64,000 nucleotides of DNA, from contig NZ_CP042304.1 in NCBI RefSeq assembly GCF_007859655.1, positions 2,723,501 through 2,787,500 of the forward strand. The letters run 5' to 3'. Source of the DNA: Devosia ginsengisoli (GTDB lineage Bacteria > Pseudomonadota > Alphaproteobacteria > Rhizobiales > Devosiaceae). The notes below the pieces were generated by a model, which was not told the origin of the DNA, did no database searches, and saw nothing but the letters and a program-made list of their open reading frames with translations. Made by a program: the position numbers and the translations under genes. Positions 1 through 64,000 of the stretch are shown in pieces. Position 1 is the first letter of the stretch; the number at the start of each line of letters is the position of its first letter.

Positions 1-1218
1 TTCACTCACCACGGCCAGCGCGGAATCGAAGGAATCGTAAAGATCAATATTTTCATCAAGCACCACCCCGGTGGGCAGTTGACCCCGCCAATCCCGACTG
101 TCACGCTCTACAGGATGGGGGCGGAACACTACGCGCATCCTCCTTGTGGTCAAGGCCTCGGCTATTTGGGCGGCTAAGTCGATAAAAATGTCGGCGTCCA
201 CGCCATCGCTGAGCACGAGGACATCCCGGCGCGCAGACGCGTCTAAGCCAATCCCCGACCTCTTGGTCATGACGGCAGATCGATGCGGGCTGCCTATGGC
301 AACTGGCACCACCGGCAATCGAAACTTGTCGTTCCACCAGGGCCCGAAGGTCAGCAGGTAATCCGGCAGGCAGGATTTGTAGGCCTCACTACCCGCCAAT
401 TCGGAACCGATATTATAGGCATCCATGCCCTTAGAAATAAGCCCATGCTGGTGCTCCGCCGTGACGATGCCCATTCTTCGAGCGGCCACGATGGGCGCTA
501 CCGATGCCCCTCCATAGCAACCACCGCCCTTGAGCAGCAAGCGCGTGCCCAGCCTGCCGAACAATCGGCCATACATGGCTAGGGTGGCCGGCAGTGCGGC
601 CGAAACTTCCGCCAGTTTTCCGATAAGCATATGGCGCTCTCTGACCGCCATCTCCCATCCAATGCTGTCCCTGGCCCGGCTATTTACCAAGTCCACCAGT
701 GCGGTGGCCGCAGAGTAATCCGCCTTTCGCACGAGCGTCTTGCCCAGCATTACGCTCCACGCCATGGAAGGAGCATTGTAGCGGATGCGCTCGAAATGGC
801 GCGGCCCCGGATAATGCCAGTGCAGATCATCTTCCACGACGCAGCTGATATCGGGATAGGCCATGGCGAAATGGTCGGTCAATCGGTTGAACCATCGCCC
901 GTCACGCGCCCCACCGCCCAAAGCAGTCGACATAAGCGTGATCCGGCCTTGGGGTGAAGGCGAGAAGGTATTGTGAAGTACGTAGCGCCCCATTGCGGCA
1001 AAAGCCTTGCCCGGCTGGCCTAGTGTTACCCGCTGACCAGCCAGATCGCCGGAAAAGAGCAGGTCACCCAAAATTTGGCGCAGAAACCGTATACGCACCA
1101 GCGGCCACATCGGAACGCCCGTATCCCTGGCTTCGAAGGCCATAAGCTCTCGGGTGTCTTCGAGAACCAGGATGTCGTCCAGCGTGAGTTCGGGTACTTT
1201 AGCGGCCAGAAAAGGCAT
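1..1218 (-). CDS. Glycosyltransferase-like surface polysaccharide protein, partial (C-terminus off the left edge)
   Basis: An open frame of 406 codons runs leftward off the window. It starts at ATG 1218..1216, directly after the flippase stop TGA (1221..1219), and an AAGGG ribosome site lies just upstream. The protein begins MPFLAAKVPELTLDDILVL. It contains EHQHGLISKG near residue 250, TFGPWWNDKF near 285 and FRPHPVERD near 370. This order (an HG motif, a 'tfGpww' step, then an 'rPHP' motif) is typical of GT-B-fold capsule and teichoic-acid-type polymerases and glycosyltransferases. The substrate cannot be read from sequence. It is the last visible gene of the polysaccharide operon and is translationally coupled to the flippase. 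Because it lacks a stop in the window it is easily missed. Confidence 0.75.
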   Translation of the reverse strand, partial: MPFLAAKVPELTLDDILVLEDTRELMAFEARDTGVPMWPLVRIRFLRQILGDLLFSGDLAGQRVTLGQPGKAFAAMGRYVLHNTFSPSPQGRITLMSTALGGGARDGRWFNRLTDHFAMAYPDISCVVEDDLHWHYPGPRHFERIRYNAPSMAWSVMLGKTLVRKADYSAATALVDLVNSRARDSIGWEMAVRERHMLIGKLAEVSAALPATLAMYGRLFGRLGTRLLLKGGGCYGGASVAPIVAARRMGIVTAEHQHGLISKGMDAYNIGSELAGSEAYKSCLPDYLLTFGPWWNDKFRLPVVPVAIGSPHRSAVMTKRSGIGLDASARRDVLVLSDGVDADIFIDLAAQIAEALTTRRMRVVFRPHPVERDSRDWRGQLPTGVVLDENIDLYDSFDSALAVVSE

Positions 1219-2487
1219 TCACCCTTGCCCCGTCAGGGCCCGCAGCCAGGGCATGGGGCGAGCCCGTTGCGCTGCAAACCAAGTCAATAGGAACAGGGCA
1301 AGTTGTGATGCGGCAAAGGCCTGTGCAGCGCCAATGGCGCCATTGAGCGGCAGAAGCACATAAGACAGTCCGACATTGAGTGCGCCGCACGATATCGTTA
1401 TGAGGGCCAGCCGCCCTGTCTGCCCTGCATAGAACAGATAATTCGTGACCATCAGATACATTCCTCCGAAGGCGAAGCCCAAAGCCGTGACGCCGACGAT
1501 CGGAGCGGCGGCCTGGAAAGCCTCACCCACCAGCAAGGGTAGGATAAAAGGAGCGAGCCAGCCAACCAAGATCGCCCCTGCAAGCAGGGCGGTAGAATAA
1601 GCATATGTCATACGGACCGCAGCGATATCGCGTGGATAGTCATTGATACGCAAGGCCTCGATGAGCCAGGGAGCGTAGGCGCGATTGACGGATTCGGTAA
1701 TCAGCCTGATAGCCAGCCCGATTTGCACCGAGACGAAATATATGCCGGTTTCGGCGACACCAAGCATACTGCTGATCATGAAACGATCCGCCATGGCTAG
1801 CAACATGCCGCCCAGCACATGCGGTATTAGCGGTACCCCGTAGCGCAGTGCGTTGAGCACATAATCCTTCTTAACTTGGCGCCCGATCAACCCACTGCGG
1901 AACAGGCTGATCACTGCCAACGCCCCCACGCCGCCGGCCGCTATTGCCATTCCTGCCGCCCGCCCCTGCCAGGCAAGCCCCAATCCAACGACCAATGCCA
2001 GCGTCAGCGCGGCATCTCCAACAGATTGCGAAATTCTGAGCGCACCGAAGTGCCAGGGTTGCTTTGCTGACTGCCATATGCCCAATCGCACTTGGAGAAC
2101 GAACTGCACCATTGCAACCAAGGTCGCGATCACAAGCCAGGATGTGGGCAGATGCGTGACCTGCTCCAGCCGGTCCGAGAACAGCAGCACAACGAGCATC
2201 AGCACAGCAGAACTCGCACCCAGAATCGCAAAACAAGACGTCACATAGTTGGGGAAATTCAGTTCGTTGCGTTCGAAATACCGGATACCGGTCGCTCCGT
2301 AGACGCTGAGGCCAGCCAACGCGCTGAGCGCCACGATGGTCACGGAAAACATACCTACGCGACCATAGTCCTCTTGACTGAGGATCCGCGTAAGAAGGGG
2401 CATAAGCAAGAGCGGCACCCCCGCCGCAACGGCGTTGGCGCTCATGTAAATCGCAACCGATCCCAGCAGGGAACGTGTGCCAGTCAT
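1219..2487 (-). CDS. Wzx-type oligosaccharide flippase (MATE/MOP superfamily)
   Basis: A 422-residue polytopic membrane protein with hydrophobic helices throughout. It opens with MTGTRSLLGSVAIYMSANAV, followed by GVPLLLMPLLTRILSQEDYG, the N-terminal signature of polysaccharide-biosynthesis flippases (PF01943/PF13440 type). Family members move undecaprenyl-linked repeat units across the inner membrane. Its start overlaps the stop of the DegT aminotransferase by four bases (ATGA, 2484-2487), and its stop abuts the next gene, so it is translated as part of the operon. The substrate is inferred to be the repeat unit made by the flanking genes. Confidence 0.85.
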   Translation of the reverse strand: MTGTRSLLGSVAIYMSANAVAAGVPLLLMPLLTRILSQEDYGRVGMFSVTIVALSALAGLSVYGATGIRYFERNELNFPNYVTSCFAILGASSAVLMLVVLLFSDRLEQVTHLPTSWLVIATLVAMVQFVLQVRLGIWQSAKQPWHFGALRISQSVGDAALTLALVVGLGLAWQGRAAGMAIAAGGVGALAVISLFRSGLIGRQVKKDYVLNALRYGVPLIPHVLGGMLLAMADRFMISSMLGVAETGIYFVSVQIGLAIRLITESVNRAYAPWLIEALRINDYPRDIAAVRMTYAYSTALLAGAILVGWLAPFILPLLVGEAFQAAAPIVGVTALGFAFGGMYLMVTNYLFYAGQTGRLALITISCGALNVGLSYVLLPLNGAIGAAQAFAASQLALFLLTWFAAQRARPMPWLRALTGQG

Positions 2488-3587
2488 GCGGTGAAGAAGT
2501 CGCGAACAGCTTCGCTGACAGCAGTCACATCCGACAAGCTCATATGTTCGCCGATCGGCAGACTAAGAAGTTGACTGTCCATGGCGCAGACATTGAGCGC
2601 CTCCCCGTGCTGTGGATGGTTGCGATAGGCTTTCAGCCTTGGCAACGCGGTGGGGTAATGCACGCCCGTTTCAATGCCACGCGCCTTGAGGTATTCCGCC
2701 AGCTCCAACCTTCGCCCTGTGCGGATGACGAAGAGATGATAGACCTGACGCGCCCAGTTCCGGCGGACAGGCAAGGTCACTTCTGCAATATCGGCCAGCC
2801 CGACGAGATAGCTGTCGGCCAGCGCAATCCGCTTGTCGATCCAGCCTTCCAGATGCGGCAACTTGGCACTGAGAATGGCAGCCTGCAGCCCGTCGAGGCG
2901 GGAGTTTCGCCCCTCAAACTCATGGTCATACTTCCCGACCCGGCCGTGATTGGCAATCATCTGCGCGCGCCGGGCGAGCCCAGCGTCCTGAGTGGTCAAC
3001 GCCCCCGCATCGCCGAAAGCACCCAGATTCTTGCCCGGATAAAAGCTCCAGGTCGCCAGGTCACCGCATGTCCCGACATTCTGACCGTTGAACTTGGCGC
3101 CATGCGCCTGGGCGCAATCCTCGATCACCCGCAGGTCATGCTCGCGCGCTATAGCCATCAGCGATTTCATGTCGCACGGATGGCCATAGAGATGCACCGC
3201 CATCAGCGCTCTGGTCCGCGGCGTAATCTTGGCCCGAACGCTTTCCGGATCAAGCGTGTAGCTTCCCGCATCGGCGTCGGCAAACACAACGGCGTGCCCG
3301 GACCGGGATACCGCTTCCGATGAGGCGATGAAGCTGTTGCCCGGAACGATGATCTCCGAACCCGGCGGCAGGTCGAGCGCTTCGATGGCGATTTCCAGCG
3401 CGTCGGTGCCGTTGGCAACACCCACGCAATGCGCCACGCCAATCCAGTCTGCAAAGGCCTGCTCGAACCTGGCGACATGGGGGCCGCGGATGAACGCACT
3501 ATTGGCGATCACATCCGCGATGGCCGCGTCCACATCGCTCTTGATGGACATGTACTGAGCATGCAGGTCCAGAAACTTTATCATCAT
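2484..3587 (-). CDS. DegT/DnrJ/EryC1/StrS-family sugar aminotransferase
   Basis: A 367-residue PLP-dependent aminotransferase that converts a keto sugar nucleotide to the amino sugar. Visible family motifs are CVGVANGTDALEIA near residue 55 (cofactor phosphate region), VIEDCAQAHGA near 155, and SFYPGKNLGAFGDAGA near 182, which holds the Schiff-base lysine. NSRLDGLQAAIL follows near 228. Start ATG overlaps the acyltransferase stop (ATGA, 3584-3587). It is flanked by an oxidoreductase and a hexapeptide acyltransferase, the same trio as WbpB/WbpE/WbpD in diacetamido-uronic acid synthesis. A role making a 3-amino sugar is therefore plausible, but it is inferred from context. Confidence 0.88.
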   Translation of the reverse strand: MMIKFLDLHAQYMSIKSDVDAAIADVIANSAFIRGPHVARFEQAFADWIGVAHCVGVANGTDALEIAIEALDLPPGSEIIVPGNSFIASSEAVSRSGHAVVFADADAGSYTLDPESVRAKITPRTRALMAVHLYGHPCDMKSLMAIAREHDLRVIEDCAQAHGAKFNGQNVGTCGDLATWSFYPGKNLGAFGDAGALTTQDAGLARRAQMIANHGRVGKYDHEFEGRNSRLDGLQAAILSAKLPHLEGWIDKRIALADSYLVGLADIAEVTLPVRRNWARQVYHLFVIRTGRRLELAEYLKARGIETGVHYPTALPRLKAYRNHPQHGEALNVCAMDSQLLSLPIGEHMSLSDVTAVSEAVRDFFTA

Positions 3588-4045
3588 GCTTTCCTGAGCA
3601 GGCGGGCTGGGTTTCCGGCGTAAACGCCGGCCACTTCGATTGCCCTGGTGACGACAGCACCTGCGCCGATTACCGTATTATTACAGATTGAAACCGGCAG
3701 AATTGTCGCATTGCTGCCTATGGAAACATTATCACCCACGATCGTGCTTCGCCATTTTGCACGATCTCCCCGCGCGGGCCCGCCATCCTCGAAAAGGTCA
3801 TTGATGAAGGTGACACCATGGCCGATGAAACAGTCGCGGCCGATCGTCACCAGTTCGCAGATAAAGGTGTGGGACTGTACTCGTGTTCCCGCCCCGATGG
3901 TGACGCCTCTCTGCACCTCGACGAAGGGGCCGATGAACACACCGTCGCCCAGCACGCAGCCATAAAGATTGCTGGGCGCGGTAATGGTGACGCCCACCCC
4001 GCATTCAACATCGACGACGCCGATGTCACGTATCGCCGGGGTCAT
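3584..4045 (-). CDS. Left-handed beta-helix (hexapeptide) sugar N-acyltransferase
   Basis: 153 residues built of hexapeptide repeats such as VFIGPFVEVQRGVTIGAG and ISICNN-type turns, ending in GVYAGNPARLLRKA. The layout resembles WbpD/FdtC-type acetyltransferases that acylate the amino group of UDP- or dTDP-linked amino sugars. FINDLFEDGGPARGD near residue 90 sits where this subfamily has its 'FtNd' loop. ATGA overlaps with both neighbours (3584-3587 and 4042-4045) show tight coupling to the aminotransferase that would provide its substrate. Acyl-CoA specificity cannot be judged from sequence. Confidence 0.85.
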   Translation of the reverse strand: MTPAIRDIGVVDVECGVGVTITAPSNLYGCVLGDGVFIGPFVEVQRGVTIGAGTRVQSHTFICELVTIGRDCFIGHGVTFINDLFEDGGPARGDRAKWRSTIVGDNVSIGSNATILPVSICNNTVIGAGAVVTRAIEVAGVYAGNPARLLRKA

Positions 4046-5103
4046 GTTCTGGCCAGCCCCAATCTGGTCTCATGACGCCCCCCAAGCTTGATCTCACGCC
4101 CGGTTTCGATCGACTCATAGATCGCATTTATGAGTTCCACGCTGCGACGGCCGGCCCGCCCGTCGACCAGATGCGGCGTGCCATCAGTGAGGCTGGCGAC
4201 GACGTCCTCGTAATAGGCCTGATGCCCGAAGCCATAGACATTGGGCGGGTTGACCGAGAATTTCTCCATCACGGCATCGTCACCGTCCTGCGCGGTCACA
4301 AAATCCCAGACCTTGAGCTTGTTGACGGCAAAGCCGCCAATCTCGACCGAGCCGGTTTCTCCTAGAATGGAGATAGACCCTTCTAGATTATTGGGTCGCA
4401 CGGCTGTAGTGGCTTCAATAATACCAAGCGCGCCGCTCGTAAATTTGAGCACCACCGCAGCCGTGTCTTCTGCCTCGATCCTCACGAGCGCCGTCGCACT
4501 CCGCGCGAATACGCTTTCCACCGGCCCCATCATCCATTCCAGCAGATCGACATGGTGGCTGGCCTGGTTGGCCAACACCCCGCCATCAAGCGCCCATGTT
4601 CCGCGCCATGAGTCCTGATCGTAATAAGCCTGGTCCCGTGTCCAGCGAACACGAACCGTCCCCAGTACCAGCCGACCGAAACGTCCCCGCTCGAGTGCCT
4701 CGCGCAGCTTTGCTACCGGCACATTGAACCGATTCTGCTTGACCACGAACAGCTTAATGCCAGCATCGGCGCATGCCTTGATCATGGCATCGGCGCTTTC
4801 CAGCGTCAACGCCATGGGCTTTTCCACAACGATGTGTTTCCCATAAGGAGCCAGCGCCAGAACGTGGTTCGCATGGTTGCCACTTTCAGTCAGCACGACC
4901 ACAACATCAGGGGCAGTTGCCTGCATCATCTCGTGCATATCGGCGAAATGAGGCACCTTGAAGCGCTCGCCATGGCGACGAGCCTTCTCCACAACCACAT
5001 CACTGACCGCCACAAGCTTAGCGCCTTTGATCGCACCCAAGCCCAGCAGTTCGGCATGCCTATTCGAAATGCGTCCACAGCCAACCAAGGCAAACCTGAT
5101 CAT
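4042..5103 (-). CDS. Gfo/Idh/MocA-family sugar-nucleotide oxidoreductase
   Basis: 353 residues from ATG 5103. It starts MIRFALVGCGRISNRHAELL, a Rossmann GxGxxxxxH motif, followed by VEKPMAL near residue 97 with the family EKP lysine. The C-terminal half (GGVLANQASHHVDLLEWM near 180) carries the conserved histidines of the substrate domain. Family members oxidise a sugar hydroxyl with NAD(P). The WlbA/WbpB branch makes the 3-keto sugar used by a DegT enzyme and then an acyltransferase, exactly the two genes downstream here. A GTG at 5124 would add seven residues, but the ATG starts the Rossmann strand properly and has GAAGA upstream. Confidence 0.87.
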   Translation of the reverse strand: MIRFALVGCGRISNRHAELLGLGAIKGAKLVAVSDVVVEKARRHGERFKVPHFADMHEMMQATAPDVVVVLTESGNHANHVLALAPYGKHIVVEKPMALTLESADAMIKACADAGIKLFVVKQNRFNVPVAKLREALERGRFGRLVLGTVRVRWTRDQAYYDQDSWRGTWALDGGVLANQASHHVDLLEWMMGPVESVFARSATALVRIEAEDTAAVVLKFTSGALGIIEATTAVRPNNLEGSISILGETGSVEIGGFAVNKLKVWDFVTAQDGDDAVMEKFSVNPPNVYGFGHQAYYEDVVASLTDGTPHLVDGRAGRRSVELINAIYESIETGREIKLGGRHETRLGLART

Positions 5104-5206
5104 TGGGTCTTCAAACTCCGACACTGGCTAACCACCCCGCAAAACCGCATGGTGGCAAACGACGCCGTTGATGCGCCTTGCCGCTCATAAAAACAAGAAT
5201 GGATTG

Positions 5207-5944
5207 CTAGTTCGCTCGACGGACAACCATGAAGTAGTGATTGATCAGCAACTTTAGGCCATTGGTCAGTTGCCGCGGATTGTCGCCGGTCGCTACTGTC
5301 CAGGTACGAACTGGATCATCGGCCTGCTCCAGATCCAACCCAATCTGGAAGGGCACGAACGTTACCTTCCAGCCGAGCTCTTCTACAATTTCACGGATAG
5401 TCTCGAACGAATAGACGCTCCAGCCCTGCTCCCAATGCCCTGCAACACGATCACGCCGCTTCCTGTGTGTGACTTCGATATCGCAGCCAAACTCGTTCAA
5501 AGGCGACAGAACCACCAGCATTCCGCCATCCTCCACCATCGCTGTCAGATTGCGCCAGAAGCGCTCCAACTGCGCAAAGCTGAAGATCGACATGACCCCC
5601 ATCGCGGTCACGAGATCATATTTACCCTCGGGAACGGCGTCATCGACCACTGAAACCCGCGCGAAATCGGCCGTCGGAAACAGGCGTCGACCCGTTTCCA
5701 GCAATTCCTCGAAAACGTCCCATCCCACCGATTTGTCGATCGGGAAACGGGAGCGAGCATAGGACAGCAGCTCGCCGGTGGCACAACCAACATCAAGGTG
5801 ACTGCGCGGTTCGCTCCGCATCTCGATAATTTCAGCCAGGGCTTTAAAGGTTTCCTTCGGCTCCTTGGCCCAACCCTCCCGGATGTAGTGATGGTGATTC
5901 TGGTATCGGGCATCTTGGCCGGGCATTAGCGTGTGGAACTCCAT
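5207..5944 (-). CDS. Class I SAM-dependent methyltransferase
   Basis: 245 residues. HLDVGCATGELLSYA near residue 48 is the glycine-rich SAM-binding motif I. VGWDVFEELLETGRR follows near 73, and VTAMGVMSIFSFAQLERFW near 112 matches the post-I and motif IV region of Methyltransf_11/23 proteins. There is no signal peptide and no membrane segment. As the first gene of the minus-strand polysaccharide operon (82-103 bases before the oxidoreductase), it probably methylates a sugar or sugar nucleotide. No sequence feature fixes the acceptor, so that role is inference. Confidence 0.8.
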   Translation of the reverse strand: MEFHTLMPGQDARYQNHHHYIREGWAKEPKETFKALAEIIEMRSEPRSHLDVGCATGELLSYARSRFPIDKSVGWDVFEELLETGRRLFPTADFARVSVVDDAVPEGKYDLVTAMGVMSIFSFAQLERFWRNLTAMVEDGGMLVVLSPLNEFGCDIEVTHRKRRDRVAGHWEQGWSVYSFETIREIVEELGWKVTFVPFQIGLDLEQADDPVRTWTVATGDNPRQLTNGLKLLINHYFMVVRRAN

Positions 5945-6070
5945 TCACACATGGCTTTTTGCACGACTATATGTTGCGGGGCCTGCTTCGTCATGTGGAA
6001 AGCACGCAAGATAGGTCTACATAGACGTTGACCTTGGCATGCTGAACCCGAGCAACTATGACCATTTCTC

Positions 6071-7015
6071 ATGGATAGCTTTCAAAAATTCTGCCTTACC
6101 ATGGCCGCGGTTTTCGTAGTGACGGGCGGCTACATGACATTTTCGCCTGGAACCCCAGGTACACCGACCGCGACACAAGCCAGGGAGGTCCCTGCTAGCG
6201 GCAACATATCCGAGCCAGGGCAGTACACATTGCGCAGCAATCGGAACAATGGCCACGGTTCAAATACCATCATTTCAATTACGGCTTCAGGCGTAGAGCT
6301 CGATCTTGACGGCAACATTCTTCAGTGCGCGCCTCCCGCTAGTCCAGATACGGTCACTACCGGGATCAACATAGCTGGAAATGATGTGATCGTTCGGAAT
6401 GGACAATTGCTGGGCTGTTTTCAGGCAATCAGCATTGCTGGATCGATGGTTACTCTTGAGGACCTCATAATTCACGCACGCTATATGGGTGTTACGGCCA
6501 CGGATGACGTCGCGAATCTCACCGTAAAGAGTAGCGAATTCCACGATATTGCTGGCGCTACCGAACTTGTCTATGCGGTTGGCATCAATCGCCCGGGAAA
6601 TGACTGCTTGATTGAAGGCAATTTCTTCAGAAATATCCATCGTCAACTCGGTGCCAGATCGGATGCTGATGGGGAAGGGGTAGCGGTGATATTTACCGCT
6701 GGCTCCAGCGGATGTGTGGCTCGCGAGAATCGGCACGAGAACACTGAAATAAACCACCTTGAGATAGGGTATTGGGTTGGCAACGCCCAGGTGACCATCC
6801 AGGGCAACACCCTCATCAATATCGGACGTGGCGTCGCGGTCTCCAAGGGTACGGATGCTTATGTAGTCGGCAATTCGTTCACAATGCGGCAGCCGACAGC
6901 CGAATCCTATGCGATCGGGGCAACCCAAGGCCTTGCCGCCGATAACACGATCGTTGGCTATGAAACGCCGCTTCTGGAAGGAATAGCGGGCGGAGGCAAC
7001 GTGATTACCCCCTGA
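6071..7015 (+). CDS. Secreted right-handed parallel beta-helix protein
   Basis: 314 residues with an N-terminal hydrophobic stretch (LTMAAVFVVTGGYMTF) that looks like a signal peptide or anchor. The rest is a series of short beta-rungs with N/D-rich turns such as GVELDLDGN, NDVIVRNGQLLGC, NDCLIEGNFFRNI and AQVTIQGNTLINIGRG. This is the pattern of PbH1/NosD/pectate-lyase-like helices. Such proteins bind or cleave polysaccharides, but no catalytic triad is recognisable here. It lies between the methyltransferase, which is divergent, and ugd. A role in polymer modification or export is inferred from position only. Confidence 0.7.
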   Translation: MDSFQKFCLTMAAVFVVTGGYMTFSPGTPGTPTATQAREVPASGNISEPGQYTLRSNRNNGHGSNTIISITASGVELDLDGNILQCAPPASPDTVTTGINIAGNDVIVRNGQLLGCFQAISIAGSMVTLEDLIIHARYMGVTATDDVANLTVKSSEFHDIAGATELVYAVGINRPGNDCLIEGNFFRNIHRQLGARSDADGEGVAVIFTAGSSGCVARENRHENTEINHLEIGYWVGNAQVTIQGNTLINIGRGVAVSKGTDAYVVGNSFTMRQPTAESYAIGATQGLAADNTIVGYETPLLEGIAGGGNVITP

Positions 7016-7108
7016 CTCGGCGTATTGCTTTGGCCGGCTTCAAGGCCAATGACCGGGTCCGGCACCCAACCCTATTTGTGAACTCAAATATCAATCTGGT
7101 GAACACGC

Positions 7109-8428
7109 ATGCAAATCACTGTTGTTGGGACAGGTTATGTCGGGCTTGTCTCAGGCGCCTGTTTTGCCGATTTTGGGCATCGGGTCATTTGCGTCGACCT
7201 GGACGAACAAAAGATAGCTGCCTTGAAGGCCGGATATACCCCGATCTTCGAGCCGGGCCTAGAACAGTTGGTCGCCAGCAATGTGGCGGCCGAGCGACTT
7301 TCTTTCTCGACTGATCTGGCAGCGTCGGTCGCCGATGCAGACGTAGTTTTTATCGCCGTGGGCACTCCATCGCGACCGGGAGACGGCCACGCAGACCTCT
7401 CGCGTGTCTATGAGGCCTCAACCTCGATTGCCAAGGCAGTCCGCGGATTTACCGTAGTGGTTAACAAATCGACAGTGCCGGTCGGTACTGGCGATGAAAT
7501 AGAGCGGATTATCAGAAGCACTAGTCCTGCAGCGGATGTAGTCGTTGTTTCCAATCCGGAATTTCTCCGTGAAGGTGCGGCAATTAACGACTTCAAACTG
7601 CCTGACCGTATCGTCATTGGTTTGGACGACGAGCGCGCCCGCGCACCAATGATAGAAATCTATCGCCCCTTTCATCTCAATCAGGGACCGTTGATGTTCA
7701 CTGGGCGCAGAACGGCCGAGTTGATAAAGTACGCCTCCAACGCGTTTCTCGCGATGAAGATCACCTTTATCAACGAGATAGCCGACCTGTGCGATCGCAC
7801 TGGAGCCAATGTGCAGGAAGTCGCACGCGGCATGGGCCTGGACAACCGCATTGGCACCAAGTTCCTCCACGCCGGGCCGGGCTATGGTGGCTCGTGTTTC
7901 CCAAAGGATACGCTGGCTTTGGCAAAAACCGGCCAGGATCACGGCAGCCCACTGCGCCTTGTGGAGACGACTATCCAAGTAAACGAACAGCGCAAGCACG
8001 CCATGGGTGAGAAGATCGTTCAAGCCATGGGCGGGGACGTACAAGGCAAAACTGTCGCCGTATTGGGTCTCACATTCAAACCCAATACCGACGATGTACG
8101 CGATGCCCCCTCGATTGCAATCATTCAGTTGCTGAAACAGGCAGGCGCACGGATTCGCGCTTTCGACCCCCAGGGCATGACGGCGGCGCGCACAATCATC
8201 TCAGATATCGAATACGCCAAGGATGCCTATGATGCCGCCACCAGCGCGGATTGCCTGGTTCTGGTTACCGAATGGAGCACTTTCCGCACACTTGATCTGA
8301 AGCGGATAAAATCCGCAATGACAACTGCAAAACTCGTGGACCTGCGCAACGTGTTTCGGCGGAGCGAGGCGGAAGCACTGGGCTTCTCATATCACGCCGT
8401 GGGCATGCCTGGCCCTTCCGCAGGCTGA
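7109..8428 (+). CDS. ugd: UDP-glucose 6-dehydrogenase (UDP-glucose/GDP-mannose dehydrogenase family)
   Basis: 439 residues, the usual length for a bacterial UGD. It begins MQITVVGTGYVGLVSGACFA with the GxGxxG NAD-binding motif. NKSTVPVGTG lies near residue 117, NPEFLREGAAINDF near 150, ELIKYASNAFLAMKI near 205 and GPGYGGSCFPKDTLAL near 255, which holds the catalytic cysteine. The reaction oxidises UDP-glucose (or a related UDP-hexose) to the uronate using two NAD+. It opens a plus-strand unit with the ligase-like gene 12 bases downstream and would supply UDP-glucuronate to the polysaccharide pathway. Confidence 0.93.
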   Translation: MQITVVGTGYVGLVSGACFADFGHRVICVDLDEQKIAALKAGYTPIFEPGLEQLVASNVAAERLSFSTDLAASVADADVVFIAVGTPSRPGDGHADLSRVYEASTSIAKAVRGFTVVVNKSTVPVGTGDEIERIIRSTSPAADVVVVSNPEFLREGAAINDFKLPDRIVIGLDDERARAPMIEIYRPFHLNQGPLMFTGRRTAELIKYASNAFLAMKITFINEIADLCDRTGANVQEVARGMGLDNRIGTKFLHAGPGYGGSCFPKDTLALAKTGQDHGSPLRLVETTIQVNEQRKHAMGEKIVQAMGGDVQGKTVAVLGLTFKPNTDDVRDAPSIAIIQLLKQAGARIRAFDPQGMTAARTIISDIEYAKDAYDAATSADCLVLVTEWSTFRTLDLKRIKSAMTTAKLVDLRNVFRRSEAEALGFSYHAVGMPGPSAG

Positions 8429-8440
8429 GCAACATCATCG

Positions 8441-9694
8441 ATGCGCTCTCCACCGGATAAGAAAAACCAGCAGCAAACACCGTCTTCGTTGGCGAGTGCG
8501 ATGCTGCTGATTGCTATTGCCGCGGCCATTCTGCCCCCCGGATATCCCGCTTATGTCGGTGCCTATATATCGCTGGCGATCGCCTTCCTCGCGTTGCTTT
8601 GCTACGGACGGGCAGAGTGGTCCATCGTCAAACAACCGACGTCAACGGACATTCTAATTGCCATCGCGCTTGTAACCGCAACGGTGCCATTCGTTTATCG
8701 CAGTGAGGCCGACTTGTTCGCGCCGGTCCTGCTTCTTCCCATGCTCACTACAATTGCGCTCGGCCTTCTTGCACGGCCAGCCAATTGGATCCCCAGTCCC
8801 TCCTTTTTTGCCTGGCTGTGCCTTCTTTCGTCGCTGATCGCATTGCTTGGCGGCGCCTATGAGCATTTCGTCCTCGGCGTCCATCGTCCGGGGTTAGGCA
8901 ATAATCCGATTCATTATGGATCGCTCGCCGCTATGATTGGTGGCTTGGCGTTGGTCGGAGTGGTCTACGGCACATCGCCCCGGCGTTACCTTTTTCTCCT
9001 AGGCCCCGTGTTTGGCCTAGCTGCTGCTATGATATCGGATTCTCGTGGCCCCATGGTCGGCGCCATGGCCATTACCATTGTCGGGCTTGTGATACTGCTC
9101 TTCTGGCTATGGCGAGAAAGGTTCTATCGCTATTCGATGCTTGCTTCCCTGGCTGCCGGGATTGGCTTTGTTGCCTGGATCGGAACCGGCAGCAATCGTA
9201 TTGCCCACACTCTCGACAGCGCTCTTAACATTTTCCGCTTCACCGGCGGCCCTGACGACATTCGAGCAGCGCTTTACACCTCCGCGGTAGAGGTGCTGAA
9301 AACATCACCCATCGTTGGTGTAGGCCTAGGTCAGATTATGGACACCGCCCAGGTCCTCTTTCCCGGACAACCCGAAACGCACACTCTCGACAACCTCCAC
9401 GCCGATTGGGCCAACTTCGCTGCCATGGGGGGCAGCTTCGGACTACTGGCCTGGATTTTGTTGCTTGCAGCGCCCCTTATGCTGCTGGCCAATGCTCGGG
9501 TGCGACAGGATCGTCCCATTGTGCTGGGCGCAATTCTACTGTTCGTCGGCCAGTTTACACTGGGTATCAGCAATGCGACGTTCGGCATTCTGCCGCAAAC
9601 CACGGTTTATGCGGTCTCGCTGGGCTACTTTTTAGCCCGTGCGCGGCGGCTGGCTTTGACCACCCCCACAAAGAGATTGGAACGTGGCGCTTAG
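8441..9694 (+). CDS. O-antigen ligase/polymerase-like membrane protein
   Basis: 417 residues with about ten to twelve hydrophobic segments. Family signatures of Wzy_C/O-antigen ligase proteins are visible: AAMISDSRGPMVG near residue 195 and, in the large periplasmic loop, PIVGVGLGQIMD near 288 followed by ETHTLDNLHADWANFAAMGG near 310. The histidine and the N-H-hydrophobic motif of this loop are typical of WaaL/Wzy proteins. It joins polysaccharide chains or repeat units at the periplasmic face. It is 12 bases after ugd, and an insertion-sequence scar begins shortly after its stop. Confidence 0.85.
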   Translation: MRSPPDKKNQQQTPSSLASAMLLIAIAAAILPPGYPAYVGAYISLAIAFLALLCYGRAEWSIVKQPTSTDILIAIALVTATVPFVYRSEADLFAPVLLLPMLTTIALGLLARPANWIPSPSFFAWLCLLSSLIALLGGAYEHFVLGVHRPGLGNNPIHYGSLAAMIGGLALVGVVYGTSPRRYLFLLGPVFGLAAAMISDSRGPMVGAMAITIVGLVILLFWLWRERFYRYSMLASLAAGIGFVAWIGTGSNRIAHTLDSALNIFRFTGGPDDIRAALYTSAVEVLKTSPIVGVGLGQIMDTAQVLFPGQPETHTLDNLHADWANFAAMGGSFGLLAWILLLAAPLMLLANARVRQDRPIVLGAILLFVGQFTLGISNATFGILPQTTVYAVSLGYFLARARRLALTTPTKRLERGA

Positions 9695-9703
9695 CGCGAT
9701 GAC

Positions 9704-9850
9704 CTAAGAACGAACTTGGGCAGTCGGGTATTTTTCTTTATGCCCGGATCGAGACACAGCAATGTGCAGCCTGGCGTAAAACCCGGCGCGAGCCACTCGC
9801 AAGACGCGGCACATCAGCGTGATGGCGTAGTCATGGCGGTGCTCGTTCAT
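9704..9850 (-). pseudogene. Truncated IS3-family transposase orfB (copy 1)
   Basis: The frame opens MNEHRHDYAITLMCRVLRVA and matches the orfB of the complete copy through RAGFYA. It then runs into unrelated sequence (RLHIAVSRSGHKEK) and stops, so the whole DDE catalytic core is missing. It cannot encode a working transposase. Confidence 0.85.
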
Positions 9851-10169
9851 GAAGCGGTACTTCACTCGGGTTCCCTGGCAAAGTACCGCGCGGCTTTTTT
9901 TAAGAGATCCCGCTCCTCCTCCGTACGGCGCAGTTGCGAACGCAGGCGAAGAACCTCGCTTTTGGCTTCGAGAAGTTCCTGCGATTGCTGCTCGGATCGG
10001 TCGGGTGAAACGGCCTTGACCCATTTGTACAGGCTATGGGCCGACACGCCCAGGCGCGCCGCCACATCCGGAACGCGATAGCCGCGTTCAACCACCTGCC
10101 TGACGGCTTCTTCTTTAAATTCTGCGGTAAATCTCTGGGTACTCACAAGCTGCCTCCTATGCTCAAAGG
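9773..10169 (-). mobile_element. Remnant of an IS3-family element (copy 1), 397 bp identical to part of copy 2
   Basis: By eye this segment is identical base for base to 10967-11363 (offset 1194). It keeps the IS leader, all of orfA and the first codons of orfB. It is cut on one side by non-IS sequence near the end of the O-antigen-ligase gene. On the other side it abuts the terminal inverted repeat of the complete copy at 10170. The break inside orfB follows the codons for RAGFYA. Confidence 0.9.
9862..10146 (-). CDS. IS3-family transposase orfA (copy 1, intact in a truncated element)
   Basis: 94 residues from a GTG start, (M)STQRFTAEFKEEAVRQVV. The N-terminal half is a helix-turn-helix (VPDVAARLGVSAHSLYKWV) that binds the element ends. 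The C-terminal half is a leucine-zipper-like coil (LLEAKSEVLRLRSQLRR). It is identical to orfA of the neighbouring complete copy. Alone it makes only the DNA-binding regulator and could inhibit transposition, a known effect of IS3-family OrfA proteins. Confidence 0.85.
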   Translation of the reverse strand: MSTQRFTAEFKEEAVRQVVERGYRVPDVAARLGVSAHSLYKWVKAVSPDRSEQQSQELLEAKSEVLRLRSQLRRTEEERDLLKKAARYFAREPE

Positions 10170-10204
10170 TGGACTGCCCCCGGTTTGGCAGACAATTCCC
10201 AGCC

Positions 10205-11044
10205 TCACGCCGCGGCGGTTTCGAACGCCTCGGGACTGACGCCGCCGATATGGGAGTGGCGGCGGGTTCGGTTGTAGAAGACCTCGATATAGTCGAAGAT
10301 GTCGGCCCGAGCGAGGTCGCGGGTTTTATAGATGCGTTTTCGAATGCGCTCCTTCTTCAGGCTCGAGAAGAATGACTCGGCCACGGCATTGTCCCAGCAG
10401 TTGGCACGCCGGCTCATGCTGGGTTCGAGGTTGTTGGCCTGACAGAACCGCTTGAAGTCATCGCTGCCATATTGGCTCCCCTGATCTGAGTGGACAAGGA
10501 CGCTGCCGGCAGGCTTTCTGCGCCAGACGGCCATCAGCAACGCATCCATGGCCAGCTCTCTGGAGAGGCTGGGCTTCATCGACCAGCCCACCACCTTGCG
10601 TGCGAACAGGTCCACGACGACCGCCAGATAGAGCCAGCCCTGCCAGGTCCGGATATAGGTTATGTCGGTCACCCAGACCTTGTTGGGCGCATCAACGGTG
10701 AAGACACGCTGCAGGCGGTTCGGAGCAATGATTGAGGGGCGGCCAGCAATGGCTCGCGGCTTCTTATAGCCGCGCACTGGCTTGATGCCGTTCTCAGCCA
10801 TGATGCGTTCGACACGGTGGAGACCGCAGACTTCGCCAACTTCGCGCAAGTCGCCGAAAATGCGACGCGCGCCGTAAACGCCATGGCTGGCGCTATAGGA
10901 AGCCTCAATAAGCTCGAGCAGGCGAGCATCTTCCCTGGCGTGATCGCTCACCGGCTCGTGCAACCAGGCGTAAAACCCGGCGCGAGCCACTCGCAAGACG
11001 CGGCACATCAGCGTGATGGCGTAGTCATGGCGGTGCTCGTTCAT
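10205..11044 (-). CDS. IS3-family transposase orfB (rve/DDE catalytic subunit)
   Basis: 279 residues counted from MNEHRHDYAITLMCRV. The frame stays open upstream because OrfB is normally made as an OrfAB fusion through a -1 frameshift on the A7 run at 11089-11095. The catalytic triad is visible: VWVTDITYI (first D), SVLVHSDQGSQY (second D) and CWDNAVAESFFSSLK (E). HGVYGARRI near the start is the HTH_21 region. The protein cuts and joins IS ends. All hallmarks are intact, so this copy could be active. Confidence 0.92.
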   Translation of the reverse strand: MNEHRHDYAITLMCRVLRVARAGFYAWLHEPVSDHAREDARLLELIEASYSASHGVYGARRIFGDLREVGEVCGLHRVERIMAENGIKPVRGYKKPRAIAGRPSIIAPNRLQRVFTVDAPNKVWVTDITYIRTWQGWLYLAVVVDLFARKVVGWSMKPSLSRELAMDALLMAVWRRKPAGSVLVHSDQGSQYGSDDFKRFCQANNLEPSMSRRANCWDNAVAESFFSSLKKERIRKRIYKTRDLARADIFDYIEVFYNRTRRHSHIGGVSPEAFETAAA

Positions 11045-11055
11045 GAAGCGGTACT

Positions 11056-11340
11056 TCACTCGGGTTCCCTGGCAAAGTACCGCGCGGCTTTTTTTAAGAG
11101 ATCCCGCTCCTCCTCCGTACGGCGCAGTTGCGAACGCAGGCGAAGAACCTCGCTTTTGGCTTCGAGAAGTTCCTGCGATTGCTGCTCGGATCGGTCGGGT
11201 GAAACGGCCTTGACCCATTTGTACAGGCTATGGGCCGACACGCCCAGGCGCGCCGCCACATCCGGAACGCGATAGCCGCGTTCAACCACCTGCCTGACGG
11301 CTTCTTCTTTAAATTCTGCGGTAAATCTCTGGGTACTCAC
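11056..11340 (-). CDS. IS3-family transposase orfA (copy 2)
   Basis: 94 residues from GTG 11340, with AGGAGG 10 bases upstream in the leader. It has a helix-turn-helix (VPDVAARLGVSAHSLYKW) and a C-terminal leucine-rich coil. The 3' part reads TTA AAA AAA GCC, and slipping back one base enters the orfB frame (LKKSRAVL). Reading farther upstream to 11409 is possible but would cross the IS terminus, so the GTG is preferred. Confidence 0.9.
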   Translation of the reverse strand: MSTQRFTAEFKEEAVRQVVERGYRVPDVAARLGVSAHSLYKWVKAVSPDRSEQQSQELLEAKSEVLRLRSQLRRTEEERDLLKKAARYFAREPE

Positions 11341-11764
11341 AAGCTGCCTCCTATGCTCAAAGGATAGGCGGGGCCTGTCTACCGGGCTAGGGGCAGTCCA
11401 ATCGGGCATCGTTCACTTCAGCGTTCCTGGAAGCAATTAATACGATAGTAGCTAGAGGGGGGTGAAAGTTGGCCCATATCTCCCCTCAAATCGATGGCCG
11501 GTTTGCGCCCCATTCCGGCCGTTCGACTAGACTTCCGGAAATCCCAAAAGCGGACAGCCTCATTCAGATCAGCGGGTGACTAGATTGGGGTGAATTTCGG
11601 ACCGGCGGCTTTTTGAACTCATGTTTTGCAAGGCTACCGATCGTTCAGGGAGGTACCAATCCGGCCATGAGAGGCAGGTAATCGGCCCTGTTCGGGTTAC
11701 TGCGGAAATGGTGACATCGGCGAGGTGCGGATCGAGCGGATCTGCCGATCACGTGTTCTACTCC

Positions 11765-11995
11765 GCAGGTTCACTCTACGCGATTTCCACGAATGAAAGA
11801 CCCTGCTCCGGCTGAACCTTTCGTGCGCTACGAGTATGCCGAACCCGGCGGCCTGATCCATCTCGACATCAAGAAGCTCGGACGATTTGAACGGGTCGGG
11901 CATCGCATCACAGGCGATCGAACAGGCCAGAGCAACTCACGCGGAGTCGGCTGGGAGTACGTCCACGTGTCAATCGACGATGCCTCCCGCATCGT
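11765..11995 (+). pseudogene. IS481-family transposase fragment
   Basis: The frame around 11793-11995 encodes MKDPAPAEPFVRYEYAEPGG, then LIHLDIKKLGRFERVGHR, then GWEYVHVSIDDASRIV. This is the start of the integrase (rve) core of IS481-like transposases, including the first catalytic aspartate in HLDIKKL and the second strand DDASR. The N-terminal HTH domains and everything after the DDASR strand are missing, and neither end of the element is recognisable. The next in-frame residues belong to a different gene remnant. Confidence 0.7.
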
Positions 11996-12306
11996 CATGC
12001 GGCCGGAGCGGCATGCGAGCGCACGACCGAATAGCTGGCCGCACGAAAGCCCGACCCCGCGCTTTTGACCGAGGTCGACAAGACCGAACGGGACAAGGCA
12101 ATGCCGGGCTGCGGCGTGAGCCCGAGCTTCCCGATCACGTCGCCATCGTCAAGGAAACGCGGCCGAAGAGTCCAGCCGAGGAGTTCCGGGGTGTGCTCGA
12201 CAACGATCCCGACCAGGCGGCGCACCAGCGGCAGGCCATGCGCCGGTACATGGGTGGACTTGCACGGCAGGCCTCCCTCAATCCTGATGACGGCATCGAG
12301 CTTTGA
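11996..12306 (+). pseudogene. traG: C-terminal fragment of a TraG/VirD4-type conjugal coupling protein
   Basis: The frame that ends at the TGA of 12304-12306 reads RTKARPRAFDRG, then GLRREPELPDHVAIVKETR, then RRYMGGLARQASLNPDDGIEL (as separate stretches). From memory of the family, an ELPEH segment and a terminal ARQASLDPxDGIxL are the extreme C-terminus of TraG in trb-type integrative elements. The preceding ATPase domains are absent and the fragment is fused to an IS481 remnant. The CopG-like remnant directly downstream supports the assignment, since traG-copG-trbB is the standard order. Confidence 0.55.
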
Positions 12307-12309
12307 AAG

Positions 12310-12700
12310 GAACGATCCTGCGTGGTCGAATAAATGCTTCCCTGCCGGTTGGCTTGATCTCGCGGGTGATAGATCTGGAAAACGAAAAGGCACGACGCGC
12401 TCGGCCATGGTCGAAGCGGCGCTGGAATCCTTCCTGTCGCCCGACAATTCTGACATGCAAGAGGCGGCCTTCACCCGGCGCCTGGACCGCCTGTCGCGGC
12501 AGACAGCGCGGATCAAACGTGACCTGCACATCGCCACCGCCGCTCGATCCCAACGCCAATGCCAGTGCCCAGGCCAAAGGTCGAGAGCGGTTCGAGGGTT
12601 TGTCGAGGTGCTAGGCCAGAAGCTTCAATCGAGAGAGCGCCTCCGCGATCAAATTCCCGACGACGTTGAGCAACACGATGGCGCGCCCGCTCGATCATGA
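12310..12700 (+). pseudogene. Frameshifted CopG/RHH-type gene of a tra/trb conjugation locus
   Basis: One frame reads RSAMVEAALESFLSPD and EAAFTRRLDRLSRQTARIKR up to IATAA near 12540. A second frame then gives SAQAKGRERFEG near 12565-12595. The first frame resumes with FVEVLGQKLQSRERLRDQ. Stitched together these match the ribbon-helix-helix regulator found between traG and trbB in proteobacterial conjugative elements. The N-terminal ribbon and the usual ALFVRFWL stretch are lost. Two frame changes make it non-functional. Confidence 0.65.
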
Positions 12701-13153
12701 CAGAATGATCCACTAAGCGAGTCACGAACAATGTGGCGTAGTGCTCCCGCACCCTGAGCGAAACGCGCTGCAGCGACGACCTCTTCCGCGAAAGTAGGCG
12801 GGGATAGGCGTTGTGGCCAGACCAGCGCAGGCAAAGTCGGTGGCGAAAGACCTCAATCGTTGTGCCGGGATTTGGCCACTGGCCACGCTAGCAGTCTGTT
12901 GTCCATCACAATCGAAAAAGAGGCAATTTGGGGTCTCCCGGGACTCGCTCACTGATCCAAGCCCAGTGAGCCTGGTTTTCACCGCGACAGGAATGGGTAG
13001 TCGTATGTGAGATCACGTATAGAACGGCCGATGGCAGGGACTTATTTACTCGCACCGTCATTCATTACGCCGCACCTGGCTTTCAAGAGCACACGACAAC
13101 CAGCAGCGCTGCGCCCCAACATCTCGGCTTTAGTCGCCAAAACAGAGGCTGTC
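12701..13153. other. No recognisable gene; tail of the accessory scar
   Basis: Short frames exist on both strands, but none shows a family motif or ribosome site. trbB, expected after the CopG-like remnant, is not present. The segment ends just before the stop of the semialdehyde dehydrogenase gene. The scar therefore lies between the polysaccharide locus and the catabolic operon. Confidence 0.5.
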
Positions 13154-14593
13154 TCACCCCGCCGCCGTATAGGCAGTCTTCACCACGCTGAAGAACTCGG
13201 CGGCATACTTACCCTGCTCGCGCGGCCCGTAACTCGACCCCTTGCGGCCACCGAACGGCACATGGAAATCCACCCCCGCCGTCGGCACATTGACCATCAC
13301 CATGCCCGCCTCGGCATTGCGCTTGAAATGCGTCGCATATTTGAGCGAGGTGGTGACGATGCCAGCGCTGAGCCCGAACTCGGTATCATTAGCCGTCGCC
13401 AGCGCTTCCTCGTAATCCTTGACCCGGATCACGCCGGCCACCGGCCCGAAGATCTCCTCCCGGGAGATGCGCATCTGGTTGGTCGCTTCGGTGAACAGAG
13501 CCGGCTGCAGAAAATAGCCCTCCGTATCCGCCTTTACTCTCTCGCCTCCGGCCACAAGCCTGGCGCCCTCCGCCTTGCCGAACTCGATATAGTCGGTGTC
13601 CTGCCGGAGCTGGCTCGGATCGACCACCGGCCCGATTTCGGTATCCTTGCCCAGCGCATGGCCGACGCGCAGGTTACGCACCCGCTCGGCCAGCGCGTCG
13701 ACGAACCGATCGTGAATACCATGGGTCACGATCACGCGGCTCGATGCGGTGCAGCGCTGTCCCGTCGAAAAGAAGGCCGATTGCGCCACCGTCTCCACCG
13801 CCACATTGAGGTCGGCATCGTCAAGCACGATCGTCGGATTCTTGCCGCCCATTTCCAGCTGGAACTTGCGGTTGTGCTCCACCGAGGCTGCCGCCACACG
13901 CTTGCCGGTGCCCACAGAGCCGGTAAAGGAAATAGCGGCAACATCCTTGCTGTCCAGCATTGCCTGGCCCACCACTGACCCCTTGCCCATCACGAGGTTC
14001 AGCACGCCCTTGGGCAGACCCGCGCGCACCAGAATATCGACGATGGCCCAAGCCGAGCCCGGCACCAGATCGGCCGGCTTGATCACCACCGTATTGCCAT
14101 AGGCCAGAGCCGGTGCGATTTTCCAGGCCGGGATGGCTATCGGGAAGTTCCACGGCGTGATGATGCCGATCACCCCGATCGGCTCGCGGGTGACCTCGAC
14201 GCCAACGCCCGGACGGACAGATGGCAGAGTTTCGCCAGCCAGCCGCAGCACCTCGCCAGCGAAAAAGTCGAAAATCTGCGCCGCGCGGGTCACTTCGCCA
14301 ATGCCTTCCGGCAGCGTCTTGCCCTCTTCCCGGCTCAGCAACTCCCCCAGTTCGGCCTTGCGCGCCAGCATTTCCTGGCTCGTCCTCGAGAGGATCGCAT
14401 GCCGCTCGAGAATGCCAGAGCGCGACCAGGCCGGGAATGCCGCCTTGGCGGCAGCGATTGCCCGCTGCGTTTCATCAGCGGTGGCCCGGGCATAGATCCC
14501 GACAATCTCGGTGATATTGGAGGGGTTGATGTTCTCGACACCCTCTGTACCGACCCATTCCCCGTCGATTAGGTTCTTATGCAACTCAGCCAT
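13154..14593 (-). CDS. NAD(P)-dependent aldehyde dehydrogenase, alpha-ketoglutaric-semialdehyde type
   Basis: 479 residues with the complete ALDH signature set: GIITPWNFPIAIPAWKIAPA near 148, AISFTGSVGTGKRV near 232, LEMGGKNPTIV near 258 (general-base Glu) and STGQRCTASSRVIV near 290 (catalytic Cys). EIFGPVAGV lies near 388 and PFGGRKGSS near 452. The sequence resembles KGSADH enzymes that finish oxidative pentose and hexuronate pathways. Directly upstream is an FAH-type protein like the 2-keto-3-deoxy-acid dehydratase whose product KGSADH oxidises. It is the last gene of the seven-gene operon. Confidence 0.88.
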   Translation of the reverse strand: MAELHKNLIDGEWVGTEGVENINPSNITEIVGIYARATADETQRAIAAAKAAFPAWSRSGILERHAILSRTSQEMLARKAELGELLSREEGKTLPEGIGEVTRAAQIFDFFAGEVLRLAGETLPSVRPGVGVEVTREPIGVIGIITPWNFPIAIPAWKIAPALAYGNTVVIKPADLVPGSAWAIVDILVRAGLPKGVLNLVMGKGSVVGQAMLDSKDVAAISFTGSVGTGKRVAAASVEHNRKFQLEMGGKNPTIVLDDADLNVAVETVAQSAFFSTGQRCTASSRVIVTHGIHDRFVDALAERVRNLRVGHALGKDTEIGPVVDPSQLRQDTDYIEFGKAEGARLVAGGERVKADTEGYFLQPALFTEATNQMRISREEIFGPVAGVIRVKDYEEALATANDTEFGLSAGIVTTSLKYATHFKRNAEAGMVMVNVPTAGVDFHVPFGGRKGSSYGPREQGKYAAEFFSVVKTAYTAAG

Positions 14594-14615
14594 AAACGTA
14601 CCTTTCGGGGTGTTT

Positions 14616-15764
14616 CTAGAGCAGGTCAGCCTTGGCCAAATCGCGTATCAGGTGGCTGGCGCCGTAAGTCCATGGCGGGCATTTGGTGGAGAGATTCACC
14701 CGGTTGCGCAACGTGCCCAGCGTCGGCGTCGATATAGACACCACATCGCCCAGCTTGTGGGTGAAGCCCTTGCCGGCCCCGTCGCGGTCCTTTACCGGCG
14801 CAAACATGGTGCCCAGATACAGCACCAGTCCGTCGGGATATTGATGATGCCGCCCGATCGTCGCCGAGACCAGCGATTCGGGCGTCCGCGAAAGCTGGCT
14901 CATCGAGGAATGCCCCTCGAGCACGAAGCCGTCCTCGCCCTCGACACGCAACGCGATCTCGGCCTCTTTGACCGTTTCCAGAGTGAAATCGCTGTCGAAC
15001 AGCCGGATGAACGGACCCAGCGCGCCGGACGCATTATTGTCCTTTGCCTTGCCCAGGAGCAGCGCGGAGCGCCCCTCGACATCGCGCAGGTTGACGTCAT
15101 TGCCCAGCGTCGCGCCGATAATGTCACCCTTGCTGGTCACCAGCAGCGCCACTTCAGGCTCCGGATTGTTCCAGCGCGATACCGGATGCAGGCCCACTTC
15201 GGCGCCATAGCCCACCGAACTCATCGGCTGGCCCTTGGTGAAAATCTCGGCATCGGGGCCGATACCGACCTCCAGATACTGGCTCCACACGCCGCGTTCG
15301 ATGAGCGCCGCCTTGACCTGCATGGCCGGTTCCGAGCCCGGCACCAGCTCGCTGAGATCGGTGCCGATCAGGCCCAGGATCTCTCCGCGCAGCGCATCGG
15401 CTCGCAATTTATCCCCCCGCGCCTGCTCTTCGATCACCCGCTCCAGGAGTGAGACGACGAAGGTCACGCCCGACGCCTTGACCGCCTGCAGGTCGATCGG
15501 CGCTAGCAGCTTCGCCACGCCTGGATCGGGCTGTTGCGCAGCCGAATTGGCCAGCACGTCCGCGACGCTGCCGACAATCGTGCCGGCCGCACCCCGCACA
15601 TCCCGCGCCGCGTCCCCGCGCTCGGCAATATCCCGCACCATCGCCAGGCCCGGCGCCGTGATATCCACCAGATCGCGATCGCGAACCGTCACGATGCGGG
15701 GATAGTCATATCCAGGAACATCTGCGCGACCGAGCAAAATGCCGTCGGAATAGTGCAACGCCAT
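14616..15764 (-). CDS. FAH-superfamily protein, 2-keto-3-deoxy-aldonate dehydratase-like
   Basis: 382 residues from ATG 15764, which has AGACGGAA upstream and lies eight bases after the metallo-hydrolase stop. The C-terminal half holds the fumarylacetoacetate-hydrolase fold: NPEPEVALLV near residue 203 (the ExE metal-ligand region), IIGATLGNDVNLRDVEGRSA near 218 and LGKAKDNNASGALGPF near 240. A long alpha-helical N-terminal domain is typical of the XylX/AraD1-type dehydratases of Caulobacter-like pentose oxidation. Pairing with a KGSADH-like enzyme supports dehydration of a 2-keto-3-deoxy acid to a semialdehyde. Substrate is inferred. Confidence 0.75.
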   Translation of the reverse strand: MALHYSDGILLGRADVPGYDYPRIVTVRDRDLVDITAPGLAMVRDIAERGDAARDVRGAAGTIVGSVADVLANSAAQQPDPGVAKLLAPIDLQAVKASGVTFVVSLLERVIEEQARGDKLRADALRGEILGLIGTDLSELVPGSEPAMQVKAALIERGVWSQYLEVGIGPDAEIFTKGQPMSSVGYGAEVGLHPVSRWNNPEPEVALLVTSKGDIIGATLGNDVNLRDVEGRSALLLGKAKDNNASGALGPFIRLFDSDFTLETVKEAEIALRVEGEDGFVLEGHSSMSQLSRTPESLVSATIGRHHQYPDGLVLYLGTMFAPVKDRDGAGKGFTHKLGDVVSISTPTLGTLRNRVNLSTKCPPWTYGASHLIRDLAKADLL

Positions 15765-15772
15765 TTCCGTCT

Positions 15773-16723
15773 TCAAGCGCTCGCCCAACCGTTGCCATCA
15801 CGACGAATCCTGCCCTGCGCCTCGAAGGCCCGCAAGCTCGCATCGATCGACACCAGAGCGCGCCATTCGCGCACCTTGCCATTATCGTCGCAAACCTTGT
15901 CGCGCAAAGCCGCGAACCCGATGCCGGGATGGCTCTCGATATTGGCGAGAATGGAGGCTTCGACCTTGTCGACCCGGCGGCGGCAATCATCGATCAGCGC
16001 CAATGTCTGCTCCCCGGTTTGCGGATCGTCATGGGCCAGCAGGACCAGTTCGACGCCCCGCTCGCGAATCAGCCGTTCCAACTTGTCGAAGGTGCGTCGC
16101 ATCTCTGCGGGGTCCTCGTAGAGGTAGAGCACGGGGTTGAAGGCCGGAAGCAACGGATCGGCGATGATGAGTACCCGCTCGTTTGGCTCAAAGAATCCGA
16201 TTTCAGCGGCGGAGTGTCCCGGCAGCCCGATCACCTCCAGCACGACACCGCCCAGGTCGATCGTGCTGCCATCTTCAAGGAACGCGTCGATCGGACCGGG
16301 TTCCGGCCCCATCCAGTCGAGATATTCACTCCCTAGGTCGAAACCCTCGCCTTCGGGAAAAGCATGCACGATCGTGGTGGCATTGAGCATATTGTCGGCC
16401 ACCCGATCCGCCCGGGCCCTGTGCCCCAGGATCGTACAGCCGCTGGCGCGCTTGAGGGCGCCGTTATTGCCGACGTGATCCATATGTTCATGCGTCAGCA
16501 GCAGCAGATCGAGTGCCTTCAGATCGAGGCCGAGCTCTTCGAAGCCGCGCTGGAGCGAGGGATAGCCGGCAAAAAGTCCGCTATCGATCAGCGCGGTCTT
16601 GTCCTTGCCCATGACGAAGAACACGCGGACAGCGGTTTGCCCCTCATGGTCGCCGGGCAGACCCATATCCACCGTGGCGAAGGGTCCGCGCCGAAAGCTG
16701 ATCACCGATTTATCGTCCTGCAT
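15773..16723 (-). CDS. Metallo-beta-lactamase-fold hydrolase
   Basis: 316 residues. LLLTHEHMDHVGNNGAL near residue 78 is the HxHxDH zinc motif, VIGLPGHSAAEIGFF near 163 gives the next histidine, and LIIADPLLPAF near 183 the bridging aspartate. HDDPQ near 230 completes the glyoxalase-II-like set. A C-terminal winged-helix-like tail follows, as in LACTB2-type proteins. The family hydrolyses thioesters, lactones or phosphodiesters. In an operon with a CoA-transferase and enoyl-CoA hydratase, thioester hydrolysis is an attractive but untested role. The start ATG 16723 has GGAGGAAACA. Confidence 0.82.
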   Translation of the reverse strand: MQDDKSVISFRRGPFATVDMGLPGDHEGQTAVRVFFVMGKDKTALIDSGLFAGYPSLQRGFEELGLDLKALDLLLLTHEHMDHVGNNGALKRASGCTILGHRARADRVADNMLNATTIVHAFPEGEGFDLGSEYLDWMGPEPGPIDAFLEDGSTIDLGGVVLEVIGLPGHSAAEIGFFEPNERVLIIADPLLPAFNPVLYLYEDPAEMRRTFDKLERLIRERGVELVLLAHDDPQTGEQTLALIDDCRRRVDKVEASILANIESHPGIGFAALRDKVCDDNGKVREWRALVSIDASLRAFEAQGRIRRDGNGWASA

Positions 16724-16735
16724 TGTTTCCTCCAG

Positions 16736-17563
16736 CTATCGAGCAGAAAAATTGGGTAGGCGTTTTTCGACAAAGGCCGCAATGCCTTCCTTGGCATCGT
16801 CGGTCGCATAGAGCGCGCCAAGCACCCGCTGCTCGAAGGTCAGTGCCGACGGCAGCGCGGCCTCAAGCCCGTCATCGATAACGCGCTTGGCCTCGGCCAG
16901 GGCCAATGGGGCCTTTTCGGCCAGTTCGTTGGCGAGAGTGAGAGCACGACCCAGCAAATCATCGGGCGCGCAGGCTTCGAGCGCAGCACCATAGGCAACT
17001 GCCTCCGCCGCCGAGATCATGCGGCCCGAAAAGATGAGTTCCTTGGCGCGCATGGCGCCGACCAGGCGCGGCAGGCGCTGCGTGCCCCCGCCACCCGGCA
17101 GCAGCCCCAGCTTGATCTCGGGCAGGCCGAGCTTGGCCTTGTCCGATATCAAAATGAGGTCGCAGCTCAGCGCCAGTTCGAACCCCCCGCCAAGCGCGTA
17201 GCCATTGACCGCGGCAATGGTGGCCTGCGGCAGTCCGGCGATGGCGTCGAACATGCGACGCGAGCGGCGCTGATAGGCATTGAAGTCGCCCAGGCCTGCG
17301 CCGTGATAGATCTTGATATCGGCGCCGGCGACAAAGCTCCGGCCCGTTCCGGTCAAGACCAGCGCGCGAATCTCCGATCGCCCCGCGACCCCGATCGCGT
17401 AGTCGGTGATCGCCTCGATCATGCCGTCGCCCAGCGCGCCCAGCGCGTCTTCACGGCGGATGCGCAGCAACTCGACCGCGCCGAACCGTTGCAGTTCGAT
17501 ATGAGGATGCAGCAGCGCCGTTTCGGCCTCGACCAGCGCCCGGCCCCAGTCCGGCTCGCTCAC
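16736..17563 (-). CDS. Enoyl-CoA hydratase/isomerase family protein
   Basis: 275 residues with a GTG start overlapping the CoA-transferase stop (GTGA, 17560-17563) and a GGAGGT site six bases upstream. Crotonase motifs are clear: LTGTGRSFVAGADIK near residue 70 (oxyanion-hole strand), INGYALGG-type AAVNGYALGGGFELALSCD near 118, and LPEIKLGLLPGGGGTQRLPR near 146, with the catalytic glutamate region. It hydrates 2-enoyl-CoA to 3-hydroxyacyl-CoA. The neighbouring CoA-transferase would activate the acid, and the dehydrogenase at 19904-20866 could oxidise the hydroxyacyl product. Confidence 0.88.
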   Translation of the reverse strand: MSEPDWGRALVEAETALLHPHIELQRFGAVELLRIRREDALGALGDGMIEAITDYAIGVAGRSEIRALVLTGTGRSFVAGADIKIYHGAGLGDFNAYQRRSRRMFDAIAGLPQATIAAVNGYALGGGFELALSCDLILISDKAKLGLPEIKLGLLPGGGGTQRLPRLVGAMRAKELIFSGRMISAAEAVAYGAALEACAPDDLLGRALTLANELAEKAPLALAEAKRVIDDGLEAALPSALTFEQRVLGALYATDDAKEGIAAFVEKRLPNFSAR

Positions 17564-18738
17564 GATGCCACCTCCGCCGGCCGGTCGCGGCCCAGCACGT
17601 CGCGCAACACGTCCTCGGTATGCTCGCCTACATCGGGCGACGGATAGCGCAGATCGGCCGGCGTCCTGCTGAAGCGGATCGGGCAGGCGATGGCGGTCAG
17701 CGTACCGGCACGGGGATGCTCGAACCGAATCAGCCGGTCCGAATTGGTGGCCACCAGATCATCCATGACCTCGCGCGATGTGCGCACGGGCGCAGCCCAC
17801 ACATCGGCCAGGGCGAAGTCGGCCATCCAGGCATCGGTGTCGCGCTTGCGGGTCAGCATTTCCACCCGACGCTTGATCGCATCGCGATCGACCCAGGGAT
17901 CGAGTTCGGCAAGGCTGGGATCTTCGACCAGCCGAGCGAGCTTGTCGAGCGGACACATTGCGATGGCCACCCAGCCGTCTGCCGTTGGATAAACGCCATA
18001 AGGCGCATCGTTCCAGCAGGTGGACAATCCGGTTTCGGTCCGCTCGAAATCCACGTCCTGATTGAGAACGACGAAATTCTCCTGCGACATGACGTTGAGC
18101 GTGGACGAGAACAGGTCGACTTCAAGCCGCTGCCCGACGCCATGCTGATGGCGCGCCATGAGAGCAGCCAGGATGCCGATCGCCATAGATTGGGAGGCCG
18201 CATAGTCGGCTATGGGGGTACCGCAGGCAGTCGGGGGATCGCTGCGGCGGCCGGTATTCTGCATGACGCCGCTCATGGCCTGCACCAGCAGGTCCTGTCC
18301 CGGCCGGTTCAGCCTGGCGAGTTCGGTATCCTGCCCCCAGCCCGATCCCGACGCATAGATGATCCTGGGATTGACCGCCTTGAAATCCTCGTAGCCCAGG
18401 CCCAGGCGGTCCATCACCCCGGCCCGGAAGTTCTCGGTCACCACATCGCATTCGCGCGCCAAATCGAGCAGGGTCTGCCGGCCGGTAGCATCCTTCAGGT
18501 CGATGGCGATCGAGCGCTTGTTGCGGTTGAACGAGTGAAAGGCGGATGAGGAGCCGGCAATACTGCCGCCCATCATCGGCATGCCGCGCATCCACTCGCC
18601 GGCGCCGGGCCGCTCCACCTTGATGACATCAGCCCCAAGGTCGGCCAGCATCTGCGTGCAGAGCGGGCCCATCATCATCTGGGTGAAGTCAAGAATGCGG
18701 ATGCCATCGAGGGCGCGCATCGGAGTGCTTTCAGTCAT
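17560..18738 (-). CDS. CaiB/BaiF-family (class III) CoA-transferase
   Basis: 392 residues from ATG 18738 (MTESTPMRALDGIRILDFTQ), with GAGGAA upstream and 10 bases after the previous stop. Class III markers are DLGADVIKVERPGAGEWM near residue 42, FHSFNRNKRSIAIDL near 75, VTENFRAGVMDRLGLG near 107 and YASGSGWGQD near 138. GSG/GW here replaces the usual GFGQ loop. Aspartate in the LDLLVQAMSG-type stretch (GQDLLVQAMSGVMQNTG) is the likely nucleophile. It would transfer CoA onto a carboxylic acid substrate. A longer upstream frame overlaps the preceding gene and is rejected. Confidence 0.88.
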   Translation of the reverse strand: MTESTPMRALDGIRILDFTQMMMGPLCTQMLADLGADVIKVERPGAGEWMRGMPMMGGSIAGSSSAFHSFNRNKRSIAIDLKDATGRQTLLDLARECDVVTENFRAGVMDRLGLGYEDFKAVNPRIIYASGSGWGQDTELARLNRPGQDLLVQAMSGVMQNTGRRSDPPTACGTPIADYAASQSMAIGILAALMARHQHGVGQRLEVDLFSSTLNVMSQENFVVLNQDVDFERTETGLSTCWNDAPYGVYPTADGWVAIAMCPLDKLARLVEDPSLAELDPWVDRDAIKRRVEMLTRKRDTDAWMADFALADVWAAPVRTSREVMDDLVATNSDRLIRFEHPRAGTLTAIACPIRFSRTPADLRYPSPDVGEHTEDVLRDVLGRDRPAEVAS

Positions 18739-18748
18739 CGTCTGTTCC

Positions 18749-19873
18749 TCAATGTGCCAGGCGCGCCGCCGCATAAGCGGCCTCGACGCTGTCGAGAATA
18801 GTCGTGGCCGATCGATGGGCCCGCAGACCCTCGACCAGTGTCTGGCCCGCGGCAATCTGGGCATGTGGCCACCAGGCCGCCTGCGGCCGCACCCAGGCCG
18901 AATGGAGGATGGGGCGGACGGCGCCAAAGAAGCCGGCCGCCACCCGGTCGGGGTCGTCAGCGGACCACGCCGTGATGCTACCAGGCTGTGCGCCCGAGGC
19001 GACCAGACGCTTCAGGGTCCCAGGCTGACAATACCAGGCAACGAACCGGCTTGCGGCTTCCACCATCGGCGACGCGGCGGAAACGGCGAGACCTGCTCCG
19101 CCAAGCACGCTGCCGCGACCGGCGGGCGACAGCCCCATGGTCCAGGGCCCGTAGGGCGTGTCGGCATAGGCCAGCCGGAGATAGCAGAACATGAACGGCA
19201 GATAGGCCACCGGCCGCTCCGCAGCGAAGGCGAAGGCCCGTTGCGGCGTGAAGTCCCAGCATGCTGGGTCCATCAGCCCCGCCAGTTCGGCCATGGCCTC
19301 GATGGCCGCAACGCCCCTGGCCCTGTCGCGGCAGAATGGGCCCTCGACAAGCGGCCCCGCCTCGTCTGCGGCGAGCAGACTCAGCAGCGAACTGACGGCA
19401 TCGGTATGATAGAGCGGCCAGACCACGGCGCCGGAATGACGTCGCGCCAGCCCGACAGCGTCGGCCATGCTCTGCGGCCAGGTCTCGCCAAGGGAATCCA
19501 GCAACGTCTGGCGGACGGCGCCAAGCTGGCACGCCGCATCGGCATGAAAGGCATAGGGCGTGTCGCCAACCACATAGCAATCGTAGTTGCGACCCAACGC
19601 ATCGGCGCGGATCGCCGCCAATTCCTCAGCCGGCACGTGGCGATCCAGCGGCGCAAGCGCGCATGCCGCGACCGCAGCAGCGACATGCGGGTGATCGATG
19701 GACATCACATCGCATTCGCGCGCCAGATCTTCGAGCGGTTGGTCGTTGAACGCCGTCAGCGGCCGCGTGCCGATGTCGTAGTCAAGATTGTGGCGTCCGC
19801 ACCATTCGTCCAGCGCCGCACGCAGCGGATCGATGCATCTTGGATCGTCCCAGCCGATGGCCCGCAATATCAC
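18749..19873 (-). CDS. Solute-binding-fold (SBP family 1-like) protein without a signal peptide
   Basis: 374 residues from GTG 19873 with GGAGGA eight bases upstream. It starts ILRAIGWDDPRCIDPLRAAL, already inside the first beta-strand of a sugar-binding-protein fold, so no export signal exists. VAYLPFMFCYLRLAYADTPYG near 220 and RFVAWYCQPGTLKRLVASG near 285 are typical of CUT1-type binding proteins (an AWEFIKWL-like helix). It lies inside an operon of enzymes, while a separate, signal-bearing binding protein is encoded with the importer. A cytoplasmic sensor, chaperone or enzyme role is possible; function is unknown. Confidence 0.65.
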   Translation of the reverse strand: MILRAIGWDDPRCIDPLRAALDEWCGRHNLDYDIGTRPLTAFNDQPLEDLARECDVMSIDHPHVAAAVAACALAPLDRHVPAEELAAIRADALGRNYDCYVVGDTPYAFHADAACQLGAVRQTLLDSLGETWPQSMADAVGLARRHSGAVVWPLYHTDAVSSLLSLLAADEAGPLVEGPFCRDRARGVAAIEAMAELAGLMDPACWDFTPQRAFAFAAERPVAYLPFMFCYLRLAYADTPYGPWTMGLSPAGRGSVLGGAGLAVSAASPMVEAASRFVAWYCQPGTLKRLVASGAQPGSITAWSADDPDRVAAGFFGAVRPILHSAWVRPQAAWWPHAQIAAGQTLVEGLRAHRSATTILDSVEAAYAAARLAH

Positions 19874-19903
19874 GACACTCTCCTCCCGATCCCACCAGAC
19901 ATT

Positions 19904-20866
19904 CTATTCGCCGGCCGGCACGACGCGGGCGCCGCGCTGGATCAGTACGCGACGGACGATTTCCTCGTCGCGGTTGCGCCGGAACGCGTCCGCATTCCGC
20001 TTGCTCCAGTCGTAAAAGCCCGCACCGGCGCGCATGCCGGCCTTGCCTTCCGCCAGCAGGCGGCCGACGGATGTATTGCCCGGCTGGCTTTCGGTACTGA
20101 GATCGGCCCAGACCGCTGCCGATGCCCTGCTTGCCATCAGGTCAAGCCCGGCCAGATCGGCATGTTCGAAACTGCCCATTGCAGGCAGGCGGACGGCGTA
20201 GCCCTCCTTGAGCACGAGGTCGCAGGCTTCTGGTGTCACCAGGCCCCTATCGACCAGCGACACGAATTCCCGCAGGATTGCATGCTGGATACGCGCCCAC
20301 AGGAAGCCCGGAACATTGGGGGCCAGCACGGGCAGCTTGCCGCTGCGCTCGAGAATCGCCGACACCGCCGCGACTGTTTCGGTCGATGTCGCATCGCCTG
20401 CGACGACCTCCACCAGCCGCATCAGATGGGCAGGCTGGGCAAAGTGGGCAACCGCAAATCGTTCCGGGTGCTGCAGGCGTTCCTGCAGGATCGTGGCGCT
20501 GATACCGGATGTGGTGCTCGACAGCAGCGTTTCGGGCAGCGCGAATTGCTCGGCCTGGAGCAATATCGCCTGCTTCAGCGCGGCATCCTCGGCCACCGCC
20601 TCGATGACGAAACCGGCGCCGTCCACGGCGTCCGCCATATCGGATGAGCGGCGGATACGGGCGATGCCGGCATCGGCGCCTGGCTGGTCAAGCAGACCGG
20701 CCTCGACCATCCAGTTCGCCGCGGCCTCGATAGTCTGACCCGCGGCATCCAGCGCCTCCGGGCGCCGGCCCCACAGCACCGTGTCGGCCCCGCCCAGCGC
20801 CAGCACCAGCGCAATCTGCCCACCCATGGTTCCGCTCCCCAGCACGGCGGCGCGCAACTCGCTCAT
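19904..20866 (-). CDS. 3-hydroxyacyl-CoA dehydrogenase family protein
   Basis: 320 residues. The N-terminus MSELRAAVLGSGTMGGQIAL carries the GxGxxG NAD fold. GFVIEAVAEDAALKQAIL near 84 and LSSTTSGISATIL near 116 match the HAD family. RFAVAHFAQPAHLMRLVEVV near 137 holds the catalytic-histidine motif. VPGFLWARIQHAILRE near 188 and GAGFYDWSK near 293 complete the C-terminal domain. The family includes 3-hydroxyacyl-CoA, carnitine and L-gulonate dehydrogenases, which have this same length. It is the first gene after promoter P1 and its operator. Confidence 0.85.
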   Translation of the reverse strand: MSELRAAVLGSGTMGGQIALVLALGGADTVLWGRRPEALDAAGQTIEAAANWMVEAGLLDQPGADAGIARIRRSSDMADAVDGAGFVIEAVAEDAALKQAILLQAEQFALPETLLSSTTSGISATILQERLQHPERFAVAHFAQPAHLMRLVEVVAGDATSTETVAAVSAILERSGKLPVLAPNVPGFLWARIQHAILREFVSLVDRGLVTPEACDLVLKEGYAVRLPAMGSFEHADLAGLDLMASRASAAVWADLSTESQPGNTSVGRLLAEGKAGMRAGAGFYDWSKRNADAFRRNRDEEIVRRVLIQRGARVVPAGE

Positions 20867-20927
20867 ATTCTGCCTCCCTGCGCGTCACAGCGCGCTCCCG
20901 GTTGTTTTCCTCGCATTCAGCGAGTTT

Positions 20928-20972
20928 GAAAACACGTGTTTCCTAACTAGGTAATCGATTTTTCTTTGTCAA
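20928..20972 (-). promoter_or_regulatory. Promoter P1 with LacI-type operator, upstream of the acyl-CoA/aldonate operon
   Basis: Reading the minus strand, TTGACA (20972..20967), a 17-base spacer and TAGTTA (20949..20944) form a good sigma-70 promoter. The near-perfect palindrome GAAAACACGTGTTTCC (20928-20943, plus strand) follows directly after the -10 box, over the likely transcription start. Repressor binding there would block initiation. The same arrangement occurs at 26457-26503. Confidence 0.8.
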
Positions 20973-21019
20973 TACCGGCGACCACGCTATTCCTGATTCC
21001 AGGATGGAGGCAGCACGTT

Positions 21020-22027
21020 TTGGCGACATTGAAGGACATTGCCCTGCGGGCCGGAGTTACGCATTCGATCGTGTCGCGCGTGCTTACGGGCGATCCCACC
21101 CTGCGCGTCAGCCCGGATACGCGAAGCCTGATCCAGAAAGTAGCCGACGAGCTCGACTACGTCCCCAACGAATCGGCGCGCAGCCTGCGCAAGGCGCGCC
21201 CGCAGGCCATCGCTATGGCCATGCACGACATCACCAACCCCGTCTTCACGCAGATTTTCGTGGGCGCGCAGGAAGAGGCCGATGCGCGCGACCACATGCT
21301 GTTCGTCAGTGAAGTCAGCGCGCTGGCGAGCGGCAATGCCCGTCTGGGCAAACTGATACGCGGCGGCGCCATTGACGGCGTCATCTTGCTGGGCCTCGGC
21401 ACCCAGCAGGACGCAACGGTGCGCGAAATCGTCATCGCCAATGCCCGCCTCGTATGCCTGCAGGACGAGCCCAATGCCGACTATGGCGTCGTGCGCATCG
21501 CCGACCAAGCCGGCACGATGATCGCGACCCGCCACCTCCTGGACCTCGGACATAGCCGCATCGGCATGTTGGCCACCAGTTCCGGCGCCGGCTTTTCCCA
21601 GCGTCGCGTGGCGGGCTGGCAGCAGGCGATGGTCGATGCTGGGACGCCGCCGCCATCCTGGTACGAACAGGCCGGTTCGGACATTGCAGCCGGCGAGACC
21701 GCAGTTATGCGTCTCATGCAGCGGGAGCCTGGCCTGACCGCCATCGTGGTCGCCAATGTCATGTCCGCCATCGGCGCGCTGGCCGGCCTGCACGCGATTG
21801 GCAAACGCGTGCCGGAGGACGTTTCCGTTATTTCCCTGCTCGACACGCCCTTTGCCGGTCATACCAACCCAGCTTTGACCACCGTCGACATGCCTCTGGC
21901 CCAGCTTGGTCGCGAAGCCGTCCGCCTGTTGCTGGCCGAGGAGCAGCCGGCGGGAAGGCAGATTGACATCACCTCGCCCGAACCCCGCCTGGTCATCCGC
22001 TCCTCGACCGCGCCGCCTAGCCCTTGA
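21020..22027 (+). CDS. LacI-family transcriptional regulator of the acyl-CoA/importer regulon
   Basis: 335 residues from TTG 21020. GGAGG at 21006-21010 lies nine bases before that TTG, while the upstream ATG at 20966 has no site and overlaps promoter P1. MATLKDIALRAGVTHSIVSR is the LacI helix-turn-helix, then YVPNESARSLRK the hinge. The rest is a periplasmic-binding-like effector domain (MAMHDITNPVFTQIFVGAQEE; DVSVISLLDTPFAGHTNPAL). It sits between, and divergent from, the enzyme operon and convergent with the importer operon, overlapping the last permease by 11 bases. It most likely represses both through the GGAAACACGTGTTTCC sites. Confidence 0.88.
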   Translation: MATLKDIALRAGVTHSIVSRVLTGDPTLRVSPDTRSLIQKVADELDYVPNESARSLRKARPQAIAMAMHDITNPVFTQIFVGAQEEADARDHMLFVSEVSALASGNARLGKLIRGGAIDGVILLGLGTQQDATVREIVIANARLVCLQDEPNADYGVVRIADQAGTMIATRHLLDLGHSRIGMLATSSGAGFSQRRVAGWQQAMVDAGTPPPSWYEQAGSDIAAGETAVMRLMQREPGLTAIVVANVMSAIGALAGLHAIGKRVPEDVSVISLLDTPFAGHTNPALTTVDMPLAQLGREAVRLLLAEEQPAGRQIDITSPEPRLVIRSSTAPPSP

Positions 22028-22883
22028 CCGCCCCGGCCGTCATGCCGGCAATGATCTGCCGCGCCGCGAAGAAAGTGAACAGCAGCGGCGGAATGGCGAT
22101 CAGCGTGCCCATGGCCATGATGCGCCCCCATTCGACGCCAGTATCGGTGATGAAGGTGGAGGTTGCCACGGGCAGGGTGCGGCTCTGCCTTCCGGTAAGC
22201 AGCAAAGCGAGAATGAACTCGTTCCAGGCAATGCGGAAAGTGAAGATGGCCGCAACGGCATAGCCGGATTTCATCAGCGGCATCAGAACCTGGAAGAAGA
22301 CCTGCAGGGGTGATGCGCCATCGACGATCGCCGCCTCTTCGAGCTCCACCGGAATCTGCTGGTAGAATCCGAACAGCAGCCAGATGGCGAAGGGTAGGTT
22401 GAGGGCGGTATAGAGCAGAATGAGCACAACGAAATCGGCATCGATCGCAAAGCCGGTCACGATGGCAAAGACCGGGATTGCCAGCACGGCCGGCGGCACC
22501 ATGCGGATCAGCAGCGTGCCGTTGGCCAGGAAGCTGCGGCCACGGAACTGGGCGCGGGCCAGGGCATAGGCGCACAGCCCGCCCGCCAGCAGGGTCAGCA
22601 GCGTTGATGACAGCGCGATGATCAGCGAATTGCCGAGATAGCGGTCGAAATTGCCGCGACCGAAAATGTTCACGTAGTTATCCAGCGTGGGGACAAAGAA
22701 GAACCACATGGGCGTCGAGGACTGTACCGCGACATCGGGTTTGAACGAGGTCGAGATCATGATCCAGATCGGTGCGAGGCAGATCAGGGACAGCACGATC
22801 AGCACGACATAATGGAATATGCCATTGTTGCGCCGGCGATAGACAGGGGTGGCTGCGCCTGCGGGCGAAGATGTTTGCGTCAT
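22017..22883 (-). CDS. Carbohydrate ABC transporter permease (CUT1, MalG-like)
   Basis: 288 residues from ATG 22883 (MTQTSSPAGAATPVYRRRNN), with six membrane helices. VVLIVLSLICLAPIWIMISTS is the first. EEAAIVDGASPLQVFFQVLMPL near 190 is the EAA loop that contacts the ATPase. WNEFILALLLTG near 233 is typical of MalG-type subunits. It forms the membrane pore together with the permease encoded 13 bases upstream. The gene ends in an 11-base convergent overlap with the LacI gene. Confidence 0.9.
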   Translation of the reverse strand: MTQTSSPAGAATPVYRRRNNGIFHYVVLIVLSLICLAPIWIMISTSFKPDVAVQSSTPMWFFFVPTLDNYVNIFGRGNFDRYLGNSLIIALSSTLLTLLAGGLCAYALARAQFRGRSFLANGTLLIRMVPPAVLAIPVFAIVTGFAIDADFVVLILLYTALNLPFAIWLLFGFYQQIPVELEEAAIVDGASPLQVFFQVLMPLMKSGYAVAAIFTFRIAWNEFILALLLTGRQSRTLPVATSTFITDTGVEWGRIMAMGTLIAIPPLLFTFFAARQIIAGMTAGAVKG

Positions 22884-22896
22884 GTCGATTGGCCGA

Positions 22897-23832
22897 TCAA
22901 ATGTTGGATTTGCCGCGCATGGGATTACCCAGCCGCAGGATGAGCAGGCTGAACGCCGAGACCACCAGGATGAGCAGCACGGCGATAGCGGACGCATAGC
23001 CAAGTTGCTGGGTGGCGAATGCCCGATTGTAGATATGCAGGCTGAGCAGTTCGGTCGATCGGCCCGGCCCCCCGCCGGTCATGATGTACATGACCTCGAG
23101 CGCTCGGAACACGTCGATCAGGCGCATCAGCAGCGCGATCACCAGGATCGAACTGATCATGGGCAATTTGACCAAGAAGACCTGCTGCCACCAGTTGGCA
23201 CCATCGATGCGGCTGGCTTCGATCACTTCCGAGGGCAGCGCCTGCAGGCCGGCGATAACGATGATGAAGATGAACGGCGTCCACTGCCAGATATCGGTGA
23301 CGACGATGGCGAAGAAGGCCAGTTGCGGATCACCCAACCACACCTGGGGTTCGATGCCGATGAAGCCGAGGTAATAGTTGATCCAGCCGATGCGGGCGTC
23401 AAAGAGATAGCGCCAGATCAACCCCACCACGACGGGCGAAATCATCAGCGGCAGGATGAAGACGGTGCGGAAGAAGGACGCGCCGCGAATGGGACGTTCG
23501 AGCAGCAGGGCCAGCCCGATCCCCAGCACCATTTCGAGCGAAATGGTCCAGAAGCCGAAGCGCAGGGTTACCCACAGCGACTCCATGACATCGGGATCGC
23601 TGAGCAGCCGCTGGAAATGCGCCAGGCCCACGAATGGCGCATTGGCGAGGCTCGTGCCGACCTTCCAGTCGTAGAGCGCCAGGTAGAAGGCCTGCAATAC
23701 AGGATAGACAAGGCCCAGGGCCATGATGGCCACAGCCGGAGCAACAAAGAAGTAAGGCGTCAACACGAAGCGCCGTCTGCGCGGTGCGGGCTGGGCCGGT
23801 TCCGCCCCTGCGGACTGAACGCTTGCGGGCAT
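22897..23832 (-). CDS. Carbohydrate ABC transporter permease (CUT1, MalF-like)
   Basis: 311 residues if translation starts at ATG 23832 (MPASVQSAGAEPAQPAPRRR), which has GGAG nine bases upstream. An ATG at 23847 or a GTG at 23862 would lengthen the tail without a better site. Six helices are visible, beginning YFFVAPAVAIMALGLVYP. ASRIDGANWWQQVFLVKLPM near 210 is the EAA loop and FRALEVMYIMTGGGPGRST near 250 is the conserved MalF-like C-terminal signature. It pairs with the next permease. Confidence 0.9.
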   Translation of the reverse strand: MPASVQSAGAEPAQPAPRRRRFVLTPYFFVAPAVAIMALGLVYPVLQAFYLALYDWKVGTSLANAPFVGLAHFQRLLSDPDVMESLWVTLRFGFWTISLEMVLGIGLALLLERPIRGASFFRTVFILPLMISPVVVGLIWRYLFDARIGWINYYLGFIGIEPQVWLGDPQLAFFAIVVTDIWQWTPFIFIIVIAGLQALPSEVIEASRIDGANWWQQVFLVKLPMISSILVIALLMRLIDVFRALEVMYIMTGGGPGRSTELLSLHIYNRAFATQQLGYASAIAVLLILVVSAFSLLILRLGNPMRGKSNI

Positions 23833-23922
23833 CGGGGTAAACTCCATCAGATTGCCGGACACTGCCGGATTGAAAATGGTCGGCGAGCGCCCCCGCCGAC
23901 CATTCGTGCCGATTGGGTGAGA

Positions 23923-25263
23923 CTAGTTTGCGGCAGCCCGGTAGTCGTTCCAGGCATAGTAGCCTGCCCGTTCCATCATCGCCCGGGCCTTTTCGACGGC
24001 GGCATCCATGATGGGCTGGATTGGAGAATCCGTGGTGATGATCTCGGTCAGCGCCTGGCCGAGAATGTCGACATTGAGCTCATTGTATTCGGGGATGAGC
24101 GGGCGCCAGTCGGCGTCGGCGCAAGGCAGCTGCTCCAGCACCGTCTGGTATTCGGCGAAATTGCCAACATTGGCTTCCAGCGTCGACATGCGGATCGGGT
24201 CGCCCCCGAGCTCGACGATGCGCTGATCGCCCAGCTTGGATGTCATGTACTGGATGAACAGGAATGCCGCCTGCTGGTTCTGGCTGTTGGCCGGAATGCC
24301 CAGCGCGAAGCCACCGGTTTCCGCGCCGCAGCGGTCGCCCACCGGATGGAGAGCATAGCCGACCAGGCCGTCAACCCTGGAGAGATTGGGATCGCGCACC
24401 TGCGCCGCGATCTTGATCGTATCCAGATACATGGCGGCATCGCCCTGCAGGAAAGCGGCCGATGCCTCGCCTAGACCGAAGGCGGGAATGCCGACCGGTC
24501 CGGTACGAACCACTTCGCGAAGCACCTCGGCCGCCTTGACCCCCGCCGTATCGTTGAAGGTCGGGTTCCAGGCTTCGTCGAAGATGCGGCCACCCAATGG
24601 GGCAAGATGCATCAGCCATGCGGCGGTGACCTGATGGCCGGTGGCGCCACGCGAGGTCATGGCCGGGATGCCTGCGGCCTTCAGCCGGTCGAGCACGACC
24701 AGCAATTCGTCATAGGTGCGCGGCGGCTCAAGGCCCTGTTCAGCAAAGATATCTTCGCGATAGGCGAGAAACGAGGTTTCCGCACCGAAGGGAATACCAT
24801 AAAGGGCGCCCGACTTGCCGGCGAGATACCCCTTTTCGCCGCCGACGACGCCGCCATTCTGCAGATAGGCATCAGCGATGTCGTCGATGTCATAGTCTGG
24901 ATCGACCAGAGTGGGATCGGCGAAGAACTGCGACAGGGGCGTCAGCAGGCCTTTGGTGACATATTCGCCTTTCCACATCACCACCCAGGAAACGACATCA
25001 TAGTCGCCGCGTGGCTTGGACATTTCCAGCAATTGCCGGTCACGTAGCGCCAGATACTGCAGGGTGTCGAACTCGACCTCGATACCGGTCTCTTCGGTAA
25101 ACTCGTCCACCAGTTTCTCGGCAGCGGCAAAGTGGGTCATCGCCGGCCAGGACACCACGATCGTGGTGCCGGCAAAGCGTTCATACGGACTGGCCAGGGC
25201 CGTGCCCATGCTCAGTGCGACGGCCAGAGCCGCCGTCACGCAGGTTCCCGCGAATTTATTCAA
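23923..25263 (-). CDS. ABC transporter sugar-type substrate-binding protein
   Basis: 446 residues from TTG 25263, chosen because GGAGG lies seven bases before it and translation then begins at the signal peptide (NKFAGTCVTAALAVALSMGT, then ALASP cleavage). An in-frame ATG at 25278 has no ribosome site and would put the GGAGG inside the gene. TTIVVSWPAMTHFAAAEKLV starts the mature SBP family 1 fold. LYGIPFGAETSFLAYREDIF near 165 and AAFLQGDAAMYLDTIKIA near 265 are typical. It captures the substrate in the periplasm for the two permeases downstream. Confidence 0.88.
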   Translation of the reverse strand: MNKFAGTCVTAALAVALSMGTALASPYERFAGTTIVVSWPAMTHFAAAEKLVDEFTEETGIEVEFDTLQYLALRDRQLLEMSKPRGDYDVVSWVVMWKGEYVTKGLLTPLSQFFADPTLVDPDYDIDDIADAYLQNGGVVGGEKGYLAGKSGALYGIPFGAETSFLAYREDIFAEQGLEPPRTYDELLVVLDRLKAAGIPAMTSRGATGHQVTAAWLMHLAPLGGRIFDEAWNPTFNDTAGVKAAEVLREVVRTGPVGIPAFGLGEASAAFLQGDAAMYLDTIKIAAQVRDPNLSRVDGLVGYALHPVGDRCGAETGGFALGIPANSQNQQAAFLFIQYMTSKLGDQRIVELGGDPIRMSTLEANVGNFAEYQTVLEQLPCADADWRPLIPEYNELNVDILGQALTEIITTDSPIQPIMDAAVEKARAMMERAGYYAWNDYRAAAN

Positions 25264-25315
25264 GTGTCGTCCTCCCATGTTGAAGAAGCTGCCACCCTCC
25301 CTGGCGGCAGTGTAG

Positions 25316-26404
25316 TCAGATCGCCGTGCCGCTGGCCTGGTCGAACAGGTACATGCGGGCGGTGTTGAAGTAGTAGGTACCGTCGCCGAGCCGGTCGGTA
25401 TCCGGCCCGACCTCGATCGCCGCGGTGATCGTGCTGCCGCCGAATTCGGCGGTCAGGAACTGGCTGGAACCGATATATTCGGCGACCTTGACGCGCAGCT
25501 CGACCGGCGCGCTTTCATCACTCTGCGATTCAGCCGAAAAATGCTCCGGCCTGAGGCCAAGCTTGACCGCGCGCGCCGGCGCCGCGGCTGCCCGGGCGGC
25601 GAGCCGTGCCGGCACCGGCAGGGTAAAGCCGGAGCCCCGCACCGACAGCCGGCCGGCATCGTCCACCAGTTCCCCATCGAGCAGGTTCATCGCCGGGGAG
25701 CCGATGAACGAGGCCACGAACAGGTTGCATGGCGCGTTGTAGACATCGCGCGGCGAACCTGTCTGCTGGATGACCCCGTCCTTCATGATGACGATGCGAT
25801 CCGCCATGGTCATGGCTTCGATCTGATCATGCGTGACGTAGATCATCGTGCGGCCCAGCCGCTTGTGCAGGAGCGCCAGTTCGGTGCGCATGGTGGCGCG
25901 CAGCTTGGCGTCGAGGTTGGACAACGGCTCATCAAACAGGAAGCAATAGGCGTCGCGCACGATGGCGCGCCCCATGGCAACGCGCTGGCGCTGTCCCCCG
26001 GACAGGTCGCGCGGGCGGCGCTCCAGATAGGGCGTGAGCTCCAGCATGTCCGCCACATTGCGCACGCGAGCTGCTATCTCGGCTTTGGATGTACCCGCCA
26101 GGCGCAGCGCGAAGGACATGTTTTCCGCGACATTCATATGCGGGTAGAGAGCGTATGATTGAAACACCATGGCGATGTCGCGATCCTTGGGCGGCGCCCA
26201 GGTAACGTCTCGTCCGCCAATATGGATGGTGCCGCCGGATACTTCCTCCAGCCCGGCGATCATCCGCAGGGTCGTTGACTTGCCACAGCCCGAAGGCCCG
26301 ACAAACACGACAAATTCGCCCTCGGCCGCAGACAGATTGAGGTCGCGAATGATATTGACGTTGCCGTAGGATTTCGACACGCCATTAAGCTGAATGCCGG
26401 TCAT
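25316..26404 (-). CDS. ABC transporter ATP-binding protein (MalK/UgpC family)
   Basis: 362 residues, the normal MalK length. VFVGPSGCGKSTTLRMIAGL near residue 33 is Walker A, VFQSYALYPHMNV near 80 the Q-loop, LSGGQRQRVAMGRA near 134 the signature, and CFLFDEPLSNLDAKLR near 153 Walker B and D-loop. VTHDQIEAM near 190 is the H-loop. A C-terminal TOBE/MalK regulatory domain follows (KLGLRPEHF near 278). It energises the importer encoded downstream. It is the first gene after promoter P2 and its operator. Confidence 0.93.
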   Translation of the reverse strand: MTGIQLNGVSKSYGNVNIIRDLNLSAAEGEFVVFVGPSGCGKSTTLRMIAGLEEVSGGTIHIGGRDVTWAPPKDRDIAMVFQSYALYPHMNVAENMSFALRLAGTSKAEIAARVRNVADMLELTPYLERRPRDLSGGQRQRVAMGRAIVRDAYCFLFDEPLSNLDAKLRATMRTELALLHKRLGRTMIYVTHDQIEAMTMADRIVIMKDGVIQQTGSPRDVYNAPCNLFVASFIGSPAMNLLDGELVDDAGRLSVRGSGFTLPVPARLAARAAAAPARAVKLGLRPEHFSAESQSDESAPVELRVKVAEYIGSSQFLTAEFGGSTITAAIEVGPDTDRLGDGTYYFNTARMYLFDQASGTAI

Positions 26405-26456
26405 GATTGTTCGCCCAAATTCAGCTCCTGCATTGCTATCCTCTACAGCTTCACAC

Positions 26457-26503
26457 TAGGAAACACGTGTTTCCTATTTAGAGACACGATTTTTCAAAGT
26501 CAA
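26457..26503 (-). promoter_or_regulatory. Promoter P2 with LacI-type operator, upstream of the importer operon
   Basis: On the minus strand TTGACT (26503..26498), 17 bases and TAAATA (26480..26475) form a sigma-70 promoter. The perfect 20-base palindrome TAGGAAACACGTGTTTCCTA (26457-26476) overlaps the end of the -10 box and the start site. Spacer, spacing to the operator and even the GAAAAATCG in the spacer match promoter P1. Both operons are therefore very likely controlled by one repressor. Confidence 0.85.
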
Positions 26504-26671
26504 TTGCTTTGCGTGCTTCATGTTTGAAGGTTCTATTTCCGCCGGGCATGCGGCACAACCGAGGTAACGTGACCGCGAGATTCCGCTGCCTGCCTCTCCT
26601 ATGTCATATGACACGCACTCCTTAAGCTCCCTACCCGATACGTTCAGGCGCGTTGCACGGCTTCATGCTAA

Positions 26672-27058
26672 TGTGTTCACGTCCCTAAAATCGACAAATG
26701 CGCGCCTGACTTCGCCACGATCACTGAGACCGTTGGCCTCGAGGGCTTTGCTCAAGCCGGCGCGCCGGCTCTGCAGGCGTACCAGGGCGGTTCTTATGGC
26801 GTCATGATGGAGCGGAACGAGGCGCTCTACAGGATTACCGTTGGCGAGAATCCCGATTTCAAGATCGCCGCCTTCGCCTCTCGCGGCACGCCGACTGGCA
26901 TCGACGTGTTCAAGGTTCTTGAGGAAGGCGTGCTGCCTGTTAGGGACATTGGTATGGCGGGCAAGGGCGGCGGCCAAATCGGCGCGGGCATTGTCAGTGC
27001 ACCAGTGGAGTGCTTTCGCGAGGCAGCCGAACGGCTTTCGGTTCCCAGCTTTAGGTAG
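26672..27058 (+). pseudogene. C-terminal remnant of a DUF1116 (YlbE-like) protein
   Basis: An uninterrupted frame of about 128 codons follows a stop and lacks a start. It reads GLEGFAQAGAPALQAYQGG, then YRITVGENPDFKIAAFASRG, TPTGIDVFKVLEEGVLPVRD and GGGQIGAGIVSAPVECFREA. From memory, the TPTGIDVRKV segment and the closing GGQIGAG(x)RAPLECF block are the C-terminus of DUF1116 proteins, often found beside fdrA-like genes in purine and carbamate metabolism. About three quarters of the protein is missing. No ribosome site precedes it, so it is a decayed gene. Confidence 0.55.
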
Positions 27059-27960
27059 GAGCGTCTATCGTCCTGGTCCGCGAGCGACCTTACCGAACGA
27101 CCCTGACCACCAAATTTGACCTTCTTCAATTCGCGTGGCAACGAGCCCACCAGGCACGCGATCTATCATTTTGTCGGTCACTGTGTTCCAGGCCAAAGCC
27201 GCCGCAGTACGAGCAACGTCCGGTCCAATCTCTGTTGTTAGGACTAGCGTGATTGTGGCACGGCGCCAAATCCGCGATGGAGCTTCCCGTCAACTGATAC
27301 TATTCCGGTGTGAATGGACAGAAATCAATGCCAAAGGAAAAGCCTCGTTGATTTCACTGGGATTTTTTCGTGGCGGAGCAGGTCATGAACCTGCGTCCTC
27401 CAGGTCGAAAGTTTTCAGGCGCGCGTTAGCGGCAGCAGACAGAAATGTCTGTGCGCCTATGTGCAAGTCGCCTGCATAACCATCAATAACCAATTGTTTT
27501 AGTTAGTTAACCCGCTCCATCCATCATTGGACGGAGAACAGGAAATGCCGATAATAGCTGTGATACTGGCGCCGACGAACGGACCCGACCATCGAGCAGT
27601 GAGGCAGGCCTAGAACCGACAAAGCCTAAGGAAGCTGATTTTGCAGCCGCTGCAACTGCCAGTAGAACCAGACCGAGACGCACTAGCGCGAATGCTACGG
27701 CGATGGTGTGCCGCCAAAAATGCTTTCTGAGGGCGCGGGCGGCGCGGATACCGATGGGTTACTGCATCCGCTGGAATTGGACGGCGCGGCGTTCGTAGGC
27801 CCTGGCTAGTACACACAACTCTTCAGAGCGAAGCGGCACTCCCGCGGGCAAATGCAAAATACAAATCGCTCTCTTGAAGCAGCCGATTGCGCGCTGCTGC
27901 TCGCTTCTTGCTGATTCCTATTTGATTCCGGCGTATCGTGGTGCCGACTGAGAGACAAAG
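27059..27960. other. Gene-free stretch next to tRNA-fMet
   Basis: I see no frame with family motifs or a ribosome site on either strand. The G+C content and codon phase look decayed. The only structured piece is a tRNA 3'-half-like segment at about 27375-27410. Together with the DUF1116 remnant this looks like an eroded insertion on the 3' side of the tRNA gene. Confidence 0.5.
27375..27410 (-). other. tRNA 3'-half-like segment
   Basis: Read on the minus strand this gives a five-pair T stem, GCAGG TTCATGA CCTGC, followed by CTCCGCCA, which looks like a T arm and the 3' strand of an acceptor stem. The loop lacks the usual A58, the CCA end is not present and there is no matching 5' half. It may be an attachment-site scar or chance. 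Confidence 0.3.
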
Positions 27961-27962
27961 GA

Positions 27963-27999
27963 AAACCCCAGATAAGCGCTTGGCTTAACTGGGGTTTTT
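27963..27999 (-). terminator. Rho-independent terminator after tRNA-fMet
   Basis: The plus strand reads CCCCAGATAAGC, a short loop and GCTTAACTGGGG, with A4 before and T6 after. The hairpin therefore has a U tract in both directions. On the minus strand it lies directly 3' of the tRNA CCA end. Confidence 0.8.
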
Positions 28000-28076
<77 letters not shown>

Positions 28077-28140
28077 TCAAATAGTCGATAACAGTGCCGG
28101 TGGGCCGTCATCACTGCGACCGTGGTCGCGACGTGAGGCG

Positions 28141-28169
28141 TATATAGGGGCTCGGGGCCGATAGCTCAA
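28141..28169 (-). promoter_or_regulatory. Promoter of tRNA-fMet
   Basis: On the minus strand TTGAGC (28169..28164), exactly 17 bases, then TATATA (28146..28141), about 65 bases before the tRNA 5' end. A GC-rich segment follows the -10 box, a common feature of stringently controlled stable-RNA promoters. Confidence 0.7.
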
Positions 28170-28313
28170 CCCCAAAAGCAGGCTGCATGACGCTTTTTTG
28201 ACGATGCGATTTTCCGGCCCCGCCACTCCGTCCATTCAGCCGGCACCGGCCAGCGCGTTTCCAGCAGCAGGGATCACCGCCCGCGGCTCGGAAACGCGAC
28301 GGAACAAGGATTT

Positions 28314-28352
28314 AGAGCATTTCGGCGTTTCAACCAGACGACGAAATGCTCT
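28314..28352. repeat. Extragenic hairpin (AGAGCATTTCG type)
   Basis: AGAGCATTTCG at 28314-28324 is the reverse complement of CGAAATGCTCT at 28342-28352, enclosing a 17-base loop. It lies between the tRNA promoter and the aldo/keto reductase gene. I recall this sequence as a dispersed palindrome in Hyphomicrobiales. Only one copy is in this window. Confidence 0.6.
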
Positions 28353-28393
28353 ATTGTGGCCGCCCTTCCATACCAGTTTCCGAGATACACCTG

Positions 28394-29431
28394 ATGAAAT
28401 TGAAGCCGCTTGGCCGCACCGACCTGCTTGTGACCGAACTCTGCCTGGGCACCATGACCTGGGGCAGCCAGAACACCGAGGCGGAGGGCCATGCCCAGAT
28501 CGATATGGCGCTGGAGGCGGGCCTCAATTTCATGGACACGGCGGAAATCTACGCCGTGCCGCGCAGCCCCGAGACCTCGGGCCGCACCGAGGAAATCATC
28601 GGCAGCTGGTTCAAAAGGACCGGCAAGCGCGACAAGTGGATTCTCGCCTCCAAGGTGGCCGGCGGGCCGGTGGATTTCATCCGCAATGGCAGCCGCACCA
28701 GTGGCAAGACCCTGCGCCAGGCCTTCGAGGCCAGCCTGCGGCGCCTGCAGACCGATTATCTCGATCTCTACCAGATCCACTGGGCCGGCCGCGGCAGCTA
28801 CAATTTCGACGGCTCCTGGGATTACACGCCCCACAAGCAGGATACGGCGGACGTGCTCGCCAATATCGAGGACATGCTGGAAACGCTGGCCGCGCTGGTC
28901 AGGGAGGGCAAGCTGCGCCATGTCGGCGTCTCCAACGAGACCACCTGGGGCATTGCCCAGTGGCTGCGCATTGCCGAGGCAAAAGGCCTGCCCCGCCTCG
29001 TCTCCGTGCAGAACGAATATAACCTGCTGCGCCGTCAGTTCGATCTCGACCTGGCCGAGCTCAGCCACCACGAGAATGTCGGCCTGCTCGCCTATTCGCC
29101 ACTGGCCGGCGGCCTCATCACCGGTAAATATTTCGACGGGAAGATGCCCAAGGGCAGCCGTGGCGATTACCAGAAGGGCTTCTGGCGGCTCAACGAACAT
29201 TCCGAAGCCGCCGGCAAGCACTATCTGGCTCTGGCCGCCCGCCACGGGCTCGATCCGGCGCAGATGGCCATCGCCTTCGCGCTGACCCGCCCCTTCATGA
29301 CCTCGGTCATATTAGGCGCCACCAGCCCCGAACAACTGGCCAATGCCATCGGCGCGCGCGACCTGACGCTGTCGCCGGAGCTGTTGGCCGAAATCGACGC
29401 GATCCACCGCCGCTATCCACGCCCGATCTAA
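28394..29431 (+). CDS. Aldo/keto reductase, Tas-like
   Basis: 345 residues from ATG 28394 (MKLKPLGRTDLLVTELCLGT). AKR signatures are GLNFMDTAEIYAVP near residue 45 (catalytic Asp and Tyr), ILASKVAGG near 85 (Lys), YLDLYQIHW near 125 (His) and LLAYSPLAGGLITGKY near 230 for NADP binding. The insert PRSPETSGRTEEIIG and overall length match E. coli Tas. It reduces small carbonyls with NADPH; the natural substrate is unknown. It stands alone between a tRNA and a DUF599 gene. Confidence 0.88.
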   Translation: MKLKPLGRTDLLVTELCLGTMTWGSQNTEAEGHAQIDMALEAGLNFMDTAEIYAVPRSPETSGRTEEIIGSWFKRTGKRDKWILASKVAGGPVDFIRNGSRTSGKTLRQAFEASLRRLQTDYLDLYQIHWAGRGSYNFDGSWDYTPHKQDTADVLANIEDMLETLAALVREGKLRHVGVSNETTWGIAQWLRIAEAKGLPRLVSVQNEYNLLRRQFDLDLAELSHHENVGLLAYSPLAGGLITGKYFDGKMPKGSRGDYQKGFWRLNEHSEAAGKHYLALAARHGLDPAQMAIAFALTRPFMTSVILGATSPEQLANAIGARDLTLSPELLAEIDAIHRRYPRPI

Positions 29432-29462
29432 CACGGAAGCGTCTCACCGTCTGTTCCAACGT

Positions 29463-29537
29463 CATTCGCGCGAAGGCGGGGAATCCATTCTGGTCAACTC
29501 AGAGGTTGAAGAGTGGATTCCCGCCTTCGCGGGAATG
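29463..29537. repeat. Extragenic palindrome, ATTCCCGCCTTCGCGGGAATG type
   Basis: The left arm CGCGAAGGCGGGGAATCCA (29469-29487) and the right arm TGGATTCCCGCCTTCGCG (29513-29530) pair over a short loop, and each arm is itself partly palindromic. It lies between the aldo/keto reductase and DUF599 genes. A related unit lies at 32666-32700. Confidence 0.8.
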
Positions 29538-29579
29538 GCACAGTGGGTTATCAAGCAAGAACCTGCACCGGGGCATAGA

Positions 29580-30275
29580 ATGTCGACGACACTGATCTCC
29601 ACCCTGTTTCCGCTGATCTGCTACTTCGCCTACAATATCGTCGTGCCGCTGGTGGAGCGGATGCGGCCGTCGCTCTCGGCCATCATGAACATGCAGCGCC
29701 GCCGCTGGGTGGCCAATGCCGCCCTGCGCGAATCCCCGTTCGACGCCATATTGTCGGGCAATATCATGGGCTCGGTGAGCTTCCTGGCCTCCACCGCCGT
29801 CCTGCTCATCCTGGCCGTCTTCGCGGTGTTCGGCCAGGTGCCGGCGCTGATGACCACGCTCAATTCACTGTCGCTGGACCGGGTCTACACCACGCTGGAT
29901 GTGCAACTGCATCTGGTGGTCATGCTGACCATGTTCGTGCTGGCCTTTTTCGCCTTCACGCTGTCGCTGCGCCAGTTCAACCATTTCTGCATCATGCTGG
30001 GCGCGCTCGATCATTCCAGCCCCATTTCGGAGCCCGAGATCGAGGCCATCACCGCCATGAACGCGCTGGGCGCCCGCAATTTCAACAGCGGCGTGCGCGC
30101 CTATTATTTCTCGGTAGCCACCGTGGCCTGGTTCGCCTCCGAATGGCTGCCGATCGTGGCCTGCCTCGTGACCATCCTGATCCTGGCGCATCGCGAATTC
30201 TTTTCCTCGGCCCATCGCACCGCAGCCTCGGCCGCCATCATCGCGGCCCGCCGCCAGCAGGAAAAACGAGGCTAA
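29580..30275 (+). CDS. DUF599 family membrane protein
   Basis: 231 residues from ATG 29580 (MSTTLISTLFPLICYFAYNI). RRRWVANAALRESPFDAILS near residue 40 and NIMGSVSFLASTAVLLIL near 60 are hallmarks of DUF599. LRQFNHFCIMLGA near 130 is the next conserved block. Four hydrophobic segments suggest an inner-membrane protein. No function is known for the family. A longer upstream frame runs through the extragenic palindrome and is rejected. Confidence 0.8.
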   Translation: MSTTLISTLFPLICYFAYNIVVPLVERMRPSLSAIMNMQRRRWVANAALRESPFDAILSGNIMGSVSFLASTAVLLILAVFAVFGQVPALMTTLNSLSLDRVYTTLDVQLHLVVMLTMFVLAFFAFTLSLRQFNHFCIMLGALDHSSPISEPEIEAITAMNALGARNFNSGVRAYYFSVATVAWFASEWLPIVACLVTILILAHREFFSSAHRTAASAAIIAARRQQEKRG

Positions 30276-30289
30276 GCGCACCCACCAGA

Positions 30290-30380
30290 GACCTCATGGT
30301 GAGCTTGTCGAACCACGAGGTCGAGCGAGTGGAGGCTTGGGTGCCACGCCCCCATGGTTCGACGAGCTCACCATGAGACC
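30290..30380. repeat. Inverted pair of CCTCATGGTGAGC-type extragenic repeats
   Basis: CTCATGGTGAGCTTGTCGAA (from 30293) is mirrored by the reverse complement of TTCGACGAGCTCACCATGAG ending at 30377, with one mismatch. The pair fills the gap between two convergent genes and could serve as a bidirectional transcription stop. Further copies are at 34771-34869 and 40545-40580. Confidence 0.85.
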
Positions 30381-30389
30381 TACCAGAGC

Positions 30390-31655
30390 CTACTTCGTCT
30401 TGGTCTTGCCTGACGCGCCGGTGCCGGCCGGCCCGGTCAGCCGCACCAGGTTGTCGGCGGCGAGCTGATAGCCCTGGTCGGCCGCCTGCTGGTAATAGCC
30501 GATCGCCGTGGCCCGGTCGGCCGTGACGCCCAGCCCGTTCTCATAGATATGGCCCATATTGTTGAGCGCGATGGGCTGGTCGCTATCGGCGGCAAGCTGG
30601 GTCCATTTCAGCGCCTCTTCATAGTCGACATCGGTGCCCAGCCCGTCGAGATAGAGCAGGCCCAGATTGACCGCAGCGCGCATTTCTCCGCCTTCGGCCG
30701 CTTCCCGATACAGCTCCAGCGCCCGCTCATAGTCCTGCGCCACGCCATTGCCGTCCTCATAGAGCAGCGCCAGGTTGTGCTTGGCCAGCGCCAGACCCTG
30801 GTCGGCCGCCTGCTGATAGAGCTCCGCCGCAGCCGCGACATCGGCCTCCACCCCCTCGCCATTCTCCAGCAGGAAGGCCAGGTTGTTCTGGCCATACATG
30901 TCGCCCTGGTCGGCCGCCAGCCGATAGAGCTCTGCCGCCCGCGCCAGGTCGGTTGGCCGCCCCAACCCGTCCTGCAGCAGCTTGCCCAGATTGACCTGGC
31001 CGGATGCATCGCCCTGCGACACCGCCAGTTCGAACCAGGCCGCGGCGGCGACATAGTCGCGTGGCACGCCCAGCCCTTCTTCATACATCAGCCCCAGATT
31101 GGACTGCGCCTTGCTCATGCCCTGCTCGGCCGCCGCGCGATACCAGCGCGCCGCCTGCGTATAGTCCTGCGTCAGCCCCTCGCCGAAATCGTAGCTTAGC
31201 CCAAGGCTGTTCTGCGCCAGCGCGAAGCCGGCTTCCGCCCCCTCCGTCAGCAGTTGCGCGCCGCGTTCCATGTCCATCGGCACGCCATCGCCGGTGGTCA
31301 GCATGTCGCCGAAAATGGCCAGCGCCACCACATTGCCATCCGCCGCCGCTTCCTCGAACAGCGGCACCGCGCTTTGCGTATCGCCGTCGGCATAATAGGC
31401 CCGCGCCAGCCAGCCCTTGACCTGGGCCGAGCCCGGCTCCGCGGCCAGCGCCTTGGTGCAGGCGTCGATGGCGGCATCGGTGTCGATCTCCCAGCTTTCG
31501 CGGCCGATGCTTTCGAACCCGGTCTCGAACTGGCTCGCCGCTTCCGCCGCACAGGCATCGAATGCCGGCCCGGCCAGAACGGGCGAGGCCATGCCCACCG
31601 GCGCAACAAAGGTCCATGCCAACAGACCCCGCCGCAAGCCCTTCAATCCGCTCAT
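30390..31655 (-). CDS. Sel1-repeat (TPR-like) secreted or periplasmic protein
   Basis: 421 residues from ATG 31655, which has GGAGGAGAG upstream. A signal peptide (RGLLAWTFVAPVGMASPVLA) precedes a Cys-containing segment. About nine 36-residue Sel1 repeats follow, with the pattern A..LG.MYE.G.GV..D...A..WY..AA.QG (for example NLGLMYEEGLGVPRDYVAAA and NNMGHIYENGLGVTADRATA). Such solenoids bind partner proteins and occur in envelope stress and secretion contexts. It is convergent with DUF599 and has no operon partners, so its role is unknown. Confidence 0.85.
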   Translation of the reverse strand: MSGLKGLRRGLLAWTFVAPVGMASPVLAGPAFDACAAEAASQFETGFESIGRESWEIDTDAAIDACTKALAAEPGSAQVKGWLARAYYADGDTQSAVPLFEEAAADGNVVALAIFGDMLTTGDGVPMDMERGAQLLTEGAEAGFALAQNSLGLSYDFGEGLTQDYTQAARWYRAAAEQGMSKAQSNLGLMYEEGLGVPRDYVAAAAWFELAVSQGDASGQVNLGKLLQDGLGRPTDLARAAELYRLAADQGDMYGQNNLAFLLENGEGVEADVAAAAELYQQAADQGLALAKHNLALLYEDGNGVAQDYERALELYREAAEGGEMRAAVNLGLLYLDGLGTDVDYEEALKWTQLAADSDQPIALNNMGHIYENGLGVTADRATAIGYYQQAADQGYQLAADNLVRLTGPAGTGASGKTKTK

Positions 31656-31866
31656 CGCACTCTCCTCCACCAGCCGCCGCCACACTCTACCCAAGCCCCA
31701 CACAGGAGCAAGCGGGCGCAAGCTGCATGACCGCAAGCGCGGCGCAGCCGCAGCGCGGCCATGGAATGGCACGCCCCGTTAGGGACGTGACATTACATGA
31801 CCTTGACATTCACCTAATCCGGTCGCTTTATGCGCGCCAGCAAGCCCAACCGACCCGTCGCAGCCC

Positions 31867-32178
31867 ATGCTCGTCTGCCAGTGCAACATGATTACGTCGA
31901 AGGAGATCGAGGATATCGTCCTCGACCTGCTCCGTGCCGATCCGTGGCAGCTTGTCGTGCCCGCCAAGGTCTATTCGGAACTCAATCGCCGCGCCAAATG
32001 CGGCGGCTGCGTGCCGAATGTGGTGGACATTATCGTCCGCGTCACCGAAAACTACCACTCGCAGCAAGCCCAACAGTCAGGCGAAGTCCTCTCGCTTCCG
32101 ACTGGGCTCGAAAAGCTCAAGCAGCAACGGAGTGGAGTACGTCGTGAAAGGCGAAGCACAAGTCATCGAGCGGCTTAA
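31867..32178 (+). CDS. bfd: Bacterioferritin-associated ferredoxin
   Basis: 103 residues. The [2Fe-2S] ligands are visible as [10 protein letters not shown] (C4, C6) and [12 protein letters not shown] (Cys pair near 45-48), the Fer2_BFD pattern. Bfd donates electrons to release iron from bacterioferritin. The gene overlaps the start of bfr by 35 bases in another frame, so the two are co-translated. The C-terminal 35 residues or so, read from the overlap region, are longer than in many Bfd proteins. Confidence 0.88.
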
Positions 32179-32629
32179 CGAAGCCCTCTTTCTCGAACTC
32201 GGTGCGGTCAATCAGTATTGGGTTCATTTTCGTCTTCTCGACGATTGGGGCTACAAGAAGCTGGCTTCCAAGGAACGCGCCGAATCCATTGAAGAAATGC
32301 ATCATGCCGATCGCCTGATCGAGCGCATCATCTTCCTCGAAGGCCATCCCAACCTGCAGCGCGTCGCGCCTTTGCGAATCGGCCAGACCATCAAGGAAGT
32401 GCTCGAAGCGGATCTCGCCGGCGAATACGACGCCCGCGCCGCCTACAAGGCCAGCCGCGAGCTCTGCGAACAGCTCGGCGACTATGTCTCCAAGAATCTG
32501 TTCGAGGCGCTGCTGACCGACGAGGAAGGCCATATCGACTTCCTCGAGACCCAGCTCGAACTGCTCGACAAGATCGGTCCCGAAAAATACGGCCAGCTCA
32601 ATTCGGCCTCGGCCGACGAAGCCGAATAA
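32144..32629 (+). CDS. bfr: Bacterioferritin
   Basis: 161 residues from GTG 32144, chosen because GGAG lies upstream and the protein then starts (M)[19 protein letters not shown], the normal Bfr N-terminus. Di-iron ligands are in [16 protein letters not shown] (E18), [16 protein letters not shown] (E51, H54), [13 protein letters not shown] (E94) and [14 protein letters not shown] (E127, H130). The heme-binding Met52 is present in EEMHHA. It stores iron in a 24-mer cage. A longer in-frame reading inside bfd is not credible. Confidence 0.95.
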
Positions 32630-32665
32630 CATCGAATGCGGGGCGGCAGTGCCGCCCTCCCCCCC

Positions 32666-32700
32666 ACGGAGTCATCCCTGCGAAAGCAGGGACCTCCGTT
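32666..32700. repeat. Extragenic palindrome between bfr and the VOC gene
   Basis: ACGGAG/CTCCGT arms flank TCATCCCTGCGAAAGCAGGGAC, whose inner CCCTGC/GCAGGG form a second stem. T-rich sequence follows (TTTCTTTTTT), so it may double as the bfr terminator. Confidence 0.7.
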
Positions 32701-32738
32701 TCTTTTTTGCCCTTGCCGTTCTGGCAACGGAGACGTCC

Positions 32739-33161
32739 ATGACCTGGCATACCGGCCGCCTCATCGACCATGTCCATCTGCGCGCCAGGAACTACATGGC
32801 CACCCGCTATTTCTACGAAAAGGTGCTGGCCGCGCTCGATGTCAAGATCGAACATGCCGGCGAAGGCTGGTTCCAGGTCGATGAACTCTTCGTCGATGGC
32901 GCCGATGCCCGCACCCTGCCGACCCATGTCCACCTGGCCTTCCAGGCCCGCAGCCGCGACATGGTCGATGCCTTCCACAAGGCCGCCCTCGCCGCCGGCG
33001 GCAAGGACAATGGCCGGCCCGGCGAACGCGACTACCACCCCGGCTATTACGGCGCCTTCGTGCTCGACCCCGACGGCAACAATATCGAAGCCGTCTACCA
33101 CGGCCCCGTCCGCCGCTCGGCCGACTCGGTCAGGCTCGATCCCGTTCCGCCGTCGAATTGA
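32739..33161 (+). CDS. VOC-family (glyoxalase/dioxygenase-like) protein
   Basis: 140 residues from ATG 32739 (MTWHTGRLIDHVHLRARNYM). One vicinal-oxygen-chelate module is visible: IDHVHL with the first histidine, THVHLAFQARSRDMVDAFH in the middle, and YYGAFVLDPDGNNIEAVYH with the metal-ligand glutamate. Single-module VOC proteins of this type (glyoxalase-like, Glo_EDI_BRP) often act on aldehydes or in antibiotic resistance. No partner gene clarifies the substrate. Confidence 0.85.
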   Translation: MTWHTGRLIDHVHLRARNYMATRYFYEKVLAALDVKIEHAGEGWFQVDELFVDGADARTLPTHVHLAFQARSRDMVDAFHKAALAAGGKDNGRPGERDYHPGYYGAFVLDPDGNNIEAVYHGPVRRSADSVRLDPVPPSN

Positions 33162-33296
33162 TGCCGCATTGCCCGCCTAACATTACCCGGTGAGCGAAAA
33201 AGGGATGGCGGCAGAATCGTCCTGGACCGCGGCGCTGCGGCGCCGGGACCCCGAACTCGATAAGCCAGCGCATGTCGCGCTGACCCCGAGAAAGGT

Positions 33297-34163
33297 GTGT
33301 CCCATGACCTCCCCCACTCCCGCTTTGTCGTGATTCACGAAGACGACCTCGGCATGAGCCATGGCGCCAATCAGGCCTTTGTCGAACTGGCCGAGGCCCG
33401 CATCGCCACGTCGGGCTCCGTCATGGTGCCCTGCCCCTGGTTTCCGGAACTCGCGCAATTGGCGCGCGAACGGCCGCAACTGGATATCGGCGTTCACCTG
33501 ACGCTCAATTCCGACGCCAGGCCCTATCGCTGGCGGCCATTGACCGGGGTCCGTGACAACGGCCTGACCGACCCGGACGGCTACTTCTGGACCGATGTTC
33601 CCAACGTGCGCCGGCACGCCCAGCCTGACGCGGTGGAGACCGAGTTGCGTCTCCAGATCGAAACGGCGCTCGCCGCCGGCATCGGCGTGACCCATCTCGA
33701 CTGCCATATGGGGACGGCGATGATGCCGGAATTCGTCGCTATCTATGAACGCCTCGGCGCCGACTACAGGCTGCCGCTGCTGCTGATGGACGATTATCGG
33801 ACCTTCTCGGTCATGGACTATGTCGGGCCTGTCACCACCGCCGAATACAACGCGGCCCGGGACCGCGCCGCGGCACGAGGCAATCCGGTCGTCGCGCTGC
33901 AGCTCGAAACAGCCTGGGACTGGCCCGATGGCATAGAGACCGCCTATCGCAATCTCTTCGCGCGCGTCCCACCCGGCGTGTCATGGCTGGCCTTGCACTT
34001 CACCGCGCCCGGCGATGTCGAGCTTTTCGATACAGAAGCGGTGATCCGCACCGGCGAGTACGCCTTCTTTCGCGATGGACGAGCCAAGGCGCTGATGGAC
34101 GAATTCGGGCTTGTCCCCATTGGCCTCAAGGACTGGCAGGCGCGCCTTCTGGCCACGGAATAA
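33297..34163 (+). CDS. ChbG/HpnK-family (YdjC-like) carbohydrate deacetylase
   Basis: 288 residues from a GTG start. FVVIHEDDLGMSHGANQAF near residue 10 supplies the catalytic and metal aspartates, LDIGVHLTLNSD near 62 the first metal histidine, and THLDCHMGTAM near 131 the second. WLALHFTAPGD near 227 closes the fold. The family deacetylates chitooligosaccharides or hopanoid intermediates in a metal-dependent way. The gene is alone on this strand and overlaps the convergent nucleotidyltransferase-like gene by 38 bases. Confidence 0.82.
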   Translation: MSHDLPHSRFVVIHEDDLGMSHGANQAFVELAEARIATSGSVMVPCPWFPELAQLARERPQLDIGVHLTLNSDARPYRWRPLTGVRDNGLTDPDGYFWTDVPNVRRHAQPDAVETELRLQIETALAAGIGVTHLDCHMGTAMMPEFVAIYERLGADYRLPLLLMDDYRTFSVMDYVGPVTTAEYNAARDRAAARGNPVVALQLETAWDWPDGIETAYRNLFARVPPGVSWLALHFTAPGDVELFDTEAVIRTGEYAFFRDGRAKALMDEFGLVPIGLKDWQARLLATE

Positions 34164-34758
34164 CCGTCAATTCCGGCCACACCGCCTTGGCCCGTGCTGC
34201 CTTGGTCGCATGCGTGGCGGCATTGTCGAGCGTCGGATTGGGCGTGATGCGGAACGAGAAAATATCGTCGAGCCCGAACGGCGCAAAGATGCTCAGCCGG
34301 CCATCTTCCTCCAGCCGCACCGCCACCGCATGGGTGCGCGAGGCGAAATAGAGCATCATTTCCGCGCTGGACTTCAGTTGCGGATAGGGCGTGCCGAACT
34401 TCTGCGGAAACCAGATATGCACCCGCGCCTGGTTGCGCAGCTCGACCGGAACCGGCAGACCGGCAAACTGCGCCGCGGCGCGGCGGATCACCGCATCCTC
34501 CGCCTCGTAGGACAGGTCGCTATCGTCGAAATAGACGACATCGGCATCCTTGATCCCGGTCAGCGACGGCCGGCCCGTCAGCACGTTCCAGACCGTGTTG
34601 TAGATCGCCCCCGACCCCAGCAGCATATCGGGCAGCGCCAGATCCCGCATCCCACCCAGCACATCCATCAGCAGCGCCGAATTGCGGACAATCGCCTCGA
34701 GCGCATCACGCTGCGCCTGCTCGGTCGCGCCGGAGAATCGGAGATGGTCGGTCGGCAT
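34126..34758 (-). CDS. Nucleotidyltransferase-fold protein (DUF925-like)
   Basis: 210 residues from ATG 34758. LLGSGAIYNTVWNVLTGRPS near residue 48 and IKDADVVYFDDSDLSYEAED near 70 match the DUF925/NTP_transf_6 pattern, whose acidic pair resembles the nucleotidyltransferase site. PVPVELRNQARVHIWFPQKF near 103 and FAPFGLDDIFSFRITPN near 160 follow. Family function is not established. It overlaps the deacetylase gene tail to tail. Confidence 0.78.
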   Translation of the reverse strand: MPTDHLRFSGATEQAQRDALEAIVRNSALLMDVLGGMRDLALPDMLLGSGAIYNTVWNVLTGRPSLTGIKDADVVYFDDSDLSYEAEDAVIRRAAAQFAGLPVPVELRNQARVHIWFPQKFGTPYPQLKSSAEMMLYFASRTHAVAVRLEEDGRLSIFAPFGLDDIFSFRITPNPTLDNAATHATKAARAKAVWPELTVIPWPEGAPASP

Positions 34759-34770
34759 CGGTCCCAACGG

Positions 34771-34869
34771 CCCTCATGGTGAGCCTCCTGAGCTTGCCGA
34801 AGGGCGAACCACGAGGGCGTGGCAACATACTGCCACGACCTCGTCCTTCGACAAGCTCAGGATGAGGTC
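34771..34869. repeat. Inverted pair of CCTCATGGTGAGC-type repeats
   Basis: Arms CCTCATGGTGAGCCTCCTGA and the reverse complement of GACAAGCTCAGGATGAGG enclose GCGTGGCA...TGCCACG, so the unit folds as one long hairpin. It is the same family as 30290-30380 with a diverged left arm (an inserted GAGCTTGCCGAAGGGC). Confidence 0.8.
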
Positions 34870-34891
34870 TACTGCTTGATTCTGCGATGCG

Positions 34892-35890
34892 TTAGTTCTC
34901 GATCGGCTGGAACATCGCGTTGAGCTCGTCCACGATCTGCTCCATCGGCGCGATGGCCTCGGGCAGTTGCTCGGGCGGGTTGGGCGCCACGGCCACATAG
35001 GGCACGCCGCTGGGAAAGGCCCCGAACATCTGGAAAAATGCCACCATGTCGTCCAGCACAGGCATGCGCCAGCGCCACATCGCGCCCATGGCGATAACCG
35101 GCTCCATATGCCCGAACCCCTCGTAATAGCGCGTGGTGACCCACACCCCGCTATCCTTGAGCTTCTGCGCAAACCGCTCGGTATTCTGCATGCGTACGAT
35201 CGGGTCGGTCGTGCCGGTCGCCAGATACATGGGCGGCGTTTCCGGCGTCACCAGGTTGATCGGCTGCGTGCCCTGCGGATTGGGCGCGGCGCCAAACGCA
35301 TTCTGCACCTCGCCATATTCGAACGGGTAGAAATCATACGGCCCCGACAAGGCCGCCACGCCCAGGATCGGCATGGTCACGCCGTATTCCCGCAGGAATG
35401 ACGGGTCCATCGCCAGCATGACGGCATTATAGGCCCCCGCCGAATGGCCGGCGAGAAACAGCCGCGTGGGATCGCCGCCATAGGAGGCGATATTGTCCTG
35501 CACCCAGCGCAGCGCATTGGCGCTGTCCTCGAGAAAGCCCGGATAGGCCACTTCGGGCACCAGCCGATAATCGGCGATCACAGTCACGAAACCGCGCGAC
35601 GCCAGCGCCCGGCCGACAAACTGGTAATCGCTGCGCTCGCCCCGGTTCCAACCCCCGCCATAGACGAAGAACACCACCGGCGCCGACGTCCCCCGCGCCT
35701 CGGGCGCATAGACGTCCAGCTTGTGCCTCGGCCCGTCGGCATAGGCAATGCCATCGCCCACCTTCACCGTGCCGCCATCCATGGCCGCCGGCAGATTGAA
35801 CGGGTCCATCACCGACAGCGCAAAGGCCTGAGCCGGCAGGACGAACAGGAAGAGGAGCACCGCAAGGGCGCGACGAAACGGCATGATCAT
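34892..35890 (-). CDS. Secreted alpha/beta hydrolase (esterase/carboxylesterase-like)
   Basis: 332 residues with a signal peptide (RRALAVLLFLFVLPAQAFAL). FVYGGGWNRGERSDY near residue 77 is the HGGG-like oxyanion motif, here YGGGW. LFLAGHSAGAYNAV near 145 holds the nucleophile serine, and GFGHMEPV near 255 the catalytic histidine. This layout fits BD-FAE/esterase_lipase proteins. A proline-rich tail extends beyond the hydrolase domain. Its natural ester is unknown and it has no operon partners. Confidence 0.82.
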   Translation of the reverse strand: MIMPFRRALAVLLFLFVLPAQAFALSVMDPFNLPAAMDGGTVKVGDGIAYADGPRHKLDVYAPEARGTSAPVVFFVYGGGWNRGERSDYQFVGRALASRGFVTVIADYRLVPEVAYPGFLEDSANALRWVQDNIASYGGDPTRLFLAGHSAGAYNAVMLAMDPSFLREYGVTMPILGVAALSGPYDFYPFEYGEVQNAFGAAPNPQGTQPINLVTPETPPMYLATGTTDPIVRMQNTERFAQKLKDSGVWVTTRYYEGFGHMEPVIAMGAMWRWRMPVLDDMVAFFQMFGAFPSGVPYVAVAPNPPEQLPEAIAPMEQIVDELNAMFQPIEN

Positions 35891-36057
35891 TCACGAACCA
35901 GAGAATTGGGAGACCGCCCGCCTAGCGAGCAAAGCCGGGGATTTTGTGGCAATGGAGGGCGCCGGAAATGGGCGAGGGCAGGCGCCTCGAACTCCCGAAG
36001 CAAAGCCTGCCCTCTACTTAAGCGCGTTAACACTGTGCCGAATTTGTTAACAGACTG

Positions 36058-37269
36058 TTAACGTTTGAGCGCATCCAGCAGCCTCCCGGAGATGTGACCA
36101 TCCGCCGGCAATCCGACCCGTCCCTGATAGGCCAGAACCGCCGCCCGCGTCCTGGGTCCCACCACGCCATCGGGCGATCCGGCATCGAATCCGGCCCGGC
36201 TCAGCAGCGTCTGCAATTCCGCCCTCTGCGCCTTGGTCAGCGCATAATCGCCCGCCGGCCATGGCGTCGCAAAATTGCCGCCGCCCAGGATGCGGTCGGC
36301 CAGATGCCCCACCGCCAGCGCATAGCTGTCCGAATTGTTGTAGCGCTTGATCACATCGAAATTGGGCAGCAGCAGGAAGGTCGGGCCGTTGGCGCCGGCC
36401 GGCATATAGAGCCGCCCCACATCGCTGGGCCGCGGGAAGGCCCGGCCCGACACGCGCTGTATGCCCATGGCCTGCCACTGGCTCAGCGGCGCTTTCTCGA
36501 TCCCCCGCGCCGCCGCAAAATCGAACCCGCTGGGGAGCTTGACCTCATAGCCCCAGGTCTCGCCCTTGCGCCAGCCGAAGCTGTGCAGGTAATTGGCGGT
36601 CGAGCCCAGCGCATCCTGCACCGAATTCCAGATATCCTTGCGCCCGTCGCCATTATAGTCGACCGCATAGCGCATGAAGCTCGAGGGCATGAACTGGGTA
36701 TGCCCCATCGCCCCGGCCCATGATCCCGTCATGTTACGCGCGCTTACATGCCCGTCCGAAACGATGCGCAAAGCGGTCAGCAATTCCTCGCGGAAGAAAT
36801 CGGCGCGATAGCCGCCCTCGGTCAGCGTCGCCAGTGCATGGATGGTGTTCTCGCCGCCCATGAAGCCGCCGAAATTGGTTTCCATGCCCCAGATGGCCAG
36901 CACGATTTCCGGCTGCACGCCCCAGCGCTGCTCGCTGCCTGTGAGCGTCTGGTTCCATTCGGCGCGCATGGCCTGGCCCTTCTGCGCCTGTCCCGCCGTG
37001 ACCCGCTTGTCGATATATTGCTGCACGGTCTGGGAAAATTCGGGCTGTTTGCGCGTCAGCTCCATGACCTTGGGCAGGTAGTTATAGCCGGAAAATGCCG
37101 CTTCGAACGCCGCCCGGCTCACCCCGCGCGCCTCGGCCTGCGGCCACAGGCCCCGCACGAAATCGGCGCTGTTGGCCCAGGCGGGCGCCATGGCGGAAAG
37201 GCTCAGCGCGCCGGCAATGGCCAGCGCCGGGAGAAATCGGGCAAGGCACCTGCCCCCTAAAAACAACAT
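36058..37269 (-). CDS. Lytic murein transglycosylase (MltB-like) with a peptidoglycan-binding domain
   Basis: 403 residues from ATG 37269, with a signal peptide (LPALAIAGALSLSAMAPAWA). IVLAIWGMETNFGGFMGG near residue 110 carries the catalytic glutamate of SLT_2/MltB enzymes. GSWAGAMGHTQFMPSSF near 180 and GDGRKDIWNSVQDALGSTANYL near 205 (shown in parts) are family blocks. The last 60 residues (LLSRAGFDAG, DGVVGPRTRAAVLAYQ) form a PG_binding_1 domain. It cleaves glycan strands to 1,6-anhydro muropeptides in the periplasm. Confidence 0.92.
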   Translation of the reverse strand: MLFLGGRCLARFLPALAIAGALSLSAMAPAWANSADFVRGLWPQAEARGVSRAAFEAAFSGYNYLPKVMELTRKQPEFSQTVQQYIDKRVTAGQAQKGQAMRAEWNQTLTGSEQRWGVQPEIVLAIWGMETNFGGFMGGENTIHALATLTEGGYRADFFREELLTALRIVSDGHVSARNMTGSWAGAMGHTQFMPSSFMRYAVDYNGDGRKDIWNSVQDALGSTANYLHSFGWRKGETWGYEVKLPSGFDFAAARGIEKAPLSQWQAMGIQRVSGRAFPRPSDVGRLYMPAGANGPTFLLLPNFDVIKRYNNSDSYALAVGHLADRILGGGNFATPWPAGDYALTKAQRAELQTLLSRAGFDAGSPDGVVGPRTRAAVLAYQGRVGLPADGHISGRLLDALKR

Positions 37270-37397
37270 GACGGGCCTCGTGATACGCAAAGACTGAAAG
37301 TCACGACTGCGCCACCGCAATTGGCGCGCGTATCACTATTTTAACCCACCAAATTAAGATCGGCTTAAGGCAAATGCCCCGCCCGATCACGATCCGT

Positions 37398-39581
37398 TCA
37401 GGCGTCCGGCTTCCCCTTATCCTCGCTCGGCCGCGGCGGCAGCACGCGGCCCGAAGCCCGCGCCTCGCCGCCCTGCACATAGGTCACATGCGGATAGGGG
37501 ATTTCGATATTGCGTTCGGCGAAGATGGCCTTCAACACCTCGTTATAGGCCCGGCCCACGCCCCAATGCTTGCCCGGCAGCGTCTTGATGCGCGCGCGCA
37601 CCGTTACCGCCGAGGCCGCGAAGGCGATGATGCCCTGCATGTCGAGGTCGTCGATAATGCTGTCCTTGTGCTCGGTCTGCATGAGCGCGTCGAACGCGTC
37701 ATGCATGGCCTGCTTCACCTGCACGATGTCGCTGTCATAGGCCACACCGATCTCGGCCACATGGAACGAGAAGCCCCGCATCATGTTGGAGACCTGGTCG
37801 ACCGACGAGAACGGGATGAGATGCACCGTGCCGCCAAGGTCGCGGATGGTCACCGAGCGGATGGTGAGCTTTTCGACGACGCCGGACGTGGTGCCCACGG
37901 CCACCACGTCGCCCTCGTTCATCACATTCTCGAACTGGATGAAGATGCCGGTGATGATATCCTGCACCAGCTTCTGCGCCCCGAAACCGATGGCCAGGCC
38001 GATCACCCCGGCGCCGGCCAGGAGCGGGGCGATATTGACCCCGATCTGCGCCAGCGCCAGCATCAGCCCGAACACCACTAGGGCGATGGTGAAGGCGTTC
38101 TTGAACAGATTCAGCAGTGTCTTCTCGCGCGCCGTCGGCACCTTGCCGACGCTGGTATTGAGCCGGTATTCGACCCACGACGCGACCACCACATGCAGCA
38201 CGATACAGGCCAGCACGATCAGCGCCGCCGAGATCACCGAGCCGGCCACCTGCTGCCCGGCTTCGCTGCCGATCCAGCCGACGAAGTCGAACAGGGCCCA
38301 GGCCTGCGCAATGGCCACCACCACGCCTGCGATCACCACCCAGCGCACCACTTCCATCACCGTGGGCACGAAGGCGCGCAGCCGCGCTTCCAGCAGCGGC
38401 AGCCGCTGCTTGATATCGCCCGGCAGGCGCAGGCCCGCGCTGACGAAGCGCGAGATGAAGCCGACAATCACCACCCCAATCAGAACAGCCACCAGTGATT
38501 GCACCGTGGCTCCCAGCATGAAGGGCAGTGCCTCTTCGGGGTTGGCGAACCACACCACCAGCAGCGTCACCAGATAGATGATGGCCAGCATGTGCCAGTA
38601 TCGCCCGAGCAGGATCAGCAATTGCCCGGTGCCGTCATGGCCGCGCTTGGTCGCGATTCCGGCCAGCCAGGTCCGCACGTCGTCCTTGTTCTGTAGCACG
38701 ACGATGATGCCTATCGTCACCGCCGTCGCCATGACCAGCACCTGCACTGCCGATGCCGCGCCAACCGACAGGTTCGCCGCCAGCAGCGGCGTCACGAACA
38801 GGAAGGTATAGCCGAGCAGCGAAATGATCCGCCCGATCCAGAATGACCAATAGGCGGCATTGTCGTCGCTGACAGGGATCAGCCGCAGCGGCTCGAAGCG
38901 CGGCGACAGGATGACGCGAACCGCCAGCTTGCTGAGCTCGACCAGCAGGAACGCATTGAGCAGCAGCGACTGGTTGATGCCCATCTGCCCCGTGGTCTGG
39001 CCCACCAGCGCCAGGGCCACCACATAGCCCACCGCCCAGGCCAGCAGCACCGAACCGAAATCCACCAGCGCCGCCGCCAGCGCCCCCAATATGCGCGACA
39101 TCCAGCCCCGCCCGGCCACCCGCTGGGCGACGCGGCCCCTGGCCCAGGTGACGATGATCCGGATGATCAGAAAGCTGGCAAGCAGGCCCAGCGCCACCAG
39201 CAGCACACCCACCGCCACATCCCAGAAGGCTTCGAGATCTGCCTCCAGCGCCCCGCTCAGCCCCTGCTGCAGGTCGACGAACACCCCGGCCAGCGAGCGC
39301 AGGGTCGCCGAGGCCCCTTCGGCGACGGTCTTGGTATATTCGGCCAGTTGGCGAACGATATTGAGGTCGGGCGCGGTCTCGGCCGGCGCCGTCACCTCCG
39401 TCCCGCTCTGCTTCAGCCGCTCGATCAGCGCCGCCCGCGTTTCGTCATTCTCGATAATGCGGATCAGTTCGTCGATTCCGGCGTCGCTGCTCGTCGTCGT
39501 TTCAGGGGTGATCCCCGGAACCTGCGCCATGACGGCGACAGGGGAGAGCACGAACAGCAGCAGCAGGAGCAGGTGGCGCAT
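37398..39581 (-). CDS. Mechanosensitive ion channel (MscS family, large form)
   Basis: 727 residues from ATG 39581. A signal peptide (LLLLLLFVLSPVAVMAQ) precedes a periplasmic helix-rich region and about eight membrane segments. The channel core is near residue 545: GAGVIGLAIGFGAQKLVQD, then GIFIQFENVMNEGDVV, IRSVTIRDLGGTVHLIPFS and VSNMMRGFSFHV. This glycine/alanine-rich helix and following beta domain are the MscS signature. It opens under membrane tension. The long N-terminus places it with the YbdG/MscM-like large channels. Confidence 0.9.
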   Translation of the reverse strand: MRHLLLLLLFVLSPVAVMAQVPGITPETTTSSDAGIDELIRIIENDETRAALIERLKQSGTEVTAPAETAPDLNIVRQLAEYTKTVAEGASATLRSLAGVFVDLQQGLSGALEADLEAFWDVAVGVLLVALGLLASFLIIRIIVTWARGRVAQRVAGRGWMSRILGALAAALVDFGSVLLAWAVGYVVALALVGQTTGQMGINQSLLLNAFLLVELSKLAVRVILSPRFEPLRLIPVSDDNAAYWSFWIGRIISLLGYTFLFVTPLLAANLSVGAASAVQVLVMATAVTIGIIVVLQNKDDVRTWLAGIATKRGHDGTGQLLILLGRYWHMLAIIYLVTLLVVWFANPEEALPFMLGATVQSLVAVLIGVVIVGFISRFVSAGLRLPGDIKQRLPLLEARLRAFVPTVMEVVRWVVIAGVVVAIAQAWALFDFVGWIGSEAGQQVAGSVISAALIVLACIVLHVVVASWVEYRLNTSVGKVPTAREKTLLNLFKNAFTIALVVFGLMLALAQIGVNIAPLLAGAGVIGLAIGFGAQKLVQDIITGIFIQFENVMNEGDVVAVGTTSGVVEKLTIRSVTIRDLGGTVHLIPFSSVDQVSNMMRGFSFHVAEIGVAYDSDIVQVKQAMHDAFDALMQTEHKDSIIDDLDMQGIIAFAASAVTVRARIKTLPGKHWGVGRAYNEVLKAIFAERNIEIPYPHVTYVQGGEARASGRVLPPRPSEDKGKPDA

Positions 39582-39711
39582 TGGACAATATCCGGCAAAT
39601 TCGGCGAAGGGCGGATCGGGCGACATTACAGCGCCACCCGATGTGGATACGCTGGGCCGGCAGGAAGGTTCAATCTCTACCCGGCCCTTTTGCCCGCGAA
39701 TGGAGCACGAA

Positions 39712-40542
39712 ATGACCCAGCACGACACCCCGGCCGCCTTCACCGACGACGATCTCGTCCTCTTCGAACGCGACGGCACCCCGCCTCTGCCCACCCCGCA
39801 GCATGCCGGCCACCTCACCCATGACGGCGCCGATATCTGGTATGTCAGCATCGGCCAGGGCCAGCCGGTCATCCTGCTGCATGGCGGTCTCGGCCATTCC
39901 GGCAACTGGAGCCATCAGGCCGCCGCGCTCGTCGCCGCAGGCTATCGCGCCGTGCTCGTTGATAGCCGCGGTCACGGCCGCAGCACACGCGACGGCAAGC
40001 CCTATAGCTATGACCTCATGGCGGGCGACGTCCTCACCCTCATGGATGCCCTGGCCATCGAGCGCGCCGGTTTTGTCGGCTGGAGCGACGGCGCCTGCAT
40101 TGCCCTGATCCTGGGCGCCACCCATCCCGATCGCGTAGCGGGCGTGCTCTACTTCGCCTGCAATATGGACCCGGATGGCGCCCTGCCCTTCGTGCCGACA
40201 CCCACCGTCGATCGCTGTTTCTCGCGGCACAAGCAGGATTATGCCGCGCTCTCCGCCACCCCTGATGATTTCGACGCCTTTGTCGAAGCCGTCGGCCTCA
40301 TGCAGCGCACGCAGCCGAACTACACGGCAGCGCAGCTCGCCGCCATCGCCGTGCCGGTGACGATCCTGCAGGGCGAGGGCGACGAATTCATCAAGCCCGA
40401 ACATGCCCGCTATCTGGCCGACACCATTCCCGGCGCCACGCTGGTCATGCTGCCCGGCGTCACCCATTTCGCCCCGTTGCAGAGACCGGCCGTGTTCGAC
40501 GCTGCCATGCTGGCCGCCCTGGCCCATTTCACGGAGCAGTAG
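39712..40542 (+). CDS. Alpha/beta-fold hydrolase
   Basis: 276 residues from ATG 39712, which has GGAG six bases upstream. VILLHGGLGHSGNW near residue 53 is the oxyanion HGG, VDSRGHGRST near 83 a conserved turn, GFVGWSDGACIAL near 118 the nucleophile elbow (GxSxG), and LPGVTHFAP near 248 the catalytic histidine. A single-domain esterase or lactonase is likely. The gene is divergent from the MscS gene and overlaps the convergent ABC permease by 14 bases. A much longer upstream frame is antisense to MscS and rejected. Confidence 0.87.
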   Translation: MTQHDTPAAFTDDDLVLFERDGTPPLPTPQHAGHLTHDGADIWYVSIGQGQPVILLHGGLGHSGNWSHQAAALVAAGYRAVLVDSRGHGRSTRDGKPYSYDLMAGDVLTLMDALAIERAGFVGWSDGACIALILGATHPDRVAGVLYFACNMDPDGALPFVPTPTVDRCFSRHKQDYAALSATPDDFDAFVEAVGLMQRTQPNYTAAQLAAIAVPVTILQGEGDEFIKPEHARYLADTIPGATLVMLPGVTHFAPLQRPAVFDAAMLAALAHFTEQ

Positions 40543-41479
40543 CCCTCATGGTGAGCCTGTCGAACCACGAGGGCGTGTCCAGATGCCTCCGCGTCACCCC
40601 CTTGACGCCCGCCGACAGCATGATCGCCTGCGTCACCCGGCGCTGGAAGATCAGGTAGACGATAGCCACCGGCAGCCCGGCCACCACGGCCGAAGCCATG
40701 AGCTTGCCATAGACGATGCCATAGGCATCCTTCACCTGGGTAATGCCGACGGGCACGGTCATCGTCGCCTCGCCCGTCGCCGCGAGGAAGGGCCAGAGGA
40801 AGGCGTTCCAGGCGCCGATAAAGGTGATGATGCCCAGCGCAGCCGTCACGCCCCAGTTCATCGGCAGGTAGATGCGGAACAGGATCTTGAAATGGCCGGC
40901 GCTGTCCATCATCGCCGCCTCGCGGAACTCCTTGGGCACCGAGTCGAAGAACTGCTTGTAGACGATGATCACCACCGGCACGATCAGCTGCGGCAGGATG
41001 ATGCCGGCCCAGGTATTGAGCAGCTTGAACTGCGCCATCAGCACGAAATGGTTCACGATCAGCGCCTGCATCGGCACCATGAAACAGGCCAGGATCAGCA
41101 CATAGATCAGCCGCCGCCCGGGGAAATCGAGCTGGCTCAGCGCATAGGCGCAGCCGGCCGAACTGACGATGACAAGCACCGTGATAACCAGCGACGTCAC
41201 CATGGAATTGACGTACCAGATGGCGATATTGGTGTTGTTCCAGATGTGGATATAGCTGTCGAACACGAAGCGGCCGGGCCAGAGCGAATTGCTGCCCGAG
41301 ATCACCTCGCCATCGGGTTTGACCGAGGTGATGATCGCCCAGTAGATCGGGAAGAACGAGGCCAAAGCCACGAGCAGGGTGATGGCGGTCAGGACAATGC
41401 CGACCAGGTCGAGCGGCCGGTCGCGCCGGCTGCGTTCGGCGACGGCAGCCTGGCTGCCGGAAAGGGCTTCAGCGCTCAT
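40529..41479 (-). CDS. Carbohydrate ABC transporter permease (CUT1, MalG-like)
   Basis: 316 residues with six membrane helices. EFREAAMMDSAGHFKILFRI near 188 is the EAA loop and WNAFLWPFLAATGEATMTVP near 226 the MalG-type signature. The start overlaps the previous permease stop by four bases (41476-41479). The last 20 or so residues (HLDTPSWFDRLTMRATAP) are encoded by a copy of the extragenic repeat at 40545-40580, so the C-terminus was rewritten by the repeat. It forms the pore with the MalF-like partner for the second sugar importer. Confidence 0.9.
   Translation of the reverse strand: MSAEALSGSQAAVAERSRRDRPLDLVGIVLTAITLLVALASFFPIYWAIITSVKPDGEVISGSNSLWPGRFVFDSYIHIWNNTNIAIWYVNSMVTSLVITVLVIVSSAGCAYALSQLDFPGRRLIYVLILACFMVPMQALIVNHFVLMAQFKLLNTWAGIILPQLIVPVVIIVYKQFFDSVPKEFREAAMMDSAGHFKILFRIYLPMNWGVTAALGIITFIGAWNAFLWPFLAATGEATMTVPVGITQVKDAYGIVYGKLMASAVVAGLPVAIVYLIFQRRVTQAIMLSAGVKGVTRRHLDTPSWFDRLTMRATAP
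40545..40580. repeat. CCTCATGGTGAGC-type repeat embedded in the permease 3' end
   Basis: CCTCATGGTGAGCCTGTCGA (40544-40563) continues ACCACGAGGGCGTGTC and matches the single unit seen at 30293 and 34772. Here it lies inside the coding sequence of the permease, read as DTPSWFDRLTMR, directly beside the stop of the convergent hydrolase. Confidence 0.85.
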
Positions 41480-42363
41480 TTTTCACCTCGCGCCCGCAGC
41501 AATTGATATTGCAGCACCGACAGCACGATGATCATGCCGAACAGCAGCACGGCTGCGGTGGCGGCCTCGCCGCCCTTGTTCTGCTGGAAGGCCAGCTTGT
41601 AGATATACTGCACCAGGGTGATCGTCGCATCCTGCCGCCCGCCGATCGAGAACAGGTAGACCTGGTCGAAAATCTTGAGCTGGGCGATGAGCTGGATGGT
41701 CAGCACCAATACGGTCACCGGCCAGACCAGCGGCCAGGTGATGCGCATGAATTGCCGCCAGCGGCCGGCGCTGTCGAGCTGCGCCGCCTCGTAGATTTCG
41801 GGCGAAATGTTGCGCAAGCCGGCAATGAACAGCAGGATATTGAAGCCCATCGTCCACCACACGGTGACAAAGGCCACCGTGGGCATGAACAGGGGAATGG
41901 TGCGGGTCAGCGATTTGGGCTCGCCGCCATTGAACAAAGCCACCACGCCCTGCGCCAGCCCGTATTGCACGTCGATGATCCAGTTCCAGGTGAGGAACAC
42001 CACCGAGACCGGCAGGATATAGGGCAGGAAGAAGCAGGCCAGCACGAAGCCCTGGAGCCAGCCATTGAGCCGGTTCACCGCCAGCGCAATGGCCAGCGAG
42101 ATCAGCGTATTGGGAATGACGGTGAGGACCACGAACCAGGCGGTGTTCCAGAAGGCCGAATGGAACAGTTTCTGGCTGAGGATTTTCACATAATTGTCCC
42201 AGCCGACCCAGTCGCCCGCCCCGATCAGCGGCGCCTTGGTGAAGCTGAGCAGCACCATCTGGATGGTCGGCCAGACGAAGAGAGCCCCATAGATCAGGAT
42301 GAAGGGCCCGACCAGGATCAGCGCCGTCAGATATTCCTGTTTCCTGTCCCGCAGCATAGCCAT
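41476..42363 (-). CDS. Carbohydrate ABC transporter permease (CUT1, MalF-like)
   Basis: 295 residues. LTALILVGPFILIYGALFVW is the first helix. EIYEAAQLDSAGRWRQFMRI near residue 195 is the EAA loop and LKIFDQVYLFSIGGRQDATI near 232 the MalF-like signature. The start (ATG 42363) follows the binding-protein gene by 53 bases with GGGAGGTATGGC upstream. It couples with the MalG-like subunit directly downstream. Confidence 0.9.
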   Translation of the reverse strand: MAMLRDRKQEYLTALILVGPFILIYGALFVWPTIQMVLLSFTKAPLIGAGDWVGWDNYVKILSQKLFHSAFWNTAWFVVLTVIPNTLISLAIALAVNRLNGWLQGFVLACFFLPYILPVSVVFLTWNWIIDVQYGLAQGVVALFNGGEPKSLTRTIPLFMPTVAFVTVWWTMGFNILLFIAGLRNISPEIYEAAQLDSAGRWRQFMRITWPLVWPVTVLVLTIQLIAQLKIFDQVYLFSIGGRQDATITLVQYIYKLAFQQNKGGEAATAAVLLFGMIIVLSVLQYQLLRARGEK

Positions 42364-42416
42364 ACCTCCCGGGTCTGGGGATGGCCGGCACCCGCGCGGG
42401 CGCCGGCCACCGGATT

Positions 42417-43691
42417 CTACAACTGGCCGTTGAGGTCGTCACGCATCTGCGCGGCGGCATCGGCCGGTTCGATCTCGCCCGTGGTGGCGGGATTGATGTA
42501 GTTGCTCCAGGCATCGCCCAGCGGCGCGGCCGGCCCGGCCAGGATCGTGCGCGGATCGAACACGGCGGTATCGGCAAAGCCGGCATAGTCCGATTGCGGC
42601 TTCAGCGCCTTGAATTCGGCACTCTCGCGCACCGCATTATAGGCCGGGATATGGCCCGCGCCGGCCCAGTCGAGGCTATGCTGGTCCATCCAGGCGATGA
42701 CCTGCATCACCGCCGCGCGCTTGTCCGGATCGGCATCCTTGCCCGAATTGGCGGGAATGACGAAAGCATGCGAATCCGACCAGGCGGCCTTGTTCTCGAA
42801 CAGCACCGGCAGCTCCACCGCCCCCCATTCGAACAGCTCGCCCTTGGCATGGAGGTCGACGAAGGTCGGCACTTCCCAATTGCCCATGATGAAGAACGGG
42901 CTCTGGCCCGAGCTGAACAGCGCCAGGGCTGCCGGGCTTTCCACCTGCACCGGCGTATAGCCGCTATCCACCCAGCCTTTGACCACCTCGATGGCATTGG
43001 TCAGCTTGGCCAGGTCTTCGTCGGTGGGGAAGAACCCGCCGGCGGCTTCGTCGAACATGGTGCCGCCCTGCTGGCCGAACAGGCTGTAGATGGTGCGGTA
43101 GCGGTCGCCGGTCGGCGTGGAGATGCCGTATTTGCCGTCGCCGGTGAACTGGGCGAGGATCGCATTGAAGTTGTCGAGCCCGTCGAGACCCGTTGGCAAC
43201 CCGTCTTCACCGAGCAGCCCGGCTTCGGCCAGCATGTCCTTGTTGTAGTAGAGGATCAGCCCATGCTGGTCGAACGGCACGGCATAGCGGGTGCCATCGA
43301 CCTTGCCGGCATCCGAGGCGGCCGTGGTGAAGTCGGTATTGGCAATGCCGGCGCCGGCCATATCCTCGTCGGTGATTTCGCTCAGCGTGCCGCTATCGAC
43401 GGCCAGCGGAATCCGGCTCAGGTGATAGGTGGCGATATCGGGCCCTTCCCCGATGGCCGAGGACGTCTGCAACTTGGTGTAGAACGGCGTACCCCATTCG
43501 AGCGTCGTGCCCTCGATGGTGATTTCCCCTTCATGTTCGGCATTGAACGCGTCGATCAGCGCCTTCATGCGCACGCCATCGCCACCGGCAAGGAAGTCCC
43601 ACCACACCACGGTCTGCTGTGCGAAGGCGCCGGATGCGAGCGCAAGGAATGCGGTCGAAGCCAAAGCAAGGCGACGTAGATTTTTCGTCAT
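42417..43691 (-). CDS. ABC transporter sugar-binding protein
   Basis: 424 residues from ATG 43691, with GGGAGGAAAGA upstream. The signal peptide RRLALASTAFLALASGAFAQ is followed by QTVVWWDFLAGGDGVRMKAL, the first strand of the SBP family 1 fold. YAVPFDQHGLILYYNKDMLA near 133 and ALFSSGQSPFFIMGNWEVPT near 243 are typical ligand-cleft segments with aromatic residues. It supplies sugar to the permeases downstream. The adjacent GH2 enzyme suggests an oligosaccharide or glycoside ligand. Confidence 0.92.
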   Translation of the reverse strand: MTKNLRRLALASTAFLALASGAFAQQTVVWWDFLAGGDGVRMKALIDAFNAEHEGEITIEGTTLEWGTPFYTKLQTSSAIGEGPDIATYHLSRIPLAVDSGTLSEITDEDMAGAGIANTDFTTAASDAGKVDGTRYAVPFDQHGLILYYNKDMLAEAGLLGEDGLPTGLDGLDNFNAILAQFTGDGKYGISTPTGDRYRTIYSLFGQQGGTMFDEAAGGFFPTDEDLAKLTNAIEVVKGWVDSGYTPVQVESPAALALFSSGQSPFFIMGNWEVPTFVDLHAKGELFEWGAVELPVLFENKAAWSDSHAFVIPANSGKDADPDKRAAVMQVIAWMDQHSLDWAGAGHIPAYNAVRESAEFKALKPQSDYAGFADTAVFDPRTILAGPAAPLGDAWSNYINPATTGEIEPADAAAQMRDDLNGQL

Positions 43692-43780
43692 TCTTTCCTC
43701 CCAAAAGGTTGCTGCTCTATGCTTGGATCTGCGGTTGGTGCGTCGCATTGAGCCTGTAGCCCGCACCCCGGAAACCGTTG

Positions 43781-44860
43781 TCAGCTGGAGTGATAGGCGG
43801 CGCCTTCGGCATCGAAGAGATGCGTCTCGCTGCGATCGGCCGCGAGGCTGACGGCCACGCCGGGCTCCAGCGTGCTCTTGCCGCCATCCTCGGCCACCAC
43901 AAGCGCCCCATCGGCCAGCCGCACATGCAGCAGCGTCCGGTCGCCCAGCCGCTCCACCAGCTCGACCACGCCATTGAGGCTCCCGCCCTCGGCCACCTTG
44001 AGGGCATCGGGCCGCACGCCCAGCGTCAGCCCGTTGCGCGTTGGCAGCACCGAGATCGCGATATCGGTCGGCACCACGCCGCCGCCGGCATGGATCAGCG
44101 CCTTGCCCTCGGCCTCGCTCACCTCGGCCACATCAAGGAAATTCATCGAGGGCGAGCCCACGAAGGCGGCGACGAACCGGCTGGCCGGCCGCGAATAGAC
44201 CTCCATCGGCGTGCCGATCTGCTCGATGCGGCGGTTGTTCATCACAACGATGCGGCTGGCCAGCGTCATGGCCTCGGTCTGGTCATGCGTCACGAAAATC
44301 ATCGTCGTGCCGATGCGCTGGTGCAGCTGCGCCAGTTCCACCCGCGTGCGCACGCGCAATCCGGCATCGAGATTGCTCAGCGGCTCGTCGAGCAGGAAGG
44401 CCTTGGGCTCGCGCACGATCGCCCGCCCGATGGCAACGCGCTGCCGCTGGCCGCCCGAAAGCTGGCTCGGCCGCCGGTCGAGCAGCGCGCCGATTTCCAG
44501 CATCCGCGCCGCATCGTCCACCCGGCGGGCGATCTCGGCCTTGTCGGTGCCCACATTCTGCAGGCCGAAGCTCATATTCTCGCGCACCGTCATATGCGGA
44601 TAGAGCGCATAATTCTGGAACACCATGGCCACGCCGCGCTGGTTGGGCGGCAACTGGTCGACCCTGGTATCGCCGATATGGATCTGCCCGGCATTGACCT
44701 CTTCAAGGCCCGCAATCATGCGCAACAGGGTGGATTTCCCGCAGCCCGACGGCCCGAGGAACACGATGAACTCGCCCGAGCGAATATGCATCGACACGCT
44801 GTCGAGCACCTGCACCGTGCCGTAGGACTTACTGACCTCGTTCAGAACTATATCGGCCAT
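43781..44860 (-). CDS. ABC transporter ATP-binding protein (MalK/UgpC family)
   Basis: 359 residues from ATG 44860 (MADIVLNEVSKSYGTVQVLD), which has GAGGAGGAATTG upstream. VFLGPSGCGKSTLLRMIAGL near 33 is Walker A, LSGGQRQRVAIGRAIV near 134 the signature, AFLLDEPLSNLDAGLR near 153 Walker B/D-loop and VTHDQTEAMTLA near 190 the H-loop. The C-terminal TOBE region contains LTLGVRPDALKV. It powers the second sugar importer. It is separated from the upstream GH2 gene by a long repeat. Confidence 0.93.
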   Translation of the reverse strand: MADIVLNEVSKSYGTVQVLDSVSMHIRSGEFIVFLGPSGCGKSTLLRMIAGLEEVNAGQIHIGDTRVDQLPPNQRGVAMVFQNYALYPHMTVRENMSFGLQNVGTDKAEIARRVDDAARMLEIGALLDRRPSQLSGGQRQRVAIGRAIVREPKAFLLDEPLSNLDAGLRVRTRVELAQLHQRIGTTMIFVTHDQTEAMTLASRIVVMNNRRIEQIGTPMEVYSRPASRFVAAFVGSPSMNFLDVAEVSEAEGKALIHAGGGVVPTDIAISVLPTRNGLTLGVRPDALKVAEGGSLNGVVELVERLGDRTLLHVRLADGALVVAEDGGKSTLEPGVAVSLAADRSETHLFDAEGAAYHSS

Positions 44861-44913
44861 CAATTCCTCCTCGTTTCTGTGAACCGTCAGCTCTCCGGCC
44901 AATCGGCTCCTGC

Positions 44914-45044
44914 GCCCCCTCTCCCCTGAGGGGAGAGGGTTGGGGTGAGGGGTTCAGGGTCAGTAACGAGCACAATGCCCATGCCAACCGCTGAACCCCT
45001 CACCCGACCCTATGGGTCGACCTCTCCCCCTGAGGGGAGAGGTG
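44914..45044. repeat. Long inverted extragenic repeat (CCTCTCCCCTGAGGGGAGAGG type)
   Basis: CCTCTCCCCTGAGGGGAGAGG (44918-44938, a palindrome) with TTGGGGTGAGGGGTTCAG forms the left half. CTGAACCCCTCACC and CCTCTCCCCCTGAGGGGAGAGG form the right half in opposite orientation. The unit can fold into one large cruciform. It fills the gap between the GH2 and ATPase genes of the same operon, where it could attenuate or stabilise the transcript. Confidence 0.88.
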
Positions 45045-45048
45045 AAGT

Positions 45049-47826
45049 TCAGATCGTTCCCCGATCCACCGACAGCTCCTTCGTCGCCACCACCAGCGCA
45101 TCGAACAAAGCCGCCGCCACCGGATCGGCGCCCGGCGCCTCGCTGGTCAGCCGGAACGTGGTTGCCACCACCCCGCCGCGGCCCACGCGTTTTTCCCCGA
45201 TGATGGCCGCGGGCTTGTGCACCCAGCCCACCACCATACCGGCATGGACATTGTTGCCGAATTCCCAGGGCCGGAATCCGGTCAGCAGGTGATGCGGTAC
45301 CACGCCCGAAAAGCTGAGATCGAAGATCGGCCCGCCCGGAATATTGGCGAACGGTCCGTCGCGCCGTATCCAGGAGAAGCCGGCAATCCAGTCGCCGCGC
45401 CAGATCGTGCCGTCGCGTTCCACGAGGCTGATCCCCGGCAGATGCTGGTCGAGGCTGGGACGGAACACCTTGCCATCGGCGACGATGCTGCGATGCGGCA
45501 GCTCGCCGTCGGGCATGTCGGTACGCAGGTTCTTGTTGGTCTCGACCGAACCGTCGGCCAGGATCAGGAAGCGCCCGCCCGCCTTCATCACTTCGACATC
45601 GGCACCGTCAACGGCGTGGCACAGCACGATATCGGCTTCGCCCGCCGGCACCACGCGATAGCCCAGCCCCGTCGCATAGGTGGCCAAGCCCGCATCGGCG
45701 GCGGCAATCGTCGGCAAAGCCGTGGTGTCGCGCCTGGCATAGAGGGCGATGTCGCAGCTATTGCGCGCCACGACATCGCCGCCAGCCTCGAGCACAAAAT
45801 CAAGACGTACCATGCGGCTCGCGCCGCCGGCCGGGAGGTCGATCTTGAGCACTTGCGGGCTGGTAGCAGAGACAGGGTCGGTCGCCGCAATGGCGAGCGA
45901 GCCGGAAGCATCGCCCGACCAGCGCAGCGTCGCGCCATCTGATAGCGCCTTGCCGCCCGTCGCGATGGTCACTTCGATAGCAAGCGTTTCGCCGGCATAG
46001 GCCGCATAGCGCTCGGGCCGCGGCACGATCACCGTATCGGTATTGATCTGGGCAAACACGTCATGGAACACACGCGGATTGCGCTCCATGTCCATCAGGC
46101 CATTGGCCTCCCAATGCACATCGGTCAGCTCGGTGATGACATAGCCCATGATCGAAGGATGCAGCCGCATCTGCTCGATCTGGTAGCGCAGGTTCATGAA
46201 CTGGTACCACTGCACGTTTTCGATGAAGGCATCGAACGAGCCGAAGGTACGGCCCAGGTCCAGCGCGCCGAAGCGCTCCTCGACGCCATGCGGCAATGCC
46301 GCCCCATCGCCCCAGGGCGAGCCGGTCTCGAACCAGTCGGGCTCGCTGCCGTCTTCGCGACGGAGCTTGCTCGGATCGGGCAGGCCCCACACGCCGAATT
46401 CGGAAACGATCAGCGGTTCATCACCCCGCCGCTCGGCATCGCCCAGCGTCGAATAAGTCCAGTCGGCGCCGGCGGCAAATTGCGCCGTGATGTCGTCCCA
46501 TTCCTGGCGGCGCTCCGGCACCGAGCGGTAATAGTGATAGTCGTTGAGGTCGGACTTGACGTGGAAATTGGGGAAACAGGCGGAATTGTCGACCACCAGC
46601 CGGGTTGGGTCCTCGGCCTTGAGCCAATCATAGCTGTCCTTGAGCCACTGCCGATGCTCGGCATTTTCCACCAGCCGCGTGCCCCAGTCCTCGTTGATCA
46701 GCGTCCAGGCGATGATCGAGGGATGGTTGCGATCGCGCTTGAGAATGCCTTCCATCGTCTCGCGCATGCGCCGCGCGGAATCGCTGGTGAAATTGGCGAC
46801 ATTGGGCACTTCGGTCCACACCAGCAGGCCCAGCCGGTCGGCCACCTCGTAATAGCGCGGGTCCGGCACCTTGATATGGCAGCGCAGCAGGTTGAGCCCG
46901 AGATGCTTGGCCTTGCGCGCCTGGTCTTCGAGGAATTCCAGCGAGGGCGGCGTATAGATGCCGTCAGGGTAATAGTCCTGGTCCAGCGCGCCGCGCATAT
47001 AAAGCGGCTGGCCGTTGAGCAGGATTTGCCCGTCGCGCGCCTCCACCGTGCGGAAGCCGAACGTCGTGACCACCTTGTCGCTGCCGAGGTCCACGACCAG
47101 CGAATAGAGATTGGGTTCGTCCGTCGACCACAGCAGCGCCCCGGCCACGGCCAGGCTCGCGGAAACCGCATTGCCCGCCGTCACGCTGGTCTCGGCCACG
47201 ACATCGCCATTGGCGTCGAGCACTGAAAGCTGCGCCGCCATGCCGGCAGCAGGAGCCGAAAAGCCCAGCGCGACCGAAACCGTGCCGTCCATGCCTGCCG
47301 ACACCACGACATCGTCGACATGGCGCGGATCGCGCGCTTCCAGCGCCACCGACTGCCACAGCCCGCCAATGCGGCCATACCAGCTGATCTTGCCATGCGG
47401 CACTTCACCGAACGGATAGTCTGGATAGACCCTGCGGTCGGCCGAAGGCATGGTCACGCGGACTTCCAGCTCGTTCTGCGCCTTGAGCGCCGATGCCGGC
47501 AACACGATATCGAAGGGCAGGAAGGCGCCTTCATGGCTGCCCACCACCTGCCCGTTCAGCAGCACTTCGCAGAAATAGCTGACGGCGCCGAAATGCAGCA
47601 CCAGTTCCTGCGATGCCCAGCCGTCGGGCAGGGTGAAGCTGCGCTTGTAGACGGCGCGGCCGCTGGTATCGACCAGGTCGGAAAATTCGGCCTGCCACGG
47701 GCCGGGCACATGCGCCTCGCGCCAGGGACCATCCTCGTGCCGGAACTGCCAGACCCCATCCAGCGACAGGCGCCGGCGCATGCCCGTTTCCGTATCCGCC
47801 ACCTGCGCGAGACCCGTGCGCTCCAT
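45049..47826 (-). CDS. Glycoside hydrolase family 2 enzyme (beta-glucuronidase/beta-galactosidase-like)
   Basis: 925 residues from ATG 47826 (MERTGLAQVADTETGMRRRL), chosen over a TTG four codons earlier. Domains in order: sugar-binding jelly roll (RLSLDGVWQFRHEDGPWREA, then AVYKRSFTLPDGW), an immunoglobulin-like domain, and a TIM barrel from about 275 (LNGQPLYMRGALDQDYYPDG). SIIAWTLINEDWG near 380 holds the acid/base glutamate, and EPLIVSEFGVWG near 470 the likely nucleophile. A C-terminal extension of about 300 residues follows. There is no signal peptide, so it acts on imported glycosides in the cytoplasm. Confidence 0.9.
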   Translation of the reverse strand: MERTGLAQVADTETGMRRRLSLDGVWQFRHEDGPWREAHVPGPWQAEFSDLVDTSGRAVYKRSFTLPDGWASQELVLHFGAVSYFCEVLLNGQVVGSHEGAFLPFDIVLPASALKAQNELEVRVTMPSADRRVYPDYPFGEVPHGKISWYGRIGGLWQSVALEARDPRHVDDVVVSAGMDGTVSVALGFSAPAAGMAAQLSVLDANGDVVAETSVTAGNAVSASLAVAGALLWSTDEPNLYSLVVDLGSDKVVTTFGFRTVEARDGQILLNGQPLYMRGALDQDYYPDGIYTPPSLEFLEDQARKAKHLGLNLLRCHIKVPDPRYYEVADRLGLLVWTEVPNVANFTSDSARRMRETMEGILKRDRNHPSIIAWTLINEDWGTRLVENAEHRQWLKDSYDWLKAEDPTRLVVDNSACFPNFHVKSDLNDYHYYRSVPERRQEWDDITAQFAAGADWTYSTLGDAERRGDEPLIVSEFGVWGLPDPSKLRREDGSEPDWFETGSPWGDGAALPHGVEERFGALDLGRTFGSFDAFIENVQWYQFMNLRYQIEQMRLHPSIMGYVITELTDVHWEANGLMDMERNPRVFHDVFAQINTDTVIVPRPERYAAYAGETLAIEVTIATGGKALSDGATLRWSGDASGSLAIAATDPVSATSPQVLKIDLPAGGASRMVRLDFVLEAGGDVVARNSCDIALYARRDTTALPTIAAADAGLATYATGLGYRVVPAGEADIVLCHAVDGADVEVMKAGGRFLILADGSVETNKNLRTDMPDGELPHRSIVADGKVFRPSLDQHLPGISLVERDGTIWRGDWIAGFSWIRRDGPFANIPGGPIFDLSFSGVVPHHLLTGFRPWEFGNNVHAGMVVGWVHKPAAIIGEKRVGRGGVVATTFRLTSEAPGADPVAAALFDALVVATKELSVDRGTI

Positions 47827-47970
47827 TTCCACCCTCAACCAATATTAGTTATATATTTATCACCATAGGACCAGAGTGATCTCGTTGACAAGAGGGGTTC
47901 TTGCGTGGCGCAGGAAGGCCGCAATCTGCTAGAAGGACAAAAGCGAACAAACAGCGGGAAAAAGGCAGGC

Positions 47971-48993
47971 ATGCCCGTGGAAAAACGAGCGACGATGGTG
48001 GACGTGGCCGAGCTGGCCGGCGTGTCACAGGCAACCGTTTCGCTGGTTCTCAACGGGGTTCCCAATGCCCGCGTCTCCAAGGCGACCCGCCGCCGCGTCA
48101 TCGAGGCAGCCGAAACCCTGTCCTATCGGCGCGGCAAGGCCCACCCGGTGCCCGAGGGCCGCAAGCGCGTCATCGGCCTCATGCTCGATGAAGTTTCCAC
48201 CACCCCTTTCGCCACGCCCTTCATCGAAGGCGCCCGCGACGAAGCGGCTTTGCAGGACGTAACCGTCGCGACATTCTGCACCCGCTCCGACCCGGCGCTG
48301 GAACAGGCGGCCATCGATCTGTTGGTCTCGCAGAAGACCATCGGCATCATCTACGCCTCGCTCATCACCAGGCAAGTCACTGTTCCCGAAGCCTTTTCCG
48401 AGCTGCCGCTGGTGCTGCTCAACTGCTACGAGCGCAAGCTGCGCTACCCCTCGGTCGTGCCCGGCGACCTGGTCGGCGGCTATACCGCGACGCGGGCGCT
48501 GCTGCGCGCCGGCCATCGCCGCATCGCCCATATGACCGGCGAAATCATCGTCGAGGCGGCCGTCGATCGCGAAAAGGGCTTTCGCCAGGCCATGGCCGAA
48601 TGGAACGCGCCGGTCGACGAATCGCTGGTCATCCAGGCCGGCTGGACCATTCGTGGCGGCCGCGAAACGGCGCTGGCACTGATGTCGCTGCCCGAGCCGC
48701 CCACTGCCATCTTCTGCTTCAACGACCGCATGGCCATGGGCTGCTACGAAGCCGCCCGCATGCTGGGCCTCTCCGTTCCCGGGGACATTTCCATCGTCGG
48801 CTTCGATGATGAAGACCTGGCGGTCAATATGGAGCCGCCCCTCTCCACCATGGTGCTGCCGCATGACGAAATGGCCCGCTGGGCCGTGGCCGAACTGCTC
48901 GACAGCTACAATGATGCCGACCAGGACGAGCGCCAGCAGAAGGTCAAGATCGAGTGCGAACTGATCGAGCGCAACTCGATCGCCCCGCGCTGA
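47971..48993 (+). CDS. LacI-family regulator divergent from the GH2/importer genes
   Basis: 340 residues from ATG 47971 (MPVEKRATMVDVAELAGVSQ). The helix-turn-helix ATMVDVAELAGVSQATVSLV and the NGVPNARVSKATRRRVIEA segment open the protein. The effector domain shows IGLMLDEVSTTPFATPFIEG, then GHRRIAHMTGEIIVEAAVDR and DISIVGFDDEDLAVNMEPPL. It shares the 144-bp intergenic region with the GH2 gene, the normal position for the repressor of a sugar locus. It is 39 percent or so similar by eye to the next LacI gene, which points the other way. Confidence 0.9.
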   Translation: MPVEKRATMVDVAELAGVSQATVSLVLNGVPNARVSKATRRRVIEAAETLSYRRGKAHPVPEGRKRVIGLMLDEVSTTPFATPFIEGARDEAALQDVTVATFCTRSDPALEQAAIDLLVSQKTIGIIYASLITRQVTVPEAFSELPLVLLNCYERKLRYPSVVPGDLVGGYTATRALLRAGHRRIAHMTGEIIVEAAVDREKGFRQAMAEWNAPVDESLVIQAGWTIRGGRETALALMSLPEPPTAIFCFNDRMAMGCYEAARMLGLSVPGDISIVGFDDEDLAVNMEPPLSTMVLPHDEMARWAVAELLDSYNDADQDERQQKVKIECELIERNSIAPR

Positions 48994-48996
48994 GCG

Positions 48997-50076
48997 CTAA
49001 GCTTTTGGCTTTGCAACCGAATCCCGCTCGACCAGTGGGCATTCGAGCTTGACCAGCGGATAGCGCCCCTGCCCCGGCACGAATTCGCCGAGCTGCTCCA
49101 CCACCCAGGCCCCCATGGCCCGATGCGGCAGGATGGACGTGGTCAGCCGGGGATGCAGGTGCCGCGAGATTTCCTCGTCGTCATAGCCCACCACGGCCAT
49201 GTCGGTGGGAATATCGTATCCCGCCTCCTTGAGCGCTTCATAGCAGCCGATGGCCGTCCGATCATTCTGGCAGAAGATCGCCGTCGGCGGCTCGGGCAGC
49301 GCCAGCAGCGTGCGCGTCGCGTCATAGCCCGAACTGGCCGACCAATCCCCTTCCACCACCAGCGCCGGATCGAACGGAATATCGGCCGTGGCCAGCGCCC
49401 GCCGATAACCCTTGAGCCGGTCCTGCGCCGCCTCCATCCAGATTTCGCCTGTAATCGTGGCGATGCGCCGATGCCCCTGCTCGATCAGGTGCCGCGTGCT
49501 GCGCTGCCCACCGGCAATCTCGCTGGGCACCACGGCCGGACAGATCTGGCTGGCCGTATAGCAATTGAGCAGGAAAACCGGCATTTCCAGCCCCAGCAAT
49601 TGCTGCGGCAGCTCCACTTCGCGCGTGAAAATCGTCATATAGACCAGGGCTGAAACCCGCTGCTCCACGAAGGTGCGGATCAGCTCGGCTTCCAGCTCCT
49701 CGTCATTATGGGTATGGGCCACCAGCACCACATCGCCGCTGGCCCGCGTCGCCTGCGTCAGCCCCTCGATGGCCACCATGGCCTCCGGGCTCGTCGCCAA
49801 CTGGTCCGCGATGAAGCCGATGCGCCGCCGCCGCGCCGTCGATACCGCTGCCCCCGCAACCGGCGGCATCGCATAGCCCAGCCGCCGCGCCGCCTCGAAC
49901 ACCCTCTGCTTGGTTTCGGCCGAGAGCTTGATCCCCGGCGCATGATTGAGCACGAAGGAAACCGTCGCCTGCGAACACCCCGCCTCGCGCGCCACGTCGG
50001 TCATGGTCACCCGCCGCCCACCACCGCGCTTTCCTCGCATTATCTGCGGCTCGATTGTGTCGGCTGACCTGGGCAT
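48997..50076 (-). CDS. LacI-family transcriptional regulator
   Basis: 359 residues from ATG 50076. RVTMTDVAREAGCSQATVSF (residues 22-41) is the DNA-binding helix-turn-helix. The hinge is AARRLGYAMPPV rather than the usual YxPN. The sensor domain has IGFIADQLATSPEAMVAIEG, GHRRIATITGEIWMEAAQDR and DMAVVGYDDEEISRHLHPRL. It is convergent with the other LacI gene, three bases apart. Shared stretches (VFLLNCY/VLLNCYE, HRRIA..TGEI..EAA) suggest the two arose by duplication. A later ATG at 50040 lacks a ribosome site. Confidence 0.88.
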   Translation of the reverse strand: MPRSADTIEPQIMRGKRGGGRRVTMTDVAREAGCSQATVSFVLNHAPGIKLSAETKQRVFEAARRLGYAMPPVAGAAVSTARRRRIGFIADQLATSPEAMVAIEGLTQATRASGDVVLVAHTHNDEELEAELIRTFVEQRVSALVYMTIFTREVELPQQLLGLEMPVFLLNCYTASQICPAVVPSEIAGGQRSTRHLIEQGHRRIATITGEIWMEAAQDRLKGYRRALATADIPFDPALVVEGDWSASSGYDATRTLLALPEPPTAIFCQNDRTAIGCYEALKEAGYDIPTDMAVVGYDDEEISRHLHPRLTTSILPHRAMGAWVVEQLGEFVPGQGRYPLVKLECPLVERDSVAKPKA

Positions 50077-50102
50077 GGGGAATCCGTTTCGATCTGCCCC
50101 AA

Positions 50103-50141
50103 TGCTAATACATGATCAGCACTCATTATCAAGTATTAGCA
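50103..50141 (-). promoter_or_regulatory. Promoter/operator region of the minus-strand LacI gene
   Basis: Nine-base inverted arms TGCTAATAC (50103-50111) and GTATTAGCA (50133-50141) are 21 bases apart. On the minus strand TTGATA, 16 bases and TATTAG lie within this element, a plausible sigma-70 promoter. Autoregulation is an inference. Confidence 0.45.
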
Positions 50142-50165
50142 AACAGGTCCGGCCAACGGACGGCG

Positions 50166-50546
50166 TCAGGCGTCCTTGTCTGCGTCGAAGACCTCGCGGG
50201 CCAGACGGAAGGCATCGACCCCAGCAGGCACGCCCGCATAGACGGCCACCTGCATGAAGATTTCGCGGATCTCGTCCTTGCTCACGCCGTTTCGCAGGGC
50301 GCCCCGCACATGCAGTCGCAGCTCATGCGGGCGATTGAGGGTGGCGATCATCGCCAGGTTCAGCATGGACCGCGTCTTGAGCGAAAGGGTCTCGCGCCCC
50401 CAGACGGCGCCCCAGCAATATTCGGTAACCAGCTCCTGCATGGGCAGGTTGAAATCATCCGCCGAGCGGAAGGCCGCTTCGACATATTCGGCGCCGAGCA
50501 CGCTTTTGCGTATCTCCAGCCCGCGCTCCTGCACGTCCTTGCTCAT
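50166..50546 (-). CDS. Carboxymuconolactone-decarboxylase (CMD) family protein
   Basis: 126 residues, the length of PcaC. EYCWGAVWGRETLSLKTRSM near residue 42 and LNRPHELRLHVRGALRNGVS near 70 match 4-carboxymuconolactone decarboxylase, and EIREIFMQVAVYAGVPAG near 97 is the helix typical of the family. True PcaC decarboxylates 4-carboxymuconolactone in the protocatechuate pathway, but relatives act on other ring-derived acids. No other pca gene is here, so a role in the neighbouring cluster is more likely. Confidence 0.85.
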   Translation of the reverse strand: MSKDVQERGLEIRKSVLGAEYVEAAFRSADDFNLPMQELVTEYCWGAVWGRETLSLKTRSMLNLAMIATLNRPHELRLHVRGALRNGVSKDEIREIFMQVAVYAGVPAGVDAFRLAREVFDADKDA

Positions 50547-50604
50547 CGCGTTTCCCTTCCATCAAGATAGGGGGAGGGTCACCCGTGGCACCCTCCCCTG
50601 CTCG

Positions 50605-51422
50605 CTACTCGGCCTGCCCGGTCACCTGGATATGCCAGGGGGCGATCTTGTTCTCGAGCCACTGTACGCAGGCGTTGAGAGCAATGGCGAAGGTCAGCAA
50701 CACGATGATGGGCGCGAACATTTCGGCCGTCTCGAAATTGTTCGCGGCGGTGAGGATGATCCCCCGAGCCCGGAAAGGGCGGTGAAGAACTCCGCCACGA
50801 TCATGGCGATGATGCCTTTGCCCACGGCCAGCCTGATGCCGGCCATGATGTAGGGCACCGAGGCCGGCAGCACGATCTTCTGCAGGATATCGCGGCGGGT
50901 GCCGACAAAGGATTCGCCGACTTCGATCAGCGATTTGGGGATGGATTTCACCCCCGACCAAGTGCTCATGCAGATCGGGAAGAACGAGAGCGTGGCGACG
51001 ATGGCCACTTTCACGGTGAAGCCCAGCCCAAACCAGAGCATGAAAAGCGGCGTGATGGCGATCAGCGGCATGGCATTGCCGGCAGTGACATAGATGCTGA
51101 AGGCCGCTTCGAGGAAGCGGAAACGACCCAGCAGCATGCCGATCGGGATGCCCAGGATGGCGGCCAGGCCGAAACCCACCACAAAGGGCTGCAGGCTCTG
51201 GAAGAAGGCCTTCGGCAGGCGACCATTGGCGGTCAGCTCGAACATCTTGGCCGCGATAGCCGATGGATAGGAGCCGAACAGCGGGTTGACCTGGCGGCCA
51301 AAGATTTCCCACAGCAGCAGCGCAATGGTGACCGAGGCGATGGTGATCACCCGGCGGTTTGTCAGGATAGTCGTCAGGTCCATGCGCAGGCTCGACGGTG
51401 CGGGAGCGTGATCGGTGGTCAT
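50605..51422 (-). pseudogene. ABC transporter permease (SsuC/TauC-like), single-base frameshift
   Basis: From ATG 51422 the frame encodes a normal nitrate/sulfonate-type permease: FVVGFGLAAILGIPIGMLLG, then AITPLFMLWFGLGFTVK and the EAA-like loop (VPYIMAGIRLAVGKGIIAMI). It reaches ALSGLGG near 50765 and then runs into SSSPPRTISRR. One frame over, the sequence continues as expected: IILTAANNFETAEMFAPIIV and LNACVQWLENKIAPW, ending at TAG 50607..50605. Restoring one G in the five-G run (50761-50765) joins both halves into about 272 residues. Either a real mutation or a homopolymer sequencing error. Confidence 0.88.
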
Positions 51423-52216
51423 CAGGCGGCCTTTCTCGCGTCGGCGTCCATTTCGTTCTTCAGCAATTCCCACAGGCGCAGTCGCTTTTCGCCGAATTCG
51501 GGGTTGCCACGCAAAGCGGCCAGGCTGGGCCGCGGGCGCGGCAGGCGCATTTCCAGGGTCTCGGCGACACGCCCCTGGCTCATCACCACGACGCGGTCGG
51601 CCAGCAGCACGGCCTCGTCCAGGTCGTGCGTGACCAGGATAATGGTCTGTTGGGTCTGGGCCTGGATGGCCATCAATTCGTTCTGCAGGCCCTCGCGGGT
51701 CTGAGCATCCAGCGCTCCGAATGGCTCATCCATCAGCAACACATCGGGACCGATAGCCAGGGCCCGGGCGATGCCGACACGCTGCTTCATGCCACCCGAC
51801 AATTGATGCGGCAGCCGGTCGGCGGCATGGCCGAGACCAACCAGTTCGAGGTAACGCCGGGCCTCGACATCACGGGTCTGCTTGTCCATGCCCTTGAGTT
51901 CGAGCCCGAAGGCCACGTTTTGCACAGCATTGCGCCAGGGCAGCAATTCGGAGTGCTGGAACACCATGCCCCGATCATAGCCACAGCCGCTCACCTGGTT
52001 GCCGTTGACGATGACCGAACCGCCACTGGCTTTCTCCAGGCCCATGATGATGCGCAGCATCGTGGTCTTACCACAGCCGCTGGCACCGGTGATTGCAACG
52101 ATCTCTCCCCGTTCCAGGGAAAAGGAGACCCCGCTCAGCGCGTGCACGTCTCTTGTATTGCCCGCTACCTTGGTTCTGAACGTCTTGCTGACATTCTGGA
52201 TTTCGACCAACGCCAT
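51422..52216 (-). CDS. ABC transporter ATP-binding protein (SsuB/TauB-like)
   Basis: 264 residues from ATG 52216 (MALVEIQNVSKTFRTKVAGN), with AAAGGAGA upstream. ITGASGCGKTTMLRIIMGLE near 40 is Walker A, MVFQHSELLPWRNAV near 80 the Q-loop, LSGGMKQRVGIARALA near 133 the signature and VLLMDEPFGALDAQTR near 152 Walker B/D-loop. THDLDEAVLLADRV near 190 contains the H-loop. Its stop overlaps the permease start by one base. The set with SBP and permease matches taurine/sulfonate/nitrate-type importers that often carry aromatic or N-containing acids. Confidence 0.92.
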   Translation of the reverse strand: MALVEIQNVSKTFRTKVAGNTRDVHALSGVSFSLERGEIVAITGASGCGKTTMLRIIMGLEKASGGSVIVNGNQVSGCGYDRGMVFQHSELLPWRNAVQNVAFGLELKGMDKQTRDVEARRYLELVGLGHAADRLPHQLSGGMKQRVGIARALAIGPDVLLMDEPFGALDAQTREGLQNELMAIQAQTQQTIILVTHDLDEAVLLADRVVVMSQGRVAETLEMRLPRPRPSLAALRGNPEFGEKRLRLWELLKNEMDADARKAA

Positions 52217-52241
52217 CGAGGGGGTCTCCTTTGTCTGTCGT

Positions 52242-53219
52242 TTATTGGGCGGCGAGGAGCGCCTTGGCGTCCTCGAGCACTGACGTGTCGACCATGGTGG
52301 CCGGATCGAAGCCGGCATCCATATTGCCGGTTTCACCGAGCAGGTCGCTCAGCCACTTCAGCTTTTCGACGTCGACCGTCATCTCCGGATCGACCGCGCC
52401 AAATTCCACCACTTCATCATAGATCATGACGGGCGCTTCATCCTCGGGAGGAAGCTCTGCCTTGTCATAGGACAGGGCAAGCGTGGCCTCCTTGTTCTGC
52501 AGGGCGAAGCTGAAGCCCTTGAGCTGGGCCGCCAGGAAGCTCGCGATATAATCAGGGCTGTCACGCACGATATCGCCGCGGGTCATGATGCAGAAGCGCA
52601 CATATTCGGGCACCACGTCGCGGGCATGGACCAGCATGTGCAGCCCCAGCTCGGGCGCCTTGGCATTGAACTCGCTGGAGCTCGGCGCGGCGGTGATGAG
52701 GTCGGCCGAAACGGCGGCAATGCGCTCGGCATCGCTGCCGGCCACGGTGAAATTCACGGCATCGAGCGGGATGCCGGCAGACTTCACCACGGCGCGCGAG
52801 AACAGGTCGGGCAGCGATCCGGGCGCCGAAACGCCGATCGTGCCGCCGGCAAGCTGGTCTACGCTGGTGATCTCGGGCTTGGTGAACAGGGCATAGGTCA
52901 GCCCCGGCCACGGACAGGCAATGATCTTGATGTCGGCGCCCTTGCTCGCAGCGATCATGGGGCCGCCGGGATTGCCGATATAGGCATCGAGCTCGCCCGC
53001 CAGCAGGCCGCGCAGCAGGATGGAGTCGCCCTTGAAGGACTGCATGTCGATATCGAGGCCGAAGCTGTTATCGAAGCCGTCTTCGGCGCCCATATAGACA
53101 AAGCCCGCATCGCCCTTGGTGGCGACGGTGCCGTAGCGGAACGGCTCCAGCGACTGGGCCTGAGCCAGGCCGGTGGTAACGAGAATGGCTGCAGCGGCAA
53201 GGCCGGCGCGCTTTTTCAT
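52242..53219 (-). CDS. ABC transporter substrate-binding protein (NMT1/SsuA-like), exported
   Basis: 325 residues with a signal peptide (MKKRAGLAAAAILVTTGLAQ, then AQS). The mature part begins LEPFRYGTVATKGDAGFVYM. LLRGLLAGELDAYIGNPGGP near 70 and VDQLAGGTIGVSAPGSLPDL near 115 are the usual steps of NMT1/THI5-like binding proteins. It is the first gene of the minus operon SBP-ATPase-permease-CMD. The ligand is unknown, but the position points to the substrate of the adjacent degradation cluster. Confidence 0.88.
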   Translation of the reverse strand: MKKRAGLAAAAILVTTGLAQAQSLEPFRYGTVATKGDAGFVYMGAEDGFDNSFGLDIDMQSFKGDSILLRGLLAGELDAYIGNPGGPMIAASKGADIKIIACPWPGLTYALFTKPEITSVDQLAGGTIGVSAPGSLPDLFSRAVVKSAGIPLDAVNFTVAGSDAERIAAVSADLITAAPSSSEFNAKAPELGLHMLVHARDVVPEYVRFCIMTRGDIVRDSPDYIASFLAAQLKGFSFALQNKEATLALSYDKAELPPEDEAPVMIYDEVVEFGAVDPEMTVDVEKLKWLSDLLGETGNMDAGFDPATMVDTSVLEDAKALLAAQ

Positions 53220-53569
53220 GATTTATCCTCCAGATTGATAATGGGTCTAGGCACTCTCACCGTGCTCACTGCGAAGTGTGGTCACGGGCACATCGTTCAC
53301 GCTTCTGCCCAGGGATGAAATCCAGGCCGCCTCGGCACCTTCTCCTCCAGATGCGGCAGCCCGAAACCCGATCATCCCAAGCCAGGTCCTGTTCGGCCGC
53401 AGGTCGAGCCCGACTGGCTCGTGCCTTGTCCATGCACCCACGCCTTGAGACGGAGCGGGCCGGTGGCCTTGAATGTGGATTGCGGATTCCTCAGGTTTCC
53501 CTTTGCTGGACAATCACAGACGAGATGACGTAGTATCGTCATACAAGATTTGTCACGTCAAGAGAGGTA
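53220..53569. other. Divergent regulatory region between the importer operon and the EthD-like gene
   Basis: 350 bases without a convincing gene; short frames here lack ribosome sites or motifs. It holds the promoter of the importer operon to the left, with a GGAGG ribosome site before 53219. To the right is the promoter with TCGTCATACAA at 53507-53546. The middle shows nothing else I recognise. Confidence 0.6.
53507..53546 (+). promoter_or_regulatory. Promoter with GntR-type operator (site A) upstream of the EthD-like/gntR unit
   Basis: TGGACA (53507-53512), 18 bases and TAGTAT (53531-53536) form a plausible promoter. TCGTCATACAA (53536-53546) directly after the -10 box is a one-mismatch copy of the TTGT-N3-ACAA palindrome seen perfectly at 57916-57926 and 62680-62694. 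Confidence 0.65.
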
Positions 53570-54271
53570 ATGATGCGACCTGGCGGTATACTTTTCTCCG
53601 AGATGACGCCCGAGCCCAGTTGGGAAGCCGAATTTCACGACTGGTATGATACAGAGCACATCCCGGTCAGGATGGCGGCGCCGGGCTTTTTGGGCGCACA
53701 GCGCTACAATCGCCAGGAGGGTCCGGGCTTCCTGGCGGTGTACGACATGGAAGCGCCGACCGCCCTGCAGACCGAGGAGTATAAGCGCATCAAGGGTGAG
53801 CCGAGCGAGCGCACGGCGCGCATGCTTCGCGATGTTTCGGGCTTCACGCGCTACACCGGCAAGCTGCTCAGCTGGCAGCAGCAGGAGGGCATCAGTGATA
53901 CGGAGGTTCTCGAAAGCCCCGTGCTCTATCCCGTATTTTTTACCGTTCCACCGGATCGGCAAGCGGATTTCAACGCCTGGTACACCGAGGATCATGTGCC
54001 CAAGCTGCTGCAGGAGCCCCAATGGCTCGGTTGCCGCCGATATGAAATCGTCGATGGCGCTCCGCATGACTATTCCCATATTGCCCTGCACCACCTGGCT
54101 TCCGCGCAGGCTTTGGAAAGCCCGGCGCGTGCTGCCGCGCGAAACACGCCCTGGCGGGACCGTTTGGCGAGCGAAAGCTGGTTTCGCGGCACCTATATGA
54201 TATTCCTCAGGCGCGGCGCGCGCTTCTCGGCGCAGCAGGCCGGCCAGAAACTGGAGAGCGACGATGAATAA
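53570..54271 (+). CDS. Two-module EthD/dimeric alpha-beta-barrel-like protein
   Basis: 233 residues, function unknown. The first module has FHDWYDTEHIPVRMAAPGFL and GAQRYN (residues 23-48). The second has FNAWYTEDHVPKLLQEPQWL and GCRRYEI (near 130-157). A W-Y-x-x-E-H-[IV]-P helix followed by a strand ending in RRY is the pattern of EthD and related ferredoxin-like barrels, which normally form dimers of single modules. The duplicate arrangement would make an internal pseudodimer. It is first in the unit with the GntR regulator and behind site A, so it belongs to the cluster. Confidence 0.65.
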   Translation: MMRPGGILFSEMTPEPSWEAEFHDWYDTEHIPVRMAAPGFLGAQRYNRQEGPGFLAVYDMEAPTALQTEEYKRIKGEPSERTARMLRDVSGFTRYTGKLLSWQQQEGISDTEVLESPVLYPVFFTVPPDRQADFNAWYTEDHVPKLLQEPQWLGCRRYEIVDGAPHDYSHIALHHLASAQALESPARAAARNTPWRDRLASESWFRGTYMIFLRRGARFSAQQAGQKLESDDE

Positions 54272-54315
54272 GATGGAGGGGGCCGGCAACCGCTTGGGGG
54301 GGAGGAGCATCGGGC

Positions 54316-55008
54316 GTGCAGGACATGCCCGATTTGCGCATCGTACAGCCACGAGCCCTGTTGCGGGAGCAGGTGCTGGACAAGCTGCGCAACGCCATCA
54401 TCGAGGGCTGGTATCCGCCCGGTACCCGCCTTATCGAGCGCGAACTCTGCGAAGCACTGGCCGTCAGCCGCACATCGGTGCGCGAAGTTCTGCGCCAGCT
54501 CGAGAGCGAACAGCTGGTCACGGTTGAGCCGCGCCGGGGCCCCACAGTCGCCTCCATAAGCCTGGCCGAGGCCGAAGCCATCTACGAAACGCGGGCCATC
54601 TTCGAAACCGCCGTCGTTCGTGCCTTCATCGAGCGTGCCGGCAAAGCCGAATTCAGCACCTTGACCCTGGCCGCCCGGGAGTTCGGTGAAGCCGCCGAGA
54701 CGAATGATCGCCACAAGCTCCTGTCGAGCATGAGCCTGTTCTACGACACCCTGCTGCATGGCGCCGGCAACCCGGTCCTGCAGGGGGTGGTGCGCCAGCT
54801 CATGGCGCGCGTGGCCTTCCTGCGCAGCAAATCCCTGAGTGAACCGGGCCGGTTGAAATACAGCGTGGCCGAAATACAGGAAATGTGCAGCGCGATCCTG
54901 GCGCGGGATGCGGAGCGGGCCGAAAAAGCCGCTGCGAACCACGTGGCGCGGGCCAGGGAAGCGGCGGTGCGCCAGCTTTCCCTCGAAATACCGGCAAGCG
55001 CCCGCTGA
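54316..55008 (+). CDS. GntR-family regulator, FCD subfamily
   Basis: 230 residues from GTG 54316. LLREQVLDKLRNAIIEGWYP and GTRLIERELCEALAVSRTSV, with REVLRQLESEQLV, form the winged helix. The FCD effector domain follows with YETRAIFETAVVRAFIER near 95, HKLLSSMSLFYDTLLHGAGN near 135 (metal-ligand region) and AILARDAERAEKAAANHVAR near 195. FCD regulators usually bind TTGT-like palindromes and sense organic acids. TTGT-N3-ACAA sites lie upstream of its own unit and two enzyme operons here. Confidence 0.88.
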   Translation: MQDMPDLRIVQPRALLREQVLDKLRNAIIEGWYPPGTRLIERELCEALAVSRTSVREVLRQLESEQLVTVEPRRGPTVASISLAEAEAIYETRAIFETAVVRAFIERAGKAEFSTLTLAAREFGEAAETNDRHKLLSSMSLFYDTLLHGAGNPVLQGVVRQLMARVAFLRSKSLSEPGRLKYSVAEIQEMCSAILARDAERAEKAAANHVARAREAAVRQLSLEIPASAR

Positions 55009-55042
55009 TTGCTCGCGCCGGAACCGGCGCCAGCCCGTTCGG

Positions 55043-55966
55043 TCAGTTGGACCACAATGCGCTGAATTGCGTGGCGACTATGTCTTCAGGAGCCAGCATC
55101 CGCTTGGACAGACCATTCGCCATGGCAAACCTGTTGAGGCCTTCGATGGCGTCCGGCCCGATGCTTGCGTCATAAAACGGCGCGTCCCGGGCAACGAGCA
55201 CCGGTATGAGCTCAGCCTGGTCCTTGGGGAAGAGATCGTCACCGACCTTTCGTGCGAGATTGGGATCGGCCTGCAGCGCGCGCTGGGTGGCCCGGATCGC
55301 GCGGATGGCCGCGGCGGCCACTTCCGGCTCCTTTTCAATCAGGGCGTCGGTGGTGGTGAGCGCCGCGAAATTATAGAACCGCGCGCCCGGCGGGCCGTCA
55401 CCACGCCGCAAGTCGAGATGCAGCTTGGCGAGACCGGCTTTCTCGGCCAATGCCAGCCGCATGCCATTGCCCCAGAACGCATCCGCGTGGTTCTCGCGGA
55501 TCGCCCTTATGCCATCAAGGCTGTGCCACTCCGAATGCGTCGCCAGGCTCTCGACGATCTGGACCTCATCGCGGTCCATGTCCATTCCGGCCTCGGAAAG
55601 CATGTATTTCAGCGCGGTGCGCGGAAAGGCGAATGACGAGGCAACGCGCAGGCCCTTGAGGCCGGCAATATCGCCGCGCTCGATCTCGATATCCTTGCGG
55701 ATGCCCATGAACCAGTAGGAATATTGCGACAGGGCGCAGAGCAGCTTGGCGCCCTTCCACATCGGAAACGCCCGCGTCGCCGCGAAGGCCGGCCCGCCGA
55801 AGAAATGAATGGAGCCATCGCGCAGCTTTTCCGGCCCGTGCTTGGCGCCATATTCCGGGATGAACTCGATCTCGACGCCTTCAGCCTGGAAAAAGCCAAG
55901 CTTAACCGCGGCCGTGGCGACGAAATAGGAAGGCGAGTCAACGTCCGCAACCATCATCTTGTACAT
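55043..55966 (-). CDS. NMT1/SBP-fold protein without a signal peptide
   Basis: 307 residues from ATG 55966 (MYKMMVADVDSPSYFVATAA), which has GGAAGGA upstream. LGFFQAEGVEIEFIPEYGAK near 22 and LRDGSIHFFGGPAFAATRAF near 48 fit the NMT1-like binding-protein fold. DIAGLKGLRVASSFAFPRTA near 95 continues it. Nothing resembling a signal peptide precedes the first strand, so the protein should stay in the cytoplasm. Some signal-less members of this fold are enzymes, for example 4,5-dihydroxyphthalate decarboxylase. It is last in the DUF1185-amidase unit; whether sensor, enzyme or orphan binding protein is open. Confidence 0.65.
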   Translation of the reverse strand: MYKMMVADVDSPSYFVATAAVKLGFFQAEGVEIEFIPEYGAKHGPEKLRDGSIHFFGGPAFAATRAFPMWKGAKLLCALSQYSYWFMGIRKDIEIERGDIAGLKGLRVASSFAFPRTALKYMLSEAGMDMDRDEVQIVESLATHSEWHSLDGIRAIRENHADAFWGNGMRLALAEKAGLAKLHLDLRRGDGPPGARFYNFAALTTTDALIEKEPEVAAAAIRAIRATQRALQADPNLARKVGDDLFPKDQAELIPVLVARDAPFYDASIGPDAIEGLNRFAMANGLSKRMLAPEDIVATQFSALWSN

Positions 55967-55988
55967 TTCGCGGTCCTTCCGACCAGTT

Positions 55989-57320
55989 TCAGGCGTGTTC
56001 GAGGCGCCAGCGCGCCACCGCCATGAGATCGGCATCTTGCCCGTTCCTGCCGATCAGCTGCAGGCCCATGGGCAAGCCGCTATCCTGCAGGATCGGCAGG
56101 GTGAGCGCCGGCACGCCGAGCAAGGACGCCGGCACATTCATGGCGGGGCTGCCCGTATTGTCGGTGACACGCGGCGCGGCCCCTGTTGCCGCCAGGGTGA
56201 CGAAGCAGTCGACACGCTCCGCCAGACGGCCGAAACGCTGCCGGATGGCATCGCGACGAGCCAAAGCCGCCTCGTAGTCGTCCCGGTTCATCGCCTTGCC
56301 GGCCGCCAGCCGCTGCTGCATCGGCGGGCTGAGTTTTTCGTGGGGATAGCTGCGCAGCGGCCAGGCGAATTCCCACGAAAGGATACGCTCCGTCAGCTGC
56401 CATGCGTCCAAAAGTGCGGCTTCCAGCTCGGCAAGCTCGCCGTCTTCATCACTCACCAGTTCCACGCCGGATTGCCTGATGGCATGGATCTCCTGGTCGA
56501 GCGCGATCCTGGCGCCCGGCTCGATCTGCGACCATCCGGCGGTCTTCAGCAGCGCCATCCGCTGCGGTGCCCGACTGGCAGGCAGACGCTCGCTACCCCT
56601 AAGGGTGACGCGGCCCGGATCCCCGCCGACGCGCGAGGCAATCGCCGTCGCCAGGCCCCAGGCGCCGTTCAGGCTCGTTGCGATCGTGCCCAGGCAGCTC
56701 TGGCTCAACTGGTCATTGGCGCCGCCCCGGTTAAGCGCGCCGAAGCTGGGCTTGTAGCCGACCACGCCGCAATAGCTGGAAGGCCGGATGATCGAGCCGA
56801 CCACCTGGGTACCCAGCGCGCCGCCCAGCATGCCTGCGCCGACCGCTGCGGCCGAACCGCTGCTCGAGCCGCCCGGCGTCCGCTCTATGTCGTGCGGATT
56901 GCGCGTCGCGGCAAAACTGTGACGCGTCGCGAATTCGGTCGTGGTGGTCTTGCCCAGCACCACAGCACCCGCCTCGCGCAAAGCCTGCACGGCGGCGCCG
57001 TCGCGCCGGGTGTGAAAGCCCGCCCAGATCGGCGAGCCCTGTCCGGTGGGCATGTCTTCCGTCTCGATGACGTCCTTGATGCCCACCACCATGCCGTCGA
57101 TCGGCGACAACGGCTCGCCCGCCTTCCAACGACGGGTCGAGGCTTCGGCCGCCGCCGCCGCACCGGCCCGGTTGAGCGCGGTGAAGGCGGCAATCTCGGA
57201 CTCGCGCGCATCGATCACCGCCAGATGGGCGGCGAGCACGCTGCTCGGGGTAGCGGTGCCGGCGCGATAGGCGGCATCCGGCTCGATCAGGAGGGGATGC
57301 GGCGCCGCGTCCTTGCTCAT
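55989..57320 (-). CDS. Amidase (amidase-signature family)
   Basis: 443 residues. The Ser-cisSer-Lys triad can be placed: GMVVGIKDVIETEDMPTG near residue 73 (Lys), GGSSSGSAAAVGAGMLGGAL near 151 (cis-Ser and nucleophile Ser region) and GTQVVGSIIRPSSYCGVVGY near 171. The start overlaps the DUF1185 stop by four bases (57317-57320). The family hydrolyses amides to acid plus ammonia. In this cluster it could deaminate the amide produced by ring opening. The physiological substrate cannot be read from sequence. Confidence 0.9.
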   Translation of the reverse strand: MSKDAAPHPLLIEPDAAYRAGTATPSSVLAAHLAVIDARESEIAAFTALNRAGAAAAAEASTRRWKAGEPLSPIDGMVVGIKDVIETEDMPTGQGSPIWAGFHTRRDGAAVQALREAGAVVLGKTTTTEFATRHSFAATRNPHDIERTPGGSSSGSAAAVGAGMLGGALGTQVVGSIIRPSSYCGVVGYKPSFGALNRGGANDQLSQSCLGTIATSLNGAWGLATAIASRVGGDPGRVTLRGSERLPASRAPQRMALLKTAGWSQIEPGARIALDQEIHAIRQSGVELVSDEDGELAELEAALLDAWQLTERILSWEFAWPLRSYPHEKLSPPMQQRLAAGKAMNRDDYEAALARRDAIRQRFGRLAERVDCFVTLAATGAAPRVTDNTGSPAMNVPASLLGVPALTLPILQDSGLPMGLQLIGRNGQDADLMAVARWRLEHA

Positions 57321-57886
57321 GCCGACGCCAGGATCTCTTCGTAGCGCATGCCGCCGACGCGCGCATTGATGCGGCCGCCCGTGCCCATGCAGAAGATGAT
57401 CGCCACTTCATCGGGCATCGGGCCGTCGGGGATCAGCAGGGTCATGCCGTCATAGTGGGAGCGGACATAGACATCGTCCTTGCAGTTCATCGGCACGTCG
57501 ATCACGGCGCCGGGCGCGGCCACCTTGGTCATCGACGAAATCCACGCCTTGGCGCCGCCAATAGCCTCGCGGAACGGGTTGGCGAAGGTGGTGGTGAGCA
57601 GCGCATTGGCATGCTCCTGCTCGCCCAGCAATCCCACGACGCCACCCTTGCCGTAGCTTTGCACCCCCATGCCGTCCAGCGCCCGCACGGCACTGGCGGC
57701 CATCTGGCGCCCAAGGCCTTCGCTGGCCTCGATCAGCGGGGAGAGGTCCTCGACATACCGCCCGATATAGGGGTTTTCGAGGATGTAAATGACCGCAACC
57801 TTGCGCAGGGGCACGTTGGCCTGCCGGCCAGCCTCGACCCGCTTGTCGTCGATCAGGGTGAAGGTGCGGCGGATGTTAAAGTCCAT
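57317..57886 (-). CDS. DUF1185 ('amino acid synthesis family') protein
   Basis: 189 residues from ATG 57886 (MDFNIRRTFTLIDDKRVEAG), with GGAGCTGTTCC upstream. KVAVIYILENPYIGRYVEDL near 30, SYGKGGVVGLLGEQEHANAL near 80 and CKDDVYVRSHYDGMTLLI near 135 are DUF1185 blocks. Biochemical function is not established. These genes are often found beside amidases and amidohydrolases of ring-degradation loci. It starts the unit behind operator site B. Confidence 0.8.
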   Translation of the reverse strand: MDFNIRRTFTLIDDKRVEAGRQANVPLRKVAVIYILENPYIGRYVEDLSPLIEASEGLGRQMAASAVRALDGMGVQSYGKGGVVGLLGEQEHANALLTTTFANPFREAIGGAKAWISSMTKVAAPGAVIDVPMNCKDDVYVRSHYDGMTLLIPDGPMPDEVAIIFCMGTGGRINARVGGMRYEEILASA

Positions 57887-57915
57887 GGAACAGCTCCAAA
57901 TATCACTATCGATCT

Positions 57916-57926
57916 TTGTCATACAA
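57916..57926 (-). promoter_or_regulatory. GntR-type operator (site B) upstream of the DUF1185-amidase unit
   Basis: TTGTCATACAA is a perfect TTGT-N3-ACAA palindrome 30-40 bases before the DUF1185 start. On the minus strand it follows a TATTAT that could be the -10 box (57932..57927), the same order of box and operator as at site A. Confidence 0.6.
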
Positions 57927-57943
57927 TAATATGGCAGTCAACC

Positions 57944-58705
57944 TTAGCCAGCCGGGATCAACGCTTCCCACAGCATCTTCGCGGCAAGCCCCGCCAGAAG
58001 CAGCATGACCAGCCGGTCGAAGACCTCCCGGGAAATCTTCCGGGCGATAAACGTGCCGAAGGACATGCCCATGAGCATGGGCAGCAGCGCCACGCAGCTC
58101 AGGAGAAAGCCGAGCGGGGTGAGGACACCGGTGAAGGCAAGCGCCGGCAACTGGACCGACGCAAAGGTCACGAACAGCATCGATGTCGTGTTCATGAAAC
58201 TCTGCCGGTCGAGCCCCATGGCATTGAGAAAGCTCAGGGAAACCGGCGCCGAAATGCCCGCGGAGCCCTGGACGACACCGCTTATGAAGCCGAAAACGGC
58301 GGCGAGCCGAAGCGCCAGCGGCGCACTCAGCCGCCAATTGCTCTTGGTCAGCCGCAGCACGAGATAGAGCACGACCGCCAGGGCGACGACCAGCGACAGG
58401 GTTCGCGAATCCAGCCCCACCAGCGCCCAGGTGCCCAGCGTCACGCCAATGGCGGCGGAGAGCAGGAAGGGCACCAGGAAATTGGCGCGCAGATGATGCT
58501 GCCGGTTCTGCCACATCTGCATCGCATTGGTGATGAGGTTGGGCACCGTCATGATCACGATGGCAAAACGGACATCGTGAAAGGCGACCAGAGCGGGCAC
58601 GGCCAGAAGCGGCGCCCCCGCCCCGGTCGCACCCTTCAGGATTCCCCCACAGGCGAGGCTGACGACGACAATCACCAGTTCAAAGACGGGCAAGGTGCTC
58701 TCCAT
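57944..58705 (-). CDS. TauE/SafE-family membrane transporter
   Basis: 253 residues with about eight hydrophobic helices. GGILKGATGAGAPLLAVPAL near residue 20 is the first TauE repeat motif and GFISGVVQGSAGISAPVSLS near 145 the second. The family exports sulfite, sulfoacetate or other organic anions. It is the last gene of the enamidase operon, 11 bases after the dehydrogenase. Either release of a by-product or uptake of a substrate anion is possible. Confidence 0.87.
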   Translation of the reverse strand: MESTLPVFELVIVVVSLACGGILKGATGAGAPLLAVPALVAFHDVRFAIVIMTVPNLITNAMQMWQNRQHHLRANFLVPFLLSAAIGVTLGTWALVGLDSRTLSLVVALAVVLYLVLRLTKSNWRLSAPLALRLAAVFGFISGVVQGSAGISAPVSLSFLNAMGLDRQSFMNTTSMLFVTFASVQLPALAFTGVLTPLGFLLSCVALLPMLMGMSFGTFIARKISREVFDRLVMLLLAGLAAKMLWEALIPAG

Positions 58706-58716
58706 TTGGCGGAGCG

Positions 58717-60189
58717 TCAGGCGGCGGACGCGTCGAGGCCGCCCATGCAGACATATTTGACCTCGAGATAATCCTCGATGCCGTGGCGTGAGCCCTCCCG
58801 GCCCATGCCGGATTCCTTGACCCCGCCAAAAGGCGCGACCTCGGTGGTTACCAGCCCCTCATTGACCCCGACAATTCCATAGTCGAGCGCCTCGGAAGCG
58901 CGGAAAGCGCGCCCCAGATCGCGGGTGTAGAAGTAACAGGCCAGGCCATATTCGGTATCATTGGCCAGCCGCACCGCCTCCTCTTCGGTCTCGAAGCGGA
59001 ACACCGGCGCCAGGGGCCCGAAGATTTCCTCGCGCGAGAAGCGCATGGCGGCACTGGCCTCGGCGATAATGGTCGGTTCAAAGAAATTGCCACCCAGTTC
59101 ATGGCGCCGGCCACCGGTCACCACCTGGCCGCCCTTGCCGACGGCATCGGCAAGCAATTCCTCGACCTTGCCGAGCGACTGGGAATCGATGAGCGGGCCC
59201 AATTCGACCCCCTGCTCCGCCCCGGGCCCGACCCGCAATTTCTGCGTGGCGCGGGACAGCTTCTCGACGAATTCATCGTAGACGCCCGCCTGGACATAGA
59301 AGCGATTGGTGCAGACGCAGGTTTGCCCGGTATTGCGGAACTTGGCATTGATGCCGCCTTCCACGGCCCGGTCGATATCGGCGTCGTCGAAGACGATAAA
59401 GGGCGCATTGCCGCCCAGCTCCATCGACACCTTCTTCACCGTGCCCGCCGCCTGGGCCAGCAGAACCTTCCCCACCTCGGTGGAGCCGGTGAACGTGATC
59501 TTGCGCACCAGCGGATTGCTGGTGAGCTCGCCACCGATCTCGCGGGCGGAACCCGTGATCACGTTGACCACACCGGCAGGGAAACCCGCACGGGCGCAGA
59601 GCTCGCCCCAGGCCAGCCCCGAATATGGCGTCTGGGTTGCCGGCTTGCAGACGATGGTACAGCCCGCCGCCAGCGCCGGGGCGATCTTGCGCGCCAGCAT
59701 CGACGAGGGAAAATTCCACGGCGTAATGGCGCCGACAACGCCCACCGGCTGACGGGTGGCGAGCAGCCGCCGCCCATGCCAGGGCGATGGGATGATTTCG
59801 CCATAGACCCGCCTGGCTTCCTCGGCGAACCACAGGACATAGGCCGCGCTCATGCCGATTTCCCCGCGGGCCTCTGCCAGCGGCTTGCCCTGCTCGCGGG
59901 TCAGGATCTGCGCCAGCTCCTCCTGGTTTTCCAGGATCAACTGGTGCAGGCGGCGCAGCATCTCGGCCCGCTCACCCGCGGTGGTCTTGCTGAAGCTCAG
60001 GAAAGCCGTATGCGCGGCCTCGATGGCGCGCCTGGTCTCGGCCGCACCGCCATTGGCGATCGTGCCGATCGCGGTGCCGGTGGCCGGGTTATCCACATCC
60101 AGCGTCCCGCCGGACTGGGCATCACACCACGCGCCGGCAATATACATCTGCTGGCGGAACAGGGGGCTGTCGCGAAAATCTTGCTGCAC
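58717..60189 (-). CDS. gabD: NAD(P)-dependent succinate-semialdehyde dehydrogenase-like
   Basis: 490 residues from GTG 60189, with AAAGGAAAAG upstream. ALDH motifs are complete: GAITPWNFPSSMLARKIAPA near 152, ITFTGSTEVGKVLLAQ near 235, MELGGNAPFIVFDDAD near 258 and NTGQTCVCTNRFYVQ near 286 with the catalytic cysteine. VNEGLVTTEVAPFGGVKESG near 450 is characteristic of GabD-type SSADH. It would convert a C4 semialdehyde to succinate, a logical last step for ring cleavage of a pyridine or piperidine-like compound. Confidence 0.85.
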   Translation of the reverse strand: MQQDFRDSPLFRQQMYIAGAWCDAQSGGTLDVDNPATGTAIGTIANGGAAETRRAIEAAHTAFLSFSKTTAGERAEMLRRLHQLILENQEELAQILTREQGKPLAEARGEIGMSAAYVLWFAEEARRVYGEIIPSPWHGRRLLATRQPVGVVGAITPWNFPSSMLARKIAPALAAGCTIVCKPATQTPYSGLAWGELCARAGFPAGVVNVITGSAREIGGELTSNPLVRKITFTGSTEVGKVLLAQAAGTVKKVSMELGGNAPFIVFDDADIDRAVEGGINAKFRNTGQTCVCTNRFYVQAGVYDEFVEKLSRATQKLRVGPGAEQGVELGPLIDSQSLGKVEELLADAVGKGGQVVTGGRRHELGGNFFEPTIIAEASAAMRFSREEIFGPLAPVFRFETEEEAVRLANDTEYGLACYFYTRDLGRAFRASEALDYGIVGVNEGLVTTEVAPFGGVKESGMGREGSRHGIEDYLEVKYVCMGGLDASAA

Positions 60190-60213
60190 TTGCTTTTCCT
60201 TTGCTGGGAACCG

Positions 60214-61431
60214 TCACGCCGCCTGCAGCGCCGTGGCCTTCCGATTGGCTTCCAACATGGATGCCCGCATGAGATAGGCCTTCGCGCTGACCGGATCGGC
60301 AGCGATGCGGCGCATCTCATCGAGATTGGCCCGGCGCGTCTCGGGGTCCTTGGCCTCCAGCCGCTTCTTGTTCTGGATGGTCTGGGCCTGCACGAAATCC
60401 ACGGTCAAGGTGCGGCGCTGCAGGTCATAGAGGTCGAGCAGCGTATCGGACGCGCCATGCCAGACGCGGGCGAGCTTGTCTGCAAGGTTGACCGCGTCCT
60501 GGATGCCGCCATTGAGGCCCATGCCGCCAATCGGATTGTTGACATGGGAGGCGTCACCGGCCAGCAGGATCCGGCCCTGCCGGAAGGTCTTGGCGACGCG
60601 CTGATGCACCCGGTAGAGATTGCGATGCACGATCTCGTAGCCCCCGTCTTTGGGGAAGAAGCGCTCGAGCCGGGCATGCACGGCTTCATCGGAGAGCAGT
60701 TCCGCCTCGGTCTGGTCGGGCGAGGTCGGGAACACTGTGCGCCAGAGGCCTGGAGGGCCATCGGCCGCGACCTTAAAGCAATTGCACCATTCCTCGGGGT
60801 CAGCAAAATAGCTGCGGAAGCAATAGCCGCGGCTGGCTTCGAAATCGAAGGGCGTGGTGAGAACCAGGAATTGCTCGGCCCAGGTAAAGCCCTCGAACTC
60901 GATATTGGCCCCCTTGCGCACGGCACTGCGGGCACCATCGGCACCGACAAGATAGCGCCCCTCGAACAGGCGCTGGCCGTCCGGCGTCTTGACCGTCACC
61001 TCGACCCGGTCGTCATGGCTCACGAAGCTCACCACTTCATGGTCGAACAGCACTTCGGCCATGGGCTCGTTGCGCAGATGCCTGAGGACGATCTGCGCCG
61101 TCTTGAACTGCTCGCACTGGACCACATAGGGATAGGCGGTTTCGTCGGCGATCAGGGCGTGATCGAATTCGGCCACCATTTCTCCGCTGGGACGATCCCA
61201 GAACTGGAAGATCGGCGCCACCAGGCCTGCAGCGCGCAGGTCCTCTTCCAACCCGAGCGCGCCCAGCATTTCCAGCGTCGCGGGATGGGTGGTGGCGGCC
61301 CGGGGATCTTCCTGCAGGCTGGCAAAGCGCTCGAGGACGGTCACCGGCACGCCGCTGCGCGCCAGGCTCAGCGCACAGATGAGGCCGACGGGGCCGCCGC
61401 CGCTGATGATCACGCGATTCTTGTCGGACAC
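60214..61431 (-). CDS. FAD-dependent monooxygenase (PheA/TfdB, FAD_binding_3 family)
   Basis: 405 residues from GTG 61431, which has AAGGAGAAAGCC upstream. VIISGGGPVGLICALSLARS is the GxGxxG FAD motif, and LVGADGARSAVRKGANIEF near 160 the DG fingerprint. GRILLAGDASHVNNPIGGMG near 270 is the GD motif and second flavin contact, followed by LNGGIQDAVNLADKLARVW. This is the group A aromatic hydroxylase layout. It sits between the enamidase and dehydrogenase genes, so hydroxylation or ring activation before hydrolysis is likely. Longer upstream frames overlap the enamidase gene and are rejected. Confidence 0.9.
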   Translation of the reverse strand: MSDKNRVIISGGGPVGLICALSLARSGVPVTVLERFASLQEDPRAATTHPATLEMLGALGLEEDLRAAGLVAPIFQFWDRPSGEMVAEFDHALIADETAYPYVVQCEQFKTAQIVLRHLRNEPMAEVLFDHEVVSFVSHDDRVEVTVKTPDGQRLFEGRYLVGADGARSAVRKGANIEFEGFTWAEQFLVLTTPFDFEASRGYCFRSYFADPEEWCNCFKVAADGPPGLWRTVFPTSPDQTEAELLSDEAVHARLERFFPKDGGYEIVHRNLYRVHQRVAKTFRQGRILLAGDASHVNNPIGGMGLNGGIQDAVNLADKLARVWHGASDTLLDLYDLQRRTLTVDFVQAQTIQNKKRLEAKDPETRRANLDEMRRIAADPVSAKAYLMRASMLEANRKATALQAA

Positions 61432-61453
61432 GGCTTTCTCCTTGAAAATGGGT

Positions 61454-62650
61454 TCAATGCGCCGCGGCGCTGAAATCGCGCGGCAGGCGGTTTTCGGCAA
61501 CCCGTATCGGGCGGGTAGGTGCCGGGGTATTGCGGCTGCGCCCGACGAAGCGCGGCACGCCATCGCTGAATACGGCCCCTACGGCGACCGGGTCACCGTG
61601 ACGAAGCGCGCCAAGCGCGCTGTCCTGGGTGCCGCCGAGTGGCGCATCCACGAGGATCAGGTCGGCATCCCGGCCGGGGCGCAGATATCCCGAACTACGG
61701 CCATAGACCCGGGCATTGTTGCCGGTTGCCGCCCCGATGACCATTTCGGGCGGCAGGTCGAGCAGGCTCGACAGGTGGGTGATGGTGTAGAACATACCCA
61801 GCGGCATGATGCCCGACCCGGTCGGCGTGTCGGTCGCAATAAGCAGCCGGTCGAACTGGTCATGGGCGATGGCCTGCCGGGTGCAGAGCAGCGCCGTACG
61901 CAGATTGCCGGCCGTGCAGAGCTGCAGCGCCACCTGGCTTTCGGCCACCACGCGCTCGAAATGCGCATCGGGCATGGCGACCGGCCCGCCATTGATGTGG
62001 AACGAGACATGCGGATCGATGGCCAGCACATGCTCGCCATCGATCGGGGACGAACCGGGAATGGAGGCACCGCCGGTATGCAGCGTGGTGATCATGCCGT
62101 GTTTGCGCGCCATGGCCACCAGCGGCGTATAGTCCAGCGGATCGGCAAAGGCGCCGAAGCCGGCCTTGGCAAGCCACACGCCGGCGGCGGCCAGTTCGGC
62201 AAAATCCGCCTCGGTCAGTCCGGGCTCCAGGATCACCGATCCGGCCCAGACCCGCATACCGCCGGGGCGGTATTGGGCAAAACAGCGCTGCGCCGCGATG
62301 GCGAGGGCCTTCACACCGACAGGATCGGACGGACGGCCGGGAACATGCACTTCCGAGGCACTGATCGCCGTGGTGACCCCGCCATGCAGATAGCTTTCCA
62401 GATAGCCCACCGTCTTCTGGCGCGGCGTATAGTCACCGAAGGTGATGTGGACATGGGAATCGATAAGGCCCGGCATGGCGGTAGCGCCCGCCGCATCCAC
62501 GACGACGTCGCAGGATGCCAGCGCGGCTGCGTCAGCCGTGCCGACGCTCTCGATCAGGCCGTCCTGCATGAGGATCGTGTCACCGCTGGCCAGGGGCTGG
62601 CGCCAGTCACCACTGACGATGCACCCCAGATTGACGACAGCAGTACGCAT
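61454..62650 (-). CDS. Enamidase-like amidohydrolase
   Basis: 398 residues from ATG 62650 (MRTAVVNLGCIVSGDWRQPL), with GGGAGGGTGAA upstream. PGLIDSHVHITFGDYTPRQK near 52 supplies the HxH metal motif, LHTGGASIPGSS near 185 and VSFHINGGPVAM near 213 two further histidines, and LLIATDTPTGSGIMPLG near 268 the aspartate. DYTPRQKT, LHGGVTTAIS, PGRPSDPVGVKALA and the end SRNTPAP closely follow Eubacterium barkeri enamidase, which opens 6-oxotetrahydronicotinate. It should hydrolyse a cyclic enamide or lactam. It is the first gene after site C. Confidence 0.82.
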   Translation of the reverse strand: MRTAVVNLGCIVSGDWRQPLASGDTILMQDGLIESVGTADAAALASCDVVVDAAGATAMPGLIDSHVHITFGDYTPRQKTVGYLESYLHGGVTTAISASEVHVPGRPSDPVGVKALAIAAQRCFAQYRPGGMRVWAGSVILEPGLTEADFAELAAAGVWLAKAGFGAFADPLDYTPLVAMARKHGMITTLHTGGASIPGSSPIDGEHVLAIDPHVSFHINGGPVAMPDAHFERVVAESQVALQLCTAGNLRTALLCTRQAIAHDQFDRLLIATDTPTGSGIMPLGMFYTITHLSSLLDLPPEMVIGAATGNNARVYGRSSGYLRPGRDADLILVDAPLGGTQDSALGALRHGDPVAVGAVFSDGVPRFVGRSRNTPAPTRPIRVAENRLPRDFSAAAH

Positions 62651-62679
62651 TTCACCCTCCCGACTTGCGACACAGCCAT

Positions 62680-62708
62680 TCTTGTATGACAAGATGACGA
62701 TATGTCAA
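62680..62708 (-). promoter_or_regulatory. Promoter with perfect GntR-type operator (site C) upstream of the enamidase operon
   Basis: TCTTGTATGACAAGA (62680-62694) is a perfect 15-base palindrome with a 3-base centre. On the minus strand a consensus TTGACA (62708..62703) lies 8 bases upstream, so the operator covers the spacer end and -10 region. The ATG of the enamidase gene is 30 bases beyond the palindrome. Confidence 0.75.
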
Positions 62709-62818
62709 CACCGACCAAGGGAGTGATTGTCAGATTTTGCCGCCGCCGCTCAACCAGGCGAGCGAAGCCTTTAAGCAGGCCGCGGCCTAGGCACCCGCAG
62801 GACCGGCGCCAAAACGCA

Positions 62819-62850
62819 AAAACCCCTCACCGTTTCCGGTGAGGGGTTTT
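62819..62850 (-). terminator. rRNA operon terminator
   Basis: CCCCTCACC (62823-62831) and GGTGAGGGG (62838-62846) form a nine-pair stem with a six-base loop. An A5 run before and T4 after give a U tract in both directions. It lies about 45 bases after the 5S rRNA 3' end. Confidence 0.9.
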
Positions 62851-62892
62851 CAAATTTCATTCGACATCTAAAGAGATCATACGTTTTTGGCA

Positions 62893-63011
62893 GACCTTGC
62901 AGCGACCTACTCTCCCAAGCCTTGAGACTTAGTACCATTGGCGCAGAGGAATTTGACGGTCGAGTTCGGGATGGGATCGGGTCTTGGGCTCCTCGCAAAA
63001 ACCACAAGGTC
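62893..63011 (-). rRNA. rrf: 5S ribosomal RNA
   Basis: The minus strand starts GACCTTGTGGTTTTTGCGAG and ends GTCGCTGCAAGGTC; the two ends pair as helix I. The conserved core GATCCCATCCCGAACTCG (loop C/helix III) and GGGAGAGTAGGTCGCTGC near the 3' end are unmistakable. The length of about 119 bases is normal. It is cotranscribed after 23S. Confidence 0.95.
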
Positions 63012-63136
63012 AGCGAAAAACGTATGAGTGAATTCTGGTTTGTTGTTTGGACAATCGCTTTCCCATGCAAGAAGCGATGTCTGGTGTATTTCTGAACCGA
63101 TCGAATTTCACAGTCTATGCGGACATAGATTAATGA

Positions 63137-64000
<864 letters not shown>

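Follow-up and report, generated by a model that had tools for sequence, protein, structure and literature searches.

The locus considered here raises the question of whether its diverse genes serve a single pathway and, if so, which compounds enter that pathway and how their ring is opened. The window, a stretch of 64,000 nucleotides of the Devosia ginsengisoli contig NZ_CP042304.1, was described in the initial annotation as carrying a series of genes from an enamidase-like amidohydrolase to a CMD-family protein, and every one of them is present in its place in this Devosia-like genome. Most of the cluster genes behave as one catabolic regulon. The spacing of the seven minus-strand genes, beginning with that of the enamidase-like protein and ending with that of the SBP-fold protein, would allow a single operon, but the predicted operator in front of the DUF1185 gene supports the original division into separate units. 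We give about even odds to the reading in which the cluster is an inducible regulon for the catabolism of an aromatic N-heterocycle, acting by hydroxylation, hydrolytic opening of an enamide and conversion of a semialdehyde to succinate.

The candidate regulator is an FCD-type GntR protein (54316-55008, plus strand; PF00392 and PF07729), encoded next to a two-module EthD/ABM-fold protein (DUF4286; 53570-54271, plus strand; assigned by domain matches). The 4.48-Mb genome contains two exact copies of TTGTCATACAA, both at promoters of the cluster, and a copy with one mismatch is located at a third cluster promoter. Within one mismatch, three of the nine genomic sites fall in the cluster, all at promoters (two of two for the exact sites). 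The predicted operator TCTTGTCATACAAGA (62680-62694) lies about 30 bp before the start of the hydrolase gene, beside a -35-like TTGACA recognised by eye; the second predicted operator (57915-57928), containing exact TTGTCATACAA, is about 30 bp before the DUF1185 gene, and the third (53535-53548), containing GTCATACAAGA, belongs to the EthD-GntR promoter. All three are conserved in the related loci L001 and L002. The operator is predicted for three of the four units distinguished initially; for the importer unit, no separate site turned up with up to one mismatch. The idea of a single regulon is supported by this operator sequence common to three promoters, to which the FCD-GntR protein would bind. 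A search near the hydrolase gene in nine class-level loci found no operator of such type. A further genomic site of GTCATACAAGA, at 1,910,131, is situated amid short ORFs, among which no catabolic gene was noticed, and was taken as a chance occurrence.

The enamidase-like amidohydrolase (61454-62650, minus strand) is similar to the enamidase of nicotinate fermentation in Eubacterium barkeri (2VUN), which hydrolyses 6-oxo-1,4,5,6-tetrahydronicotinate, over its whole length (E 2e-103 over 382 residues) and retains the HxH, two His, Asp and the PRQKT motif. It differs in the GEVG column, where the enamidase has Glu, which we take to be the bridging metal ligand, and the window protein has Lys. 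This Lys was found in 25 of 25 rows from 20 of 20 distinct loci besides the window protein, and in 9/9 of a second locus set, while 13 rows of lower identity showed Glu in 11 cases and Lys in two; the first His of HxH is replaced by Gln in 4 of the 25 Lys-type rows. The hydrolase is an orthologue not of the enamidase of the nicotinate pathway, but of a related subfamily in which the presumed metal ligand has changed. L113, on a Sulfitobacter plasmid, represents aerobic clusters that combine an enamidase with 6-hydroxynicotinate reductase. It resembles the window in that the enamidase is found together with DUF1185, but possesses a Glu-type enamidase, two DUF1185 genes, UPF0280, the reductase and a Mo hydroxylase where the window has a flavin monooxygenase instead. 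The 6-hydroxynicotinate reductase of L113, used as a query, had no match in the whole genome at E 1e-10, in a search run without a positive control, and a complete nicotinate-type pathway was rejected because of the missing reductase.

It is quite improbable that the hydrolase is a disguised dioxygenase like KpiC of 4-hydroxypyridine breakdown in Arthrobacter sp. IN13, with the monooxygenase supplying a dihydroxylated pyridine for it to cleave. According to the kpi report, that pathway also pairs a flavin monooxygenase with a ring opener of the amidohydrolase family, and KpiC is a dioxygenase whose only characterised close relative was enamidase, at 28% identity (PMC7356986). The end product of the kpi pathway is another one, 3-formylpyruvate, not succinic semialdehyde. 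In the comparison made, that with enamidase, the full-length match of the window protein and its preserved His and Asp motifs speak against this assignment.

A comparative search for the gene set, suggested as a check of the cluster being a conserved unit, revealed the unit in two other Devosia and its core elsewhere. Marker genes in the loci were counted by tblastn, since the codon-score gene caller missed many genes in some of them. The gene order is the same in L001 and L002, CMD excepted, and the hydrolase, monooxygenase, DUF1185, EthD and GntR genes occur together in L003, L004, L031, L107 and L108, L107 having a TRAP-TAXI transporter and L108 an ABC importer. Of the 29 Lys-type loci, 25 have DUF1185 near the hydrolase, and in 10 of 12 genomes the two are no more than 5 kb apart. 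The amidase-signature protein (55989-57320, minus strand; PF01425) accompanies the hydrolase in six of the 29 loci, one 30% match in L117 left out; the TauE/SafE family membrane protein (57944-58705, minus strand; PF01925) does so in three, only L001 and L002 among the 28 others; and the CMD-family protein (50166-50546, minus strand; PF02627) in two including the window, the only relative among the 28 others (57%) being in L117. In L001 and L002 the sequence continues for 418 and 632 bases past SsuC, and no CMD was detected in either. The amidase, TauE, CMD and the type of importer are not core, and the counts do not support the amidase as an essential step or TauE and CMD as core parts. Besides, the amidase, the SBP-fold protein and SsuABC also accompany relatives of the flavin monooxygenase (FMO) in loci where the hydrolase is missing, which gives the cluster the look of two or more modules joined together. 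This speaks for two or more unrelated pathways as chance neighbours, a very improbable reading, against which stand the common operators at three promoters and the gene order preserved in L001 and L002.

The second component of interest is the group A FAD monooxygenase (60214-61431, minus strand), whose PF01494 domain and homology place it in the PnpA/HspB branch. Its two closest solved relatives are PnpA (6AIN, E 8e-71), which acts on a nitrophenol, and HspB (7DA9, E 2e-55), whose substrate class is a pyridine according to the structure name; a phenol substrate is consequently also possible. Among the 29 Lys-type hydrolase loci, a window-type FMO is present in nine, an HpaB-type enzyme in nine others, both in none and neither in 11. 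Other bacteria thus have parts of the set combined with a different oxygenase. The FMO rows adjoining the hydrolase do not make up one clade (p-AU 3.4e-49), which indicates that the FMO-hydrolase pairing arose or persisted in several lineages. Several figures weigh against the N-heterocycle reading: the hydrolase was missing from the fetched stretch in 75 of 80 loci retrieved by the monooxygenase, and of 12 order genomes only two have a window-like monooxygenase beside the hydrolase. The 11 loci with neither flavin enzyme, the lack of an operator near the hydrolase in the class-level loci and the Gln in four Lys-type rows point the same way. The variety of flavin monooxygenases beside one type of hydrolase suggests a modular way for bacteria to gain new N-ring substrates.

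The pyrrole-2-carboxylate monooxygenase is a group D enzyme (PMC6165268) and offers a precedent for HpaB-type enzymes with an N-ring substrate. Breakdown of pyrrole-2-carboxylate resembles the present system in the flavin-dependent hydroxylation of an N-ring, HpaB-type enzymes being found in the Lys-type loci, but relies on a group D enzyme where the window has a group A one, and no direct link to pyrroles was seen. A UbiD-type decarboxylase found with 13 FMO loci does not point to a pyrrole substrate; the one copy tested, that of L025, gives better matches to UbiD-like and other decarboxylases than to the PA0254 enzyme, known as a pyrrole-2-carboxylate decarboxylase.

The third enzyme, a GabD-type succinate-semialdehyde dehydrogenase (SSADH; 58717-60189, minus strand), scores 682 bits with TIGR01780 against a cut-off of 646. 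SSADH is encoded in five of the 29 Lys-type loci, in none of the nine HpaB loci and in four of the nine with a window-type FMO; the proposed oxidation of a C4 semialdehyde to succinate fits the last figure, but not the first. HspB, the second-closest solved relative of the monooxygenase, releases succinic semialdehyde, and in Devosia loci SSADH comes after the monooxygenase. One might suppose that the monooxygenase frees succinic semialdehyde by cutting off a succinoyl-type side chain, leaving the ring to the hydrolase. This is improbable, since in L110 SSADH accompanies the hydrolase without a window-type monooxygenase, and it is missing from five of the nine FMO loci.

A stronger competitor, which we nevertheless consider unlikely, assumes that oxidative ring opening comes first: the monooxygenase would open the ring, and the hydrolase would cleave an acyclic enamide, acylamino-methylene succinate, to give succinic semialdehyde for GabD. 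Ring-opening monooxygenases exist, namely MHPCO in vitamin B6 breakdown, a group A enzyme like that of the cluster, and the two-component TgnAB in the trigonelline pathway, which uses a different hydrolase. The cluster combines SSADH with a DUF1185 protein of the TgnF/HcdD family (57317-57886, minus strand; PF06684, E 9.5e-65; 2QTP, E 2e-38), both being tgn-type features, but no TgnAB-type two-component monooxygenase was found in it, the oxygenase there being PF01494 group A. In the trigonelline (tgn) pathway of Acinetobacter baylyi, the DUF1185-family protein TgnF is reported to stimulate TgnE-dependent oxidation of succinic semialdehyde (PMC7913881). Against oxidative opening, the monooxygenase of the window is PnpA/HspB-like, with no MHPCO-named chain among the best 60 of 117 PDB matches. 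In other loci its place is taken by an HpaB-type enzyme, and we know of no ring-opening HpaB enzyme. The known hydrolases of the vitamin B6 and trigonelline pathways have folds other than the enamidase-like one.

In the preferred scheme, hydroxylation precedes hydrolysis. The group A monooxygenase would introduce a hydroxyl group into the ring, and a ring substituent may be lost in this step, as happens with PnpA and HspB. The product would tautomerise to a lactam-type cyclic enamide, to be opened hydrolytically by the Lys-type metallohydrolase, and DUF1185 may help this opening or the next step. The semialdehyde released, most likely succinic semialdehyde, would then be converted to succinate by the GabD-type enzyme. 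What the sequences show directly is gene content, co-conservation, a shared operator sequence, the Lys-for-Glu replacement and the different oxygenases found with the same hydrolase, whereas all reactions, the binding of the regulator to the operators and the class of substrate are inferred. Plausible substrates are pyrrole and pyridine acids. The N-heterocycle chemistry proposed initially is backed by the enamidase and hydroxypyridine-monooxygenase relatives as a class, but not for any specific substrate.

More tentatively, the loci may represent an undescribed aerobic route, where the oxygenase can be exchanged (group A FMO, HpaB-type or Mo hydroxylase) while the ring-opening cassette that it feeds, Lys-type enamidase and DUF1185, stays constant. 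In the FMO version, hydroxylation and subsequent hydrolytic ring opening would convert a pyrrole- or pyridine-type acid to succinic semialdehyde. If so, DUF1185 would have a general role in N-ring catabolism. In agreement with the initial claim, no paper listed in a library of open literature appeared to describe this gene set. Homarine and riboflavin breakdown were considered and rejected, the same library giving no match (for riboflavin, also PMC12746152).

The importer comprises an SsuA-type substrate-binding protein (52242-53219, minus strand; domain matches), with an N-terminus that looks signal-like by eye, an SsuB-type ATPase (51422-52219, minus strand; PF00005) and an SsuC-type permease (50605-51473, minus strand), matched by PF00528 on its first part. 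The SsuC frame is broken at about 50,760, giving two overlapping frames, and those of L001 and L002 are open throughout. The NMT1/SBP-fold protein (55043-55966, minus strand; PF09084), regarded as accessory, was initially called signal-less, and inspection of its probable start by eye also gave no signal peptide. Matches of its structural model (pLDDT 92) include SsuA/TauA-type proteins as well as two enzymes, Thi5 and DszB, and the model of the two-module EthD protein (pLDDT 92) matches the anthrone-oxidase-like 5F9P and PenE (9KDP); both models serve only as fold leads.

The cluster at window positions 50166..62708 is a real and coherent uncharacterised regulon, which is best seen as a variation on known N-heterocycle catabolism and not as a new kind of system. 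The genome is a single 4.48-Mb contig, of which the window covers 2,723,501-2,787,500, and every gene listed in the initial annotation was found there. The four units claimed in that annotation become three blocks when gene spacing alone is considered. One minus-strand block runs from enamidase through monooxygenase, SSADH, TauE, DUF1185 and amidase to the SBP-fold protein; a second, on the plus strand, comprises EthD-GntR; the third, again minus-strand, is SsuABC-CMD. The SsuC gene (50605-51473) has a reading-frame break at ~50,760, close to a G run, and its frame is unbroken in the Devosia loci L001 and L002; either the importer has decayed or the break is an error in base calling. Two LacI-type regulators, tail to tail, adjoin the cluster at 47905-50076.

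Among named proteins, the best relative of the hydrolase (61454-62650, minus strand) is one from Devosia nitrariae, and a phmmer comparison with the E. barkeri enamidase 2VUN aligned 382 residues (E 2e-103). The column occupied by Glu in 2VUN, which we take to be that of the bridging metal ligand, contains Lys in 25/25 rows at ≥60% identity (20 distinct loci, five rows repeating the same place) and in 9/9 class-level loci fetched later. Among rows of lower identity, Glu was found in 11/13 and Lys in 2/13 (L111 and L112). Lys and Glu are alternative bridging ligands across the superfamily. The first His of HxH is replaced by Gln in 4/25 Lys-type rows, which counts against the simplest reading, that of one conserved site. 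The hydrolase might instead be a dioxygenase similar to KpiC (PMC7356986), but this is less likely, since its sequence is close to that of enamidase.

The gene set, taken in the initial annotation as a unit to be sought in other genomes, recurs in part. L001 and L002 retain the gene order of the window except for CMD, and the core is found elsewhere: L003, L004 and L031 retain hydrolase, monooxygenase, DUF1185, EthD and GntR; a Mariluticola plasmid (L107) has the order GntR, EthD, DUF1185, hydrolase, monooxygenase, TRAP, TAXI, SSADH; and an Agrobacterium vitis plasmid (L108) has GntR, DUF1185, hydrolase, EthD and monooxygenase with an ABC importer. On the other side, among 80 loci fetched using the monooxygenase (60214-61431, minus strand) as a query, 75 had no hydrolase in the fetched stretch, some of these being short contigs. 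The Lys-type hydrolase occurs in 12/297 genomes of the order, and the monooxygenase at ≥60% identity in three, two of them with the hydrolase. The six genomes listed for the same genus all lack both genes at those thresholds, so the island is sporadic. Amidase, TauE and CMD, all named in the initial annotation, were detected in just 6, 3 and 2 of 29 Lys-type loci including the window, which places them, with the importer kind, outside the conserved core. CMD may be part of some versions of the set, as in L117:6500-12053, which carries a CMD relative (57% identity), an HpaB-type enzyme, DUF1185, a Lys-type hydrolase and a 30% amidase match.

A regular partner of the hydrolase is DUF1185, present in 25/29 distinct Lys-type loci (18/20 of the first set and 7/9 class-level). 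The DUF1185 list is partial and distance counts are lower bounds: it lies ≤5 kb from the Lys-type hydrolase in at least 10/12 genomes and, for lower-identity enamidases, ≤5 kb in at least 18/49 and ≤15 kb in at least 33/49. TgnF of this family is described in PMC7913881 as a stimulator of succinic semialdehyde oxidation. Adenylosuccinate synthase and CoA-transferase genes adjoin a Lys-type hydrolase and DUF1185 in L097:7204-12930. The group A monooxygenase was found in 9/29 Lys-type loci, an HpaB-type group D enzyme in 9/29, both in 0/29 and neither in 11/29, with L095 scored as HpaB at 39% identity and the 31% PF01494 monooxygenase of L096 not counted. Independence would give ~2.8 loci with both (P of none ~0.017, by arithmetic), but several loci were monooxygenase-selected and some are related. 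In hydrolase-selected genomes only, the group A enzyme occurs in 2/12 and 1/9, the HpaB type in 7/12 and 2/9. Pyrrole-2-carboxylate monooxygenase is a group D enzyme, according to PMC6165268. SSADH accompanies 4/9 group A loci, 0/9 HpaB loci and L110. Mo-hydroxylase subunit matches occur in 6/29 loci (L093, L094, L095, L110, L120, L123). In a row, the class-level locus L123 (4300-17200) carries genes for Mo hydroxylase subunits, the hydrolase, DUF1185, EthD and the monooxygenase, together with a pair of UbiD-like genes (one Pfam-confirmed); the N-ring substrate might therefore be a carboxylated one.

The closest solved relatives of the monooxygenase are PnpA and HspB. The nine hydrolase-linked rows of a 54-row tree fall in four places, well-supported branches force at least three changes, and a constraint to one clade is rejected (p-AU 3.4e-49). 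In an 84-row tree that lacked L123 they occupy three places, with one further change coming from L083, a copy of L107 that carried no label. The placement of L108 is unsure because of its long branch. That this one hydrolase is repeatedly paired with distinct monooxygenase lineages speaks for a functional link, though a single early gain followed by many losses could also account for it. Five loci with hydrolase-less monooxygenase relatives (L013, L015, L024, L044, L074) contain GntR, DUF2848, amidase, SsuABC and SBP-fold proteins, some also a cupin; this group is another uncharacterised catabolic set.

The palindrome TCTTGTCATACAAGA, a predicted operator, lies ~30 bp upstream of the hydrolase, with a variant form upstream of EthD. 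Exact TTGTCATACAA has two copies genome-wide, both in the cluster (57916, 62682); at ≤1 mismatch there are nine sites, three in the cluster (53536, 57916, 62682). The reversed control pattern matches 24 times at ≤1 mismatch. Strings of this kind are thus not unusual in themselves, and it is their location that counts: by arithmetic, chance alone would put about 0.03 of the nine in a 13-kb stretch. Two of three genomic copies of GTCATACAAGA are in the cluster (control 0). All three cluster sites are present again in L001 and L002, with an extra one ~165 bp upstream of ssuA in L001. Five loci with both monooxygenase and hydrolase (L001-L004, L107) contain 10 sites at ≤1 mismatch, 6 exact, in 92,982 bp; 105 other loci (1,682,616 bp) contain 13, 2 exact, with L081-L083, L087 and L115 omitted from the comparison. 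L031, L093 and L095 hold 5 of these 13, four of which adjoin the start of a hydrolase, EthD or DUF1185 gene. The operator does not occur everywhere, since L108, which has both genes, carries no site at ≤1 mismatch and the nine class-level loci have none near the hydrolase: TTGTCn(1-2)ACAA gave a single match, a distant L122 palindrome that registers on either strand, and matches at ≤1 mismatch were confined to L118 and L120, >2 kb from the hydrolase. We infer that the GntR protein binds the predicted operators.

The sequence of steps that best matches these parts is flavin hydroxylation by the monooxygenase, hydrolytic opening of a cyclic enamide and oxidation of the resulting semialdehyde, for which enamidase, the group D pyrrole-2-carboxylate monooxygenase and TgnF of the DUF1185 family are precedents. 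In the main alternative, the ring would be opened oxidatively first and the enamide hydrolysed afterwards, which is the order in vitamin B6 and trigonelline breakdown. The model of the SBP-fold protein (pLDDT 92) matches periplasmic binding proteins and also the enzymes Thi5 and DszB, so it could possibly act as an enzyme. The EthD-like protein model (pLDDT 92) matches the anthrone-oxidase-like 5F9P and PenE.

Some enamidases have other surroundings. L098-L101 and L106, from genomes of the order, combine a Glu-type enamidase with two DUF1185 genes, isochorismatase, two nucleoside-hydrolase-like genes (one Pfam-confirmed) and an ABC importer judged by eye to be of the nucleoside type; the 6-hydroxynicotinate reductase cluster is absent from them. 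This set is possibly involved in ribosylated heterocycle breakdown. The enamidase of a Sulfitobacter plasmid (L113) adjoins an annotated 6-hydroxynicotinate reductase and DUF1185, with Mo hydroxylase and UPF0280 also present, and L104, L105 and L114 resemble it in having enamidase, DUF1185 and a reductase of the same protein cluster.
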